Part shown: positions 1 through 39,183 of the stretch, piece after piece
Layout: each line of letters opens with the position of its first letter
Numbering within the stretch: the first letter of the stretch is position 1
From: a virus
Reading direction: 5' to 3' (one strand)
IMG/VR virus record: IMGVR_UViG_3300035179_000029
Span: 1-39,183 of that record
DNA: 39,183 bases
Notes under the pieces: model-generated
Told to the model about the DNA's origin: nothing
Seen by the model: the letters and a program-made list of their open reading frames with translations, nothing else
Database searches by the model: none
Translations under genes and position numbers: made by a program

Positions 1-234
1 GCCAAGCTGTCCGCTGACGGTTACCTCTACCTCAGGTCGCTGACCAGTCTGCCGGCGAACGCCAAGCTGTCCGCTGGCGGTGACCTCGACCTCGGGTCGC
101 TGACCAGTCTGCCGGCGAACGCCAAGCTGTCCGCTGGCGGTGACCTCGACCTCGGGTCGCTGACCAGTCTGCCGGCGAACGCCAAGCTGTCCGCTGGCGG
201 TGACCTCTACCTCGGGTCGCTGACCAGCCTGCCG
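1..234 (+). repeat. Tandem 60-bp coding repeats, about four units
   Basis: Units start at 1, 61, 121 and 181, with near-identical 60-bp sequence; the last is degenerate. Substitutions are few and mostly change Tyr/Asp or Arg/Gly at fixed positions. The array continues the three units at 39001-39180. Confidence 0.95.
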
Positions 235-333
235 GACGGCGAGACGATGGAGTCAATCCGCAAGGCTGCAAAGGACCGTTGGCAACAGAAGAAAGAGGCG
301 GCAGAGGAAGCGCGCAAGATGGTAGGGGGCTGA
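1..333 (+). CDS. Leucine-rich-repeat protein, C-terminal part (start is at the other end of the window)
   Basis: Open from the first base to TGA at 331-333, with no start inside. It encodes about four 20-residue repeats of the type GGYLDLRSLTSLPANAKLSA, then a charged helical tail (about 33 residues, rich in K, E, R and A). The repeats keep regularly spaced Leu residues, as in a leucine-rich-repeat or related solenoid. The N-terminal part is at 38690-39183. Joining 39163 to 1 keeps the frame and gives about 268 residues, but the repeat number at the junction is uncertain. Such short LxxLxxL proteins are common in metagenomic phages and usually have no assigned role. A binding solenoid is an inference. 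Confidence 0.75.
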   Translation, partial: AKLSADGYLYLRSLTSLPANAKLSAGGDLDLGSLTSLPANAKLSAGGDLDLGSLTSLPANAKLSAGGDLYLGSLTSLPDGETMESIRKAAKDRWQQKKEAAEEARKMVGG

Positions 334-334
334 C

Positions 335-580
335 ATGAGCATCCGCCAAGCGCCCCCTGTTGAAGCCGCCGAGCGCGTCGCCCTGCGCCGCTGGCTCAGG
401 GGCAAGGGCATCCGCCCCGCCAAGGGCACGCGCTCCATGGACACGCAACGGCTCATGATCCAGGTGCACAGGGCAGGCGGAGAACCCTGCGCCATCGTGC
501 GCCAGGCGCGCCGAGAGGTCGCAGCCAAGAGGAAGGCGACTCAGCTCCTACTGAACAGGGAGGCAGGCAATGGATCGTGA
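335..580 (+). CDS. Small basic protein of unknown function, 81 aa
   Basis: Starts one base after the stop of the repeat gene and overlaps the next gene by 11 bp, so it lies in an operon with both. The protein is strongly basic (many Arg and Lys) with no Cys, membrane segment or motif that I recognise. The middle is predicted helical (VALRRWLRGKG, then IVRQARREVAAKRKA). A small nucleic-acid-binding role would suit its charge but nothing specific shows it. Confidence 0.65.
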   Translation: MSIRQAPPVEAAERVALRRWLRGKGIRPAKGTRSMDTQRLMIQVHRAGGEPCAIVRQARREVAAKRKATQLLLNREAGNGS

Positions 581-824
581 AGCAATGGCAGCCATGCTCA
601 CCACTCAGCCAGGCCGCCCGCAGAAGCCAGCGCGATCAGGCTTCGGACGCACGCTCGCACAGGCACAGAAGGCCAAGGGACTAAGGGACGTGGACGTCGC
701 GTTGATCTGCAACGTGCAGCCGAACACGGTAGCACGCTGGCGACGTGGGGAGCGCGTGCCGTGCGTGCTCGAGCAGGAAGGGATACTTGCCAGGCTCAAG
801 CGAGCGAGGAAGCAGAGGCGATGA
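570..824 (+). CDS. Small XRE/Cro-type helix-turn-helix protein, 84 aa
   Basis: Residues about 25-65 look like a Cro/CI-type HTH: a helix with LAQAQKAKGL, then DVDVALICNVQPNTVARWRRGERVP, where the NTVARWRRGE stretch fits the recognition helix and following turn. Such proteins are phage transcription regulators. The C terminus is basic (LKRARKQRR). It overlaps the upstream gene by 11 bp. The structured, mostly non-coding gap just downstream could hold its operator. Family assignment is by eye; the target is unknown. Confidence 0.7.
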   Translation: MDREAMAAMLTTQPGRPQKPARSGFGRTLAQAQKAKGLRDVDVALICNVQPNTVARWRRGERVPCVLEQEGILARLKRARKQRR

Positions 825-1026
825 ACTGCGGGCGGGTGTTGGATTTCCCTGCGGCAGAAAGTGCCGCGGGTATTTCCTGCGCTGGATTTCCCCACACTTC
901 GGAAGTTTTTCGGGGCGCGCAGCGCTGCATGGGTCCTTCCGCGCATACCCCTAAAGAGGGGCGCACCAAACCCTCAATTAGGGGGATTGTCTTATTTCCT
1001 CGGCACCCGGCCGGCGGGGGTGGCGC
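825..1026 (+). other. Gap with two hairpins and repeated ATTTCC boxes
   Basis: No convincing gene. A frame starting at the ATG overlapping the previous stop (821-1039, 72 codons) exists, but its third-position GC is lower than in neighbouring genes. Visible structure: an inverted repeat GCGGCA-gaaag-TGCCGC at 851-867, a hairpin CCCCT-AAAG-AGGGG at 948-961, and ATTTCC at 843, 872, 886 and 994. It precedes the small-terminase/terminase block and follows a small HTH gene, so an operator, promoter or packaging-site role is plausible but unproven. Confidence 0.4.
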
Positions 1027-1233
1027 TTGGAGCCGCTGAGCCCGCGCGCCCTGGTCGCTCTCCTGCAGAAGACGGAGCCCGGGAAGCCTCTCACCCTGGC
1101 CGACGTGAGGGCGGACGTGGACGCTGGAGCCTCCACGGACAGCCGCGGCCGGCTGGACCTTGTTCGTTACGCGGCCTGGCTGCTGCGGCGGCATGGATAC
1201 CCGGGCGAGTCCCCGGGAGATCGGGACACATGA
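1027..1233 (+). CDS. Candidate small terminase / DNA-binding protein, 68 aa
   Basis: TTG start at 1027 after a G-rich stretch; no better start is nearby. The protein resembles the first 70 residues of the large terminase encoded at 1733. Both have an S-[PA]-R-A segment, then a PG pair, then a Gly followed by a Leu-rich stretch ending Y-[AV]-A-W-L. The arrangement directly upstream of the terminase suggests a small terminase subunit or terminase-associated DNA-binding domain. No classical HTH assignment is possible by eye, and the start codon is uncertain. Confidence 0.5.
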   Translation: MEPLSPRALVALLQKTEPGKPLTLADVRADVDAGASTDSRGRLDLVRYAAWLLRRHGYPGESPGDRDT

Positions 1234-1246
1234 GGAGGCCTTCCCG

Positions 1247-1510
1247 ATGGAGCCGATAGAATTCCCCGAGCAGAACGTGGTCTTCGCCAAGGACCAGCCA
1301 GAGTATCTTCCGCTGCCGGCCTTCCGAAGCGAGGATGGCCAGGTCGTGAGCTGCTGGCGACTCTCCGCAAGGGAGCGCTTCCGGGTCCTCTTCCAGGGCC
1401 GTCTCTGGATCACTCTCTTCACCTTCGGCCGTCCCCTTCAGCCCTTGCTTCCCTCAATAGATCCGCCTTTTATCGGGGTTAGTTTGCCGGAGGAGAGACT
1501 GGCCGAATGA
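1247..1510 (+). CDS. Conserved phage hypothetical protein, 87 aa
   Basis: ATG at 1247, preceded by a good GAGGAGG Shine-Dalgarno site at 1233-1238. The N terminus (IEFPEQNVVFAKDQPEYLPLPA) and the centre (SCWRLSARERFRVLFQGRLWITLFTF) match a short family that I remember as widespread in phages and prophages without known function. The conserved E-R-x-R-x-L-x-G-R-L-W core with hydrophobic flanks might contact a membrane or another protein. It overlaps the next gene by 4 bp. Confidence 0.75.
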   Translation: MEPIEFPEQNVVFAKDQPEYLPLPAFRSEDGQVVSCWRLSARERFRVLFQGRLWITLFTFGRPLQPLLPSIDPPFIGVSLPEERLAE

Positions 1511-1740
1511 CTCCCGGCTTTCACAAGCCCCCGCAGCGGCGCTACCGCGGGCGCCGCTGGAATGGGATGGCGCCTTCCCCGGCGTCCATCGCCTCTGCGC
1601 TACCGACCACGCCGGCCCGCTGCCTTCGCTGCCGGCGGTGGTTCCCGTCCCTCGGAAAGCAAAACCGGGTTTGCCTGTCCTGCAAGAGCTCCGAGGACTG
1701 GCGCCACGCGGTCCTCGAGTATCGGGCGCACCATGCCTGA
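1507..1740 (+). CDS. Small zinc-ribbon-like protein, 77 aa
   Basis: ATGA overlap with the gene before and an 8-bp overlap with the terminase gene after. Residues about 38-60 contain two CxxC pairs (CLRC and CLSC) 15 residues apart, the spacing of a small treble-clef or zinc-ribbon fold. The N terminus is basic (PPQRRYRGRRW). Its place directly before the terminase suggests a packaging or endonuclease-accessory role, but it lacks an HNH catalytic motif. Function unknown. Confidence 0.65.
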   Translation: MTPGFHKPPQRRYRGRRWNGMAPSPASIASALPTTPARCLRCRRWFPSLGKQNRVCLSCKSSEDWRHAVLEYRAHHA

Positions 1741-3988
1741 CCGCGGCCCCACCCTCGACCCCAACAACCTTTCCGCCCGCGCGGCGGCCCGGGTCATAAA
1801 CGCGGCCTGGCCCGGGACGATCTCGCGCCAGCAGATCCAGCGGCATCTCCAGTCCGCCAAGTTCAACCTGCGTGGCGGAAAGGGCGGACTGCACCTGCTG
1901 TATTACGTCGCCTGGCTCCGGCGCCTGCTCAAGGACGGTCAGCGGCTCAGGCGCGAGCGCGATCCCCGGAGCCAGTCCCAGCGGATGCGCGAGCGCGACC
2001 GGGCCGCCCGGGACATCGGCCCGATCCCTGCGCTGAAGAATCCCGCCCGGCGGAAGTCATGCCGGGTGGATCTGCCGCGGTTCCTGAAGACCTTCATGCC
2101 CGAAAGCTTCCCCCTGCCCTGGAGCGGCGACCATCTTCATGTCCTCGCGCGGACGCAGTCGGCGCTCCTGGAGGGCGGGCTCTTCGCGGAGGCCGTCTAT
2201 CGCGGGTTCGGGAAGTCCACGCTGGCCGTGGGGGCGGCCATCTGGTGCGCCTGCTACGGCCACAAGAAATACATTCCAATCGTGAGCGCCGACAAGAAGG
2301 CGGCGGAGGACATAATCTCCGACATCCAGGCGGAGTTCGAGGAGAACGATCTGCTGCTCCAGGACTTCCCCGGCGCCTGTTGGCCGATGCGTTGCCTGGA
2401 GGGCATCTCGCACCGCTGCCGCGGCCAGATGAGCGCGGGCCGGCGGACGCAGGTCGAGATCAAAACGGACACTCTGGTCCTGCCCACGGTGGCCGAGGCG
2501 GACGGCTCGCCGGCGGTTTCCTCCGGGGTGATCCTCCGGGCCTTCGGGTTCGGCGGCCGGATCCGGGGCCTCCGCCACCGGCGGAAGGACGGGACGGTGG
2601 TCCGTCCGGACTGCGCCATCCTGGACGATCCGCAGACCGACGACTCCGCCCGGAGCCCCAGCCAGTGCGACACGCGCGAGCGGGTCATCACCGCCGCGAT
2701 CCTGGGGCTCTCGGGGCACCGGCGGGCCATGTCCGCGGTGATGCCCTGCACAGTCATACGCAAGGGCGACCTGATCGACCGGTTCCTGGACCCCGCCCGG
2801 CATCCGGAATGGCAGGGGGCCCGGCTTCCGATGGTCAAGGCCTGGCCAACAGGCCATGAGGAGTTCTGGATCCGCCGCTACGCGGTGCTCCGGAAGGCCC
2901 AGCTGACCGATGTGCAGGGCGGCCAGCAGGAGGCCCACCGGCGGGCGACGGCGCTCTATGCCGCCAACCGGGCGGCCATGGATGCCGGCGGGGCGGTTTC
3001 CTGGCCGGAGTGTGTCGGCCCGGGCGAGCTTTCGGCCTTGCAGCACGCCTACAACCTCCTGATCGACCGGGGCGATCGGGTATTCCTGGCGGAATACCAG
3101 CTCGAGCCGATGGACGAATTCGAGAGCATCGAGCCGCCGCTCGAACCCGGGGAGATCGTCCGGAAGCTGAACGGCCTGGATCGCTTCCAGGTGGAACACG
3201 GCGCCGGCGCCGTGGTGGCCTTCGTGGACCTCGGCAAGGTGACGCACATTCACTGGGATACATGCTGGTTCGCGGACGGGTTTTCCGGCGGGCTGCTCGA
3301 TCGCGGCGTCCGGCCGCTGGCCCGGACGGTCCGGGGCGGGGTGGAGGCGGCCATCTACGCCCGGCTGACGGAAGTAACCGAGCATATCTGCGGCCGGCGC
3401 TACCAGGTGCCCGGCGGCGGCGAGCTCCGCTGCTCGCTCTGCGTGGTCGACTCCGGCTGGCAATCGCGGACGGTCTATGCTTTCTGCCGGCAGAGCCCGC
3501 ACGCCGCGGTGCTCGCGCCGTCCAAAGGCATCGGCGGCGAGGTCGAGCTGCGGCCGCCGCGGCTCTGCCCCAAGCGCGACCAGGGCGACGGCTGGTATCG
3601 GGCCTGGACCCGGAGCCGGGAGGCCCGGATCCTCTACTACAACACCGACCGGTGGAAGACCTTCACGAACGAACGGCTGCGGACGGGGCTCGGGGGCCGC
3701 GGTTGCTTTAGCCTGTGGGGCAAGCGGCCGGAGGAGCACCGGGACTTCGCCGACCAGATCACCGCCGAGCGGCCGAGGAGCAAGCAGACCAAGTGGGGCG
3801 ACGTGATCGCCAAGTGGGAGTGCCTGCCCGGCCGGGAGAACCACTACTGGGACTGCCTGGTGGGCTGCCACGTGGGGGTGGCGACTTTGGGCGTGGCGCT
3901 GGACAAGGAGATCGGGGGCGGGGTGGGGCCGGAGGACAAGCCGCTGCGGCTGTCGGAGCTCCAGAAACAGAAAGCGAAGGGCGGGTGA
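1733..3988 (+). CDS. terL: Phage terminase, large subunit (packaging ATPase/nuclease)
   Basis: Drives ATP-dependent packaging of DNA into the prohead through the portal and cuts the concatemer. The ATG at 1733 overlaps the previous stop and gives 751 aa, long for the family. ATPase domain: Walker A-like RGFGKST at residues 157-163 and Walker B ILDDPQTD with Asp298-Asp299. The C-terminal RNase H-like nuclease has likely metal-binding Asp499 (AFVDLGKV), Asp573 (VVDSGW) and Asp707 (YWDCLVG). The first ~75 residues form an extra DNA-binding-like domain resembling the 68-aa protein encoded at 1027. The C terminus (KPLRLSELQ) is repeated at the start of the next gene. Upstream starts in the same frame are shadowed by the zinc-ribbon gene. 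Confidence 0.93.
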   Translation: MPDRGPTLDPNNLSARAAARVINAAWPGTISRQQIQRHLQSAKFNLRGGKGGLHLLYYVAWLRRLLKDGQRLRRERDPRSQSQRMRERDRAARDIGPIPALKNPARRKSCRVDLPRFLKTFMPESFPLPWSGDHLHVLARTQSALLEGGLFAEAVYRGFGKSTLAVGAAIWCACYGHKKYIPIVSADKKAAEDIISDIQAEFEENDLLLQDFPGACWPMRCLEGISHRCRGQMSAGRRTQVEIKTDTLVLPTVAEADGSPAVSSGVILRAFGFGGRIRGLRHRRKDGTVVRPDCAILDDPQTDDSARSPSQCDTRERVITAAILGLSGHRRAMSAVMPCTVIRKGDLIDRFLDPARHPEWQGARLPMVKAWPTGHEEFWIRRYAVLRKAQLTDVQGGQQEAHRRATALYAANRAAMDAGGAVSWPECVGPGELSALQHAYNLLIDRGDRVFLAEYQLEPMDEFESIEPPLEPGEIVRKLNGLDRFQVEHGAGAVVAFVDLGKVTHIHWDTCWFADGFSGGLLDRGVRPLARTVRGGVEAAIYARLTEVTEHICGRRYQVPGGGELRCSLCVVDSGWQSRTVYAFCRQSPHAAVLAPSKGIGGEVELRPPRLCPKRDQGDGWYRAWTRSREARILYYNTDRWKTFTNERLRTGLGGRGCFSLWGKRPEEHRDFADQITAERPRSKQTKWGDVIAKWECLPGRENHYWDCLVGCHVGVATLGVALDKEIGGGVGPEDKPLRLSELQKQKAKGG

Positions 3989-4176
3989 GCCCCGAGGAAG
4001 AGAAGGCCCTGCGGCTCTCGGAGTTGCAGGGCAAGAACAAGGGGCTTCTCTGCCCTCAGTGTCACTCCGTTCTCTCGGACGTAGTTCAGACCTGGAAAAC
4101 AAATGGCGCCATCCGCCGGGCGCGAATCTGCCGGCACTGTTCAACGCGCTGGGACACCACGGAAAAGGCAAACTGA
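3985..4176 (+). CDS. Zinc-ribbon protein resembling the NrdR N-terminal finger, 63 aa
   Basis: GTG start at 3985 overlaps the terminase stop (GTGA). Two Cys pairs, CPQC and CRHC, with IRRARICRHCSTRWDTTE between and after them, closely follow the zinc ribbon of NrdR-type and Ogr-like proteins (IRRRRxCxxCxxRFTTxE in NrdR). There is no ATP-cone domain, so it is not NrdR itself. It may bind DNA or a terminase or RNA-polymerase partner. The first residues (KALRLSELQ) repeat the terminase C terminus. Confidence 0.7.
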   Translation: MSPEEEKALRLSELQGKNKGLLCPQCHSVLSDVVQTWKTNGAIRRARICRHCSTRWDTTEKAN

Positions 4177-4188
4177 AAGGAGCCTTCG

Positions 4189-4329
4189 ATGATTAGTGCT
4201 TTCAATTATGTTTCCAAGCGGAGTTCGATATTGGGTGAACTCCTGTATCGTCGGCCGCAAAGAGGATGGACAAGTGGACAAAAGCTACGTGTTGCTGACT
4301 GGGGAATGAGTTCCGGAAACTCGCAGTAA
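4189..4329 (+). CDS. Small ORF, 46 aa, unknown
   Basis: ATG at 4189 is preceded by a strong AAAGGAG site at 4176-4182. The frame runs 46 codons to TAA at 4327. Composition is less GC-rich than neighbouring genes (e.g. AAT TAT GTT, TCG ATA TTG). The peptide is basic, with RRPQRGW and a Ser/Gly-rich end, and has no membrane segment. It is supported mainly by its ribosome-binding site and spacing; it could be a recent arrival. Confidence 0.45.
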   Translation: MISAFNYVSKRSSILGELLYRRPQRGWTSGQKLRVADWGMSSGNSQ

Positions 4330-4339
4330 TGCGAATTCC

Positions 4340-4361
4340 GCGCCTTTCGGGCGGTTTTCTC
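4340..4361 (+). terminator. Weak terminator-like hairpin
   Basis: The sequence around GCGCC-TTTC-GGGCGG can form a short stem with one mismatch, followed by TTTTCT. It lies right after the 46-aa ORF and just before a promoter, as expected for the end of the packaging operon. The stem is short, so termination may be partial. Confidence 0.4.
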
Positions 4362-4391
4362 TTGACCTGGCCGGAACTTTCGGGCTAAAGT
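4362..4391 (+). promoter_or_regulatory. Sigma70-type promoter in the gap before the head genes
   Basis: TTGACC (4362-4367) and TAAAGT (4386-4391), 18 bp apart. Transcription would start near 4398. Either the head operon or a short RNA ending at the terminator at 4509-4551 would be made. Confidence 0.5.
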
Positions 4392-4397
4392 ATCTTG

Positions 4398-4551
4398 AGA
4401 GGCGCAAGGTTCACGGGCGGGAGGTCAGGACCATGAGGTAGCGGACGGGCCAGGGTCAGCGCGCTCGGGTCGCTCCCGGAAGCGGCTGAAGACATCCGAA
4501 TAAGTTACGCGGGCCGGTTGGGGCCAACCCCTCAACGGCCCGCTTTCTTTT
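4398..4551 (+). ncRNA. Possible small RNA between promoter and terminator
   Basis: About 150 nt lie between a promoter and a strong terminator with no open frame longer than a few codons; the only ATG (4432) is followed at once by a stop. It is not a tRNA or a tmRNA that I recognise. It could be a phage regulatory RNA, an attenuated leader of the head operon, or the packaging site region. Confidence 0.35.
4509..4551 (+). terminator. Strong rho-independent terminator/attenuator before head operon
   Basis: GCGGGCCG pairs with CGGCCCGC, continued by GTTGGGG with CCCC-CAAC (one bulged T), and is followed by TTTCTTTT. It lies 37 bp before the first head gene, so either it ends a short RNA or it attenuates transcription into the head genes. 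Confidence 0.8.
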
Positions 4552-4587
4552 CGGCCCTGGCCCGTCGCTCCTCAGCCGGAGAAACGA

Positions 4588-4827
4588 ATGGCGCTTACTG
4601 CGGCCCAGCGGGTCGAGGCTCTCAAGGAAGCCATCGACGCGAAAATATCGGGCGGCGCGGTCAAGGCCCTGACCTTTCCGGACGGCAAGAGCTTGCAGAA
4701 TATGACCCTTGAAGAGTTGGAGAAGTCGCTGGTCTTCTGGGAAGGCCGCGCGGCGGAGGACGCCGCCGCCGCCGCCTCGCCCCGCGGGCTCCGGATCAAC
4801 TCCATCCGGCTCGGGGGCACGCCATGA
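4588..4827 (+). CDS. gpW-like head-tail joining protein, 79 aa
   Basis: Small helical protein followed immediately by the portal gene, the place of gpW-type proteins in lambda-like phages. The segment VKALTFPDGKSLQNMTLEELEKSLVFWEGR matches the family pattern: a beta turn with a short G-[KR] hairpin, then a helix with LxxLExxLxxxE. In lambda, gpW plugs the portal after packaging and makes the surface for the next head protein. It overlaps the portal gene by 4 bp. Confidence 0.75.
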   Translation: MALTAAQRVEALKEAIDAKISGGAVKALTFPDGKSLQNMTLEELEKSLVFWEGRAAEDAAAAASPRGLRINSIRLGGTP

Positions 4828-6353
4828 TCAAGGCCCGGCGCCTCCCCCGCAAGGCCGCCGCCGCGGCGCGGGAGACCATCCGGCTCTCAGACCACGCCCA
4901 GCAGCTCGCGGACGCCTCGCGCTTCGACCGGCGGATCAAGAGCATCGTCCGGGCCACCTACGACGGGGCGCAGATCACGGACCGCACCGAAAACCTTTGG
5001 GCCAACGCGACCGGCCGCAGCGCCGACGCGGAGGCCACGCCGGGCGTGCGCGCCACGCTCCGGAACCGCTGCCGCTACGAGTCCCGGAACAACAGCTACT
5101 GCCGCGGCATCCTGGACACCCGGGCGATGGACACGGTCGGGCGCCTGCCGCGGCTGCAGCTCCTCGCCGGCGAGCCTGACTACACCGACCGGAAGGAGCG
5201 GGACTATCGGGAGTGGGCCCGCGAGGTCCGGCTCGGGGAGAAGCTCCGGCTGGCCATGAACCAGCGCGGGGACTCCGGCGAGGCCTTTCTCGAGATCGTC
5301 ACCGACCTGAAGCTGCGGTCCGCCGTCAAGCTGAACGTTGTTTTGATCGAGGCCGACCGGATCACGGGCCAGATGGACAGCTTCAGCAACCCGCTCTACA
5401 GCGACGGGATCCTTTACGACGAGAACGGCAACCCCGTTTCCTATGATGTGCTAGACTACCACCCGGGCGGCGGCGTCCCGCTGACCGGGTTCGGCAGTTA
5501 CCGCCGGGTGCCGGCCTCCGGGATGCTGCATTTCTTCCGGCAGACCCGCCCGGAGCAGCGGCGCGGGGTGCCCGACATCGCGCCGGCCCTGGTCCTCTTC
5601 GGGATGCTCCGGCGGTTCCGGCTGGCCACCCTGAATGCGGCCGAGACGGCGGCCGCCGTCGCCTGGATGCTGGTGTCCAAGGGCCAGCAGGTGGAGCCCG
5701 TCAATGTCGATCCCATGGACGTGATCGACCTGAGCATGGGCTCGGGCGTCACGGCGCCGAGGGGGTGGGGCATCGAGCAGATCGACTCGAAGCAGCCCGC
5801 CACAACCCACGTCGAGTTCGTCCGCTCCACGATCAACGAGGCCGCGCGCTGCGTTTCCATGCCCCTCAATGTCGCCCTGTGCGACAGTTCGCGCTACAAC
5901 TACGCCAGCGGCCGGCTTGACCACCAGACCTACTTCCGGGCCATTGGGATAGATCGATCCGAGATCGGCGACGTGATCCTCTCCCCGCTCTATCGCGCCT
6001 GGGACCGGGAGTACCGGTTCACGCCCGGCGCCGCCGTGAATCCCCAGGGAGCGGACCTGCCCGACTTCTGGGAGTGGTTCTTCGACGGCTTCGAGCACGT
6101 GGATCCGGGCAAGGAATCCGGCGCCGACGACACGCGCCTGAAGAACCTGACCGACACGCCCCAGGACATCTACGCGCGCAAGGGCCAGGACTGGCGCGCG
6201 GGCTTCAAGAAGATCGCCGAGGCCCGCGCCCTGGCCGAAGAACTGGGCATCCCCTGGCCGGAGAAGGCGGCGCCCGCCCCGGTCCCGGCCGTCGTGCCTG
6301 CCGATGACGGCGACGAACCCGCGGCGGATTCCGACAAACCGACAGCGGAATAG
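4824..6353 (+). CDS. Portal protein, lambda family
   Basis: The dodecameric portal is the DNA channel at one head vertex and the docking site for terminase and connector. The 509-aa length fits the lambda gpB family. Recognisable segments are the early RNRCRYESRNNSYCRGILDT region (residues 90-110), GDSGEAFLEIV, and IEADRI, then the clip/stem with FRQTRPEQRRGVPDIAPAL and the late YASGRLDHQTYF. The tail is Ala/Pro/Glu-rich. It starts 4 bp before the gpW-like stop and lies 9 bp before the protease-capsid gene. Confidence 0.93.
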   Translation: MIKARRLPRKAAAAARETIRLSDHAQQLADASRFDRRIKSIVRATYDGAQITDRTENLWANATGRSADAEATPGVRATLRNRCRYESRNNSYCRGILDTRAMDTVGRLPRLQLLAGEPDYTDRKERDYREWAREVRLGEKLRLAMNQRGDSGEAFLEIVTDLKLRSAVKLNVVLIEADRITGQMDSFSNPLYSDGILYDENGNPVSYDVLDYHPGGGVPLTGFGSYRRVPASGMLHFFRQTRPEQRRGVPDIAPALVLFGMLRRFRLATLNAAETAAAVAWMLVSKGQQVEPVNVDPMDVIDLSMGSGVTAPRGWGIEQIDSKQPATTHVEFVRSTINEAARCVSMPLNVALCDSSRYNYASGRLDHQTYFRAIGIDRSEIGDVILSPLYRAWDREYRFTPGAAVNPQGADLPDFWEWFFDGFEHVDPGKESGADDTRLKNLTDTPQDIYARKGQDWRAGFKKIAEARALAEELGIPWPEKAAPAPVPAVVPADDGDEPAADSDKPTAE

Positions 6354-6362
6354 GAGAACCCC

Positions 6363-8483
6363 ATGCGTCATCCCATGCTCCGTGCCAACGCCTCCGACCT
6401 GACCCGCTCCGTGCGCCTGTGCGCCGGCGCCGGCAGCATCGAGTTCGTCGAGGGTGCCGGGGCTGCCGAGGGCCAGCCGGCCAAGCTGCCCACCTTCCGA
6501 ATGAAACTCTATAGCGGCGCCCCGATGACGGTCGGCTATTACGGCCGGGTGATCCTGGACGTGGAGGGGATGGAGATCCCCGGCCAGCCGATCCCCGTCC
6601 ACCGCGACCACGACTTCGGGAAGATCGTCGGCCACGGGACCGGCTCGAAGCAGACCGGGACCGTCTACGTCGACGGCGTGCTCTCGGGGGCCAACGCGCA
6701 CACCCAGGAGGTCCGGGACAGCGCCAAGAACGGCTTCCCCTGGCAGGCCAGCATCGAGGCAGAGCCCCTCCGGGTTGAGGAAGTGAGGCCCGGGGCGGAG
6801 GCGAAGGTAAACGGGCGGTCGGTAAGCGGCCCGATCGCCGTTTTCCGCAAGTCGAGACTGAAGGGCGCGAGCTTCGTTTCGCTGGGGGCGGACCCCTCGA
6901 CGAAGGTCTCCGTCGCAGCTTCTCACAAGGAGAAGACCATGACGTTCAAAGAGTGGTTGGTGGCCAAGGGATTCAGCCCCGAGGCTCTGACGGAGGACCA
7001 GACCAAACTCCTCCAGGCGACCTACGATGCCGAGCAGGCCGCCGCCAAGAAGACCACGCCCGCCGGCGACGGGCAGCCTGCCGAGCCGGTCGCGGCCGGG
7101 GCCGAGCCCGTCAAGGCCGTCAGCGCGGCCGACGAGATCAAGGCCGAGCGGCAGCGGATCGCCGCGATCGAGGGCGCTTGCAAGGGCGACTGGAGCGTCG
7201 AGGACAAGGCCAAGGTCGAGGCCATCCGGGCGAACGGAATCGCCGCCGGCCAGGCCATCGCCGAGGTCAACGCGGAGCTCCTGAAGGTGCTCCGCGCCAG
7301 CCGGCCGGCCGCCGGCGCCCCGGCGTTCATCCGGGGCGGCTCCGGGTCGCCCGTGACCGCCCGCCTGCTGGTCGCCGCGCTGTGCATGGCGAACCACGCA
7401 AAGGTCGGGATGGACGACAAGGCCCTAGTCGCCGAGTTCGGCGAGCAGACCGTGGAGGGCGCCCGCAAGCTCTCCCGCATCCGCCTGACCGAGATCATCG
7501 CGGCCGCGGCCGAGATGGAGGGGGTCAGCCTCCCGCGGTTCGGCCGGGGCTCCGACGAGTGGATCCGCGCCGGGTTCAGCACGGTCAGCCTGCCGGGGAT
7601 TCTCTCCGACGTGGCCAACAAGACCCTGCTGCAGGCTTACAACGCGGTCCCCTCGGCCGCCCGGCGCATCTGCCGGATCGGTCAGCTCTCCGACTTCAAG
7701 ACCCACACCCGGTATCGCCTGACCGGGAACATGGTCTTCGAGAAGGTCGCTGGCGACGGCGAGCTGAAGCACGGGACGCTGGGGGAGGACGCCTACCACA
7801 TCAAGGGCGACACCTTCGGGAAGTTCTTCGCGATCACCCGCCAGGACGTGAAGAACGACGACCTCGGCGCCTTCCTGGATATCCCGCGGATGATGGGGCG
7901 CGGCTCCGCGCTGTCCATCGAGGAGCTGGTCTTCACGCTCCTGCTGGCCAACCCCGGGGCCTTCTTCGGGGTGGGGAACCGGAACATCTACGCGGCGGCG
8001 GCCGCGGCGCTCAGCGATGCCTCGCTGACCGTGATGATCGCTTTGCTCCGGAACCAGACCGACGCCAACGGGAAGCCGATCAACATCACGCCGGCGATCC
8101 TGCTGGTGCCGCCGGCCCTGAAGGACCTGGCCGACCGGCTATACGTCAGCCGGAACAACGTCGCCGGTGGGGTGGTGGTGGTGGGCGCCCCGGTGATGGT
8201 CTCCAGCGACAACATCCACGTCGGGAAATACCAGCCGGTGGACTCGCCGTACCTCAGCAACACCGGCTTCCACGCCAACGCCTCGGCGGTGGACTGGTAT
8301 CTCTTCGCCAACCCGGCGGACCTGGCTGCGTTCGAGCTGGCGTTCGTCGATGGCGTCGAGACGCCGACCATCGAGAGCGTCGGCGTGGCCCCGGACACGC
8401 TGGGGCTCGGCTTCCGCGGCTACCACGACGTGGGCGTGGCGGACATGGACCCGCGCGCGGCGGCCAAGGCCGACGTGGGCTGA
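6363..8483 (+). CDS. Prohead protease fused to major capsid protein, 706 aa
   Basis: One frame carries two head functions. Residues 1-190 look like a prohead maturation protease (VHRDHDFGKIVGHGTG, then AKNGFPWQASIEA, then KGASFVSLGADPSTKV). Residues about 190-310 are a charged, Ala/Lys/Glu-rich scaffold-like region. The rest (from about 320) is a capsid-type domain with FSTVSLPGILSDVANKTLLQAY and FFAITRQDVKNDDLGAF, resembling Mu-like or HK97-fold major head proteins. An internal ATG at 6939 with AAGGAG six bases upstream would give a 514-aa product without the protease. A hairpin follows the gene. Confidence 0.85.
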   Translation: MRHPMLRANASDLTRSVRLCAGAGSIEFVEGAGAAEGQPAKLPTFRMKLYSGAPMTVGYYGRVILDVEGMEIPGQPIPVHRDHDFGKIVGHGTGSKQTGTVYVDGVLSGANAHTQEVRDSAKNGFPWQASIEAEPLRVEEVRPGAEAKVNGRSVSGPIAVFRKSRLKGASFVSLGADPSTKVSVAASHKEKTMTFKEWLVAKGFSPEALTEDQTKLLQATYDAEQAAAKKTTPAGDGQPAEPVAAGAEPVKAVSAADEIKAERQRIAAIEGACKGDWSVEDKAKVEAIRANGIAAGQAIAEVNAELLKVLRASRPAAGAPAFIRGGSGSPVTARLLVAALCMANHAKVGMDDKALVAEFGEQTVEGARKLSRIRLTEIIAAAAEMEGVSLPRFGRGSDEWIRAGFSTVSLPGILSDVANKTLLQAYNAVPSAARRICRIGQLSDFKTHTRYRLTGNMVFEKVAGDGELKHGTLGEDAYHIKGDTFGKFFAITRQDVKNDDLGAFLDIPRMMGRGSALSIEELVFTLLLANPGAFFGVGNRNIYAAAAAALSDASLTVMIALLRNQTDANGKPINITPAILLVPPALKDLADRLYVSRNNVAGGVVVVGAPVMVSSDNIHVGKYQPVDSPYLSNTGFHANASAVDWYLFANPADLAAFELAFVDGVETPTIESVGVAPDTLGLGFRGYHDVGVADMDPRAAAKADVG
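6927..6941 (+). promoter_or_regulatory. Internal ribosome-binding site and start for the capsid part
   Basis: AAGGAG at 6927-6932 is six bases before an in-frame ATG at 6939. The following residues (MTFKEWLVAKGFSPEAL) start the scaffold-like region. A second shorter product would supply capsid protein in excess over protease. Confidence 0.55.
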
Positions 8484-8512
8484 CCGGAGGACCGGAGAAG
8501 AAACGCGAAACG

Positions 8513-8539
8513 GGAGGGGGCCGGCGGACGGCCTCCTCC
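8513..8539 (+). terminator. Hairpin after the capsid gene (processing site or weak terminator)
   Basis: Ten-pair stem with one G-U pair: GGAGGGGGCC (8513-8522) with GGCCTCCTCC (8530-8539), seven-base loop, no T tract. It separates the capsid gene from the next gene, as does the hairpin at 20581-20610 after the tail-tube gene. Confidence 0.5.
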
Positions 8540-8570
8540 ACCCTAAAACGAAAGTGAGAAGGAGAACAAG

Positions 8571-8903
8571 ATGGTTCCTTACGTTCAGACCGGCGAGATG
8601 ATCGATTACACGCCCTCCGGCGCCGTCACCGGCGGCGACGTGGTGGTGATCGGCGAAATCGTCGCCGTGGCCAAGCACGACATCCCGGCCGGGGAGCTGG
8701 GTGCGGTGGGGATCAAGGGCGTCTTCCGGTTCCCGAAGGGGACCGGCAGCGCCTCCGCCCTGGCGGCTGGCACCAAGGTCTTCTGGGACGCCGTCAATGC
8801 GGTGGTCACCGCGACGGCCGGCGCCAACAAGTGCGCGGGCTACACGGTGAAGGCGGCCTCCGCCGACGACGACACCGTCGACGTTGACCTCTGCCGGGCC
8901 TAG
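8571..8903 (+). CDS. DUF2190-family capsid decoration/cement protein, 110 aa
   Basis: Good Shine-Dalgarno site (AAGGAG) before the ATG at 8571. The protein is rich in beta-strand-forming Gly/Val/Thr and shows the family pattern: MIDYTPSGAVTGGDVVVIGEIVAVA, then AAGTKVFWDA, then the C-terminal GYTVKAASADDDTVDVDL. DUF2190 proteins are short trimeric beta proteins thought to stabilise the capsid or form head fibres. They usually follow the major capsid gene, as here. The sugar cassette begins 20 bp later. Confidence 0.85.
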   Translation: MVPYVQTGEMIDYTPSGAVTGGDVVVIGEIVAVAKHDIPAGELGAVGIKGVFRFPKGTGSASALAAGTKVFWDAVNAVVTATAGANKCAGYTVKAASADDDTVDVDLCRA

Positions 8904-8923
8904 AGCCCCTTGACGAGACCGGC

Positions 8924-9571
8924 GTGGACCAGGGCTTGGCGCTCTCGGTTTGTGTCGCCCACTGCAACCGCAGTCGGGTGATCTTCCGGGGACGGCAATT
9001 CAAGCTGTTCCCCGAGTGCGTCAAGTCCCTGATCCGCGCGGCCCGTCAGGCCCGCTTGCAGATCGAAGTGGTCATCGCGGACTGGCCCGACGTGCCGCAG
9101 CTGGCCCCGCTCTCCGCCTGGCTTGCCCCGACGATAGGCCCTCTGCCTTACCGCGTGCTCCCGATGGACGGCCCCTTCAACAAGGGGCGCGGCTTGAACG
9201 CGGCGGGCGAAGCGGCCGCCTCCGACAACCTCTTTTTCCTGGACGCGGACATGATCGTCCCTGGGGCGCTCCTCACCCGGGGGCTGGCCTGGCTCTCGGC
9301 CGGCAAGGCCTGGTTTCCGGGGTTCACGGGACGGGAGGGCAACTGCCCGCGGGCGACCGGAAACCTCTTCATCCGGCGCGAGGCTTGGCGCGAATGCGGC
9401 CGGCACGTCGCCTGGGACAACCGGCGTGGCTCCGACTGGGCCTTCGCCCAGGCGATCCTCGCGCGCGGCCTTTCGGCCGAGCCCCTGGAGAAGCGCCGGC
9501 CCGTCCCCGGCTTCTCCCATATCTGGCACCCGAAGACCATCGGATGGCGGCAGCCATGCTTTACGACGTAG
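8924..9571 (+). CDS. Glycosyltransferase, GT2/galactosyltransferase-like, 215 aa
   Basis: First gene of the sugar cassette. GT-A fold signs: an N-terminal LALSVCVAHCNRS strand, FNKGRGLNAAGEAAASDN, and FLDADM with the metal-binding D107-x-D109. Later, GREGNCPRATGNLFIRREAW corresponds to the acceptor region of beta-galactosyltransferase-like enzymes. It would move a sugar from a nucleotide donor to an acceptor in the cytoplasm. No membrane segment is seen. The GTG start is preceded by only a weak site. It overlaps the next gene by 16 bp, so translation is probably coupled. Confidence 0.8.
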   Translation: MDQGLALSVCVAHCNRSRVIFRGRQFKLFPECVKSLIRAARQARLQIEVVIADWPDVPQLAPLSAWLAPTIGPLPYRVLPMDGPFNKGRGLNAAGEAAASDNLFFLDADMIVPGALLTRGLAWLSAGKAWFPGFTGREGNCPRATGNLFIRREAWRECGRHVAWDNRRGSDWAFAQAILARGLSAEPLEKRRPVPGFSHIWHPKTIGWRQPCFTT

Positions 9572-10248
9572 TCCTGCTGTCCTACCGGCGGCCGGGGAAC
9601 CTCCCGGCCTGCATCGCCGCCGTCCGGTATCAGCGGCCGGCGCCCGGCCAGGTGTATGTCTGGCACAACGCGCCCTCGAGCCAGCCTTCTCCCGGCGCGG
9701 TCAACGTGATCGCCGGGGAAAACTTCCGCTGCCGGGCGCGCCACGCCCTCGGCTTGCTGAGCACGGCTCCGGCGGTGGTTTTCCTGGACGATGACGTCCT
9801 GCTCACCGCCCCGGACGCGCTGGCCCCGCTCCTGGCCGCCCTGGAGAAGCATCCGGATTCCGTGATAGGCCCCGAGGGCCGGCGCTGCCTGGCGGTGTCC
9901 CCGACCATGTATTGGGGTGCGGACTCCCAGAAGTTCGCCCACCAGGACGGCCCGGTGTCCATCGTCAAGGGCAAGGTCCACGCCGCCCGGCAGCAGGTCC
10001 TCTGCCTGGCTTTTGCCTCCTCCGACCTGCCCGAGAGCGTCTGGACGGAGGACGATATTGTCCTCTGCGCCAGCTCCCAGGCAGTTACGGGGCAACCTTC
10101 CTGGGCAGTGGCCGGGATGCGCGGCAAATACCGCGATCTGCGGGACGATCTCGGCAATGAGAAGCGGCCGGACCACTTCGCCCGGCGGGCGGCGGCCTGC
10201 CGGTACATGGCCAGCCTCGGTTGGGATCCGCTCCTGTGGAAGCGCTAG
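9556..10248 (+). CDS. Small glycosyltransferase-like protein with DDD motif, 230 aa
   Basis: Begins with a typical GT-A opening, LYDVVLLSYRRPGNLPACIAAVRYQ, and has VVFLDDDVLLTAPDALAPLL, where the DDD stands for the donor/metal-binding DXD. A later TEDDIVLC and a C-terminal GNEKRPDHFARRAAACRYM follow. This pattern resembles GT enzymes acting on glycan or core oligosaccharides. In-frame starts exist at 9544 and 9556; I chose the second because the enzyme core begins there. It overlaps both neighbours. Confidence 0.75.
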   Translation: MLYDVVLLSYRRPGNLPACIAAVRYQRPAPGQVYVWHNAPSSQPSPGAVNVIAGENFRCRARHALGLLSTAPAVVFLDDDVLLTAPDALAPLLAALEKHPDSVIGPEGRRCLAVSPTMYWGADSQKFAHQDGPVSIVKGKVHAARQQVLCLAFASSDLPESVWTEDDIVLCASSQAVTGQPSWAVAGMRGKYRDLRDDLGNEKRPDHFARRAAACRYMASLGWDPLLWKR

Positions 10249-10850
10249 AGGCCGTCCGCGGGGCGATCCGGGCGCGCCGGTCGGTGCGCTCCGGCTTCCT
10301 GCCCCAGCCGGTGGGGCGCGAACTGCTCCTCGAGCTGGTCGGCGCCGGCGTCTGCGCGCCTTCGGGCAGCAACACGCAGTCGATCCGGTTCCTGGTGGAG
10401 TCCCGTCCGGAGGAGATCCGGCGCCTGGCGGGCTTCCGGCGGCTGCCGGGGGACATCCTGGCCGGGGCCCGGGCCCTGATCCTGGTCTTCGCGGACCGGT
10501 CGGCAGTGGACTGGACGGGGCACCGATACTCCGACCTCTGGCGGCGCCTGGCCTATCAGGATGCCGCGGCGGCCATCCAGAATATCCTGCTCCTGGCCAC
10601 GGCCGCGGGGCTCGGCTCCTGCTGGATTTCGGCCGACCTCGAGATGGAGGGCACTCCGCTTCTGGCCGGCCAGACCTGGGCGGCCGCCCTGGCTCCCTAC
10701 CGGCTGCCGGCCAGCCAGGAGATCGTGGGGATCGTCATGCTCGGCCACATCGAGGGGCCGCCGGCCGGCGACGTGACCCACCACGGCCGGCCCGTGGCCC
10801 GGCGCCCGGTCCGGGAATACATCCTGGGCTTCGACGGGGTGCGGCCGTGA
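10236..10850 (+). CDS. Nitroreductase-family flavoprotein, 204 aa
   Basis: Nitroreductase-fold enzymes bind FMN and use NAD(P)H for reduction. Signs here: RRSVR near the start (residues 14-18), AGVCAPSGSNTQSIRFLV and AAIQNILLLATAAGLGSCWI, which fit the FMN and dimer contacts, and a C-terminal EIVGIVMLGHIEG. Start GTG at 10236 overlaps the preceding gene by 13 bp. In bacterial exopolysaccharide loci, nitroreductase-like genes often sit beside polysaccharide pyruvyl transferase genes, exactly as here. The substrate is unknown; it may act on a sugar- or lipid-linked intermediate. Confidence 0.85.
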   Translation: MEALEAVRGAIRARRSVRSGFLPQPVGRELLLELVGAGVCAPSGSNTQSIRFLVESRPEEIRRLAGFRRLPGDILAGARALILVFADRSAVDWTGHRYSDLWRRLAYQDAAAAIQNILLLATAAGLGSCWISADLEMEGTPLLAGQTWAAALAPYRLPASQEIVGIVMLGHIEGPPAGDVTHHGRPVARRPVREYILGFDGVRP

Positions 10851-10852
10851 GG

Positions 10853-11671
10853 ATGCTTCCGGTCTCGCACTGGGCGCGGCTCCTGGCCTCTATGCGCGGC
10901 AAGCGCCTGGGCTACGTCCGCGGCGAGCACGGCAACACCGGAGACACGCTCCAGGAGCGGGCCTGCTTCGAACTCTTCCGACTCCAGGGGCTCAACGTGG
11001 TCTGGCTGGGGCCGGTGGCCCACGGCCGGGAGCCCTGGGACTGGGAGCCTGGCGACGGGCTCTGGAACGGCCAGCTTTCCGCTTCCACCCCGGTCGACGA
11101 GCTGCTGCTCTTCGGCGGCGGGAATATGGGGCTCCCGGGGGGGAGCGCCAGGATCCGCGCGGCGGCCGCCAGGCTGGGGCTGCCGATGACCATCCTCCCG
11201 AATTCCTGGCGGGCCACGGAGAACCTTTCCGGGCAGGTCCGCTATTGCGCCCGGGAGCGGGGCTCCATCGAGCGCTACTGCCCCAAGGCCGAGCTTTTCC
11301 CCGACATGGCCCTTAGTTTCGACTTTCCGGAGGATCACGGGGCCGCCCGGCCCCGGGTGCCCCTTGGGGTCTTCCTCCGGAACGACCGGGAGGCCAAATT
11401 CTCCGGGGATGCCGTGCCGGGGAACCAGGGCCCGCCCTTCGGCAAGGTCGGCAAGCGGGACGTGGCCGGCTACCTCGTCCTGGCGGCCGCTCATGGGGTC
11501 ATCGTGACGGACGCCCTGCATTTCGGGATCGCCGGGCTGGCGGCCGGCCGGAAGGTCTACCTGGTGCCGGGGGCCTACCACAAGAACCGCTCGATGTACG
11601 ATTCCTGGCTCCGCGATCTTGGCTGCCTCTGGGCCGACTCGCCGGCGGCGGTCCCGGAGCTCAGGCCATGA
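10853..11671 (+). CDS. Polysaccharide pyruvyl transferase family protein, 272 aa
   Basis: Members add a pyruvate ketal from phosphoenolpyruvate to sugars in surface polysaccharides. Family features: GEHGNTGDTLQ near the N terminus (residues 25-34), ELLLFGGGNMGLPGG, FLRNDRE, and VIVTDALHFGIAG, with the His of the TDxLHxxI motif, then a C-terminal SMYDSWLRDLG. The length is a little short. ATG 10853 was chosen; a GTG at 10847 is also in frame. It overlaps the next gene by 4 bp. Predicted cytosolic. Homologs can also transfer other groups, so the precise reaction is open. Confidence 0.88.
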   Translation: MLPVSHWARLLASMRGKRLGYVRGEHGNTGDTLQERACFELFRLQGLNVVWLGPVAHGREPWDWEPGDGLWNGQLSASTPVDELLLFGGGNMGLPGGSARIRAAAARLGLPMTILPNSWRATENLSGQVRYCARERGSIERYCPKAELFPDMALSFDFPEDHGAARPRVPLGVFLRNDREAKFSGDAVPGNQGPPFGKVGKRDVAGYLVLAAAHGVIVTDALHFGIAGLAAGRKVYLVPGAYHKNRSMYDSWLRDLGCLWADSPAAVPELRP

Positions 11672-12204
11672 AGCCCCGCAAGCGTCCCAGCCTGCCCCCG
11701 GTCCCGGCGTTTCCGGGCTTTCAGGGGGTATCCAAGCTCCGCCCCAGGCAATTCGAGGCCTTGGCGGGCTCCCTGGCGCAAGGGGGCCGGTTCCTGGAGG
11801 TCGGCACCCTGCACGGCGTCACCGCCGCGCGCCTGGCCAAAGCCTGCCCGGAGGCCTGGGTCGTGAGCGTGGACGTGTTCCGCGAGCTGAATCCCAACGC
11901 CTGGCTTGCGAACCGGCAACCGAATCAGTCCCTTTTCGTCGGAACCCTCCAGGAGTTCGCGCTCTATGCCCGGCCGGGGCAGTTCGATGTGGTCTGGATC
12001 GATGCGGATCACCGCTTCGAGCCCTGCCTGGCGGACCTCCGCACGGCCGGCGGGCTCCTGAAGCCCGGGGGCCGGCTCTTCGCGCACGATTACGCTGACC
12101 CGGATCGGCTTGGGGTTACTATGGCAATAGATCGCTTTTGCATCGATGCTGGAAAGGTTGTCTCCGTGCTCGCGGGCTCCCTGGTGGAGATCCGTCGGCC
12201 ATGA
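11668..12204 (+). CDS. Class I SAM-dependent methyltransferase, 178 aa
   Basis: SAM-binding motif I is FLEVGTLHG (residues 42-50), followed by VVSVDVF (motif II acidic residue) and FDVVWIDADHRFEPCLADLRTAGGLLKPGGRLFAHDY, typical of the TylF/Methyltransf_24 group that methylates sugars, small molecules or lipids. Placed between a pyruvyl transferase and a glycosyltransferase with 4-bp overlaps on both sides, it most likely methylates a sugar in the same pathway. No DNA-methyltransferase target domain is present. Confidence 0.88.
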   Translation: MKPRKRPSLPPVPAFPGFQGVSKLRPRQFEALAGSLAQGGRFLEVGTLHGVTAARLAKACPEAWVVSVDVFRELNPNAWLANRQPNQSLFVGTLQEFALYARPGQFDVVWIDADHRFEPCLADLRTAGGLLKPGGRLFAHDYADPDRLGVTMAIDRFCIDAGKVVSVLAGSLVEIRRP

Positions 12205-13925
12205 TCCCCCGGCTGATTCACTTCGTCTGGATCGGCGGGCCGCTGCCCGACTGGGCCGCGCGCAACGTAGAGGAGTTCCGGAAGGTCAACCCGGGCTTTG
12301 CGGTCAAGGTCCACGGCGAGGAGGCCATCCTCCCTGAGTTGGCCGCCGTCTGCGCCGGCGCCGCGCATCCGTCCAGCAAGGCGGACCTGGTCCGGCTCTC
12401 CGTCCTCTCGCACGAGGGCGGATGGTACTTCGACGTGGACTACTGGCCGCTACGCCCGCTCGAGGAGGCCGTTTGGGCCTGGGGCCTCGACGGGCGCCGG
12501 GTGTTTGTCTCCCGGCAGAACCACATCAAGGTGCCTCTTAATAACTGCATGATGGCCAGCGCGCCGGGCGCGGCCGGGATCGGGGAGCTGATCTCCACGG
12601 CCCAGGCGACGCCGGCGAAGGACCGCTGCTGCTACGGCCCGGACTTGCTCAGCGCGGTCTACGCCCGCAAGCCGGGGTTGTTCGCGGTGGCCGACTGGCC
12701 CTGGTTCATGCCCATGCGCCACAAGGGGGCGGCGTCCTACTGGCAGCGGGCGCTTCGCGGGGACGTGGAGCCCCTCCGCCAGGCCGAGCCGCGCACCGGG
12801 GGCCAGTTGCCGTTCGCTCTCCACCTGTGGCTGAACGGTTGCGAGGCGGAGATTCTCCAGGCCTTCAAGAAGGCGCCGGACACCCGTCCCTTCGCGCTGG
12901 TGGAGGAGTGCCCCAGCGAGCAGCCCATGAGCGGGATGGCCGAGGGCCTGCACAACTTTGGGCTGCTGGTCAGGCGCTACCACCAGGATGATGAGATGGT
13001 CCTCGAGCGGATGCCGGTCAAACCATGCCTCCTGGTGGCCTGGAACAATATCCGCCGATCGAAACTGGCTGCCTCCGCGGCCCGGCACGGGGTCCCCGCG
13101 CTCTGGTGCGAGAACGGGTTTCTTGACCGCAAGCGCTACATCCAGGTGGACCCGGAGGGCTTTCTGCACCGGTCCGGCTGGCGCCGGCTCCTCGGCAACC
13201 CGGCCCCGGTGGAGGGGGCGGAGAAACTAGCGCGGTTCTACCCGAAGGGCACTGGGCGGATCACCGCGCGCATGGGCGGCTACATCCTGGTCCTTGGCCA
13301 GGTCGCCGGCGACACGCAGATGGTCGACAGCGAACTCCAGGGGTCGATTCCGCTTCAGCGCGAGTTGATCCGCGCCCTTCCCAAGGGTGCCGCGGCCTAC
13401 TTCCGTCCCCACCCACAGGCCTCCCTGCAGCGCAAGGACCGGACCCACGTCCACCTTCCGCTACTCGACGAGCGCCAGGAGGAACGGGCCGGCTACCGGG
13501 CGACGAAGTCCGGCTCCGGTCTGGCCGATGCGCTCTCCCAGGCTTCGTTCGTAGTCACGATCAATAGCAACGCGGCAGTCGAAGCGCTTGCCGCCGGCGT
13601 CCCGGTCCTGGCCTTCGGGCCGCACCTTGGCATCGACGCTGGAGTGATCCGGCGCTGCACCGTGGCGACGCTCGCGGCAGACATCCAGGCCATGCACCGG
13701 GGCTGGTGTCCGGAGCAGGCCCGGGTCGACAACTTCCTCCGCTGGCTGGCGGCCCGGCAATGGTGCCGGGAGGAGTTCGCCAACCCGGCGGTGATGGGCC
13801 GGCTTCTGGCCGAGGCCGGCGTGACCGTCGGGGGCGGGGTGGGCTCTGGCTCTCTTCCGGGGCCAGGCCCCTCCGCTCCCGTAGCCCCGGAAGGGAAACC
13901 GGAAGAAGAGAGGGTGCGAAAATGA
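12201..13925 (+). CDS. Two-domain glycosyltransferase: DXD sugar transferase plus capsule-type domain, 574 aa
   Basis: Residues 1-240 match the Gly_transf_sug family: IPRLIHFVWIGGPLP, SSKADLVRLSVLSHEGGWYFD and DVD (Asp78, Asp80). Residues about 270-560 look like a KpsC/KpsS-type capsule (Kdo-transferase-like) domain: LWCENGFLDR, AYFRPHPQA, and VVTINSNAAVEALAAGVPVLAFG. So one chain may carry two transfer reactions. Its 4-bp overlaps place it last in the sugar cassette. The acceptor is unknown. No membrane segment is seen. Confidence 0.82.
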   Translation: MIPRLIHFVWIGGPLPDWAARNVEEFRKVNPGFAVKVHGEEAILPELAAVCAGAAHPSSKADLVRLSVLSHEGGWYFDVDYWPLRPLEEAVWAWGLDGRRVFVSRQNHIKVPLNNCMMASAPGAAGIGELISTAQATPAKDRCCYGPDLLSAVYARKPGLFAVADWPWFMPMRHKGAASYWQRALRGDVEPLRQAEPRTGGQLPFALHLWLNGCEAEILQAFKKAPDTRPFALVEECPSEQPMSGMAEGLHNFGLLVRRYHQDDEMVLERMPVKPCLLVAWNNIRRSKLAASAARHGVPALWCENGFLDRKRYIQVDPEGFLHRSGWRRLLGNPAPVEGAEKLARFYPKGTGRITARMGGYILVLGQVAGDTQMVDSELQGSIPLQRELIRALPKGAAAYFRPHPQASLQRKDRTHVHLPLLDERQEERAGYRATKSGSGLADALSQASFVVTINSNAAVEALAAGVPVLAFGPHLGIDAGVIRRCTVATLAADIQAMHRGWCPEQARVDNFLRWLAARQWCREEFANPAVMGRLLAEAGVTVGGGVGSGSLPGPGPSAPVAPEGKPEEERVRK

Positions 13926-14434
13926 AGTGTCCACAGTGCGGAAGCATGAAGCTGGTCAGCGGGGGCGATCCGATCTCCACGGGCGGGGCACTCTACTACC
14001 CCCGCAAGTGCGAGGACTGCGGCTACTTCTGGAGCGACCGTCAGCCGTTGACGGTCCTCCGGCGGGTGGTGGCCATGCCCGTTCGCGGCGTGCCGTGGAA
14101 GCCGGGGGAGAAGCTCGCGCCGGCGCCGGAAGCCGAGGAGGGCGGGAAGCCCCCGCTGCCTTTCGCCGGGGAGGACGGCGAGATCAGCCCGCCGGCCCCG
14201 GAGGAAGCTCCGGCCAACTCCGAGGAGGCCGCAGGCGAGGTGATCGTCCGGGTCGGCGAGGGCTTCGACCCCCAGAAGGTCAGCCCCGGGGACGTGATCC
14301 TCTTCCTGGACGGCAAGAAGGAGCGGAGGTTGACGGTGGTCAGCGTCGCGAAGAAGAGCGTCCTTGGCGACGTTGACGGCAAGCCCGACCGGCGGATCCC
14401 CAAGGCGAAGCTGCTGGGCCGGGTCGAGGGGTAG
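13922..14434 (+). CDS. Zinc-ribbon protein with C-terminal SH3-like domain, 170 aa
   Basis: ATGA overlap with the last sugar gene. Residues 3-6 are CPQC and 30-33 CEDC (MKCPQCGSMK, then YYPRKCEDCGYFW), a clear zinc ribbon. The middle is Pro/Glu/Ala-rich and probably disordered. The end, SPGDVILFLDGKKERRLTVVSVAKKS, resembles a small KOW/SH3-like beta barrel. It returns to the structural block after the sugar cassette. Its role is unknown; a nucleic-acid or virion-assembly partner is possible. Confidence 0.65.
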   Translation: MKCPQCGSMKLVSGGDPISTGGALYYPRKCEDCGYFWSDRQPLTVLRRVVAMPVRGVPWKPGEKLAPAPEAEEGGKPPLPFAGEDGEISPPAPEEAPANSEEAAGEVIVRVGEGFDPQKVSPGDVILFLDGKKERRLTVVSVAKKSVLGDVDGKPDRRIPKAKLLGRVEG

Positions 14435-14437
14435 CCG

Positions 14438-14788
14438 ATGGCGGATTCCCCCTTCCAAACCGCGGCCAAGGCCGCCGTGGGGGCGTTCTACACGACCGGC
14501 GGCGAGGCCGTCACCTACGCGCGGGGCTCCATCGACGTCGAACTGACCGCCGTCAGGAACCGGATCAGCGCCGAGGTGCCGGATACAGACGGCGTCTTTG
14601 CGCGCGAGGACCGGCTCGAGTTCCAGGTCCTGCAGGCGACTCTCGACCTGGGGGCCGGGCCGGTTGAACCGCAACGGGGGGACACGATCACGGACGCGGA
14701 CGGCAGGATCTACGACGTGCAGGACGATTTCGAGCCCCTGGAGCAGTCGGGCGAGTGGCAGATCCCCGTGGTGGAGGTGGACGCATGA
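14438..14788 (+). CDS. Head-tail connector/adaptor protein, 116 aa
   Basis: Length and layout suit the gpFII/head-tail adaptor family (lambda gpFII is 117 aa). The last 65 residues are beta-rich: AREDRLEFQVLQATLDLGAG, PQRGDTITDADGRIYDVQDDFEPLEQSGEWQIPVVEV, the strand-turn pattern of this family. It would bridge the portal/gpW plug and the tail terminator. It overlaps the next gene by 4 bp. Assignment rests on fold pattern and position, not on a conserved catalytic motif. Confidence 0.68.
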   Translation: MADSPFQTAAKAAVGAFYTTGGEAVTYARGSIDVELTAVRNRISAEVPDTDGVFAREDRLEFQVLQATLDLGAGPVEPQRGDTITDADGRIYDVQDDFEPLEQSGEWQIPVVEVDA

Positions 14789-15009
14789 CCCGGGACGAAT
14801 TCGAGAAGGCCGAGGCCGCGCGGCGGGGAAAGACCCAGGGCGAGATGGCGGCCCTCGGCTACTACTCGGCGGCCTGCGAGTGCCGGGGGGGGGATGCTTG
14901 TCCCGGTTGGCAGATGGTGGCCGTCCCGGTGGACGCCCCGGAATTCGAGCGCCGCGCGGCGCTCCAGACTTTGCACGGGCTGTACCCGAAACCCTTTGGA
15001 GGGGGCTGA
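14785..15009 (+). CDS. Small protein of unknown function, 74 aa
   Basis: ATGA overlap with the adaptor gene. It carries one CxC and one further Cys (ACECRGGDACPGW), too few for a standard zinc finger on their own, plus helical ends rich in Glu and Ala. No signal peptide or membrane segment. It sits between the head adaptor and the lysis-like membrane proteins. Nothing more can be said. Confidence 0.6.
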   Translation: MTRDEFEKAEAARRGKTQGEMAALGYYSAACECRGGDACPGWQMVAVPVDAPEFERRAALQTLHGLYPKPFGGG

Positions 15010-15010
15010 C

Positions 15011-15094
15011 ATGACCCGCACCCACAAGCTGCTCGCCATCGTCGTTACCGGCCTGGCCATCTTTCTGCAATCGTGCCTGCCGCCCTCGGAGTAG
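15011..15094 (+). CDS. Lipoprotein signal peptide-like short ORF, 27 aa, ending in an amber codon
   Basis: Encodes MTRTHKLLAIVVTGLAIF followed by LQSC, a lipobox-like cleavage site ([L][x][S]C), then LPPSE and TAG at 15092-15094. The next codons continue in the same frame into the downstream protein, so this looks like its signal peptide cut off by a stop. See the downstream entry. Confidence 0.5.
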   Translation: MTRTHKLLAIVVTGLAIFLQSCLPPSE

Positions 15095-15103
15095 CAGCTC
15101 GCC

Positions 15104-15667
15104 TTGATCCGCCAGGCACAGGCGGCGGTGGAGGCCTACAAGGGCGCCGACGCGCGGGTGGCGTCCATCCGGGCCAAGATCGACGAGATCCGAAAGGCGC
15201 TCGAAGGCGGCGCCGGCGCGACCGACCCCTCGCTCCAGACCCGGCTGTTGGCCCTGGTGGCCGAGCTGCCGGCGGCCTTGGCCGACGCGCAGAACCTCTC
15301 CGGGCAGGTCCAGAAGGCCGCCCAGGCCGTCCAGGATGCGAAGGGGATGCCCTGGTATGGGTGGATCGTCCCGGGACTCACCCTGGCCCTGGGAGTCGCG
15401 GGGATCTACTTCCCGGCCCTGAAGCCCGCCCAGGCGGCCCTGGCGGCCGAGCCGGCCCGGCAGACCGGCGAGTGGGTTGCCGGCGGGCTCGCGGCGGCGC
15501 TGGCCCTGCTAGCGGCATGGCAGAAAAAGAAGGCGGTGGACGCGGAGAAGGAACGCGAGGCCGAGGAAGCGCGGTTGAAGACCGAGCGCCTTGAACTTGT
15601 CCGGGCAGTCGGGGATCAGAACAAGGTGGACGCCGCGCTGGCCAAGGCGCGGGAAAAGAGCGGGTGA
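15104..15667 (+). CDS. Membrane protein with coiled coil; probable body of an amber-split lipoprotein, 187 aa
   Basis: In the same frame as the 27-aa ORF upstream; only TAG at 15092 separates them, and the bases after it (CAG CTC GCC TTG) read on without interruption. Alternatively translation starts at TTG 15104. The first 80 residues are helical (AQAAVEAYKGADARVASIRAK...). A hydrophobic hairpin follows: WIVPGLTLALGVAGIYF, then VAGGLAAALALLAAW. The end is a charged coiled coil (AEKEREAEEARLKTERLEL). It is possibly an envelope protein of the lysis region, such as a spanin or its precursor; this is an inference. Confidence 0.6.
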   Translation: MIRQAQAAVEAYKGADARVASIRAKIDEIRKALEGGAGATDPSLQTRLLALVAELPAALADAQNLSGQVQKAAQAVQDAKGMPWYGWIVPGLTLALGVAGIYFPALKPAQAALAAEPARQTGEWVAGGLAAALALLAAWQKKKAVDAEKEREAEEARLKTERLELVRAVGDQNKVDAALAKAREKSG

Positions 15668-15670
15668 ACG

Positions 15671-15958
15671 ATGCCGGAATCCCAAACCGTAAAGGATTGC
15701 GCCGCGCTTCGACAGGCGTGTCGCGATGCGATCTTCGAGAAGATGGACGCGCAGCATGAAGATGTGATGGCCGCCCTTTCCGATATCCGCGTCAAGGTCG
15801 CGGAGGAGAAGGGCGCGCGCGACTCGCAAGCCGAGACCCCGGTTGCCGGAAAGAAATTTCCCTGGCGCGAGGTTGGCGCGGCCATCGCAATCACCGCCGG
15901 GGCAATCGGCGCGGCCGTTGCCGGGATTTACGCAGCGGTCAAGGGTCTTCATCCGTGA
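15671..15958 (+). CDS. XhlA-like membrane protein, possible holin accessory, 95 aa
   Basis: N-terminal charged helix with MDAQHEDVMAALSDIRVK, then a basic stretch (GKKFPWREV) and one C-terminal membrane helix AAIAITAGAIGAAVAGIYAAV. This architecture (soluble helix plus C-terminal transmembrane segment) resembles hemolysin XhlA-type holin accessory proteins. It overlaps the next gene by 4 bp. Without an endolysin nearby its role remains inferred. Confidence 0.6.
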   Translation: MPESQTVKDCAALRQACRDAIFEKMDAQHEDVMAALSDIRVKVAEEKGARDSQAETPVAGKKFPWREVGAAIAITAGAIGAAVAGIYAAVKGLHP

Positions 15959-16137
15959 TCGCCTACACCCTCGCGCTCTTCGTGGTGGTGGTCATCGTCT
16001 GCCTGGCGATCCTCGCGGCCACGGTCTTCGGGCGCGACCTCAAGAACGGGCTCTGGTGGCTCGGGGGGATCGTGGTGGGGATCGTCGATTGGGCGCTGAG
16101 GAAAATCTTCGGCGAGGATGAGGAGGCGGAGCAGTGA
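15955..16137 (+). CDS. Small membrane protein, holin candidate, 60 aa
   Basis: GTG start overlapping the previous stop. A strong membrane helix lies at residues 4-26 (TLALFVVVVIVCLAILAATVF), then a positively charged turn, a second hydrophobic/amphipathic stretch (WWLGGIVVGIVDWAL) and an acidic tail (EDEEAEQ). Size, two hydrophobic segments and charged C terminus fit small holins. Position beside the XhlA-like gene supports this, but no functional motif proves it. Confidence 0.6.
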   Translation: MIAYTLALFVVVVIVCLAILAATVFGRDLKNGLWWLGGIVVGIVDWALRKIFGEDEEAEQ

Positions 16138-16191
16138 TGGCTTGTGCGCTGGTCCGGTTCCGGTTCCCGCGCGCGATTGGAGGGCGCTGAG

Positions 16192-16470
16192 ATGCCGCAA
16201 TTCCGAGTGGTCCGCGACAAGGCCGGCAAGGCGCTCTGTGCCCGGTCCGCGGCAGACTTGAAGTCAATGCCCTACAGCGCCACAGAGGAACGCGAGTTCG
16301 TCATGGCCTGGGAGGAGTTGGAACTGGAAGCCGCTCGGGCCATCAATGGCGAGAAGCCCATCGCCGAGGTTTTCGATGGTTTGGCAAAAACCGCCACCGC
16401 AGAGTTGAAGATGGAACTTGAAAAGCGCGGTTACTCCGTGGCGCTGGTCAAGTCGATAGTGGGGAGTTGA
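16192..16470 (+). CDS. Small protein of unknown function, 92 aa
   Basis: ATG at 16192 after a GGAGG-type site. The protein is Ala/Glu-rich and probably all-helical (WEELELEAARAINGEKPIAEVFDGLAKTATAELKMELEKRGY). It ends at TGA 16468-16470, two bases before the GTG used for the tail spike. Possibly an accessory factor for spike or tail assembly, by location only. A 17-codon frame at 16137-16190 precedes it and is not annotated. Confidence 0.6.
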   Translation: MPQFRVVRDKAGKALCARSAADLKSMPYSATEEREFVMAWEELELEAARAINGEKPIAEVFDGLAKTATAELKMELEKRGYSVALVKSIVGS

Positions 16471-16472
16471 CC

Positions 16473-19400
16473 GTGCCTGTTGTCGATAGGGTGCTCGGCT
16501 ACCCGGAGACCTGCACCATTGCCGACAATGGCGCGGGCAAAGTCCGCGTTACGCTTCAGGGCAACGCTCTTGACCCCAAGTTCTACGCCGCGATTGCCGT
16601 GGACGGCTCCCACTATCTCGACAACGTGACCCAAGCTGGCGGCACCGCCGCAGTCACGGCGAAGGGCGGGACGAAAGCCCAGGGTTATTATTTTGACCTC
16701 GGCGGGGTGAACTTTCCTAGCGCCTCCTGGGCCGCGGCTGACCGCATCTGTCCGATTCGGCAGAGCACGGCCTACAATTATACCGCATGGGCGACCTTGC
16801 ACGCAGCGGCCTCCTCGATGGACACGGCGATCCTCTTTGGGTTGTCCACCACCCAAACCCGATATGATTGGGATGCCACCAACCTTGTTGGAAAAGGTTT
16901 TTCGATCTGGGGTGGACCCCTGGGGCAAAAAATTGTTTTGCATGGATCGAATTTCTCGGGTGACCTCTCTTCTCAAACCTCAATGGTAACCATTGAAAAC
17001 TGTCTAATCAATGGGCATGGCGGTTACTCGGGAATTGTCTATGCTCCAGGCAACGGCACGCCTGGGGCCGGCTTACTGGTTTCGCGATGCATTTTGGTGG
17101 GCCTCGCACAGGCGATATATGCACAACAGTACGCAGGAGACAATCTTGTCCAAGCAGTAAACTGCGTGTTTGCTCATAACCTGAACGCGCTTTACTCCTA
17201 CCAGGCGACTTGGAAGATGGTTGCCATCAACTGCACCTTCATTGAAAATTCCTCCGGCAACTATTTCAAGGCGGCGTCTACCATAACCAACTGTTTGTTC
17301 GTCGGAAATGTGTCAGATGGAACGACCACCACAAAACTAAATTGTGCATCCGACCAAGGATGTGTTGGCACGGGGTGCCTGCAAAATCAAACCCTTGCGC
17401 AGTTGGCTCTATGGTCTGGCAACGATAATGGGATTGGCGTCCGTGCTGGCCGAATCCTCACAACCTCGACCTGTTACGGTGCGGGGACGGCAACTGGTGC
17501 GCCTACAGTAGATATAGACTACAACACCCGGGCAGCAACTCCCTCCATCGGCGCCCACGAGGGCACCGTCAACGCCTACGGGGTGACGTGGCTCGCGGCT
17601 GGAGTCCTGCACACTGACCAGTCGCAGATATCTTTCGCCGGCACCATCACTGGCACGATGCCGCGTACTACCGTCGTCCCCACCGCCCTGACGCTGACCG
17701 CCTACGCGGACGGCGACACGACGGTGACGGTTTCCAACATCGCCAGCATCGCCGCGACCGACGTGCTCGAAATCTATCTCGATGGCGTGAGCATCTACAA
17801 AATCAGCCGGGCGAAGTATGAGGCGGTTGTCGAGGACAAGCCGGCCAACTGTGGTCGAATCTCCTGCCTCGCGCGCGGCACGGCCTACGCCGCAAACCGA
17901 TTCACCGCGAAATACACCAGCGACCTCTACGTCTACGGCGCCGCCAGTGCGAACCCGGCCAACCCGGTGACGCCGGACCTGGACGTGACCGACACGCGAT
18001 TCCTGGTCAAGGAAGCTTTGTCCACACGGAACCAAGTCGTCACCCCACTCAGCGCCGTCCCGTCTCCCGCCAACGGCGGCCCGGCGGCGTGGACGCAACT
18101 GGGAGTGAGCAGGGTGGGAACGGGCGATAAGGTGCTAAGTCTCGTCAACGAGGTCGCCCGCAACACCATCGTGGCCACCAAGGTTGAAGCCCTCCACGCG
18201 TACCTGCACTTGGGGGCTCCGGCGGAGGGGGAATTACCTGTCCTAGTGGGCCTCCCGATCATCGACCTTCGGCCCGTTCACACAGCACCAGGAGAGGATT
18301 ACGTCGCTTCCTTCTTTCTTGGGCAGACGGTGCGGGCGGCGGGTTCCCTGCTCTTCGAGAAGCCCACTACGGCCACCGTCACCCTGGCCGTTCAAAAAAC
18401 GGATGGAAGTTCTGGCCAGACTCTTCTATGGAACAAGGTAGTCGATTTCTTGGCCGGCGTGTCCAAGACCTATGCGGAGATGAATGACGACGAAGAGGTT
18501 GACTGGACGCCGGGTGAGGCTGAAGACTGGGAGCTAATCCTAACGGTTGCAGAGTATCCCGAGGTTGATGACCGTGCAGGATTTGCCGTCTTAGACCCCG
18601 ACACTCTCGATACCCCCGACCCTGCCGACGTGCGGGAGACAACGACCACGGGCGGGGAACCGGGTGAGATTCCCCAGAGCGATATTGAGGTCGCCAGCGG
18701 CGGGACCTTGAACCTGGCTACCCTCCTGGCCGGCGCCTATGCTTCTGGCTATGCGGCTGCGGAGGCATTCTTCGGGGCCTGGGAAGCTGCCCGGAACACG
18801 GCCCTGTCCGCTTCCAAGGTGGCTCTGGGATGGGTATTCCGGCAGTTCGGCATTGACGATATCGGGGAGCTGGACATAGTCGAACCAGAGGCGCCTTCCT
18901 GGGGCGCCGCTCCGGTCGCTGGCGATGGGAAGGTGACGCTGAACGTCCTGACGGTGAACCCAACCGATAAGGTTTATGCCCGGAGCGCTAGTTTCAGTTT
19001 CGCGCCGTCCTGGTCGGCTGAGTCGGAGATCTTCCAGCGGACCGGATCCGGCCCCATCGTCATGACCGGCCTGCCGAACGAGCAGTTCCGCATGTTCACG
19101 ATCTACGTCAAGAAGAACGGGCTTACCTCCGTCGCGTTGGCCCCGCGCTTCAAGACCCCCACGGCCGGCGCCCAGGCGGTCATCGAGCAGATCATGGACG
19201 CGGTGACGGACCAGGTGAACGCTCTGGGGCTAACCTCCAAATCCGAAGCCGGCGCCGCCGTGGCCATCGCTGCCGAAGTCGAGATCCCACCGAAGTTTGC
19301 CAGCGTGAACACGCCCGGTGTCAAGGTCTACCCCGACACGGAGGAGGCCGAGCCGGTCCGTTCGCGGAACCAGGTGACTTACCGGGTCAACGTGGCCTTC

Positions 19401-19619
19401 TGCCAGCGGAGCAAGGCGGTTGTCCAGCAGGAGGAACAATTCAGGATCCGCGAGATGCTCCGGGACCAATTCCTCGGCAAGCGCCTGGTGGCCATGCCCA
19501 CGGCCGTCTGCGTCGGCGAGTCCGAGAGCGAGATAGTGGACTTGCAGAAGCTCTTCGAGAACTTCCAGTGGGTGTCGAACATCACCCTGGAGTTCCAGAC
19601 GCTGAAGGCGAGGGGCTGA
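16473..19619 (+). CDS. Tail spike: beta-helix N-terminal part fused to a tail-terminator-like C-terminal domain, about 1048 aa
   Basis: GTG 16473 was chosen (GGGGAG 6 bases upstream); TTG 16467 is also in frame. Residues 100-350 show repeated short strands with Asn/Gly turns (TSMVTIENCLINGHGGYSGIVYA, VNCVFAHNLNALYSY, INCTFIENSSGNYFKA), typical of a right-handed beta-helix spike that binds host glycans. This part is less GC-rich than its neighbours. A long FN3-like, Thr/Val-rich centre follows. Residues about 890-1048 (AVIEQIMDAVTDQVNAL, VTYRVNVAFCQ, FRIREMLRDQFLGKRL, SNITLEF) resemble gpU/minor-tail terminator proteins. Confidence 0.75.
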   Translation: MPVVDRVLGYPETCTIADNGAGKVRVTLQGNALDPKFYAAIAVDGSHYLDNVTQAGGTAAVTAKGGTKAQGYYFDLGGVNFPSASWAAADRICPIRQSTAYNYTAWATLHAAASSMDTAILFGLSTTQTRYDWDATNLVGKGFSIWGGPLGQKIVLHGSNFSGDLSSQTSMVTIENCLINGHGGYSGIVYAPGNGTPGAGLLVSRCILVGLAQAIYAQQYAGDNLVQAVNCVFAHNLNALYSYQATWKMVAINCTFIENSSGNYFKAASTITNCLFVGNVSDGTTTTKLNCASDQGCVGTGCLQNQTLAQLALWSGNDNGIGVRAGRILTTSTCYGAGTATGAPTVDIDYNTRAATPSIGAHEGTVNAYGVTWLAAGVLHTDQSQISFAGTITGTMPRTTVVPTALTLTAYADGDTTVTVSNIASIAATDVLEIYLDGVSIYKISRAKYEAVVEDKPANCGRISCLARGTAYAANRFTAKYTSDLYVYGAASANPANPVTPDLDVTDTRFLVKEALSTRNQVVTPLSAVPSPANGGPAAWTQLGVSRVGTGDKVLSLVNEVARNTIVATKVEALHAYLHLGAPAEGELPVLVGLPIIDLRPVHTAPGEDYVASFFLGQTVRAAGSLLFEKPTTATVTLAVQKTDGSSGQTLLWNKVVDFLAGVSKTYAEMNDDEEVDWTPGEAEDWELILTVAEYPEVDDRAGFAVLDPDTLDTPDPADVRETTTTGGEPGEIPQSDIEVASGGTLNLATLLAGAYASGYAAAEAFFGAWEAARNTALSASKVALGWVFRQFGIDDIGELDIVEPEAPSWGAAPVAGDGKVTLNVLTVNPTDKVYARSASFSFAPSWSAESEIFQRTGSGPIVMTGLPNEQFRMFTIYVKKNGLTSVALAPRFKTPTAGAQAVIEQIMDAVTDQVNALGLTSKSEAGAAVAIAAEVEIPPKFASVNTPGVKVYPDTEEAEPVRSRNQVTYRVNVAFCQRSKAVVQQEEQFRIREMLRDQFLGKRLVAMPTAVCVGESESEIVDLQKLFENFQWVSNITLEFQTLKARG

Positions 19620-19624
19620 AGGCC

Positions 19625-20032
19625 ATGCCTTTCTTCGCCGTGGCCCTGAAGTTCAAGGCCGCCTATTCCGCCATCCGAAAACAGGCGGCCATGGCCCTGC
19701 GCAAGGAACTGGATGCCAGGGCCCAGGAGGTTCTGGACGAAGCCAGGGCCTCGATCGTGAAGGGCGGAGGCTCCAGCAGCCCGGGTCATCCGTTCCACAG
19801 CCAGAGGGGGGCGACCAAGAGGCTGCTGAAGAAGCGGGTGGGCCGGCGTACCGCCTTCGTCGGCTTCGGCCGGGGGAAGGCCACCGTGGACAAGCGGACG
19901 GGAAAGAAAATCCGGCCGGCGCGCGCCGTGCCGAACATTTTGGAGCATGGCTCACGGCGAATGGCGCCGCGGCCGGTGCTGGAGCCCGCGCTTGAGCGGG
20001 TCAAGGATCATCCCTTCAGGTCCATGCTGTAG
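19625..20032 (+). CDS. HK97 gp10-like head-tail/tail-completion protein, 135 aa
   Basis: Family of 130-160 aa basic proteins located between the adaptor genes and the tail-tube gene, needed for joining the tail. Pattern here: FKAAYSAIRKQAAMALRKELDARAQEVLDEAR (helix), GHPFHSQRGATKRLLKKRVGRR (basic loop), AVPNILEHGS and the end MAPRPVLEPALERVKD, with the RPVLEPAL helix typical of the family. Coupled to the spike gene by 6 bp spacing. Confidence 0.75.
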   Translation: MPFFAVALKFKAAYSAIRKQAAMALRKELDARAQEVLDEARASIVKGGGSSSPGHPFHSQRGATKRLLKKRVGRRTAFVGFGRGKATVDKRTGKKIRPARAVPNILEHGSRRMAPRPVLEPALERVKDHPFRSML

Positions 20033-20070
20033 GGGTGGCATGGCCGCTCTGAGCGGCAGGAGGAAAGCTC

Positions 20071-20562
20071 ATGGACACTCCGGAGAGAGGGTTCGAAAGC
20101 ACGCTGTACGTGAACACGGCCACTTTTGGGGCCCCGACGTGGACCGAGATCGACCTGGCACGGGATTTGAAGAGCCTCCGCGACCAGGCCGAGCTCAAAA
20201 CCACCACGCGCGGGACGGCGCGGCGGGGATTCGAGGCAGCCGTGGCCGGGATCACGCCGGCGGGCTGGGAGTTCGAGATGCTCAAACCCGCGGCCGGCGA
20301 GAGCAACGACGCCTACACCGCCCTGATCGCGGCCCTGAAGGCCCGGACCAGCGTGGACCTGCTCCACGTGGACGGCGGGGACATCGATCAGGACGGCCTG
20401 CCGGCCACGCGCATCGTCTGCTGCGTGACTGGGGGAGGGGAGGGGGAGCCGATCAGCGACGTGACCACGGTCAGCCTGAAGTGCCAGTTCACGCAGAACG
20501 CCGACCAGGAGGCACCGGAGGAGGGCGTTACGTCCGGCGGGGACTTAATCGCCGGCAGCTAG
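20071..20562 (+). CDS. Major tail (tube) protein, 163 aa
   Basis: Strong AGGAGG site upstream of the ATG. The beta-rich protein begins MDTPERGFESTLYVNT, with the KTTTRGTARRGFEA and GITPAGWEFEMLKPAAGE segments typical of lambda-gpV/Phage_tail_2-like tube proteins. It precedes the tail chaperone genes and tape-measure gene, the canonical order. A strong hairpin lies 18 bp after its stop, so high expression is likely. Lacks a C-terminal Ig-like domain. Confidence 0.8.
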   Translation: MDTPERGFESTLYVNTATFGAPTWTEIDLARDLKSLRDQAELKTTTRGTARRGFEAAVAGITPAGWEFEMLKPAAGESNDAYTALIAALKARTSVDLLHVDGGDIDQDGLPATRIVCCVTGGGEGEPISDVTTVSLKCQFTQNADQEAPEEGVTSGGDLIAGS

Positions 20563-20580
20563 GCCTCGAGCGGCAGACCT

Positions 20581-20610
20581 GGGCCGGGCGGGCTCGTGCT
20601 CGCCCGGCCC
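20581..20610 (+). terminator. Strong hairpin after the tail-tube gene
   Basis: Perfect ten-pair stem, GGGCCGGGCG with CGCCCGGCCC, ten-base loop, no T tract. It may reduce read-through or protect the tube mRNA. Same position class as the hairpin at 8513-8539. Confidence 0.6.
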
Positions 20611-20638
20611 TCAGCCCCGGAAGAGGGAGGAGTTTACC

Positions 20639-21055
20639 ATGTCAACAAAGTTCAAGGACAACCGCGGCCGTGAATGGACCGTGGTCATCACCGGAGAGAC
20701 GATCTCGGAAGCCTGGCGCGCCGGGATCGACCTGGACATCTCGATGTTCATGAATTCGGACGGCAAGCCAAAGGCCATCAACCTCGCCAACTTCAAGGTG
20801 ATCGGTCAACTCCTGGATATTTGCTGGCTGGCTTGCCGGCACCATTCCAGGGTGAAGGCCAACAGGGTCAGGGAGGAGGAGTTCAAGGCGGAACTGGTGG
20901 GGGATGCCTTCTTTGCCGCTGTCGTCGCCACAGTGCATGGGGTGGCGGAGTGCTTCGGCATGAAGGTGGAGCTGACCGAAGCGGACCCTACGGATCCCCC
21001 TGCCGCCGAGCCGGAAAAGCCGTCAAGTTCACCCGCACCGACTGGTGCCGAATAG
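20639..21055 (+). CDS. Tail assembly chaperone (G-like), 138 aa
   Basis: Between the tail-tube gene and tape measure, in the position of lambda G. The N terminus is a beta/helix domain (RGREWTVVITGETISEAWRAGIDLDI); a long helix follows (HHSRVKANRVREEEFKAELVG), and the end is a Pro/Glu/Ser-rich linker typical of the region where a -1 frameshift extends the protein. A downstream frame starting near 21013 holds the matching T-like domain. Strong GAGGAG site upstream. Chaperones hold the tape measure during tail assembly. Confidence 0.75.
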   Translation: MSTKFKDNRGREWTVVITGETISEAWRAGIDLDISMFMNSDGKPKAINLANFKVIGQLLDICWLACRHHSRVKANRVREEEFKAELVGDAFFAAVVATVHGVAECFGMKVELTEADPTDPPAAEPEKPSSSPAPTGAE

Positions 21056-21246
21056 CGGCCCTGGCCGGCGTCGATCCCTGGGGCCCGTACCAACTGCCGG
21101 AGATGGTGGCCATGGCCAAGGCCCGGAACGATGCCCAGTTCGCGCATGATGTGGCCCTGGTGAACTTGCTGGCCAACTCATTCTCCCGGAGCCCGGCGAA
21201 GGTGGAGACGTTCAAGCCGCTGAAGGAGCTCGACCATGGCGCGTAA
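21019..21246 (+). CDS. T-like C-terminal domain reached by probable -1 frameshift
   Basis: Frame is -1 relative to the chaperone gene and has no good start codon of its own. The last 70 residues (LPEMVAMAKARNDAQFAHDVALVNLLANSF and TFKPLKELDHGA) match the GT-type extension: a helix with a xMAxARxxAxxxxxxLLALIAN-like pattern, then a short end. The likely slip is at CCGGAAAAGCC (21011-21021) or in the C-run at 20996-21000. It overlaps the tape-measure start by 11 bp. Confidence 0.6.
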   Translation, partial: AVKFTRTDWCRIAALAGVDPWGPYQLPEMVAMAKARNDAQFAHDVALVNLLANSFSRSPAKVETFKPLKELDHGA

Positions 21247-23032
21247 GACGTTCATCGGCAACGCCTTTATCACCATCACCGGCGACAAGAAGGGCCTGGA
21301 CGCGGTCCTCTCTCAGATCCGGGGGCCGATGGAGAAGCTGGGAAAAGAACTCCAGCAGATCGGCTTCAAGATGATGGCCCTGGGGGCCGCCATCCAAGCA
21401 CCCCTGGTCGCGGCCACCAGGCAGTTTGCCAAGGTCGGATCCGAGGCGGCGCACGCGGCGGAGCGGACGGGGACCCTGGTCAACGAGTTCACGGAGCTCA
21501 CCCACGCCGCGAAGCTGACCGGCGCCGGCCCGGAGGCCCTGGAGAAGGCGCTCCTGGCCATGGAACGCGGCCTGGGCGGCGGCAAGGCCAAGAAGGCGCT
21601 GGCGGACATCGGGCTCACACCGGCCGGGCTCAAGGGCAAGTCGGTTGTCGAACAGTTCGAGACGCTGGCCGACAAGATCGCGGGCATCGAGGATCCTAGC
21701 CGGCGCGCCTGGGTGGCCATGCAACTCTTCGGAAAGGGCGGGGCGGCCCTGCTCCCCATGCTTTCCCTGGGCCGGGAGGGGATCGAGGGCTACCGCGCGG
21801 AGGCCCGGCGCCTGGGGGTGTCCATCGGGCCGGAGATGGCCGGCAACGCCGAGCGGCTGGACAAGATGCTGGAGCGCCTCCAGGACGCCTTCAAGGGGCT
21901 CATGCTCACGGTTGGGGACATCCTGGCGCCGGCCTTCACGAAAGTAACGACCTACTTCGTCAACCTGGTTGCGAACCTCCGGGAGTACCTGGCCAACAAC
22001 CCGCAGGTGGTGATGGGAATCCAACAGGTGGCGATCGCTCTGACTGCGGTGGGGGCGGCCCTGGTCGGGCTGGGGACGGCCTCGCGCGTCCTGAGCTACC
22101 TGGTGAGCCCCGGCGGGGTGCTGCTGGCCCTGGCCGGGGTGCTGGTTTACATCTCCGGGGCGCTGGATCCGCTGATCGAGACGTGGGGCGCGGCCATCAT
22201 GGGCTTCGAGATCGGAGGCAAGACGATCTCCTCCTGGCTGGCCTTGATCGGGGAGTCCTTCGGGCTCTTGTGGGACACGTTCAGGAGTTCCCTGGGCCGA
22301 CTCATGCCCGTGCTGCAGGGGTTCGCCAGCCTCTTTGTCCAGACCTTCGGGTCGATGTGGGCCGCGGTGAAGGCGGGCTTCCTGGAAGGCCTGAACTTCA
22401 TCCTTTGGAAGCTCGGCGAGATGCTGGTGGCCATCGGCGACGGCTTCGCCAAAGCCTCGGAGGAGGCCAAGAATCCCCTGATGAAGCTGGAGCTCAAGGG
22501 TCTGGCCGCCATGGGGTACGGAGGATCGCAGGCGGTCTTCAAGGCCGCCGGCGGCGTTGGCTCCGCCATGGCGGAGGCGCGCAGCAATCAGATGGAGGAG
22601 CGCGAACGAACGGCCGAGATGGCCAGGTCCTTCGCCGCCTTAGTCGGCTCCAACCTGGAAGGCCAGGGCTGGATATGGGGCGACGCCTTCAGGACCCTGG
22701 GGGACAAGTGGGCCGCCGCCCTGGGGCCGCTGATGGGGTCGATTTTCGGGGAAGAGGGGAAGCCTGGCGGGGTTCAGAGCTTCCTGGACATTTTCAAGGG
22801 GCTCGGCCGGCCGTTCAAAGATTTCGAATCGCCGAAGTTGGGCCTGACTCCGGAGCGGCCGATGCAGGTGGCCTTGGCTGCCTCCGGCACCTTCAGCGGG
22901 GCCGGGGCGGCATTCATGGCCGCAGGCAAGGGAGGCGGGGTACTCGACGTGCTCAAGGAACAGCTTGCCGTTCAGCGCGAGATGCGCGACGAAATCCGCG
23001 ACCAGAACCAGGGCTACGGCGGAGAGGAATAG
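21236..23032 (+). CDS. Tape measure protein, 598 aa
   Basis: Sets tail length; 598 residues would correspond to roughly 90 nm at about 1.5 A per residue. It starts with a tail-tip-like domain (FIGNAFITITGDKKGLDAVLSQI), then a long helical region (KLGKELQQIGFKMMALGAAIQAPLVAATRQFAKVGSEAAHAAERTGT, GLGGGKAKKALADIGLTPAG, MAGNAERLDKMLERLQDAF), with two hydrophobic stretches in the middle (VVMGIQQVAIALTAVGAALVGLG and VLLALAGVLVYISGAL). It directly follows the chaperone genes. The hydrophobic region is typical of tape measures that insert into the host membrane. Confidence 0.9.
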   Translation: MARKTFIGNAFITITGDKKGLDAVLSQIRGPMEKLGKELQQIGFKMMALGAAIQAPLVAATRQFAKVGSEAAHAAERTGTLVNEFTELTHAAKLTGAGPEALEKALLAMERGLGGGKAKKALADIGLTPAGLKGKSVVEQFETLADKIAGIEDPSRRAWVAMQLFGKGGAALLPMLSLGREGIEGYRAEARRLGVSIGPEMAGNAERLDKMLERLQDAFKGLMLTVGDILAPAFTKVTTYFVNLVANLREYLANNPQVVMGIQQVAIALTAVGAALVGLGTASRVLSYLVSPGGVLLALAGVLVYISGALDPLIETWGAAIMGFEIGGKTISSWLALIGESFGLLWDTFRSSLGRLMPVLQGFASLFVQTFGSMWAAVKAGFLEGLNFILWKLGEMLVAIGDGFAKASEEAKNPLMKLELKGLAAMGYGGSQAVFKAAGGVGSAMAEARSNQMEERERTAEMARSFAALVGSNLEGQGWIWGDAFRTLGDKWAAALGPLMGSIFGEEGKPGGVQSFLDIFKGLGRPFKDFESPKLGLTPERPMQVALAASGTFSGAGAAFMAAGKGGGVLDVLKEQLAVQREMRDEIRDQNQGYGGEE

Positions 23033-23035
23033 GCG

Positions 23036-23947
23036 ATGGCTTCCGATCCCCTCGATGTTTTCCGCACGCGCGAGCGCTTCCACGCCACCAAAGACGGGTG
23101 GGTATGGGAACTCACCAAGCAGTTACGGGAAGCCGATGCGTACTGGGCTTACCAGAGTGGGGATTGCCCGCATCGCGGGGACACCGCGAATGGTCTCTAT
23201 TGCAACAACGTGGAGATCGAGCGCGTCGAGGGTTCGGCCGCCGATTCGGAAAACCATGTGCTCTACGAGATCACGGCTACCTTCGGCCCGCTGGACAAGA
23301 GCCCCACGGCCGGCAAGGCCCGCTGGAGCCTCAATGGCCAGAGCGAGCAGGTCAAGCGCTTCGCGGTGGATGGTGGCGCAGACCATCAGGACTACCCGCT
23401 GGAATCGGGCTCCGCGCCCGGCGCACAAGAAGGGGTCTACAATGGCCAGGGGATAAACGTCACGGAGCACGGCGCCGAGGGGGTGGATGTGGACGCCGGC
23501 TTCGAGACGCTCAAGATCGACCTGTGGAAGGCGCCGGCGGACACCCCGGCCTTCCTGAACGTGATACGCGCGCTGGCTAACACGGTCAACCAGGATGACT
23601 TCGCCGGCCCCTGGGGCACCTACGCGGCCGGCGAGTGCCGATTGCCGCCCAATGGGTACAGCGTGGCCCACGTCGACAAAGAACTCGACCAGATCAGCCT
23701 GGAGTTCCAGGCCCGGAAAAACGTCACCTTTCAGGCTGAGGTTGCCGGTGGCGAGGGGCCGTTCAATGTGGACAAGGAAGGGCATCAATACTACTGGCAA
23801 CGCTGCCGGAAGATCACGGCCACGGACGACGAGAAAAAGAACAAGGTCGAGGTCGTGGACGTCCATGTCGACACGGTCTACCGACCGGGGGATTTCTCCA
23901 CGCTGGGGATCACCTGGGACATGTTCGACCTGGAGGAGCCGAGCTGA
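23036..23947 (+). CDS. Probable tail tip/hub protein, 303 aa
   Basis: Three bases after the tape-measure stop, so a baseplate/distal tail position. Beta-rich with clear strand patterns: YCNNVEIERVEGSAADSENHVLYEITATFGPL, then LDQISLEFQARKNVTFQAEV, YWQRCRKITATDDEKKNKVEVVDVHVDTVYRPGDFSTLGI. This could be a distal tail or hub protein. No membrane segment or catalytic motif was seen, and the family is not recognised. High-confidence coding, function by position. Confidence 0.6.
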   Translation: MASDPLDVFRTRERFHATKDGWVWELTKQLREADAYWAYQSGDCPHRGDTANGLYCNNVEIERVEGSAADSENHVLYEITATFGPLDKSPTAGKARWSLNGQSEQVKRFAVDGGADHQDYPLESGSAPGAQEGVYNGQGINVTEHGAEGVDVDAGFETLKIDLWKAPADTPAFLNVIRALANTVNQDDFAGPWGTYAAGECRLPPNGYSVAHVDKELDQISLEFQARKNVTFQAEVAGGEGPFNVDKEGHQYYWQRCRKITATDDEKKNKVEVVDVHVDTVYRPGDFSTLGITWDMFDLEEPS

Positions 23948-23949
23948 CC

Positions 23950-24912
23950 ATGGGCCTCCCGCGGAAGGTAGTCAAAGGCAAGCGGCCACAGGTCGGGGAC
24001 ATCAACCGGCTGATCGACCGGCTGGACGCGCTGCAACGCGAGGTCGCCGGACTCAAGGGGCGCAAACTCAGAGACGAGGAACCGGCCCTCCGGATCTATG
24101 CGGTAAACAAGACCGGCGACGATCTTAGACAGGGCGACGCGGCGGCGCTGGCTGGCTCTCCATATACGACCATCCAGGAGATGCAGCGCAACGGCATGGT
24201 CGCCAAGCTGGAGGCCTTCCAGGGTTCCGGGGGGCGCGACACGCGACCCTGGGCCGTGGCCGAGAACCTCATCGAAAACGACGAAGGCGGGTACGTCTAC
24301 GTCGCCGGGCTCTGTATGGCCAGAGTCATCGGCGGGGTTGGGGCCGGGGATTACGCGGCGGCGCCGGACGGCGGCGGGGCCGTCCTCGAGCGCTATAGCG
24401 AGGGAGCCCCCATCGTTCAGGAGGGCGACGAGACCGCCGAGGGCGGCGGCGAACGCTGGGACCTGATCGACCTCCGGCCCGGCGGCGGCGCGGGCGAGGC
24501 GGGGGCCGACCTCTGTGCGGCCTGCCAGACCCCGGGAACCTATCAGACTATCGGGGCCGGAGGCGGATGGACGGCCGTAACCATAGACGCCCTGCTGTCG
24601 CCGACGAACTGGCTCAGCGCCAACAAGTTGTGGGCTCCCTCCACCGGGCTCTATATCTGCGCGGGAGGGGTCCTATGTTCCTGCGCGCCGCCGAACGTCC
24701 CGCAGTTCCGCTATCGTCTCAATCCCGGCGGGGATTACGCGGATGCCTCGGAGTTCGGCGGAGGGAACATGTTCTTGTATGCCGATGGGAGGGGAGGGGC
24801 CCTGCCATCGAAGATGCTGGCCAATACCGGGCTGGGGTTGGAGGTCCTCGCCGATCCGGGAATCAATATCACGATCATCAATGCCTGGTTGCGACTGGCC
24901 GGCCCGCTCTGA
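23950..24912 (+). CDS. Probable tail fibre/receptor-binding protein, 320 aa
   Basis: N-terminal coiled coil (VGDINRLIDRLDALQREVAGLKG) for trimerisation, then a Gly/Asp-rich shaft (GVGAGDYAAAPDGGGAVLE, GGGAGEAGADLCAAC), and a C-terminal beta-rich domain (WTAVTIDALLSPTNWLSANKLWAPSTGLYICAGGVLC and the end ITIINAWLRLAGPL) resembling C1q/TNF-like or fibre-tip folds. Two Cys pairs (LCAAC, LCSC) might bind metal or disulfides. It ends exactly where the minus-strand block ends. Confidence 0.55.
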   Translation: MGLPRKVVKGKRPQVGDINRLIDRLDALQREVAGLKGRKLRDEEPALRIYAVNKTGDDLRQGDAAALAGSPYTTIQEMQRNGMVAKLEAFQGSGGRDTRPWAVAENLIENDEGGYVYVAGLCMARVIGGVGAGDYAAAPDGGGAVLERYSEGAPIVQEGDETAEGGGERWDLIDLRPGGGAGEAGADLCAACQTPGTYQTIGAGGGWTAVTIDALLSPTNWLSANKLWAPSTGLYICAGGVLCSCAPPNVPQFRYRLNPGGDYADASEFGGGNMFLYADGRGGALPSKMLANTGLGLEVLADPGINITIINAWLRLAGPL

Positions 24913-25545
24913 TCAGAAGTCCTCCGGATCCGTTGCCTGGCCGCCCTCGAGCTTCTCCACCTGGGCCAGGCGCTCCCTGGCGCGGTCCAGGTTTTCCTGG
25001 GCCTTGATCTTGTCGGTCGCGCGCGGGAGGGCCTCCTCGGTTTCCTTGACAGCCCGCCGGGCGCCGGCCAACGTGATCCTCCCTTCGATCCAGTCCAGTT
25101 CGGTGCGGATCCGCGGGAGTTTTTCGGCGGCCGCCTTGGCGCGCTCTTCCATCCCGTCCGCAAGGCGGGTCCCTTCCCGGGCGTCCTTCGACCGCTGGAG
25201 CCTGACATACTGGGGGCCGCAGCGCGCAAGAATATCCTGATACTTGCCCAGGGCCTTCCGCAAGCCAAGCGCCCGTTCCTTCTTGCCACCGGCCTCTGCT
25301 TTCTGCGGTCCGGCCGGCTCCGCTTCCGTTTCAAGGCCCTTCAGTTCCCTCTGGAGGTCCGCAAGCCGGGCCTGCAGGGCGGCGATCTCCTCGCGGATGC
25401 CCGCCTTCCTGGCGGCCGCCTCGGCCGGGGTCGGTTTCGGTGTCTCGGGGGCCTTGGCGGGTGGGGGAGGGGAGGGCGCCTGCGCCGAGTCGGCAGCATA
25501 GGCCACGGCGGACAACAGCAGCAGTGCGACGATCACGGAGCGCAT
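24913..25545 (-). CDS. Secreted coiled-coil protein with signal peptide, 210 aa
   Basis: Minus strand. Typical Sec signal peptide MRSVIVALLLLSAVAYA with cleavage before ADSAQ. A Pro/Ala-rich segment follows (SPPPPAKAPETPKPTPAEAAA), then long coiled coil (EEIAALQARLADLQRELKGLETE; RTELDWIEGRITLAGARRAVKETEEALPR; DKIKAQENLDRARERLAQVEKLEGG). Its stop abuts the fibre gene stop, forming TGATCA at 24910-24915. Start chosen at the ATG at 25545 with a GGAGA site. Exported periplasmic or surface protein; no enzyme motif was recognised. Perhaps a lysis accessory or a lysogenic-conversion (moron) gene. Confidence 0.7.
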   Translation of the reverse strand: MRSVIVALLLLSAVAYAADSAQAPSPPPPAKAPETPKPTPAEAAARKAGIREEIAALQARLADLQRELKGLETEAEPAGPQKAEAGGKKERALGLRKALGKYQDILARCGPQYVRLQRSKDAREGTRLADGMEERAKAAAEKLPRIRTELDWIEGRITLAGARRAVKETEEALPRATDKIKAQENLDRARERLAQVEKLEGGQATDPEDF

Positions 25546-25553
25546 GGTATCTC

Positions 25554-25889
25554 CTATCTTCTCCGCTTTTCCAGGCAGGCGGAGATGCGTGCCGAGGCTT
25601 GCGAGATGCTCATCCCGGCGTAGTCTCCCGGATGCCCGCCTTCCAAATCCGCAAGATAGCGCGCCTGCCGGTCCGTGATATCCCCACGCCAGAGCAGCGG
25701 CCGGTGGCGCCAAAGCCATGCTATGACCTTCCAGGCCGCGACGAAGATGAAGCCGATTACTCTGGCCAGAATCGCGATCACCCACCACAGGACCTTCCCG
25801 GCGCGCGGGACCATGAACCGGATGCCCTGCCAGATGGCTCGGCCCATGTCCCGGGCCACGATCTGAAAGGATGGGGGCGACTCAGCCAT
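25554..25889 (-). CDS. Membrane protein, 111 aa
   Basis: Minus strand, 8 bp upstream of the secreted protein gene. One or two membrane segments (GKVLWWVIAILARVIGFIFVAAWKVIAWLW) with flanking Arg residues, then a soluble C-terminal part (DITDRQARYLADLEGGHPGDYAGMSISQASARI) and a basic end (CLEKRRR). Start ATG 25889 with a modest GGAA site; an upstream ATG at 25934 would add 15 residues. It partners the secreted protein: a membrane plus secreted pair can suggest a lysis or export module. Confidence 0.65.
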   Translation of the reverse strand: MAESPPSFQIVARDMGRAIWQGIRFMVPRAGKVLWWVIAILARVIGFIFVAAWKVIAWLWRHRPLLWRGDITDRQARYLADLEGGHPGDYAGMSISQASARISACLEKRRR

Positions 25890-26124
25890 TTCCAATTCCT
25901 GGTTTGGTAGGGCAGGCGGGGCTGGCCGGGACATTCCAGCGGAGCTCCGGCCTGGCCGCGGCCAGGATGCCCAGGAGCGCCCGGCGGAGCGTGGCCCGGT
26001 CTGAGGCCCCCAGCGCGCGGGCCGTCTCGGGCCGGACCACCAGCCAGCAGCCCTGCGACCCCGCCGGCCAGATCTGCGGCCTCCCGGCTCCCGGCGCCCG
26101 ATGCTTTTTCCGCCTGCCCCTCAT
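25882..26124 (-). CDS. Small basic protein, 80 aa, first gene of the minus-strand block
   Basis: Minus strand. ATG at 26124 preceded by GGAGG at eight bases; upstream starts in frame are possible. Basic N terminus (MRGRRKKHRAPGAGRPQIW), then VVRPETARALGASDRATLRRALLGILAAARPELRW, which could be a helix pair. Overlaps the next gene by 8 bp, so the three genes form one operon. Function unknown; a nucleic-acid- or membrane-associated regulator is possible. Confidence 0.6.
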   Translation of the reverse strand: MRGRRKKHRAPGAGRPQIWPAGSQGCWLVVRPETARALGASDRATLRRALLGILAAARPELRWNVPASPACPTKPGIGNG

Positions 26125-26143
26125 CCTCGCATCCTCCGCGGAT

Positions 26144-26172
26144 ACTCTACCCTCGTCGGCCCCCAAAAGCAA
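26144..26172 (-). promoter_or_regulatory. Minus-strand promoter for the secreted/membrane block
   Basis: Read on the minus strand: TTGCTT (26172-26167), 17 bp, TAGAGT (26149-26144). It lies about 20 bp before the ribosome-binding site of the 80-aa gene. Confidence 0.5.
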
Positions 26173-26196
26173 GGCAAATATTTCCCGGAATTATCC

Positions 26197-26224
26197 TTGT
26201 GTTTTCCGGGGACTCGGATATACT
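26197..26224 (+). promoter_or_regulatory. Plus-strand promoter for the 26291 gene cluster
   Basis: TTGTGT (26197-26202) and TATACT (26219-26224), 16 bp apart, preceded by the AT-rich GCAAATATTTCCCGGAATT. The upstream element recurs at 28481-28501 and its 3' part also at 37842. Confidence 0.55.
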
Positions 26225-26231
26225 ACCTATA

Positions 26232-26248
26232 GAGCTGATGAGCAGCTC
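26232..26248 (+). promoter_or_regulatory. Palindrome at the predicted transcription start
   Basis: GAGCTG-ATGAG-CAGCTC, perfect 6-bp arms, starting 8 bp after the -10 box. It could be an operator or a 5' mRNA hairpin. Confidence 0.45.
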
Positions 26249-26290
26249 AGGCAGCCCGGGGGCCGACACCTGGGACGAGGAGAGACTCAG

Positions 26291-27220
26291 ATGATGACCC
26301 TGATCAGATTCGCGGCCTACGAGATCCCCGGGACCGAGCGGCAGCGCGCCGAGGCCCTTCGAGCCTGGCCGGGGCTGACCCCCGCGCTGCGCGAGGAGAT
26401 CGCGCGCACGGCATGGGCACTCCACAGTCAGGCCTACGAGAGCCGCGAGCGGCGCCGGATGCTCCGGTATCAGCCGGCCCGGACCGGCTACCGCCTGCCC
26501 GAGGGGCAACCGATCTACCGGCTCCCCGAGTTCCGCCGCCGCCGCCGGACCGAGCCGACGATTGCCATGATCCGCGCCTGCGGCGGAGCCTGGCAGCGGG
26601 CTATCGATATCCGGGTGGAGCTGGCCACCAGGCCAGGCGGCGAGGGCATCCGGCTGATCTCCGAGATCCAGTGGGATCGGCCCTACAAGGCCGGCCGGCA
26701 CAATTGGCCGAGCCGCCGCTGGACTGCCATCGTAGTCAGCCTGCCGGCCTCCGGCGAGCTGCCGGAGAAAACCGGCGACCGACGGCTCCGGATAGGCCGT
26801 TGGGAGTACGAGCTCGCTTCGCGGTCGCTCTCCGTCCGGCTCCGCTACCTGCCGGGGACCGAGGCCGAGGACCGCGCGGCCCTGCGCGCCGCGCGTGGCC
26901 GCGACGGCTGGGCCGGCGGAAACCAGGAGCGCCTGCGGGCGCTCCTCCAGGCCTGCGGCCCGGACCGCCTGGGGCTGGAGGTGCAGGTAGTCCAGGCCGA
27001 CGATTTCGGAAGGCTGCTCCGGGTCGGCGACCGGGAGCCGGAGGCCTCGGCGGCCGCCGGCCGGATCACCGAGCTCGGGCAGGTGGTAGAGGTGCGCTGT
27101 CCGAGCACCGGGAGAATCTACTGGCTCACGGTGCCGCGCGGCATTCGCACCGCGCGGGAGGCGGTCGGCGCGACGTTCCGCGTTCCGGCCGGCAACTACA
27201 GCCCGGCCTACGAATCGTAG
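26291..27220 (+). CDS. Unknown protein, 309 aa; end resembles DUF6745
   Basis: ATG 26291 with a GAGGAGAG site 8-13 bases upstream, following the promoter at 26197. Arg-rich, beta and helix mixed; segments TIAMIRACGGAWQRAIDIRVE and LRLRIGRWEYELASRSLSVRLRYLPG. The end, IYWLTVPRGIRTAREAVGATF then AYES, is similar to the C terminus of DUF6745 proteins as I remember it (unverified). The next gene is of a kind that I associate with DUF6745 in bacteria, which supports the reading. Function unknown; no enzyme motif. Confidence 0.55.
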   Translation: MMTLIRFAAYEIPGTERQRAEALRAWPGLTPALREEIARTAWALHSQAYESRERRRMLRYQPARTGYRLPEGQPIYRLPEFRRRRRTEPTIAMIRACGGAWQRAIDIRVELATRPGGEGIRLISEIQWDRPYKAGRHNWPSRRWTAIVVSLPASGELPEKTGDRRLRIGRWEYELASRSLSVRLRYLPGTEAEDRAALRAARGRDGWAGGNQERLRALLQACGPDRLGLEVQVVQADDFGRLLRVGDREPEASAAAGRITELGQVVEVRCPSTGRIYWLTVPRGIRTAREAVGATFRVPAGNYSPAYES

Positions 27221-27231
27221 CCCGGGCCGAA

Positions 27232-27274
27232 ACGGGGAGCGAGCGCTCCCCGTCTGGGCGGCGGATACCGCCCA
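27232..27274 (+). other. Two tandem hairpins in a 120-bp gap
   Basis: ACGGGGAGCG-AG-CGCTCCCCGT (27232-27253; the 2-nt loop would open by one pair), then TGGGCGG-CGGATA-CCGCCCA (27255-27274). Neither has a T tract. The rest of the gap to 27340 is GC-rich with no gene seen. The pair could attenuate transcription or control translation of the next gene. Confidence 0.5.
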
Positions 27275-27340
27275 CTGACGAGGCCGCGGCCAGAGCGCCG
27301 CCGGAGGCCGGACCCGGAGAACCGGCGAGGAGCGAGAGCG

Positions 27341-27661
27341 GTGCAAATCCGACACGGAGATCTGCTGCTGGAAAGAGTGGAAAGCACGGAGGGGTCCGGC
27401 AGCCGCCGGACGCGCGGACTGGTGCTGGCCCGCGGCGAGGCCACCGGCCACGCGCACACGCTGCGCGGAGCGGTGGAGGTGCTCGACGGCCCGGTCGCGG
27501 AGCCCACGCGTATCCGGCTGGCCGAGCCGACGGTGCTCGACCACCAGGAGCACGCACCGCTGCTGATCCCCGCCGGAGAGTGGGTGATCCGGCGGCAGAG
27601 CGAGTGGGTCAGCGATCCGGCCGGCGGCCCGCAGCGGGCCTGGTCGCGGGTGGCGGACTAG
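27341..27661 (+). CDS. Conserved small protein, 106 aa, unknown
   Basis: GTG start at 27341 after GAGGAGCGAGAG. The pattern HGDLLLERVES, LARGEATGHAHTL, EPTVLDHQEHAPLLIPAGEWVIRRQSEW and the end VAD matches a family that I recall from bacteria (RQGDVLL... TGHAHA... HEEHxPI.LPxGxYxVxRQxEY...VAD). It is a beta-rich protein with several His residues (TGHAHT, HQEHA), which could bind a metal. No function assigned in memory. The following gene starts right at its stop. Confidence 0.7.
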   Translation: MQIRHGDLLLERVESTEGSGSRRTRGLVLARGEATGHAHTLRGAVEVLDGPVAEPTRIRLAEPTVLDHQEHAPLLIPAGEWVIRRQSEWVSDPAGGPQRAWSRVAD

Positions 27662-27997
27662 ATGGTCCGTCGGCTGAGCCCCGAGAATCGTCGGCTGCTG
27701 GCGGCCGTCGCCGGCATCCTCGACGAGAAGCCGCGGCCCGAGGTGGTCCTCCTCTGGGAGATAGCCGAGGAGGACCATCCGGCCTGGCTCGCCGCCGGCT
27801 GCGGCGACCTGCCACTCGACGAGTATCGCGAGCGGCTGGAGGAGGTCGAGGCCCTGGCTCTCCGCGAGGGCCGGCAACCGATCCGAGTGGAGGCCACCAC
27901 CGAGGAGATGCTGGAGGCCCTGGCCGAGCTGGGCCTCCCCAACGATCCGCAGGGGAGGAGCGTCGCACTCCTCCACCTGGGACTGAGAGAGGAGTAG
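27662..27997 (+). CDS. Small acidic protein of unknown function, 111 aa
   Basis: ATG abuts the previous stop (TAGATG). Glu/Leu-rich and probably helical (EEDHPAWLAAGCGDLPLDEYRERLEEVEALALREG). No metal or HTH motif. It is the third of four coupled genes in this cluster. Confidence 0.6.
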   Translation: MVRRLSPENRRLLAAVAGILDEKPRPEVVLLWEIAEEDHPAWLAAGCGDLPLDEYRERLEEVEALALREGRQPIRVEATTEEMLEALAELGLPNDPQGRSVALLHLGLREE

Positions 27998-28000
27998 CCC

Positions 28001-28408
28001 ATGGAGTCCATCACTGTCCCCCGCACCGGCGACCTGCCCCTGGCGTTCGAGGGGCAGGTGATCGCCTCGGCCGGGTCGCGCCTGGTCCGCGGCCAGGAGC
28101 GCAACCGCTGGCACGAGATCGAGCTCTACCGCACCGCCGGCGGAAAATTCGTGGCGGCGATCCACTGCCGCACGATCTGGCAGGGAGAGCAGGACCACGA
28201 CTGCGCCGCGGTGCTCGACGGTCCGCCGGGGATCGCGGAGTACCTGCGCACGTGGATCCCGGCCTCAGTAATCCGCGGCTACCCGCCGGGAGTCGGCTAC
28301 GAGGAGAAACAGCAGCGCATGCTGGCCACCGTCGAGGCCGATTACCAGAGCCTGATCTCCGAGGTCCTGGCCGCGGCCGGGCCGGAGTTCGTCGAGCGGG
28401 TGGAGTAG
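28001..28408 (+). CDS. Conserved hypothetical protein, 135 aa
   Basis: Three bases after the previous stop. The core HEIELYRTAGGKFVAAIHCRTIWQGEQDHDCAAVLD is a beta-hairpin-rich segment that I recall from uncharacterised bacterial proteins. A helical end follows (EEKQQRMLATVEADYQSLISEVLAAAGPEFVERV). Last gene of this cluster: a strong terminator lies 30 bp downstream. Function unknown. Confidence 0.65.
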   Translation: MESITVPRTGDLPLAFEGQVIASAGSRLVRGQERNRWHEIELYRTAGGKFVAAIHCRTIWQGEQDHDCAAVLDGPPGIAEYLRTWIPASVIRGYPPGVGYEEKQQRMLATVEADYQSLISEVLAAAGPEFVERVE

Positions 28409-28437
28409 CCGCAACGGCACCCGGAGACAGGGGCCAC

Positions 28438-28474
28438 GCGGAGCGCGGGAAAGGATCCCGCGCTCCGCTTTTTT
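28438..28474 (+). terminator. Strong rho-independent terminator ending the 26291-28408 cluster
   Basis: Thirteen-pair stem (GCGGAGCGCGGGA with its complement) with loop AAGGA, followed by six T. Confidence 0.92.
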
Positions 28475-28486
28475 GGGGCCGCAAAT

Positions 28487-28533
28487 AATTCCCCCGGAAT
28501 TGTCTTGACAACGAGCCGCCCCCGGGATATAGA
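28487..28533 (+). promoter_or_regulatory. Strong sigma70 promoter with upstream palindrome
   Basis: TTGACA (28505-28510), 17-bp spacer, TATAGA (28528-28533). Directly before it AATTCC-CCC-GGAATT (28487-28501) is a perfect inverted repeat, preceded by GCAAATA, similar to the sequence at 26174-26194. Transcription would start near 28540 and read into the structured segment below. Confidence 0.75.
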
Positions 28534-28558
28534 AAGGTTGTCGGGAGCCGGAGCGACG

Positions 28559-28693
28559 ATGACCACGCCGACGAAATCCGAATTCGGGGGAGCTGGACGC
28601 GCCAAAGGCGCGCCTGCTCTCGACAGCGGTTCACCGCGGCCGGCCGGCTCCCCTGTTTCCCCTTCCGCTGCATCCCATAACCCCGCGGCCTGA
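28559..28693 (+). CDS. Possible 44-aa ORF inside the structured leader
   Basis: ATG 28559 with a GGAG-like site. The peptide is Ser/Pro/Ala-rich without any motif. It overlaps the structured RNA at 28586-28654, so either a leader peptide or not translated at all. Low confidence. Confidence 0.25.
   Translation: MTTPTKSEFGGAGRAKGAPALDSGSPRPAGSPVSPSAASHNPAA
28586..28654 (+). ncRNA. Structured RNA candidate (branched, three stems)
   Basis: A ten-pair outer stem, GGGGAGCTGG (28587-28596) with CCGGCTCCCC (28644-28653, one G-U), encloses CGCGCC-AAA-GGCGCG (28598-28612) and GCGG-TTCA-CCGC (28626-28637). It is 46 bp downstream of a strong promoter's expected start. It is too short, and its arms are wrong, for a tRNA. 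Candidate small RNA or riboswitch-like leader. Confidence 0.5.
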
Positions 28694-28707
28694 CTGGAGG
28701 AACGACC

Positions 28708-28812
28708 ATGCCCGCAGCTCTTTCCCCTTCCGCCACGTCCGATAATAGATGCTCGGACGCGAAAATAATACTACTCGATACTAGCCCAAGAATGCCCCCG
28801 GGGATGCGGTAG
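28708..28812 (+). CDS. Possible 34-aa small peptide
   Basis: ATG 28708 preceded by GGAGG at 28696-28700. 34 codons to TAG; no motif, mixed composition. Its first codons contain a copy of a 25-bp direct repeat (see 28656). Coding is supported only by the ribosome-binding site. Confidence 0.35.
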   Translation: MPAALSPSATSDNRCSDAKIILLDTSPRMPPGMR

Positions 28813-28836
28813 AATAGCCCCCGGGAGGTATCGGCG

Positions 28837-29469
28837 ATGAAGAGTCCGCACGGGTATCAAATGACGCGCTTCCTACTGGAGCGCGCCCCGTCCCTCACGA
28901 AAGCCATCGAGATGATGCCGGCCGCGCCGCCGCGGTGCAGCGACATCGACCTCCTCCGGGCCTGGGAAGCGGCCTGGCGTTTCTGGCGCTCGGAGATTCT
29001 TTTCCCCGCCTTGGCCAAGGAAAGGGCCGGCCTCAATGATCGCGTCGCCCTCATCCGTGCTGGAGCACCTGGGAGAACTGCGGGCCGAGTTGGAGCGCTG
29101 CGAGAAGCGGCTGGCCTACTACCAGGAGAGCGCCAAGCCGCAGGGGATCCGGGTGGAGCTGGCGCTCCGCCGGAAACTCCGGGACCGGATCGCACTCCGG
29201 GAGTCCGTCTTGCCATCATCCTCCCGGTGATGCTGGGGCTGGCGGAAGTCTGCGCCGCCGCCGGCGTCGGCCCGGATTCCGTCAACCGGGCGGTGTTCCT
29301 GACCCGCAAGGGGCGGGCGCTGCCCGGCGATCCGAACCACCTCCCGCGGGCCATGCGGATCGCGCGCGGCTTCGCGCGGGCGGACGTGCTCCGATGGATT
29401 GCTGCCCGCGAGGCCATCGCCTCACCCGCCATGGCCCCGCTCCAGGAAGAACAGCGGAGGCCGGCATGA
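28837..29469 (+). CDS. Unusual 210-aa frame: helical N-terminal protein running through another gene into an AlpA/MerR-like HTH
   Basis: Good GGGAGGT site before the ATG. Residues 1-66 look like real coding sequence (FLLERAPSLTKAIEMM, LLRAWEAAWRFWRSEILFPALAKERAGL). Residues about 67-130 have low third-position GC and appear to be the shadow of a coiled-coil gene in another frame (29036-29230). From ATG 29230, LGLAEVCAAAGVGPDSVNRAVFLTRKGRALPG... with ADVLRWIAAREAI is a small AlpA/MerR-type HTH (79 aa), probably translated by itself. So this frame likely contains an N-terminal gene that lost its stop, plus the HTH gene. Confidence 0.45.
   Translation: MKSPHGYQMTRFLLERAPSLTKAIEMMPAAPPRCSDIDLLRAWEAAWRFWRSEILFPALAKERAGLNDRVALIRAGAPGRTAGRVGALREAAGLLPGERQAAGDPGGAGAPPETPGPDRTPGVRLAIILPVMLGLAEVCAAAGVGPDSVNRAVFLTRKGRALPGDPNHLPRAMRIARGFARADVLRWIAAREAIASPAMAPLQEEQRRPA
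29036..29230 (+). CDS. Coiled-coil protein, 64 aa
   Basis: ATG 29036 with a GGAAAGGG site. EHLGELRAELERCEKRLAYYQESAK and VELALRRKLRDRIALRESV are clear coiled-coil helices. The third-position GC is very high, as in neighbouring genes, while the overlapping frame has a mixed pattern, so this is the true gene here. Its stop overlaps the ATG of the HTH gene (TGATG at 29228-29232). Confidence 0.6.
   Translation: MIASPSSVLEHLGELRAELERCEKRLAYYQESAKPQGIRVELALRRKLRDRIALRESVLPSSSR
29230..29469 (+). CDS. AlpA/MerR-like helix-turn-helix protein, 79 aa
   Basis: ATG 29230 overlapping the coiled-coil gene stop. Pattern LAEVCAAAGVGPDSVNRAVFLTRKGRALPGDPNHLPRAMRIARGFARADVLRWIAAREA: a helix-turn-helix followed by a strand-wing-like loop and a helix with FARADVLRWI, as in AlpA and excisionase-like DNA-binding domains. 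Shares its frame with the longer 28837-29469 entry. Phage regulatory or excision factor; no integrase is in the window. Confidence 0.55.
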   Translation: MLGLAEVCAAAGVGPDSVNRAVFLTRKGRALPGDPNHLPRAMRIARGFARADVLRWIAAREAIASPAMAPLQEEQRRPA

Positions 29470-29690
29470 TCCGCCACCTTCGCGCCTTCGCGCGCCGGCT
29501 TGTCGGCCGATCCGGCCCGGTGGCCCATCCGGTCTTCTGCTCCTGGTGCGAACGCTACCGGCCAGGACTGGCGCCGAGGATCACGGCCTGGTCGGCCGTA
29601 GCGCATTCGTCCGGGATCTGCCCGGAGTGCAACGCGAGATTCCGGGCCGAGAACGGACTCGAACCGCTCTCATCGGAGGCCAGGCCATGA
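29466..29690 (+). CDS. Small zinc-ribbon protein, 74 aa
   Basis: ATGA overlap with the HTH gene. CSWC and CPEC pairs (FCSWCERY and GICPECNARFRAE) mark a two-CxxC zinc ribbon. Basic N terminus (IRHLRAFARRLVG). Many small phage zinc-ribbon proteins are regulators or accessory factors; the role here is unknown. Overlaps the next gene by 4 bp. Confidence 0.65.
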   Translation: MIRHLRAFARRLVGRSGPVAHPVFCSWCERYRPGLAPRITAWSAVAHSSGICPECNARFRAENGLEPLSSEARP

Positions 29691-29980
29691 CCGCCCGCGA
29701 ACGCTCCGCGCTCACCCTGGACTTCCTGGCCTACGGCCAACTCTGGAAGGCGCAGCACAAGCACCTCGAGCAGGCCCGCGCGCTGGCGCGCGAGCTCGAG
29801 GCCGCGCTCCAGGCCTCCCGCTACACGCGGAGGATGATCTACCACGCGAGCGAACTGGCCAAGATGCGCGAGGGAATCAAGGCCGATGCGGACCTGGCCG
29901 GGCGCATGGCGCGCGCGGCCCGGGACCTGCATCTGGAACTGTTGGGGGGCCACGCCGGGAGGACCCCGGCCTCGAGCTAG
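29687..29980 (+). CDS. Helical protein of unknown function, 97 aa
   Basis: ATGA overlap with the zinc-ribbon gene. All-helical, rich in Ala, Leu, Arg and Glu (KHLEQARALARELEAALQASRYTRRMIYHASELAKMREGIK). No membrane segment. Part of the small-regulator array that precedes the methyltransferase genes. Confidence 0.6.
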   Translation: MTARERSALTLDFLAYGQLWKAQHKHLEQARALARELEAALQASRYTRRMIYHASELAKMREGIKADADLAGRMARAARDLHLELLGGHAGRTPASS

Positions 29981-30011
29981 GCCCGCAACGCTCTACCGGA
30001 AGGGAGCGAAA

Positions 30012-30416
30012 ATGGCACGAACCGGCGCGGCGGATCCGGCGACCTCCCAAGAGGCCGCCGATGGTGTGGAGCGGTCGGGGCTGGCCCAGGCCCATCGCCG
30101 CCTCTGCCTCGACGCCGTCCGGGCCGAGCCCGGACTCACGTCCGCGGAGCTTGCCGTGGCCCTGGGCACCCGCGGATTCCCCCTCTCCCGCTTCCAGGTC
30201 GCCCGCCGGCTGCCGGAACTCCTGGCGGCCGGCGATTCCCCCGGACACCTCATCCAGGGGGAACTCCGGAAATGCAACGTGACCCGTAAGCGATGCGTGA
30301 CCTGGTGGCCCCTGAACGTGGGGCCGGCCGCTCCGACGAGCGACGCCGCGAAGGGCGCGCCCCCCGCGCCTGCCCCGGTCCGGAACCTTGCCCCGGCGGC
30401 CCCAAGGCTTTTCTGA
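30012..30416 (+). CDS. Winged-helix-like DNA-binding protein, 134 aa
   Basis: AAGGGAG site before the ATG. Residues 30-85 carry a winged-helix pattern (AHRRLCLDAVRAEPGLTSAELAVALGTRGFPLSRFQVARRLPELLAAG), then KCNVTRKRCVTWW, the wing with a Trp pair common in phage HTH proteins. The C terminus is Pro/Ala-rich. It lies seven bases before the methyltransferase fragment. Probable transcription regulator. Confidence 0.65.
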   Translation: MARTGAADPATSQEAADGVERSGLAQAHRRLCLDAVRAEPGLTSAELAVALGTRGFPLSRFQVARRLPELLAAGDSPGHLIQGELRKCNVTRKRCVTWWPLNVGPAAPTSDAAKGAPPAPAPVRNLAPAAPRLF

Positions 30417-30423
30417 GGAACGT

Positions 30424-30738
30424 ATGAACCGCATCATCCGCGCAGCCGACCTATTCTGTGGCGCCGGGGGCACCACCACCGGGCTCATGCAGGCCGCTCA
30501 GGGCCTGGGGCTCGACGTGCGGCTGGTGGCCGTCAACCACTGGGAGCGGGCGATGGAAACCTTCGCCCACAACCATCCCCTGGCCGAGCACTACATGACT
30601 GACCTCTCGGGGCTCAAGCCCTCCAAGGCGGTGCCCGGCCGCCGGCTCGACTTGCTGGTGGCCTCGCCGGAATGCACCCACCACTCTAACGCGCGCGGCG
30701 GCAAGCCCTGCGACGACCAGTCGCTGGTGCGGAAGTGA
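30424..30738 (+). pseudogene. Truncated C5 cytosine DNA methyltransferase, 104 aa
   Basis: Begins like a C5 methyltransferase: RAADLFCGAGG (motif I) and LLVASPECTHHSNARGGKP (motif IV region, catalytic Cys in SPEC) before ending at CDDQSLVRK. All later motifs (VI, VIII, IX, X and the target recognition domain) are missing; intact enzymes exceed 300 aa. The TGA at 30736-30738 overlaps the start of the next gene, an ASCH protein, which replaced the rest. It is probably inactive, but the fragment keeps a ribosome-binding site and may still be translated. Confidence 0.75.
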
Positions 30739-31892
30739 CCGCCCGCGCTCTCTCCATCCAGCAGCCCTGGGCCTGGGCGATCACCGACCTGGACAAGCTG
30801 GTCGAGAACCGCTCCAGGCCCACCAACTTCCGGGGCGAGGTCTTCCTGCATGCGAGCGCCAAGGCCAGGCCGGTGGAAGACCTCGACGATTGCTGTACCA
30901 CCGACGAGGTCCACCAGGCGCTGAATGCTTGGGAACAAGGCACCATGACCCTGGGCGCCATCGTGGGCGTGGCCGAACTCTGCTACTGCGGCACTCCGCA
31001 GGAGGTCCGGGGGAATGCCGAGCTTCTCTTCTACCCCGACGAACCCCAGGACCGTTGGATCGAGGGGCCGTCCTGTTACTGCCTCGTTCGCGTGCTCACG
31101 CTCCCCGAGCCGGTCCCCTGCAAGGGCGCGCTCGGCTTTTGGAAGGTGCCTCCCGACGTGGAGGCCAAGGTAAGGAGTCAATTGGAAATGGCAAAGAAGA
31201 CGAAGGCCAGGAAGTCCGAAACGAAACCCCCCAAGAGCGAGACGCCCCCGCCCTTCAACGACACGGACCGGCCCAGGCCCGAGACGGGCGAGCCGAAGGC
31301 CAACTCTCCCGAGGATCTCGGCTTCGGCCCCCTGCCGCCGGAAGACTACTCTCCGGCGCAGCGCACTGCCTTCCGCGAGGCCTTCCGGAAGATCGCGGCC
31401 GTCGAGAAGACCCGGCTGAAGCGCCGGACGGAACTCAGCTATGCCGAGGACGATCTGAGCACGGCCAAGGACACCGTGAAGCAGCGCCAGGAAGCCGTCA
31501 AGGTCTGTGACTCAGACGTCGAGGAACTCTTCATCCACCTGCAGACCATCGATTCCGGCACCTGGGATCAGAAACTTGAATTTCCCGAGGGTGGCCACGC
31601 CTCGGGTGGAGCCGCCAAGCTGGAGACGGGCGGGGACAGCGTCCTGGGCCCCATCCCGGATGATCTGATGGAGGCCGCCCGGGAACATATCCGCAACTGC
31701 CAGGCGAAGGGCAAGGGGCTGGATGTGGTCAGCGTGAGCCTGGCGCTCTTCAGCTCGCGCAAGGCGGAGCACAAGCCCCGGTGCGAGCAGATCATCGCCG
31801 CCCTGGCCCTGGCTGGCGACATCGACCCCGACGAATCCGACGATTCCAAGACTCGCTGGCTGCCGCGGGAGAAGCCGGAAGCCGATGCCTGA
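30735..31892 (+). CDS. ASCH-domain protein with a long C-terminal extension, 385 aa
   Basis: Residues 1-150 form an ASCH domain (RALSIQQPWAWAI, LVENRSRPTNFRGEVFLHAS, CKGALGFWKVPPDVEAK), a PUA-like fold thought to bind RNA or modified nucleic acids, often found near DNA/RNA modification genes. A Lys/Pro/Glu-rich linker follows, then a helical C-terminal part. An in-frame ATG at 31188 with AAGGAG 10 bases upstream may give a separate 234-aa product. GTGA overlap with the truncated methyltransferase and 8-bp overlap with the next methyltransferase. Confidence 0.72.
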   Translation: MTARALSIQQPWAWAITDLDKLVENRSRPTNFRGEVFLHASAKARPVEDLDDCCTTDEVHQALNAWEQGTMTLGAIVGVAELCYCGTPQEVRGNAELLFYPDEPQDRWIEGPSCYCLVRVLTLPEPVPCKGALGFWKVPPDVEAKVRSQLEMAKKTKARKSETKPPKSETPPPFNDTDRPRPETGEPKANSPEDLGFGPLPPEDYSPAQRTAFREAFRKIAAVEKTRLKRRTELSYAEDDLSTAKDTVKQRQEAVKVCDSDVEELFIHLQTIDSGTWDQKLEFPEGGHASGGAAKLETGGDSVLGPIPDDLMEAAREHIRNCQAKGKGLDVVSVSLALFSSRKAEHKPRCEQIIAALALAGDIDPDESDDSKTRWLPREKPEADA

Positions 31893-32682
31893 GAAGGTCG
31901 GTCCCTTCGAACTCGGGCGCGTCCACCGGTGCGAGGCGCTGGAGGGCCTCCGACTCCTGCCGGAAGGTTCCCTCGATGCCGTGGTGACGGACCCGCCCTA
32001 TAGCAACGGCGGACAGTTCCGGGGCGACCGCACCGACGCGGCCAGCAATAAATATGTCCAGAGCGGGAGCCACGACACCTGCCGCGACGAATTCTCCGGC
32101 GACAACCGCGACCAGCGGAGCTTCATGGTTTGGGCCTCCGCCTGGATGCTGGAGGCCCTGAAGGCCTGCCGATCGGGATCCGTTCTTCTGGTCTTCTCCG
32201 ACTGGCGACAACTGCCGACCATGACCGACGCCGTCCAGTGCGGCGGCTGGGTTTGGCGCAACGTCGTTACCTGGTGGAAGCCCGGAATCCGGATGCAGCG
32301 GGGCCGGTTCTCTGCGTCGGCGGAATACATCGTCTACGCTACCAGCGGAATCCCGGCGCCAGGCGAAGCCTCCCCGCAGAACGTCCTGCCCCATGCCCCG
32401 GTGCCAGGGGAGGAAAAGAAGCACATTGCCGAGAAGCCGGTCTCACTCATGCTGGAGCTTCTCGGCGTGACCCCGCCCGGCGCCCTGATTCTCGACCCGT
32501 TCGCGGGATCCGGGACAACGGGCGTGGCCTGCCGCCACCTTGGCCGCCGGTTCCTGGGCTTCGACCTCGACGCGCGATGGTGCGAATTGGCCAACGACCG
32601 GATCGCGGCGGCCAAAGAAGGACTATCGCTGGCTGAGCTGCGCGCCGGGCAGGGCCAACTCTTCGGAGGCGACGATGCCTGA
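31885..32682 (+). CDS. DNA N4-cytosine/N6-adenine methyltransferase (beta class), 265 aa
   Basis: Catalytic motif VVTDPPYSNGG (about residue 34) lies before the SAM-binding motif ILDPFAGSGTTG (about 207), the order of beta-class DNA methyltransferases. DPPY can be adenine- or cytosine-specific, so N6-adenine or N4-cytosine. Between them lies the target-recognition part (DWRQLPTMTDAV, WRNVVTWWKPG). It would protect phage DNA from host restriction. It overlaps both neighbours by 8 bp. Confidence 0.88.
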   Translation: MPEKVGPFELGRVHRCEALEGLRLLPEGSLDAVVTDPPYSNGGQFRGDRTDAASNKYVQSGSHDTCRDEFSGDNRDQRSFMVWASAWMLEALKACRSGSVLLVFSDWRQLPTMTDAVQCGGWVWRNVVTWWKPGIRMQRGRFSASAEYIVYATSGIPAPGEASPQNVLPHAPVPGEEKKHIAEKPVSLMLELLGVTPPGALILDPFAGSGTTGVACRHLGRRFLGFDLDARWCELANDRIAAAKEGLSLAELRAGQGQLFGGDDA

Positions 32683-33841
32683 CACCCCGTCCCCCGCCGC
32701 CTTCGACGCCGTCAAGTCCCTGCTCGATTCCCCGGTGGCCTTCCACCCGGCCTTTGCCAGGGTGGCGGGCGGCGTGACCGGCGGGGTCTTCCTCTCGCAG
32801 CTCTGCTACTGGGCCCGGACGATGGACAAGCGGGCCGAGGCCGGGAACCGGGACCCCACCGGCCGCCTGAGCGTCGAGTTCTGGAAGTCGCTCGGGGAAT
32901 GGTCGGAGGAGACCGCCCTGAGCCCCAAGGAACTCCGGGCCGCCCGCTCGCGCCTGGAGGTCCTGGGGGTGGTGGTCAGCCGCCTTGACCGGGTGCGGCA
33001 TCGGCTCTGGTGGCGCGTCGACTACGGCCGGTTGGCGGAGCTTCTTTCCGAGGGGGAGTACCTGCCGAAAGGGCAGGTGCCTCCTGCCCAAAAGGCAGAT
33101 GCCACCGGCCGAAAGGGCAAGTCGATATATGAGATGGCAGAGACTACGGCAGAGACTACCGCAGAGAATGGGGCTGCTGTTTCGAAGCCCCGGTCCTTCC
33201 TGGACACCGGGCGCGCGCGCGGTGACGCTGTAGCGGCCATCGGTGGCCCGGCAAGGCCCCTTCCTGGCGCTGACCCCGACCCGGACCCGCCCCCGGCTGG
33301 CCCAGGAGGCCGGGGCGGCCGCCCGGCATCCCCGCCCGCCCCGCTTGCCCCGGCCATGGCCCAGGCTGCCGGCGCCGCCGGAGTCCCGGCCGGGATCGTG
33401 GCCGGCCAACTCCTCGAGCACCCGGGCCGGGAATCCGAGCTGCTGGGCTGGCTGGTGAGCCTGGGCCGCCGGCGGGCCAGGTTCCGCGCGCCGGCGGCCA
33501 TGCTCCGCTGGGCCATGCTCCGGGGGCTCTCGCCTCCGGGCCAGGATCACGACCAGGGCAAGCGGGAGGCCCGGGGCGGCGACCTGGCCCCGGCACGGGG
33601 GAGCCTCTTCCAGCGCCGCGCGGTCCTGGCCATCCGGGCGGCCGCCGCGGAGATCGGCGCCCGGACCCGGGCCGCCGAGGCCGGGATCCCCGCCGCGGTC
33701 TGGCGCGTCGCCCGCGCCCGGTGCGAGGAGCGGATTCAGGCCGACCGGCGCGAAGCGACGCTGCGGCTCCGGAGGCTGCTGCCGGCGCTCTCGGGGGGGC
33801 AGCGGCAGCGGGCGTTGGAGTTGCTCGGGAGGACGGCATGA
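32675..33841 (+). CDS. Replication-initiator-like protein with winged-helix N terminus, 388 aa
   Basis: N-terminal 110 residues resemble phage replication protein (O/DnaD-like) winged-helix: FLSQLCYWARTMDK, EFWKSLGEWSEETALSPKELRAARSRLEVLGVV, RLWWRVDYGRL. A Pro/Gly-rich linker (160-240) follows, then a helical C-terminal domain (PAGIVAGQLLEHPGRESELLGWLVSLGRRRARF..., HDQGKREARGGDLAP...). Position between a methyltransferase and a RuvC-like gene supports a replication role. No helicase gene is seen here. Confidence 0.6.
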   Translation: MPDTPSPAAFDAVKSLLDSPVAFHPAFARVAGGVTGGVFLSQLCYWARTMDKRAEAGNRDPTGRLSVEFWKSLGEWSEETALSPKELRAARSRLEVLGVVVSRLDRVRHRLWWRVDYGRLAELLSEGEYLPKGQVPPAQKADATGRKGKSIYEMAETTAETTAENGAAVSKPRSFLDTGRARGDAVAAIGGPARPLPGADPDPDPPPAGPGGRGGRPASPPAPLAPAMAQAAGAAGVPAGIVAGQLLEHPGRESELLGWLVSLGRRRARFRAPAAMLRWAMLRGLSPPGQDHDQGKREARGGDLAPARGSLFQRRAVLAIRAAAAEIGARTRAAEAGIPAAVWRVARARCEERIQADRREATLRLRRLLPALSGGQRQRALELLGRTA

Positions 33842-34326
33842 GAATCGTCGGCATCGACCCCGGCGTGAGCGGCGGCCTGGTGCTCCTAAACGGCCGGCAG
33901 ATCGAGGACATGCTCCCCATGCCGACCGTGGAGATCGCGACCGGCAAGCACCGGCGCCGGGAGATCGTCGAGGACCGGGTGGCCGACGCGCTTCGCGCCT
34001 GGAAGCCCGACCACGCGATGATCGAGAAGGTCCACTCCATGCCCGACCAGGGGACGGCCTCCATGTTCTCCTTCGGCGCGGGCTGGGGCCTGGTGCGCGG
34101 CGTCTGCGCCGGCCTGGGCATCCCGCGCGAGCTGATTCCGCCGCAGACCTGGAAGAAGATCATGCTGGCCGGCTACCCCAAGGACGCGGAGGAGTTGGTC
34201 GCCCGGCAGCTCTGGCCGCGGGCCGACTGGACCGTGGCCACTACGAAGGCCGGGCGCGGCGGGCTCTACGACGCCGCGCTGATAGCGGAGGCGGGGCGGA
34301 GAAGGATGGAAGGCGGGAAGCCATGA
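33838..34326 (+). CDS. RuvC-like Holliday junction resolvase, 162 aa
   Basis: Resolves branched DNA before packaging. N-terminal RIVGIDPGVSGGLVLL has the first catalytic Asp (Asp7), AMIEKVHSMP the Glu, and LYDAALIAEAGRR the third acidic residue, the RNase-H-like layout of RuvC/phage resolvases. The length is typical. The segment MPDQGTASMFSFGAGWGLVRG is near the active site in phage RuvC-like proteins. 4-bp overlaps on both sides. Confidence 0.85.
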   Translation: MRIVGIDPGVSGGLVLLNGRQIEDMLPMPTVEIATGKHRRREIVEDRVADALRAWKPDHAMIEKVHSMPDQGTASMFSFGAGWGLVRGVCAGLGIPRELIPPQTWKKIMLAGYPKDAEELVARQLWPRADWTVATTKAGRGGLYDAALIAEAGRRRMEGGKP

Positions 34327-34889
34327 GCGACATGGACACACTTCCCATTGGATACATCGCCGCAAGCGACGATGACGGGGCGTGGATACAAAAGCAGATT
34401 GACGGTTCGTGGAAGACGTTGGCGGACGTGGACATTCTGCCAGAGCAAGATACTCCTGATTTGCTCGATGCGCTGAACGACGGAGTCGGTGGAATCGTAG
34501 CGACCATCCTGGCTGATAACAAACGGCTGCGGGATGCGCTGAAGGCGGCGGCCACCAGTCTTGAGGTTTTGGCCTTGGCAGGCAGCCGGAAAAATATCGG
34601 GGGCGGGCTGGAGGATCTGATAGACGTTCGCGCATTCGCAACGAGCCGAGCCGGAGTTGCCCGCGCCGCCCTAGCCATCAAGAAGCCGGCCGAGCCTCTC
34701 GTTCCCTCCGACATCTGGAACGCCCAGCAGGAGAGGAATCGGAAGGCGCAAGAGAAGCCGACCGAGCCTCGTCTGGCCCCGCATGGCCGAATCATCCACG
34801 AGAAGGGAACTATCGACGTGACCGGATTCCCGTATCCGCCAGAGACGGAGACGAACGAGCCGGCCGAGACGGAGGAGGAGACCACATGA
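34323..34889 (+). CDS. Unknown protein, 188 aa
   Basis: ATGA overlap with the resolvase gene. Mixed N-terminal part (PIGYIAASDDDGAWIQKQI), then helix (ADNKRLRDALKAAATSLEVLALAG) and an acidic, Thr/Pro/Glu-rich end (TETNEPAETEEETT). Less GC-rich than neighbouring genes. Its 3' end and the next gene's start signal are nearly repeated 311 bp downstream. Function unknown. Confidence 0.6.
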   Translation: MSDMDTLPIGYIAASDDDGAWIQKQIDGSWKTLADVDILPEQDTPDLLDALNDGVGGIVATILADNKRLRDALKAAATSLEVLALAGSRKNIGGGLEDLIDVRAFATSRAGVARAALAIKKPAEPLVPSDIWNAQQERNRKAQEKPTEPRLAPHGRIIHEKGTIDVTGFPYPPETETNEPAETEEETT

Positions 34890-35203
34890 GTTGTGCCGAA
34901 TGCGCCCGGATACGAGCCGCCCTTGTTCTGCATGACGGCGAGATTGAGGCGGCGTTGCAATCCGGCGCCAAGCCAGAGGACAAGCTGCTGGAGCGACATG
35001 GATTTACCTGGGAGTTCTTGGAGCGCACCGCCGACAAAACGGAATGGCCACTTGCGTCAAAGTTGGCCGATGCCCTCTTGGCAATGGGCGGGTTATGCGA
35101 GAACATAGGAGAGAAAGCGCGACTCTTTGACTTGATGGACCGCAAAATCCGGTCCGCATTTGCCGAGCAGCCGACCGAGACGAAGGAGGAGAACCATGGC
35201 TAA
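34886..35203 (+). CDS. Unknown protein, 105 aa
   Basis: ATGA overlap with the 34323 gene. Helical; MSCAECARIRAALVLHDGEIEAAL, then LASKLADALLAMGGLC. Two Cys at the N terminus (CAEC) could bind metal if paired with the later LC. Codon use resembles the preceding gene. The end (EQPTETKEENHG) and following start signal repeat that of the previous gene. Function unknown. Confidence 0.55.
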   Translation: MSCAECARIRAALVLHDGEIEAALQSGAKPEDKLLERHGFTWEFLERTADKTEWPLASKLADALLAMGGLCENIGEKARLFDLMDRKIRSAFAEQPTETKEENHG

Positions 35204-35252
35204 GACGAACTCGCGGCGGAGAGGATGGGGGGGAACCGGAGTTGAATCCTAG
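35196..35252 (+). CDS. 18-aa ORF after a strong ribosome-binding site; possible remnant
   Basis: AAGGAGGAG precedes ATG 35196, but only 18 codons follow (MAKTNSRRRGWGGTGVES). The next methyltransferase starts at TTG 35242 with a weak site, so this may be a translation-coupling leader or the stub of a replaced gene. Confidence 0.3.
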   Translation: MAKTNSRRRGWGGTGVES

Positions 35253-36624
35253 GCCTCCGCTCCCCCGGCTCGACTGCATCCACAGAATGGACGCGGCGGC
35301 CGCCCTTCGGTCTCTGCCCGATGCTTCGGTGCAGTGCTTCGTCACAAGTCCACCTTATTGGGGCCTGCGCGATTATTCCGAGCGCGGTCAGATCGGGCTG
35401 GAGTCGACGCCGGAGGAATACGTCGAGCGTCTGGTGTCCGTCTTCCGGGAAGCCCGGCGCGTCTTGCGTCCCGATGGGGTGTTGTGGTTGAATCTCGGGG
35501 ATTCTTATGCCGGGGCACGGCGAGGGAGGACCACCGGACGGACGTCTCTCCAGGGCGGGATAGAACATCAAGAAGCCTGCAAGGATGCATGGAAGCGCCA
35601 TCCTTCGCGTCGGCGGGACCGCGCTCCTTCTCCCCGCTCCGATTTTATCGTATCCGGGCTCAAGGCCAAGGACATGGTGGGCGCGCCGTGGCGCGTGGCC
35701 TTCGCGCTCCAGGCCGACGGATGGTACTTACGCGCTGACGTAATCTGGGCCAAGCCGAACCCCATGCCCGAGAGCGTTCTCGACAGGCCGACCAAGAGCC
35801 ACGAATATCTTTTCCTGCTGAGCAAGTCGGAGCACTACTACTATGACTCCCAGGCCATTGCCGAGCCCATCGTTTACGGCGACCATCCACGCAACGGCTG
35901 CCCGGGTCCCGACATCCAGTCTCCCGGTCAACCCAAGCAGAGCGGCCTGACGCGGTGCCGCCGGAGCGGCAACAAGGAGCGCGTCTACGGTCCCGGGCGG
36001 TGTCGCCCCGACTCGCATCTCGGAGCCGGTGTCCCCTGGGAAGATCGTGACGGCACCCGCAACGCGCGATCCGTCTGGACGATCTGCACGCAGCCCTACC
36101 CGGGCGCGCACTTCGCCACCTTCCCCGAAGCGCTTGCAGAGCGCTGCATCCTGGCCGGGACATCGGAAAAGGGCTGCTGCCCGTCTTGCGGAGCGCCATG
36201 GCTCCGCGCCATCAAGAAGCGCCGCTCCTTCGCTTCGGGCTCCGGCCGCAGCGGAAATCGTCCGACGGGAAAGCACCCCGATGGGCTACAGGGCGGCGGC
36301 GAGACCGGGGACATCCGGCGTGGTCCGGTGATCACCGCACACACGGTCGGGTGGAAAGCCGGATGTTCTTGCGGGGCCCGGGCACCGGGGCCTTGCCTGG
36401 TCTGTGACCCGTTTGCCGGCGCCGGAACCGCCGGCGTCGTTGCCGTTCGCCTTGGCCGCCGGTTCATCGGCTACGATCTGGCCGGCGGCGACAAGGACCT
36501 CGGCGGCCACACGGCCAACGAGCGTAAAGCCAACCCCTTTTTGTCGGCGACCGACCTTTCGCGCGGGCAGCGGTCCTTGCAAGCCGCCGCGGCAACTCTC
36601 GAACCGGAGGATGCTAACCCATGA
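35242..36624 (+). CDS. DNA methyltransferase, SPPY-type, 460 aa
   Basis: N-terminal FVTSPPYWGLRDYSE is the catalytic motif of a phage beta-class family, and CDPFAGAGTAGVV near the C terminus is the SAM motif; SPPY points to N4-cytosine methylation, though N6-adenine is possible. A Cys-rich segment with CCPSCGAPW and CSCGARAPG...CLVC lies between them, suggesting a zinc site in the target domain. TTG start chosen because LDCIHRMDAAAALRSLP fits the family N terminus; ATG 35287 would cut it. Overlaps the ParB-like gene by 4 bp. Confidence 0.85.
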   Translation: MNPRPPLPRLDCIHRMDAAAALRSLPDASVQCFVTSPPYWGLRDYSERGQIGLESTPEEYVERLVSVFREARRVLRPDGVLWLNLGDSYAGARRGRTTGRTSLQGGIEHQEACKDAWKRHPSRRRDRAPSPRSDFIVSGLKAKDMVGAPWRVAFALQADGWYLRADVIWAKPNPMPESVLDRPTKSHEYLFLLSKSEHYYYDSQAIAEPIVYGDHPRNGCPGPDIQSPGQPKQSGLTRCRRSGNKERVYGPGRCRPDSHLGAGVPWEDRDGTRNARSVWTICTQPYPGAHFATFPEALAERCILAGTSEKGCCPSCGAPWLRAIKKRRSFASGSGRSGNRPTGKHPDGLQGGGETGDIRRGPVITAHTVGWKAGCSCGARAPGPCLVCDPFAGAGTAGVVAVRLGRRFIGYDLAGGDKDLGGHTANERKANPFLSATDLSRGQRSLQAAAATLEPEDANP

Positions 36625-37193
36625 AGCCCCCCGACATCCTGGAAGTCCGGATACTCAACCTCCGCGACCTGAAGGGCGCGCCCTACAACCCCCGCGAGAT
36701 CACCCCGGAGGCCCTGGACGGCCTGACGGCCTCGCTCCGGCGGTTCGGCCTGGTGGAGCCGGTCGTCTGGAACAAGCGGACGCGCCGGGTGGTTGGCGGC
36801 CACCAGCGGATCGAAGCCCTGCGCCGGCTGAAAATCAAGCGGGTGCAGGCCGTGGTGGTGGATCTGTCCGAAGCCGAAGAGCGGGCCCTGAACCTCACCC
36901 TGAACAACCCGGCCACGGCCGGCCGGTTCACCGCCGCCGTCCGGGACGTGCTCGGGGAGATCGAGCTGGCCTCCCCGGAAATGTCCCGCGAGCTCAGGCT
37001 CCCCGAGATACGGGTCGACGAGATCGAAGCCCGCCGGGACCGCCCGCGCTTCTCCAAGATCGCCATTCCCAAGCCGCCCAAGAAGGTGTGGGTGTTGCTC
37101 GGTATCGACGCCAGCAAATACCAGGAGGTTGCCGGCCGGGTGGAGGAGCTCCAAAAGCTGGAGGGCATCGACGCCCATGTCAAAGTCGAATAA
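36621..37193 (+). CDS. ParB/Srx-like protein, 190 aa
   Basis: ParB-like N-terminal domain: LNLRDLKGAPYNPREIT, then LRRFGLVEPVVWNKRTRRVVGGHQRIEAL (GGHQR, a nucleotide-binding motif) and VVVDLSEAEERALNLTLNN. Phage ParB-like proteins near DNA methyltransferases may assist DNA modification or bind and cleave DNA; the CTP-type function is not shown. Ends with a helical tail. It overlaps both neighbours. Confidence 0.8.
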   Translation: MKPPDILEVRILNLRDLKGAPYNPREITPEALDGLTASLRRFGLVEPVVWNKRTRRVVGGHQRIEALRRLKIKRVQAVVVDLSEAEERALNLTLNNPATAGRFTAAVRDVLGEIELASPEMSRELRLPEIRVDEIEARRDRPRFSKIAIPKPPKKVWVLLGIDASKYQEVAGRVEELQKLEGIDAHVKVE

Positions 37194-37899
37194 GCAGACG
37201 GACAACTACAACCTGGAGGCGAAGCTCTGGATTCGCCGGAAGCTCCTGGAGGGCTGGCCCCGCCAACGGCCGCTGGCCGTGCTCGACTGCTGCGCCGGCG
37301 AGAAGGGCGAGATTTGGAAGGCTCTCCGGCGCGGCTCGGACCTGGACATCCGATACATGGGCATCGACCAGAAGCCGGTCGGCCGGGCCGTGGTCCAGTT
37401 CGATTCGATCCGCTGGCTCCGGGAAATGGCCTGGGCCGCGGACTTCGTGGACATCGACACCTACGGAGAGCCCTGGAAGCATTACCAGGCCGCGGTCGAT
37501 CGTGAGCTGCCCGAGTTGCGCATTGCCCTGACATACGGATTCCAATCCCGGAGCATGGGGGTTATCGGGCGGGGCCTTTGCGAAGTGGCCGGGCTGCCCG
37601 GCGATTGGTGCACGCGCCTGCTCAAGGGTTCGAGCGGGGATCTATTCTTCTGGGCGCAAAGGCCCAACGGAATCCGGGACTTGCTGGTCCGGCGCGCCCT
37701 CGGCTACCCTCTGACCAAAGGGTATCTAATCCTCCAGGCCTGGCAATACGAGACCGGAAGGAATTCCAGCACCTATTACTGGGGGCTCATCATCCGGCGC
37801 CAGGGGGCCGGTTCCACTCGTAAAAGGAAGCGCCAGGAAAACAAAATTATCCCTTGTGCGCTTCGCACCCAGAGCGATATAATATCCGGGGGAAAATAG
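37177..37899 (+). CDS. SAM-methyltransferase-fold protein, 240 aa
   Basis: RPLAVLDCCAGEKGEIWKAL resembles SAM motif I; YMGIDQKP is a motif II-like acidic turn, and DFVDIDTYGEPW resembles the catalytic DxYGxP of tRNA/nucleic-acid methyltransferases. A later helix-rich part (SMGVIGRGLCEVAGLPGDWCTRLLKG). Target unknown. Its last codons contain the -35 and -10 boxes of the next gene's promoter. Start ATG 37177 lies inside the previous gene by 17 bp. Confidence 0.65.
   Translation: MSKSNKQTDNYNLEAKLWIRRKLLEGWPRQRPLAVLDCCAGEKGEIWKALRRGSDLDIRYMGIDQKPVGRAVVQFDSIRWLREMAWAADFVDIDTYGEPWKHYQAAVDRELPELRIALTYGFQSRSMGVIGRGLCEVAGLPGDWCTRLLKGSSGDLFFWAQRPNGIRDLLVRRALGYPLTKGYLILQAWQYETGRNSSTYYWGLIIRRQGAGSTRKRKRQENKIIPCALRTQSDIISGGK
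37854..37883 (+). promoter_or_regulatory. Promoter for the radical SAM/repeat genes
   Basis: TTGTGC (37854-37859), 18 bp, TATAAT (37878-37883). The preceding AATTATCC is shared with the promoter at 26197. It lies inside the end of the previous gene. Confidence 0.65.
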
Positions 37900-37900
37900 C

Positions 37901-37914
37901 GCGGCAAAGGCCGC
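37901..37914 (+). promoter_or_regulatory. Small 5' UTR hairpin
   Basis: GCGGC-AAAG-GCCGC in the leader between the promoter and the radical SAM gene. Confidence 0.45.
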
Positions 37915-37931
37915 AAGAAAGAACGGAAGCC

Positions 37932-38687
37932 ATGGGAATCGTCTACCGCCCCAAGGGGAAGGCCCTGGAGTACGCGCCCTGGGCCTGCAATCTCTACCGG
38001 GGATGCTCGCACGGGTGCCGCTACTGCTACGCCAGGAGCATCCTCCGAATGACCCCGGAGGCCTGGAGGCAGGCGGCCCCGCGGAAAGACATCCTCGCGC
38101 AGCTCCACAAGCAGTTAGGCAAAGGCCCCCCGCCCAAAGGCTCCGAGGTCCACCTGTGCTTCACCACTGACCCCTATCAGCCCTGCGAGGCCGAACACCA
38201 TATAACCAGGCGGGCGATCCAGGAACTCGCGGGGGCTGGCCTACGGCCCGCCATCCTGACCAAGAATCCCCGCCTGGCTCTCCAGGATCTCGGCTTGCTC
38301 CTCGAGACCCGGGCCAAGTTCGGCGTGACCATGCTCCTGACCGAAGAGAAGGACCGCGAGCACTGGGAGCCCGGCGCCTCCACCCTGGCAGATCGGGCCG
38401 GCGCCCTGGGGGACGCCAAGAGCGCGGGGCTGGAGACCTGGCTCAGCATCGAACCGGTGATCGACCCCGCGCAAGCCCTTGACGTGATCTCCCGGGTGGG
38501 CCCCTATGCGGACACGGTCAAGGTCGGGAAGCTCAATCACGATGCCGAAATCGAGAAGGGCATCGACTGGCGCAAGTTCCTATTCGATGCCTTGGAGCGC
38601 CTGGCCGACATCGGCGCCCGCTACTACATCAAGACCGACCTGGCCGCCTTCGGGGGAGAGGGCTTCAAGCAGACGGGAGGAGAATAG
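37932..38687 (+). CDS. Radical SAM protein, spore photoproduct lyase (SplB)-like, 251 aa
   Basis: CxxxCxxC cluster motif with Cys25, Cys29, Cys32 (CSHGCRYCYAR) in the N terminus, typical of SplB-like radical SAM proteins that bind a 4Fe-4S cluster and SAM. LCFTTDPYQPCEAEHHITRRAIQEL and LTKNPRL, MLLTEEKDREHWEPG and SIEPVIDPAQAL follow the usual order. Similar phage genes may repair or modify DNA. It has its own promoter. The repeat gene starts three bases after its stop. Confidence 0.82.
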   Translation: MGIVYRPKGKALEYAPWACNLYRGCSHGCRYCYARSILRMTPEAWRQAAPRKDILAQLHKQLGKGPPPKGSEVHLCFTTDPYQPCEAEHHITRRAIQELAGAGLRPAILTKNPRLALQDLGLLLETRAKFGVTMLLTEEKDREHWEPGASTLADRAGALGDAKSAGLETWLSIEPVIDPAQALDVISRVGPYADTVKVGKLNHDAEIEKGIDWRKFLFDALERLADIGARYYIKTDLAAFGGEGFKQTGGE

Positions 38688-38689
38688 CG

Positions 38690-39183
38690 ATGTGCAAAGC
38701 AATCAGTGGTATCGCGGTTCTGGCTGACGGGGTGCTCAAGGTCTACACGTCGGGCAAGTCGGATTCGCACACCGTAATCCGCGAGGAACACAAGATCCGG
38801 GACGATGCTGGACCTGGCGCAACCCGCCAGACCCCGGTGGGACTGGTCCCGGTTCGCGGGGTCGCCCTCCTGGCAGACATGAAATTTGAGTTCGACGCCG
38901 GCAGGCCCGACTGGTGGGCGGAGGAGCACACAGAACAGGCGAAGGCGCAACTATTCGCGGCCTGGCGCGAGCGATGGAGAGGATCGACGCTCTATTTCGG
39001 CGGTTACCTCGACCTCAGGTCGCTGACCAGTCTGCCGGCGAACGCCAAGCTGTCCGCTGGCGGTTACCTCGACCTCAGGTCGCTGACCAGTCTGCCGGCG
39101 AACGCCAAGCTGTCCGCTGACGGTTACCTCTACCTCAGGTCGCTGACCAGTCTGCCGGCGAACGCCAAGCTGTCCGCTGACGG
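38690..39183 (+). CDS. Leucine-rich-repeat protein, N-terminal part (continues at position 1)
   Basis: ATG 38690 with GGAGGAG upstream. Residues 1-100 form a head domain beginning MCKAISGIAVLADGVLKV, then SDSHTVIREEHKIRDD, a pattern that I recall from phage-encoded proteins that carry other repeats. From residue 104 on, 20-residue repeats GGYLDLRSLTSLPANAKLSA begin and continue to the window end; the frame continues in 1-333. No signal peptide or membrane helix. Function unknown; perhaps a binding solenoid made with the early genes. Confidence 0.75.
   Translation, partial: MCKAISGIAVLADGVLKVYTSGKSDSHTVIREEHKIRDDAGPGATRQTPVGLVPVRGVALLADMKFEFDAGRPDWWAEEHTEQAKAQLFAAWRERWRGSTLYFGGYLDLRSLTSLPANAKLSAGGYLDLRSLTSLPANAKLSADGYLYLRSLTSLPANAKLSAD
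39001..39183 (+). repeat. Tandem 60-bp coding repeats, about three units
   Basis: Units start at 39001, 39061 and 39121, nearly identical to each other and to those at 1-234. The last 20 bases equal bases 1-20, so the assembly ended within the array. Confidence 0.95.

Follow-up and report, generated by a model that had tools for sequence, protein, structure and literature searches.

Gene organization of the locus

The window analyzed here is the whole 39,183-nucleotide stretch (positions 1 to 39,183) of the IMG/VR virus record IMGVR_UViG_3300035179_000029. Three genes on the + strand provide the structural context: the terminase large subunit gene (TerL; 1562..3988; PHROG 38, E 5.5e-33), the portal gene (4824..6353; PHROG 21, E 2.8e-47), and a gene for a fused head-maturation protease and major capsid protein (6363..8483; PHROG 4523, E 1.8e-71; PF25209), on which the capsid tree described below was based. 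They are followed on the same strand by the gene for a capsid cement (decoration) protein (8571..8903; PF09956, E 3e-26; PHROG 122, head decoration), the predicted glycan acceptor. An AGC codon at 8748..8750 (+ strand) encodes Ser60 in the loop PK-G-T-G-S60-A-S-A, and this residue, which co-varies with the core gene of the cassette, is the predicted O-glycosylation site.

Positions 8924-13925 hold six tightly packed open reading frames, all on the + strand, which overlap or abut one another. They encode two GT-A glycosyltransferases, GT1 (8924..9571; PF00535, 26.6 bits with a cut-off of 23.3) and GT2 (9556..10248; EXTL2/GT64-like fold by AlphaFold model and Foldseek); a nitroreductase-family flavoprotein, NTR (10221..10850; PF00881, 77.7 bits with a cut-off of 23.5, E 1.5e-21); a member of the polysaccharide pyruvyl transferase family, PPT (10853..11671; PF04230, 32.2 bits with a cut-off of 25.3, E 1.4e-7; WbbZ 6x1l); a SAM methyltransferase, MT (11668..12204; PF13578, 51.9 bits with a cut-off of 26.3, E 1.6e-13); and a two-domain glycosyltransferase, biGT, which is the core gene (12201..13925; PF12919, PF04488 and PF05159 at 34.1, 27.8 and 23.2 bits with cut-offs of 23.6, 23 and 20). 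Downstream on the + strand lie a zinc-ribbon gene (13922..14434), which is not part of the cassette and has homologs in contigs L003 and L004 and a similar sequence in the cassette-negative sister L081, and a small head-tail gene (14438..14788) that delimits the insertion site on the right.

Contigs L002 and L003 carry all six genes in identical order and place, and L004 carries five of the six, with 40-72% identity, and the G+C and codon-position composition of the cassette genes matches that of the structural genes. Thus, the cassette is neither a chance arrangement nor host contamination. A preliminary description of the locus had claimed a six-gene glycan cassette between the capsid decoration and head-tail genes, and this claim held: the glycosyltransferase, pyruvyl transferase and nitroreductase families were all found by homology, as was every other family it named, GT2 by the structure model only. 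Its further claim that nitroreductase and pyruvyl transferase genes co-occur in exopolysaccharide loci found weak support in the literature examined, in which 79 Klebsiella capsule loci had 35 pyruvyltransferase genes versus 2 nitroreductase genes (PMC4616057).

Domains and distribution of biGT

biGT has 574 amino acids and consists of two glycosyltransferase domains and a short tail. Residues 1-220 form a GT32/GT44-like domain with the motif D78xD80, and residues 230-538 form a domain like that of KpsC/WbbB, the retaining beta-Kdo transferases, with the motifs Q367xxxD371 and R402-x-H404-P405. All 41 homologs share the catalytic residues D78, D80, Q367, D371 and H404-P405. D78xD80 and QxxxD partly served to recruit these homologs, so that their conservation is to some extent a product of the selection; RxHP played no part in it.

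The N-terminal domain has a GT-A fold, with a Z score of 14.3 for Och1 and about 17 for other glycosyltransferase domains. In the GT-A fold and the invariant DXD it resembles GT32/GT44 enzymes, which include fungal Och1 and bacterial capsule enzymes and share their fold with toxin glycosyltransferase domains. Unlike those toxins, biGT carries no delivery or other toxin domains and is joined to a KpsC-like domain. A reading of biGT as a large glucosylating toxin of the clostridial type was rejected, since autoprotease, translocation and binding parts are absent.

For the C-terminal domain, a profile search of the PDB gave nothing at E <= 0.01, including the solved KpsC and WbbB structures, and a fold search was therefore used. 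KpsC chains matched with Z scores of 15-17 over about 250 residues (Foldseek E 1e-9), and a Capsule_synth Pfam match exceeded its cut-off despite the empty PDB profile search. The motifs also agree with the QXXXD nucleophile and the HP motif described for KpsC (PMC10148158). The link to KpsC and WbbB (GT107, GT99) thus rests on fold, motifs and the Pfam match; the donor, and the use of CMP-Kdo, are not established. In contrast to KpsC and WbbB, biGT is fused to a GT-A domain, is phage-encoded, lies beside a capsid gene, and is too distant in sequence for a PDB profile match.

Searches of annotated phage and plasmid records gave no full-length biGT: two annotated phages matched its N-terminal part only, and plasmid matches reached only the GT32 part. 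A collection of 84,980 genomes gave one full-length match, which sits on a phage-like contig. In these collections, full-length biGT is therefore all but confined to phages. Inference of the host through Planctomycetota failed, as only the starting genome matched among 294. Contigs L072 and L073 are possibly mis-binned phage contigs.

Exchangeable cargo at a recurrent insertion site

The cement gene lies upstream of biGT on the same contig in 33 of the 41 non-redundant full-length homologs, at a gap of about 0 to 4 kb that holds zero to five exchangeable glycan genes, and in most of these contigs biGT is directly 5' of the next head-tail gene. The minimal arrangement, cement-biGT-head-tail, is present in L013 and L014. 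Among biGT-negative relatives, the cement gene and the small head-tail gene are adjacent in 54 of 57, which identifies a genuine insertion point; the same site is also empty in the cultured phage mEp460. The presence/absence comparison proposed in the preliminary description was thus positive, with the site empty in most relatives. On the capsid tree, the distribution of biGT requires at least six gains or losses on supported branches. The portal and the capsid protein of L003 are foreign (29% identical), and its cement protein and cassette were kept together (47-72%). These comparisons show that biGT was gained or lost repeatedly at this site, and that it is the one constant gene, accompanied by exchangeable cargo.

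GT1 is among the commonest cargo genes, and its cluster holds 12 cargo genes. PPT is highly conserved as cargo (60-71% identical). Neither GT1 nor PPT had any match among annotated phages, and NTR had one distant match there. Single-sequence scans were weak, finding one relative for PPT and none for the capsid protein; queries with alignments succeeded. GT2 fell under the cut-off in the Pfam scan (PF00535, 20.9 bits), and its AlphaFold model (mean pLDDT 72.6) matches the GT64 enzyme EXTL2 (Foldseek E 1e-10, TMq about 0.69); its DDD and EDD motifs are invariant in all four sequences. NTR belongs to the nitroreductase family by PF00881, with 3e39 as the nearest solved relative; its flavin binding, substrate and role are not established. 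Across loci the cargo includes glycosyltransferases, GT47-like proteins, FkbM/TylF-type and other methyltransferases, polysaccharide deacetylase, sugar epimerase, YdjC, radical SAM proteins, and sulfotransferase-like P-loop proteins, the last named from a P-loop-like motif only, as they had no Pfam or PDB match.

It might be argued that the cassette remodels the surface glycan of the host, for receptor masking or superinfection exclusion, and that its late-gene location reflects only the timing of expression. Capsule and LPS loci typically contain pyruvyl transferase, KpsC-like and glycosyltransferase families, and some phages are known to encode glycosyltransferases that alter the serotype of the lysogenized host (noted in PMC12619734). 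However, the cassette gave no match to a GtrA flippase, initiating transferase, Wzx or Wzy family, and this explanation accounts neither for the fixed place beside the cement gene in 33 contigs nor for the Ser60 coupling described below. We consider it unlikely. The absence of a GtrA flippase family among the cassette genes also led us to reject a gtrABC serotype-conversion module. Klebsiella cps and similar capsule or exopolysaccharide loci with pyruvyl transferases share enzyme families with the cassette, which differs from them in lacking export, polymerization and sugar-nucleotide genes and in lying inside a phage head operon.

Coupling of cement protein Ser60 with biGT

After deduplication, Ser60 is present in 28 of 29 biGT-positive phages and in 6 of 81 biGT-negative gene copies; the biGT-negative copies without it have A, G or V in its place in an otherwise matching loop. 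A loop-matched comparison gave 28/28 versus 6/58, and a first count had given 33/33 versus 3/46. Among 4873 residue tests across the TerL, portal, capsid, cement and head-tail genes, Ser60 was the strongest (p 5e-15), followed by a residue at 2.5e-10. Ser60 was picked by column scanning, and the later sets overlap the first one. In 11 phylogenetically independent pairs, 8.4 had Ser60 and biGT changing in the same way and 0.2 in the opposite way (median p 0.008). Cement position 85, which is enriched in Ser/Thr, was rejected as the coupled site, as it held less well on independent pairs. Relatives of the cement protein in the PDB (9gay, E 2.6e-5) are too distant to position Ser60 in a structure.

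Several contigs lay outside the residue-association test. In L103, L112 and L160 the cement gene is followed by glycan genes, with no complete biGT in view, and all three have Ser60 as read by eye; L064, with a GT32-type domain only, has Ser60 in a hand-placed loop. The loops of truncated contigs were read by eye, and L102 (a possible glycosyltransferase gene after the cement gene) and L186 (a short loop) do not fit cleanly. One exception, L022, has biGT and a short cement loop without Ser60. Conversely, Ser60 without a visible biGT is found in L127, L188, L168, L173 and one of three copies in L084. L150 also has Ser60 without a visible biGT and is probably misaligned.

Three alternatives bear on this coupling. 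The first is that the virion is glycosylated on another protein (the major capsid, tail tube or tail protein), with Ser60 reflecting, for example, different packing of the cement protein. In mycobacteriophages, the known glycans are carried by capsid and tail tube subunits (PMC12619734, PMC12363180), and co-variation with biGT is also seen at some other columns of the capsid and cement proteins. However, no TerL, portal, capsid or head-tail column comes near Ser60 (best 1.8e-9 or weaker versus 5e-15), and in L003, whose capsid gene has been exchanged, cassette and cement gene have remained together, so that we regard this as very unlikely. The second, which we also hold to be very improbable, is that the genes are loosely retained cargo from bacterial polysaccharide loci without a virion role, and that Ser60 is a phylogenetic accident. 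The patchy distribution and varied cargo would fit, but full-length biGT is almost exclusively phage-borne, its catalytic motifs do not vary, and the coupling survives the independent-pair test. The third, glycosylation of phage DNA, is held to be extremely unlikely. Some phages do encode glycosyltransferases that act on DNA (cited in PMC12619734), but no modified-base synthesis family was matched among the genes scanned, the relatives found belong to protein- or polysaccharide-directed families, and there is no connection to Ser60. The earlier view that DNA modification is less likely thus held, though two N6/N4 DNA methylase genes are present elsewhere in the window, outside the cassette.

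Proposed model

The late-gene place had been taken to suggest modification of the virion or of the host surface glycan. This is supported, and the position, the repeated gain or loss at one site and the co-variation of Ser60 with biGT favor the virion, specifically the cement protein, with glycosylation itself being inferred. Because Ser60 is the top association and is supported by independent pairs, we propose Ser60 of the cement protein as the residue that the module O-glycosylates. The cassette is likely a phage-encoded virion glycosylation module whose cargo diversifies the glycan, an inference from sequence alone without glycan, mass or activity data. In this model, the N-terminal GT-A domain of biGT would put the first sugar on Ser60, in a small loop of the cement protein encoded upstream. 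The KpsC-like domain would then add a second sugar, possibly of Kdo type, from a CMP-activated donor, by double displacement as in the KpsC family. The cargo (two glycosyltransferases, the pyruvyl transferase, the methyltransferase and the nitroreductase-like flavoprotein) would extend and cap the glycan, so that the surface differs from phage to phage. As sugar-nucleotide, flippase and polymerase genes are missing from the cassette, nucleotide sugars would be supplied by the host, which is itself unidentified; a supply of CMP-Kdo is unproven. Sequence evidence shows the enzyme families and their folds, the invariant motifs, the insertion site, the exchange of cargo and the coupling of Ser60; the model's enzyme activity, glycan, linkage and effect for the phage remain inferred or unproven.

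Precedent for virion glycosylation comes from Che8, Corndog and Myrna, mycobacteriophages that likewise encode glycosyltransferases believed to act on structural proteins of the same phage (Freeman et al. 2023, cited through PMC12363180 and PMC12619734). A phage-encoded glycosyltransferase in or near the structural genes, one criterion for virion glycosylation, is present here. While the glycans of those phages are on the C-termini of capsid and tail tube subunits, the predicted acceptor here is the cement protein, and the core enzyme is a GT32/GT44-KpsC fusion in a locus with variable decorating cargo. We found no report of this locus in the literature searched, which was limited to open-licence papers, and the enzyme architecture, the locus and the predicted acceptor are likely new.

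A bolder reading, which could as well prove wrong as right, is that widespread uncultivated tailed phages carry a capsid 'glycotype' locus, in which the core of a glycan, possibly with Kdo derived from a precursor common in bacteria, is assembled on one dedicated cement serine by a dual-domain glycosyltransferase specific to phages, and cargo swaps at the same site alter the virion sugar much as bacterial capsule serotypes switch. These phages probably sugar-coat their own shells, as inferred from their genes. Virion glycosylation has so far been described for few phages. A modular locus with a single predicted acceptor residue would make it testable with two genes, would raise the question of what role shell glycans have for phages in the environment, and would suggest that the trait is common in uncultivated phages.

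A putative glycan-modification cassette in the head operon

The window, an IMG/VR virus record of 39,183 bases, has a head operon of standard type, with genes for terminase, portal, a fused protease-capsid protein and the cement (capsid decoration) protein (8571-8903). This operon is followed on the plus strand by six overlapping or abutting cassette genes (8924-13925), a zinc-ribbon gene (13922-14434) and a small head-tail gene (14438-14788). The preliminary description of the six genes as two GT-A glycosyltransferases (GT1 and GT2), a nitroreductase-family protein, a polysaccharide pyruvyl transferase, a methyltransferase and a two-domain glycosyltransferase held. Five of the six, all but GT2, passed the curated Pfam cut-offs, and GT2 was confirmed via structure prediction, which matched it to EXTL2, a GT64 enzyme. 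The enzyme families are shown.

The AlphaFold model of the two-domain enzyme, biGT (12201-13925; mean pLDDT 84), contains two glycosyltransferase domains. The first (residues 1-220) matches members of the GT32/GT44 group, among them fungal Och1 and glycosyltransferase domains from several toxins; the toxins have only the catalytic fold in common with biGT, which lacks their other parts. The second (residues 230-538) matches two retaining beta-Kdo transferases, KpsC and WbbB. The QXXXD nucleophile motif and the HP motif described for KpsC/WbbB-type enzymes (PMC10148158) were both found in biGT. They do not vary in any of the 41 non-redundant full-length homologs, and neither does the first domain's DXD. 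As a caveat, the patterns used to find homologs included the DXD and QXXXD regions, but not the HP region. Fold and motifs make use of CMP-Kdo by biGT plausible, with no activity data and the host unidentified; the order of the two domains is likewise inferred.

Distribution of biGT and its cargo

Scans of viral contigs yielded 66 biGT-related loci. The cement gene lies upstream of biGT on the same contig in 33 of the 41 full-length cases, at a distance of 0 to about 4 kb. Among the other eight, five start too near biGT to be judged or lie in another capsid type (locus L020), and the last three (L011, L039 and L040) belong to other capsid types, where biGT again sits within the head genes. Full-length biGT was not found in the annotated phages or the plasmids searched, and the genome search found it on one short phage-like contig only.

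In two loci (L013 and L014), biGT is the sole gene separating the cement gene from the head-tail gene. The remaining loci have one to several exchangeable cargo genes upstream of biGT, encoding glycosyltransferases, GT47-like proteins, several sorts of methyltransferase, sulfotransferase-like proteins, polysaccharide deacetylase, a YdjC protein, an epimerase and a radical SAM protein. The full six-gene set occurs in the window and in loci L002 and L003, and L004 has the same set without the methyltransferase. Three contigs of a different phage type encode the KpsC-like domain as a gene of its own within the head genes (L056:4634-5545, L072:8330-9181 and L073:2122-3384). Two of these three contigs were binned as Planctomycetota, an unconfirmed hint of a possible host.

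Gain or loss at a fixed insertion site

The scan for capsid-protein relatives found hundreds, of which the best 80 were retained. Where a biGT-negative locus shows both flanking genes, the cement and head-tail genes are adjacent in 54 of 57 cases, and they are also adjacent in the cultured phage mEp460. The capsid-protein tree requires at least 6 switches in biGT presence on branches with good support, and the best tree has 10. The window's closest cassette-negative relative on this tree, L081, has the gene row cement, zinc-ribbon-like, head-tail, without the cassette. Both the insertion site and the recurrence are shown.

Two biGT-negative phages hold other, unidentified genes at the same site (L090:10400-12612 and L095:10749-13164), and the site may therefore be a general hot spot.

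Other features of the related phages and of the window

In 7 of 61 biGT-negative copies (for example L081:4490-5359 and L099:10124-10840) the cement protein is extended at its C-terminus by about 115-216 residues, versus 1 of 34 biGT-positive copies. Such extensions could perhaps be an alternative means of altering the shell surface. Tandem cement-gene copies, two or three, are present in biGT-negative L084 (9832-11203) and L083 (10076-10874).

The same 60-base tandem repeat, with units about 96-98% identical, is found at both ends of the record (1-235 and 39001-39183). The record may thus represent a nearly complete genome, circular or circularly permuted, with its break inside a repeat-protein gene; end repeats by themselves are no proof of circularity. 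Two N6/N4 DNA methylase genes (31885-32682, PF01555, E 5e-27; 35242-36624, PF01555, E 1e-37) are followed by a ParB_N-domain gene (36621-37193). A radical SAM-like protein (37854-38687; best PHROG of unknown function, E 1e-27) weakly matches a DNA repair photolyase family.

Coupling of biGT to Ser60 of the cement protein

A comparison of cement proteins between phages with and without biGT picked out one column, residue 60 (codon 8748-8750 in the window), which is Ser in 33 of 33 of the former versus 3 of 46 of the latter. Positives have the loop sequence PK-x-T-G-S-x-S-A, where negatives typically have PK-A-T-G-[GAV]-G-T-A. Ser60 gave the strongest signal of 4873 residue tests across five virion genes, ahead of the next by almost five orders of magnitude. 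After near-duplicate capsids had been removed from a larger set, Ser60 is present in 28 of 29 biGT-positive versus 6 of 81 biGT-negative gene copies (28/28 versus 6/58 when restricted to equal-length loops). Eleven phylogenetically independent pairs gave 8.4 in the same direction and 0.2 opposite, with p between 0.004 and 0.07 and a median of 0.008. With just 5 such pairs, the earlier and smaller set could not reach significance. The residue coupling is shown, with exceptions: L022 has biGT without Ser60, and a handful of Ser60-positive phages have no visible biGT.

Serine was also seen, as judged by eye, in three truncated contigs outside the test (L103, L112 and L160), which have glycan genes after the cement gene and no full biGT visible. 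L064, which has the GT32-like domain only, appears by the same judgement to carry Ser60, which hints that of the two domains it is this one that is linked to Ser60. L102 and L186 are not clean fits to this pattern. L003 combines foreign portal and capsid genes (29% identical) with a cement gene and cassette that have stayed together, and this suggests that the cement protein is the partner.

Another strong association with biGT involves Glu at cement residue 77 (window 8799-8801), found in 22/29 biGT-positive versus 3/81 biGT-negative cases, although the window's own protein has Ala there. The residue may form a contact close to the loop that carries the proposed modification.

The cassette could instead modify the host surface. 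This remains possible, but it leaves unexplained both Ser60 and the fixed position of the cassette.

Virion glycosylation as such has precedents in mycobacteriophages (cited in PMC12363180 and PMC12619734). The fusion enzyme, the locus and the proposed cement-protein acceptor are apparently new, as no report of them was found in the open-licence literature searched, which cannot show absence. The simplest account, and in our view the likely one, is that biGT would glycosylate the cement protein at Ser60 and the cargo genes would elaborate the sugar, with the attachment, the identity of the sugar and its purpose being inferred.

Follow-up and report, generated by a model that had tools for sequence, protein, structure and literature searches.

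A putative beta-helix spike fused to the tail terminator of a phage that probably infects Planctomycetota

The window analysed here, a stretch of 39,183 nt (positions 1 to 39,183 of IMG/VR virus record IMGVR_UViG_3300035179_000029), carries a gene whose product ends in a tail terminator domain and begins with a spike-like protein of about 890 residues. We hold with moderate confidence that this terminator, fused N-terminally to the spike, is displayed as neck appendages extending from the terminator ring. All of this is read from sequence: assignment of the C-terminal domain is firm, for the N-terminal part a right-handed beta-helix is the likeliest fold (on sequence matches that fall below formal thresholds), and the fusion, found on a single metagenomic contig and in one example, is very probably real. 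The features concerned are as follows:

nt 16473..19619, + strand: spike-terminator fusion gene (1,048 residues; GTG start; uninterrupted frame)
nt 16941..17315, + strand: probable right-handed beta-helix, residues 157-281 (PF13229 below cut-off, cysteine rungs, periodicity, match to a planctomycete protein)
nt 18870..19169, + strand: residues 800-899, a claimed FN3-like domain and the P/A-rich linker preceding the terminator (low-confidence model)
nt 19176..19616, + strand: tail terminator domain, residues 902-1048 (family profile, AlphaFold2, Foldseek, VIA-align)
nt 14438..14788, + strand: head-closure (Hc1-like) gene, named by position (19 relative loci matched by tblastn, lowest E 1.9e-8)
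nt 19625..20032, + strand: HK97-gp10-like gene after the terminator domain (TIGR01725 E 8.6e-4, below cut-off; profile of the relatives' downstream gene, E 3e-7)
nt 20071..20562, + strand: major tail protein, so named from its position and relatives (74 relative loci matched by tblastn, lowest E 2.8e-16)
nt 21236..23032, + strand: tape measure protein (phrog_8462 E 5.4e-28; 73 relative loci)

The tail terminator domain and its neighbouring genes

A terminator profile built from 140 stand-alone copies in relatives matched residues 902-1044 of the fusion protein with 34.3 bits (E 1.5e-8, search of the relatives plus the window), and the isolated domain scored 40.7 bits, compared with at most 10.9 bits for 2,000 shuffled sequences. 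Identity of the domain to its relatives is at most 30%; the stand-alone gene of locus L029, for instance, matches residues 890-1048 with 27.8% identity (tblastn, E 1.6e-4). Judged by the best identities of other window genes to relatives (head-closure 41%, major tail protein 37%, tape measure 35%), such a low value does not appear unusual among the neck and tail genes of this phage. In the tree, the window terminator sits on a very long branch (5.84) that does not permit its placement. Matches of the family to library profiles were weak, with 5 of 54 members matching phrog_4204 ('tail terminator') and 2 of 54 each matching phrog_179 and PF11367.

The domain, modelled by AlphaFold2 with 53 relatives (pLDDT 83.2, pTM 0.78), is predicted to form an antiparallel sheet with two flanking helices, the arrangement that defines the terminator fold, and the top PDB matches returned by Foldseek were T5 p142, T4 gp15 and other neck complexes. 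Alignment with VIA-align gave Z 14.0 for the Mu terminator (133 residues, 2.6 A), 12.5 for T5 p142 (134 residues, 2.8 A) and 12.4 for lambda gpU (124 residues, 2.8 A). The initial annotation had seen a resemblance to a gpU-type terminator at the C-terminus and proposed structure prediction as its check; the confident fold bears this out and, together with the profile and the gene position, identifies the C-terminal ~147 residues as a genuine tail terminator.

Head and tail genes of the window follow the usual order, the former comprising terminase, portal, a protease-capsid fusion and head decoration. The order Hc1, terminator, gp10-like, major tail, chaperone and tape measure is common to the window and its relatives, and the fusion gene occupies the usual slot of the terminator, directly before the gp10-like gene, which starts 5 bases past its stop codon. 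This position had been noted at the outset, as had the apparent lack of a separate terminator gene, and both observations held: among the 511 stop-to-stop frames of the window (at least 40 codons, both strands) the terminator profile matched no other, the next having E 4.5. With no other candidate in the window, the fusion gene encodes the sole tail terminator of the phage.

Several other genes of the window merit description. Between the head decoration and neck genes (nt 9547-13925) lies a cassette specifying a glycosyltransferase-2-like protein, a nitroreductase (PF00881), a polysaccharide pyruvyl transferase (PF04230), a methyltransferase (PF13578) and another glycosyltransferase, whose matches include PF04488. 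The last shows 36% identity to a protein of one relative (L127:5788-7431) encoded just 5' of the head-closure gene of that locus, and the cassette might modify virion or host glycans. Between this glycosyltransferase and the head-closure gene (nt 13922-14434) is the gene for a small protein that carries two CxxC pairs close to the N-terminus and by eye resembles a zinc ribbon. The run of small genes between the head-closure and spike genes (nt 14785-16470), several of which by eye specify membrane-helix or coiled-coil proteins and some of which are holin-like, may be a lysis cassette or a set of morons. The tail-tip-like protein (nt 23950-24912) has 320 residues, compared with 539-698 for those at the same place in L032, L043 and L138, and by eye its C-terminal part is unlike theirs. 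Towards the right end, a protein with a CxxxCxxC motif (nt 37854-38687) is radical-SAM-like by eye.

The spike part and the junction

The frame is free of stops from nt 16467/16473 to 19619, and counting from GTG 16473, which has GGAG 6 bases upstream, it holds 1,048 codons; TTG 16467, in frame, is an alternative start candidate. For the N-terminal part, PF13229 matched residues 157-281 with 18.4 bits (E 0.0018; curated cut-off 25.9). In the same region (N/R)-C rung cysteines were counted by hand at residues 177, 206, 231, 254 and 274 (spacing 29, 25, 23 and 20, by eye), and a 24-residue periodicity over residues 150-300 was equalled by 14 of 500 shuffles; over the wider residues 90-370 the lag-24 value was equalled by 171 of 500, which amounts to no signal. 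A search of 392 Planctomycetota genomes returned a single match to the beta-helix region, with 29% identity over 146 residues (E 3e-4), to a protein that by eye is itself beta-helix-like with a dockerin-like end. Downstream of this region a choice-of-anchor-Q profile scored 12.6 bits where its cut-off is 25. The N-terminal beta-helix proposed in the initial annotation is thus supported, at scores short of the curated thresholds.

The FN3-like middle domain of the same proposal was not confirmed, as Pfam and NCBIfam returned no FN3 match in the fusion protein up to E 1 and AlphaFold2 gave no confident fold there: in the low-confidence model of residues 800-899, strands occur at 823-827 and 835-839 only. 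More generally, the full-length model (pLDDT 43 overall) is unconfident across the N-terminal 890 residues and informative for the terminator alone. Searches with the beta-helix part (tblastn in phages) found nothing, and no relative of the whole protein was detected by tblastn or peptide-pattern searches of phage records and IMG/VR. Of two family scans of the whole protein, one was without a match and that against Pfam gave sub-threshold matches only. PDB sequence searches with the terminator domain, the beta-helix, the profile and the whole protein gave no credible match.

The two parts are separated by a P/A-rich stretch (residues 890-901), and the start codons of the relatives' genes align with the window junction at Q901/A902. 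Since the relatives have stand-alone genes that begin at this very point, the fusion is very probably both real and derived. Third-position GC falls to a low point of 0.56 in the beta-helix part, compared with 0.85-0.98 in the terminator part, suggesting that the spike may have a different origin, as would fit the capture of a foreign gene.

Stand-alone terminators in relatives

The portal search yielded 28 viral loci, and those examined carry a stand-alone gene of ~142 residues between the head-closure and gp10-like genes. Eleven such genes were aligned (A1), and searches with this alignment yielded 54 genome loci and the best 80 of 269 viral loci. All but three of the 54 genome loci (L040, L060 and L083) are titled Planctomycetota, and therefore the host of the phage is probably also a member of this phylum. 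The 151 loci with a match provided 131 distinct terminator copies, partial ones (L017, L080, L083 and L082, the last in two pieces in different frames) being left out. In 129 of the 131 the start codon lies no more than 4 codons from the domain start; the exceptions are L019, whose start is 13 or 23 codons further upstream, and L077, which is cut by the contig end. None of the 131 copies, the viral part being the best 80 of 269 loci, carries a spike, with the proviso that these scans were queried with stand-alone terminators and a divergent fused class could escape them. Of 131 loci for which a downstream gene was called, 90 have the gp10-like gene immediately after the terminator.

A search led by the window's own domain gave six loci, all stand-alone (L179 and L180 are the contigs of L097 and L094, respectively). 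In the 392 Planctomycetota genomes, 78 terminator matches were found in 39 genomes, and no spike fusion was seen at seven match places that included all frames of more than 300 residues. At one of these places (L164, G208:C16:911000-920000, minus strand), a frame of 342 residues comprises a tandem pair of terminator domains. Pseudomonadota genomes served as an outside control, and 101 of 398 had a match to PF11367; of the five longest frames (339-770 residues), four are ordinary genes whose start lies a few residues before the domain, while the fifth, below cut-off, is hydantoinase-like by eye. Pattern searches of viral contigs with the tape measure and major tail proteins gave nothing useful. 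The results suggest that the spike-terminator fusion is very probably derived and rare, and it is unique in this sample; similar fusions may exist elsewhere. Among predicted viral structures (BFVD), a protein of 946 residues from an uncultured member of the Caudovirales (A0A6J5L8B8) matches the terminator fold at rank 13, and judged by its length and this fold match it may be a second fusion or something else. Further fold matches in that collection have 392, 455 and 532 residues.

Accessory genes do occur next to the terminators of some relatives. Directly after it are encoded a Collar-domain protein in L092 (8442-9251, PF07484 E 2.7e-15), a protein of 525 residues in L046, L047 and L050 (L046:1125-2702) and one of 642-643 residues in L058 and L059 (L058:2319-4247), the latter two without a family match. 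Just 5' of the terminator, L092 and L058 have a small protein with, by eye, a coiled coil and a membrane helix, where the window has its holin-like genes. The site accepts such genes, which makes their acquisition near the terminator a plausible route to the fusion; their position in the genome is no proof of a position in the virion.

Likely neck display and comparison with known systems

Between stopper and tail tube, six copies of the fusion protein would assemble into the usual terminator ring, as in the lambda virion, which has one hexameric gpU ring at this place (PMC10721106). The N-terminus is predicted to leave the domain at helix 1, in the outer helical layer and not in the sheet that would line the lumen; in T5 p142 two helices flank the sheet, which faces the lumen as its lining (PMC11784142). 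The same account reports that T5 p142 with an N-terminal tag was soluble while a C-terminal tag led to aberrant fibres (PMC11784142), so an N-terminal extension is the likelier to project outward. It also places the T5 N-terminus among the subunit contacts (PMC11784142), so that a large extension could hinder the ring. If the fusion assembles unprocessed, six arms bearing the beta-helix would project from the neck and, being anchored by the terminator itself, would be present on all functional tails. The arms would then most likely be whisker-like appendages that bind or cut carbohydrate, auxiliary to the separate tail-tip protein; the tail-tip gene has a C-terminal region of its own, so that receptor binding need not fall to the neck arm. 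Neck display of the spike, read from the terminator domain, is likely, and a role in adhesion or attachment is put forward as a hypothesis. Thus, the earlier proposal that a spike is covalently joined to a neck protein stands for the encoded polypeptide, while its display, projection and part in attachment are what we infer. We put at about even odds the fuller scheme of a siphophage in whose lineage the terminator gene captured a beta-helix protein and the terminator ring became the base of six large, obligate arms, uniting termination, head joining and neck adhesion in one polypeptide.

Other explanations were considered. Beta-helices are common in phage depolymerases, and the arm might be displayed on the neck without being an adhesin, serving instead as a polysaccharide depolymerase or as a structural brace holding head and tail together. 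The gp40 of Vibrio phage XM1 is said to strengthen the contacts between head and tail (PMC10457771), and the distal neck-fibre module of Anabaena phage A-1(L) is described as a binding module without host binding (PMC10966104), but neither Pfam nor NCBIfam detected a catalytic family in the spike part; a non-adhesive arm is a serious, if somewhat unlikely, alternative. Less probable still is that the fusion is a precursor, from which a protease or weak initiation at ATG 19194 frees a terminator of ~16 kDa while the spike is discarded or functions at another site. Relatives as a rule have stand-alone terminators (129/131), the P/A-rich stretch separates the domains, and this ATG is in frame, 7 codons into the terminator domain. 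However, it lacks the SD-like motif seen at 18 of the 21 listed gene starts of the window, no SD-bearing in-frame start was found between residues 548 and 995, and initiation at nt 19194 would cut into helix 1 (residues 898-917 in the full-length model). An independent, SD-led terminator start at the junction was ruled out on these grounds.

It is improbable that the gene is an artefact in which two separate genes were joined, either by chimeric assembly or through gene decay in a defective prophage. The occurrence on a single contig, the lack of whole-protein relatives among phage records and in IMG/VR and the dip in third-position GC would fit such an origin, but all 1,048 codons are open, the terminator domain is complete with alignable ends, and the close spacing to the gp10-like gene and the downstream gene order are intact; the GC step is explained equally well by recombination. 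Very remote indeed is the reading of the C-terminal domain as a fibre tip or trimerisation domain, with the terminator encoded by another gene. Tail-tube and terminator folds are widely reused in phages (PMC11784142), but the domain is orthologous to stand-alone terminators in the same slot, its fold matches are dominated by terminators, and the window scan gave no other candidate, so this reading was rejected. Display of the unprocessed fusion on the neck is the reading we prefer. If true, covalent fusion would fix the copy number of the appendage at six and make it obligatory, and the N-terminus of a terminator could carry ~890 extra residues. For Planctomycetota phages, the attachment of which is to our knowledge little studied, it predicts six external densities at one ring.

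The terminators of lambda (gpU), T5 (p142) and Mu resemble the window protein in fold (VIA Z 12-14) and in their place between head-closure and tail genes, but they are small, single-domain proteins, whereas the window protein adds a spike-like N-terminus of ~890 residues. Larger terminators with added domains are described in contractile systems, where these bind the sheath or duplicate the fold (PMC11784142). In the related planctomycete prophage and phage tail modules, the terminator is orthologous and the gene order shared, but every terminator copy that could be assessed there is a separate gene. The neck appendages compared here (XM1 gp40, NPS, wac) are separate polypeptides with their own neck-binding anchor, unlike the single open frame of the window, the product of which may nevertheless act in a similar way. 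The closest in arrangement is XM1 gp40, a tailspike-like collar protein present as six trimers in non-covalent contact with the stopper and the terminator gp5 (PMC10457771). As described, it has 839 residues with an Ig-like anchor and comes from a contractile phage. The lactococcal 936/P335 NPS proteins are likewise neck appendages (~500-900 residues), and groups D and E of the 936 type resemble beta-helix-type pectin/alginate enzymes (PMC6669499); they are reported to come from a separate gene with an N-terminal BppU-like ring domain and a C-terminal adhesive part, while the window spike is N-terminal. The neck fibres of A-1(L) (PMC10966104) and the T4 whiskers (wac; PMC10491603) are described as separate proteins on other neck rings. 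No description of a spike-terminator fusion was found in open-licence PMC papers. The suggestion of a new attachment solution therefore holds in part: neck spikes as such were already known from XM1 and the 936 phages, and it is their covalent fusion to the terminator that looks new.

Follow-up and report, generated by a model that had tools for sequence, protein, structure and literature searches.

A probable transcription-unit boundary with a candidate sigma-70-type promoter and a palindromic upstream box in an uncultured, GC-rich tailed phage

Inspection of the region around 28.5 kb of an uncultured virus record indicates that it most likely marks where one rightward transcription unit of a GC-rich tailed phage ends and the next begins. 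On balance we favour a reading in which this boundary carries a sigma-70-type promoter and the palindromic box directly upstream either acts in the manner of an UP element or binds a regulator, possibly one common to two early units. The initial annotation had described the same DNA elements together with a branched RNA near the transcript start. The DNA elements were recovered; the outer stem of the RNA has nine pairs in place of ten, and the fold as a whole is not unusual. The promoter half of its interpretation is supported and the half that invoked a regulatory RNA or riboswitch is not. The analysis locates a transcription-unit boundary in an uncultured phage and suggests a shared control box for two early units, which can be tested by reporter.

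The unit boundary and its promoter core

The window analysed here is the whole virus record (IMGVR_UViG_3300035179_000029; 39,183 bases, 59-72% GC by 2-kb window), in which no tRNA and no Rfam family at gathering score was found. Genes assigned in the record include the following:

1562: gene, large terminase
4824: gene, portal
6363: gene, head-protease/major head protein

The right-hand genes code for a C5-methyltransferase fragment, a protein with ASCH-domain phage relatives, an N4/N6 methyltransferase, a replication-initiation-like protein, RuvC, and ParB-like and radical-SAM proteins. The C5-methyltransferase at 30388-30738 is shortened to 116 aa, covering profile positions 2-81 of 324, and is directly followed by the gene at 30735. 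Both ends of the record (39000-39183 and 1-240) lie inside one tandem 60-bp repeat, where a gene codes LTSLPANAKLSAGG-like units; because the ends lie in one repeat and have 20 bases in common, the genome is probably circularly complete. Four copies of ATTTCC (843, 872, 886 and 994) occupy the gap upstream of the terminase gene, among 15 in the window on both strands, and the copies at 843-999 are possible packaging or operator repeats.

The features of the 28.5-kb region are as follows:

28438 to 28474, + strand: intrinsic terminator with a 13-bp perfect stem, a 5-nt loop and TTTTTT
28483 to 28501, + strand: upstream box AAATAATTCCCCCGGAATT, which holds a 15-bp palindrome and is centred at about -46 from the predicted start
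28500 to 28511, + strand: TTGTC-TT-GACAA inverted repeat over the -35, predicted as a possible operator
28505 to 28533, + strand: promoter core TTGACA-N17-TATAGA, with a start near 28540 predicted from the -10
28540 to 28836, + strand: predicted 5' leader of ~300 nt from the putative start, in which no frame carries a clear coding signal
28543 to 28652, + strand: 9-bp outer stem with hairpins at 28598-28612 and 28626-28637 (the latter weak), not exceptional for this genome
28559 to 28693, + strand: 44-codon open frame with GGAG at 28549, codon usage against coding (-15.4 bits)
28708 to 28812, + strand: 34-codon open frame after GGAGG, codon usage against coding (-14.3 bits)
28837 to 29469, + strand: first clear genes in the rightward unit: A (from 28837), then B at 29036-29230 and C at 29230-29469

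The gene at 28001-28408 ends just 5' of the terminator, which combines a G+C-rich stem with a T run as intrinsic terminators do and has a longer stem than any other terminator-like site listed in the window. This terminator would close the unit of genes 26291-28408 and insulate the promoter behind it from that unit, such that the next rightward unit would have 28837 as its first gene and continue through the genes for methyltransferase, replication and RuvC.

The promoter core consists of a -35 TTGACA at 28505-28510 and a -10 TATAGA at 28528-28533, separated by 17 nt. Together the hexamers match the sigma-70 consensus at 10 of 12 positions, with TATAGA matching at 4 of 6 and lacking the usual final T, and their separation lies within the 16-18 nt typical of the class. 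Since sigma-70-type promoters start transcription about 7 nt after the -10, a host RNA polymerase with a sigma-70-type factor would read from about 28540. The pattern TTGACA-N16-18-TAT occurs once in the window versus 0.03 expected (at least once in 3 of 100 shuffles), and a looser promoter scan of the window ranks the 28.5-kb core best of 10 sites. A strict scan that required T at position 6 of the -10 did not list 28505-28533, precisely because TATAGA is without that T. The TTGACA/TATAGA promoter of the initial annotation therefore holds up, both hexamers being present in a core that is beyond chance and unique in the window, and its placement is that of a promoter, 3' of a terminator and 5' of a rightward gene block. 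From its hexamers the site is a plausible phage promoter of sigma-70 type. Of the inverted repeat over the -35, written as TTGTC-N0-6-GACAA, the window holds one further copy at 17827.

The leader, its predicted fold and the genes behind it

Sliding codon scores from about 28410 to 28800, based on a model of 28 training genes picked by hand, reveal no frame clearly like phage genes. The negative scores of both leader open frames, set against positive scores for gene 28001 (+88.8 bits) and the start of gene 28837 (+21.1), make the idea of a long leader reasonable, and a leader of this length without coding signal is plausible, in keeping with the initial annotation. Both frames are preceded by Shine-Dalgarno-like sequences and encode a common SPSAxSxN stretch (a 28-nt repeat, 82%), and the 28559-28693 frame yielded no family and no homologue in the phage collection. 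With their codon scores negative, we do not claim these frames as small proteins and leave the question open.

For the transcript, a ten-pair outer stem holding two hairpins had been proposed. Inspection of the predicted fold reveals nine perfect pairs, joining 28543-28551 with 28644-28652 at pairing probabilities of 0.68-1.00; of the two enclosed hairpins, that at 28598-28612 is strong (0.99-1.00) and that at 28626-28637 is not (0.15-0.37). Perfect stems of at least nine pairs enclosing at least 40 nt were present in 47 of 1503 genome windows of 130 nt, a frequency close to that in shuffles of the site (66 of 2000). Fold z-scores were -1.15 for 28536-28665, -2.28 for the trimmed 28540-28660 (5 of 200 shuffles as good), -3.59 and -3.08 for the stem-trimmed 28543-28652, and -0.46 for the uncut leader. 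The low values of the stem-trimmed segment are discounted because trimming to a stem selects low z, and 42 stem-delimited segments (21 stems, two strands) had a mean z of -2.77 with an sd of 1.38. Furthermore, 25% of 3006 genome windows (130 nt) fold at least equally well. That is to say, even with a trimmed-window z of -2.28 the leader is not stabler than its background, as a structured leader would be, and its fold energy is ordinary for this genome. The comparison of the leader region with Rfam gave no match at gathering score and three below the cut-off, at chance level only.

These results bear directly on the proposal that the leader is a structured regulatory or riboswitch-like RNA, in which the 9-bp stem would sequester the GGAG at 28549 and govern either translation or read-through. 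We consider this improbable. The firm pairing of the outer stem and first hairpin, the z-scores of the trimmed segments and a long, non-coding-looking leader argue for it, and they are opposed by the similarly low scores of other stem-delimited segments, the unremarkable uncut leader, the lack of an Rfam match and an open frame behind the covered GGAG that itself looks non-coding. As the best reading of the region it was rejected, the fold being ordinary beside the genome's own windows and stems despite z-scores of -2.28 to -3.59. The branched RNA does not stand out from the rest of this virus and represents ordinary GC-rich folding; stem-loops in the transcript would most likely be incidental products of a GC-rich leader. 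The claim of a regulatory RNA can be shelved unless relatives emerge.

A separate fold was noted in the terminase-portal gap (4362-4566), where a TTGACC-N18-TAAAGT promoter-like site precedes a branched RNA fold; this has a long outer stem plus a terminator-like hairpin with TTTCTTTT behind it. At a z of -6.64 (0 of 200 shuffles as good) it is the most structured of the 42 stem-delimited segments, and it matched no Rfam family at cut-off. In L019, the one true relative found with the terminase, the corresponding gap also carries a TTGACC promoter-like site but is shorter and has no counterpart of the fold's 3' half. The segment 4444-4566 is a much better RNA candidate than the 28.5-kb leader.

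The genes behind the leader had been termed regulatory, a description to which a single 79-aa protein lends slight support: gene C marginally matches a family of phage excisionases/regulators (E 0.0069). Gene A is open through B into C, and B and C overlap at TGATG. An ATGA overlap of A and B would require the frame to change close to the end of A (28837-29232), and therefore a sequencing error or a real frameshift is possible.

The palindromic box and a second candidate promoter

The palindrome within the upstream box, AATTCC-CCC-GGAATT at 28487-28501, has the perfect 6-bp arms around CCC that had been reported for it, as confirmed by direct reading and by pattern search. Palindromes with six-bp arms number 13 in the window at a gap of 3 bases and 218 at gaps of 0-8, and of the latter about 0.25 are expected per 45 bp. 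Taken alone the palindrome is borderline, not far from chance; among the 13, no other has mostly A/T arms. With respect to the predicted start, AAATAATT lies at about -57 to -50 and GGAATT at about -44 to -39, which places A/T arms, split by CCCCCGG, where an A/T-rich UP element would be found (about -60 to -38). A box at -57 to -39 would raise the promoter through alpha-CTD contact in an UP-like manner; alternatively, it may allow for regulation through a bound phage protein.

A similar box precedes the first gene of the preceding unit:

26176 to 26224, + strand: second candidate promoter with a like box AAATATTTCCCGGAATT and a weak -35, upstream of gene 26291-27220

Here the weak -35 TTGTGT (26197-26202) is followed after N16 by TATACT (26219-26224), and the gap before gene 26291 contains AAATATTTCCCGGAATTATCCTTGTGT-N16-TATACT. 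The box, AAATATTTCCC-GGAATT, is centred at 26186 (about -45 from the predicted start) and resembles that at 28.5 kb, with an identical GGAATT-to-GATATA distance and a 2-bp difference in the gap between the arms, which is awkward for one rigid dimer site. Two patterns composed after both sites were known, CCGGAATT-N23-28-GATATA (at 26185 and 28494, each with 24 nt between) and the split box AAATANTTCCCN0-2GGAATT, each occur twice in the window and in 0 of 100 shuffles. The alignment score to gap 25935-26290 was reached in 6 of 2000 shuffles when that gap was shuffled, in 35 of 500 when all nine gaps (picked by hand) were taken on both strands, and in 84 of 200 when the whole window was. A log-odds scan ranked 26184 best after the 28.5-kb site, its score of 12.5 lying inside the six shuffled maxima (8.7-14.6), and when ungapped matches are counted, other places in the window score as high as the 26.2-kb site or higher. 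The resemblance between the two sequences is thus suggestive, not proven. Because a like box stands equidistant from the -10 at each, the two units may be co-switched. The 26.2-kb candidate is also flanked by a 10-bp perfect inverted repeat, GTCGGCCCCC / GGGGGCCGAC (26155-26267), with arms at about -76 and +28; this 10-mer has only three exact copies in the window.

Chance companionship, in which the palindrome accompanies the promoter and is meaningless alone, is unlikely, though to be taken seriously. The abundance of such palindromes speaks for it, as do the 3 of 39 TTGACA-N15-19-TA sites outside loci L017 and L018 that have arms of at least 6 bp within 45 bp upstream, and the resemblance to 26.2 kb is within chance over the whole window; chance accounts less well for the A/T-rich arms, singular among the 13 of the class, for their placement at the UP-element position, and for a similar box at identical spacing in the other early gap. 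Less likely again is an operator for a phage repressor or activator of the kind found at phage Mu Pm, with the 26.2-kb site being activator-dependent. Both box centres, the weak TTGTGT with identical downstream spacing, the geometry of Mu Pm (PMC4390567) and small proteins at 570-824 and 29230-29469 with marginal helix-turn-helix or regulator matches are consistent with such an operator. No Mor family protein was found in the record, however, the perfect -35 at 28.5 kb should need no activator, and the binding is a prediction at sites whose arm spacings differ. More doubtful still is the specific scheme in which one phage DNA-binding protein recognises AAATAnTTCCC(CC)GGAATTnTC, tolerates the 2-bp change and co-switches two adjacent early units, one with a perfect and one with a weak -35. 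We retain the unit boundary with a sigma-70-type promoter and an UP-like or regulator-binding box.

Relatives and comparison with known systems

DNA and protein searches of phage, plasmid, viral and genome contigs found no relative covering the 28.5-kb region. DNA searches of the phage and plasmid collections gave no match, and protein searches with genes A, C and the first short open frame gave no relative. The upstream gene returned only four weak matches (E 0.06-0.09); within the viral contigs neither this gene, the methyltransferase nor the head protein had a relative, and RuvC had one distant relative. The relative found with the terminase, L019, a 15-kb contig with 65% identity, is of no help for the 28.5-kb region because all the window genes matched by the part compared (12.6 of 15.4 kb) lie between 1.5 and 14 kb, and an alignment of the two terminases found no match in bacterial genome contigs. 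The exact box-plus-TTGACA pattern occurred in only one unrelated contig. Viral contigs had 0 occurrences of the split-box pattern; it turned up in 5 contigs from bacterial genomes belonging to unrelated groups, where we estimate one or two by chance at even base composition and more in AT-rich genomes.

The 28.5-kb site shares with phage early promoters of sigma-70 type a consensus -35, a 17-nt spacer, a TATA-type -10, a terminator before and a gene block after; it differs in the final position of the -10. With UP elements, which bind alpha-CTD, it shares an A/T-containing stretch directly upstream of the -35, whereas the candidate element is broken by CCCCCGG and is not an A/T tract.

At phage Mu Pm (PMC4390567), the inverted repeat bound by a Mor dimer is centred at -43.5 and replaces the -35, with an alpha-CTD site upstream; Pm has no -35, and its repeat has 5-bp arms with a 6-bp spacer. 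Common to Pm and the 28.5-kb site are an inverted repeat with a G/C spacer centred in the mid -40s and an A/T-rich stretch upstream. In contrast to Pm, the repeat at 28.5 kb accompanies a perfect -35, and a search of the record for the Mor/C activator family (PF08765) found nothing; with no Mor family protein and a full -35, the 28.5-kb promoter is not of the Mor/Pm class. By analogy, the 26.2-kb site with its weak -35 could work like Pm. Pm shows that such an arrangement can act as a switch.

A further likeness in layout comes from IMGVR_UViG_3300010354_000050 (119 kb), which contains four exact copies of AATTCC-N3-GGAATT-N3-TTGACA. This is an AT-rich, unrelated phage in which the arms vary from promoter to promoter, and the boxes are for this reason likely convergent. 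None of the 44 window frames matched its loci L017 and L018 at E 1e-4, so we take the likeness as a parallel and not as one of descent. In these loci, 12 of the 21 listed TTGACA-type sites have arms of at least 6 bp upstream. Many promoter-like sites of this phage stand behind strong palindromes, several of them adjoining the -35, and this promoter-linked palindrome family merits separate study.
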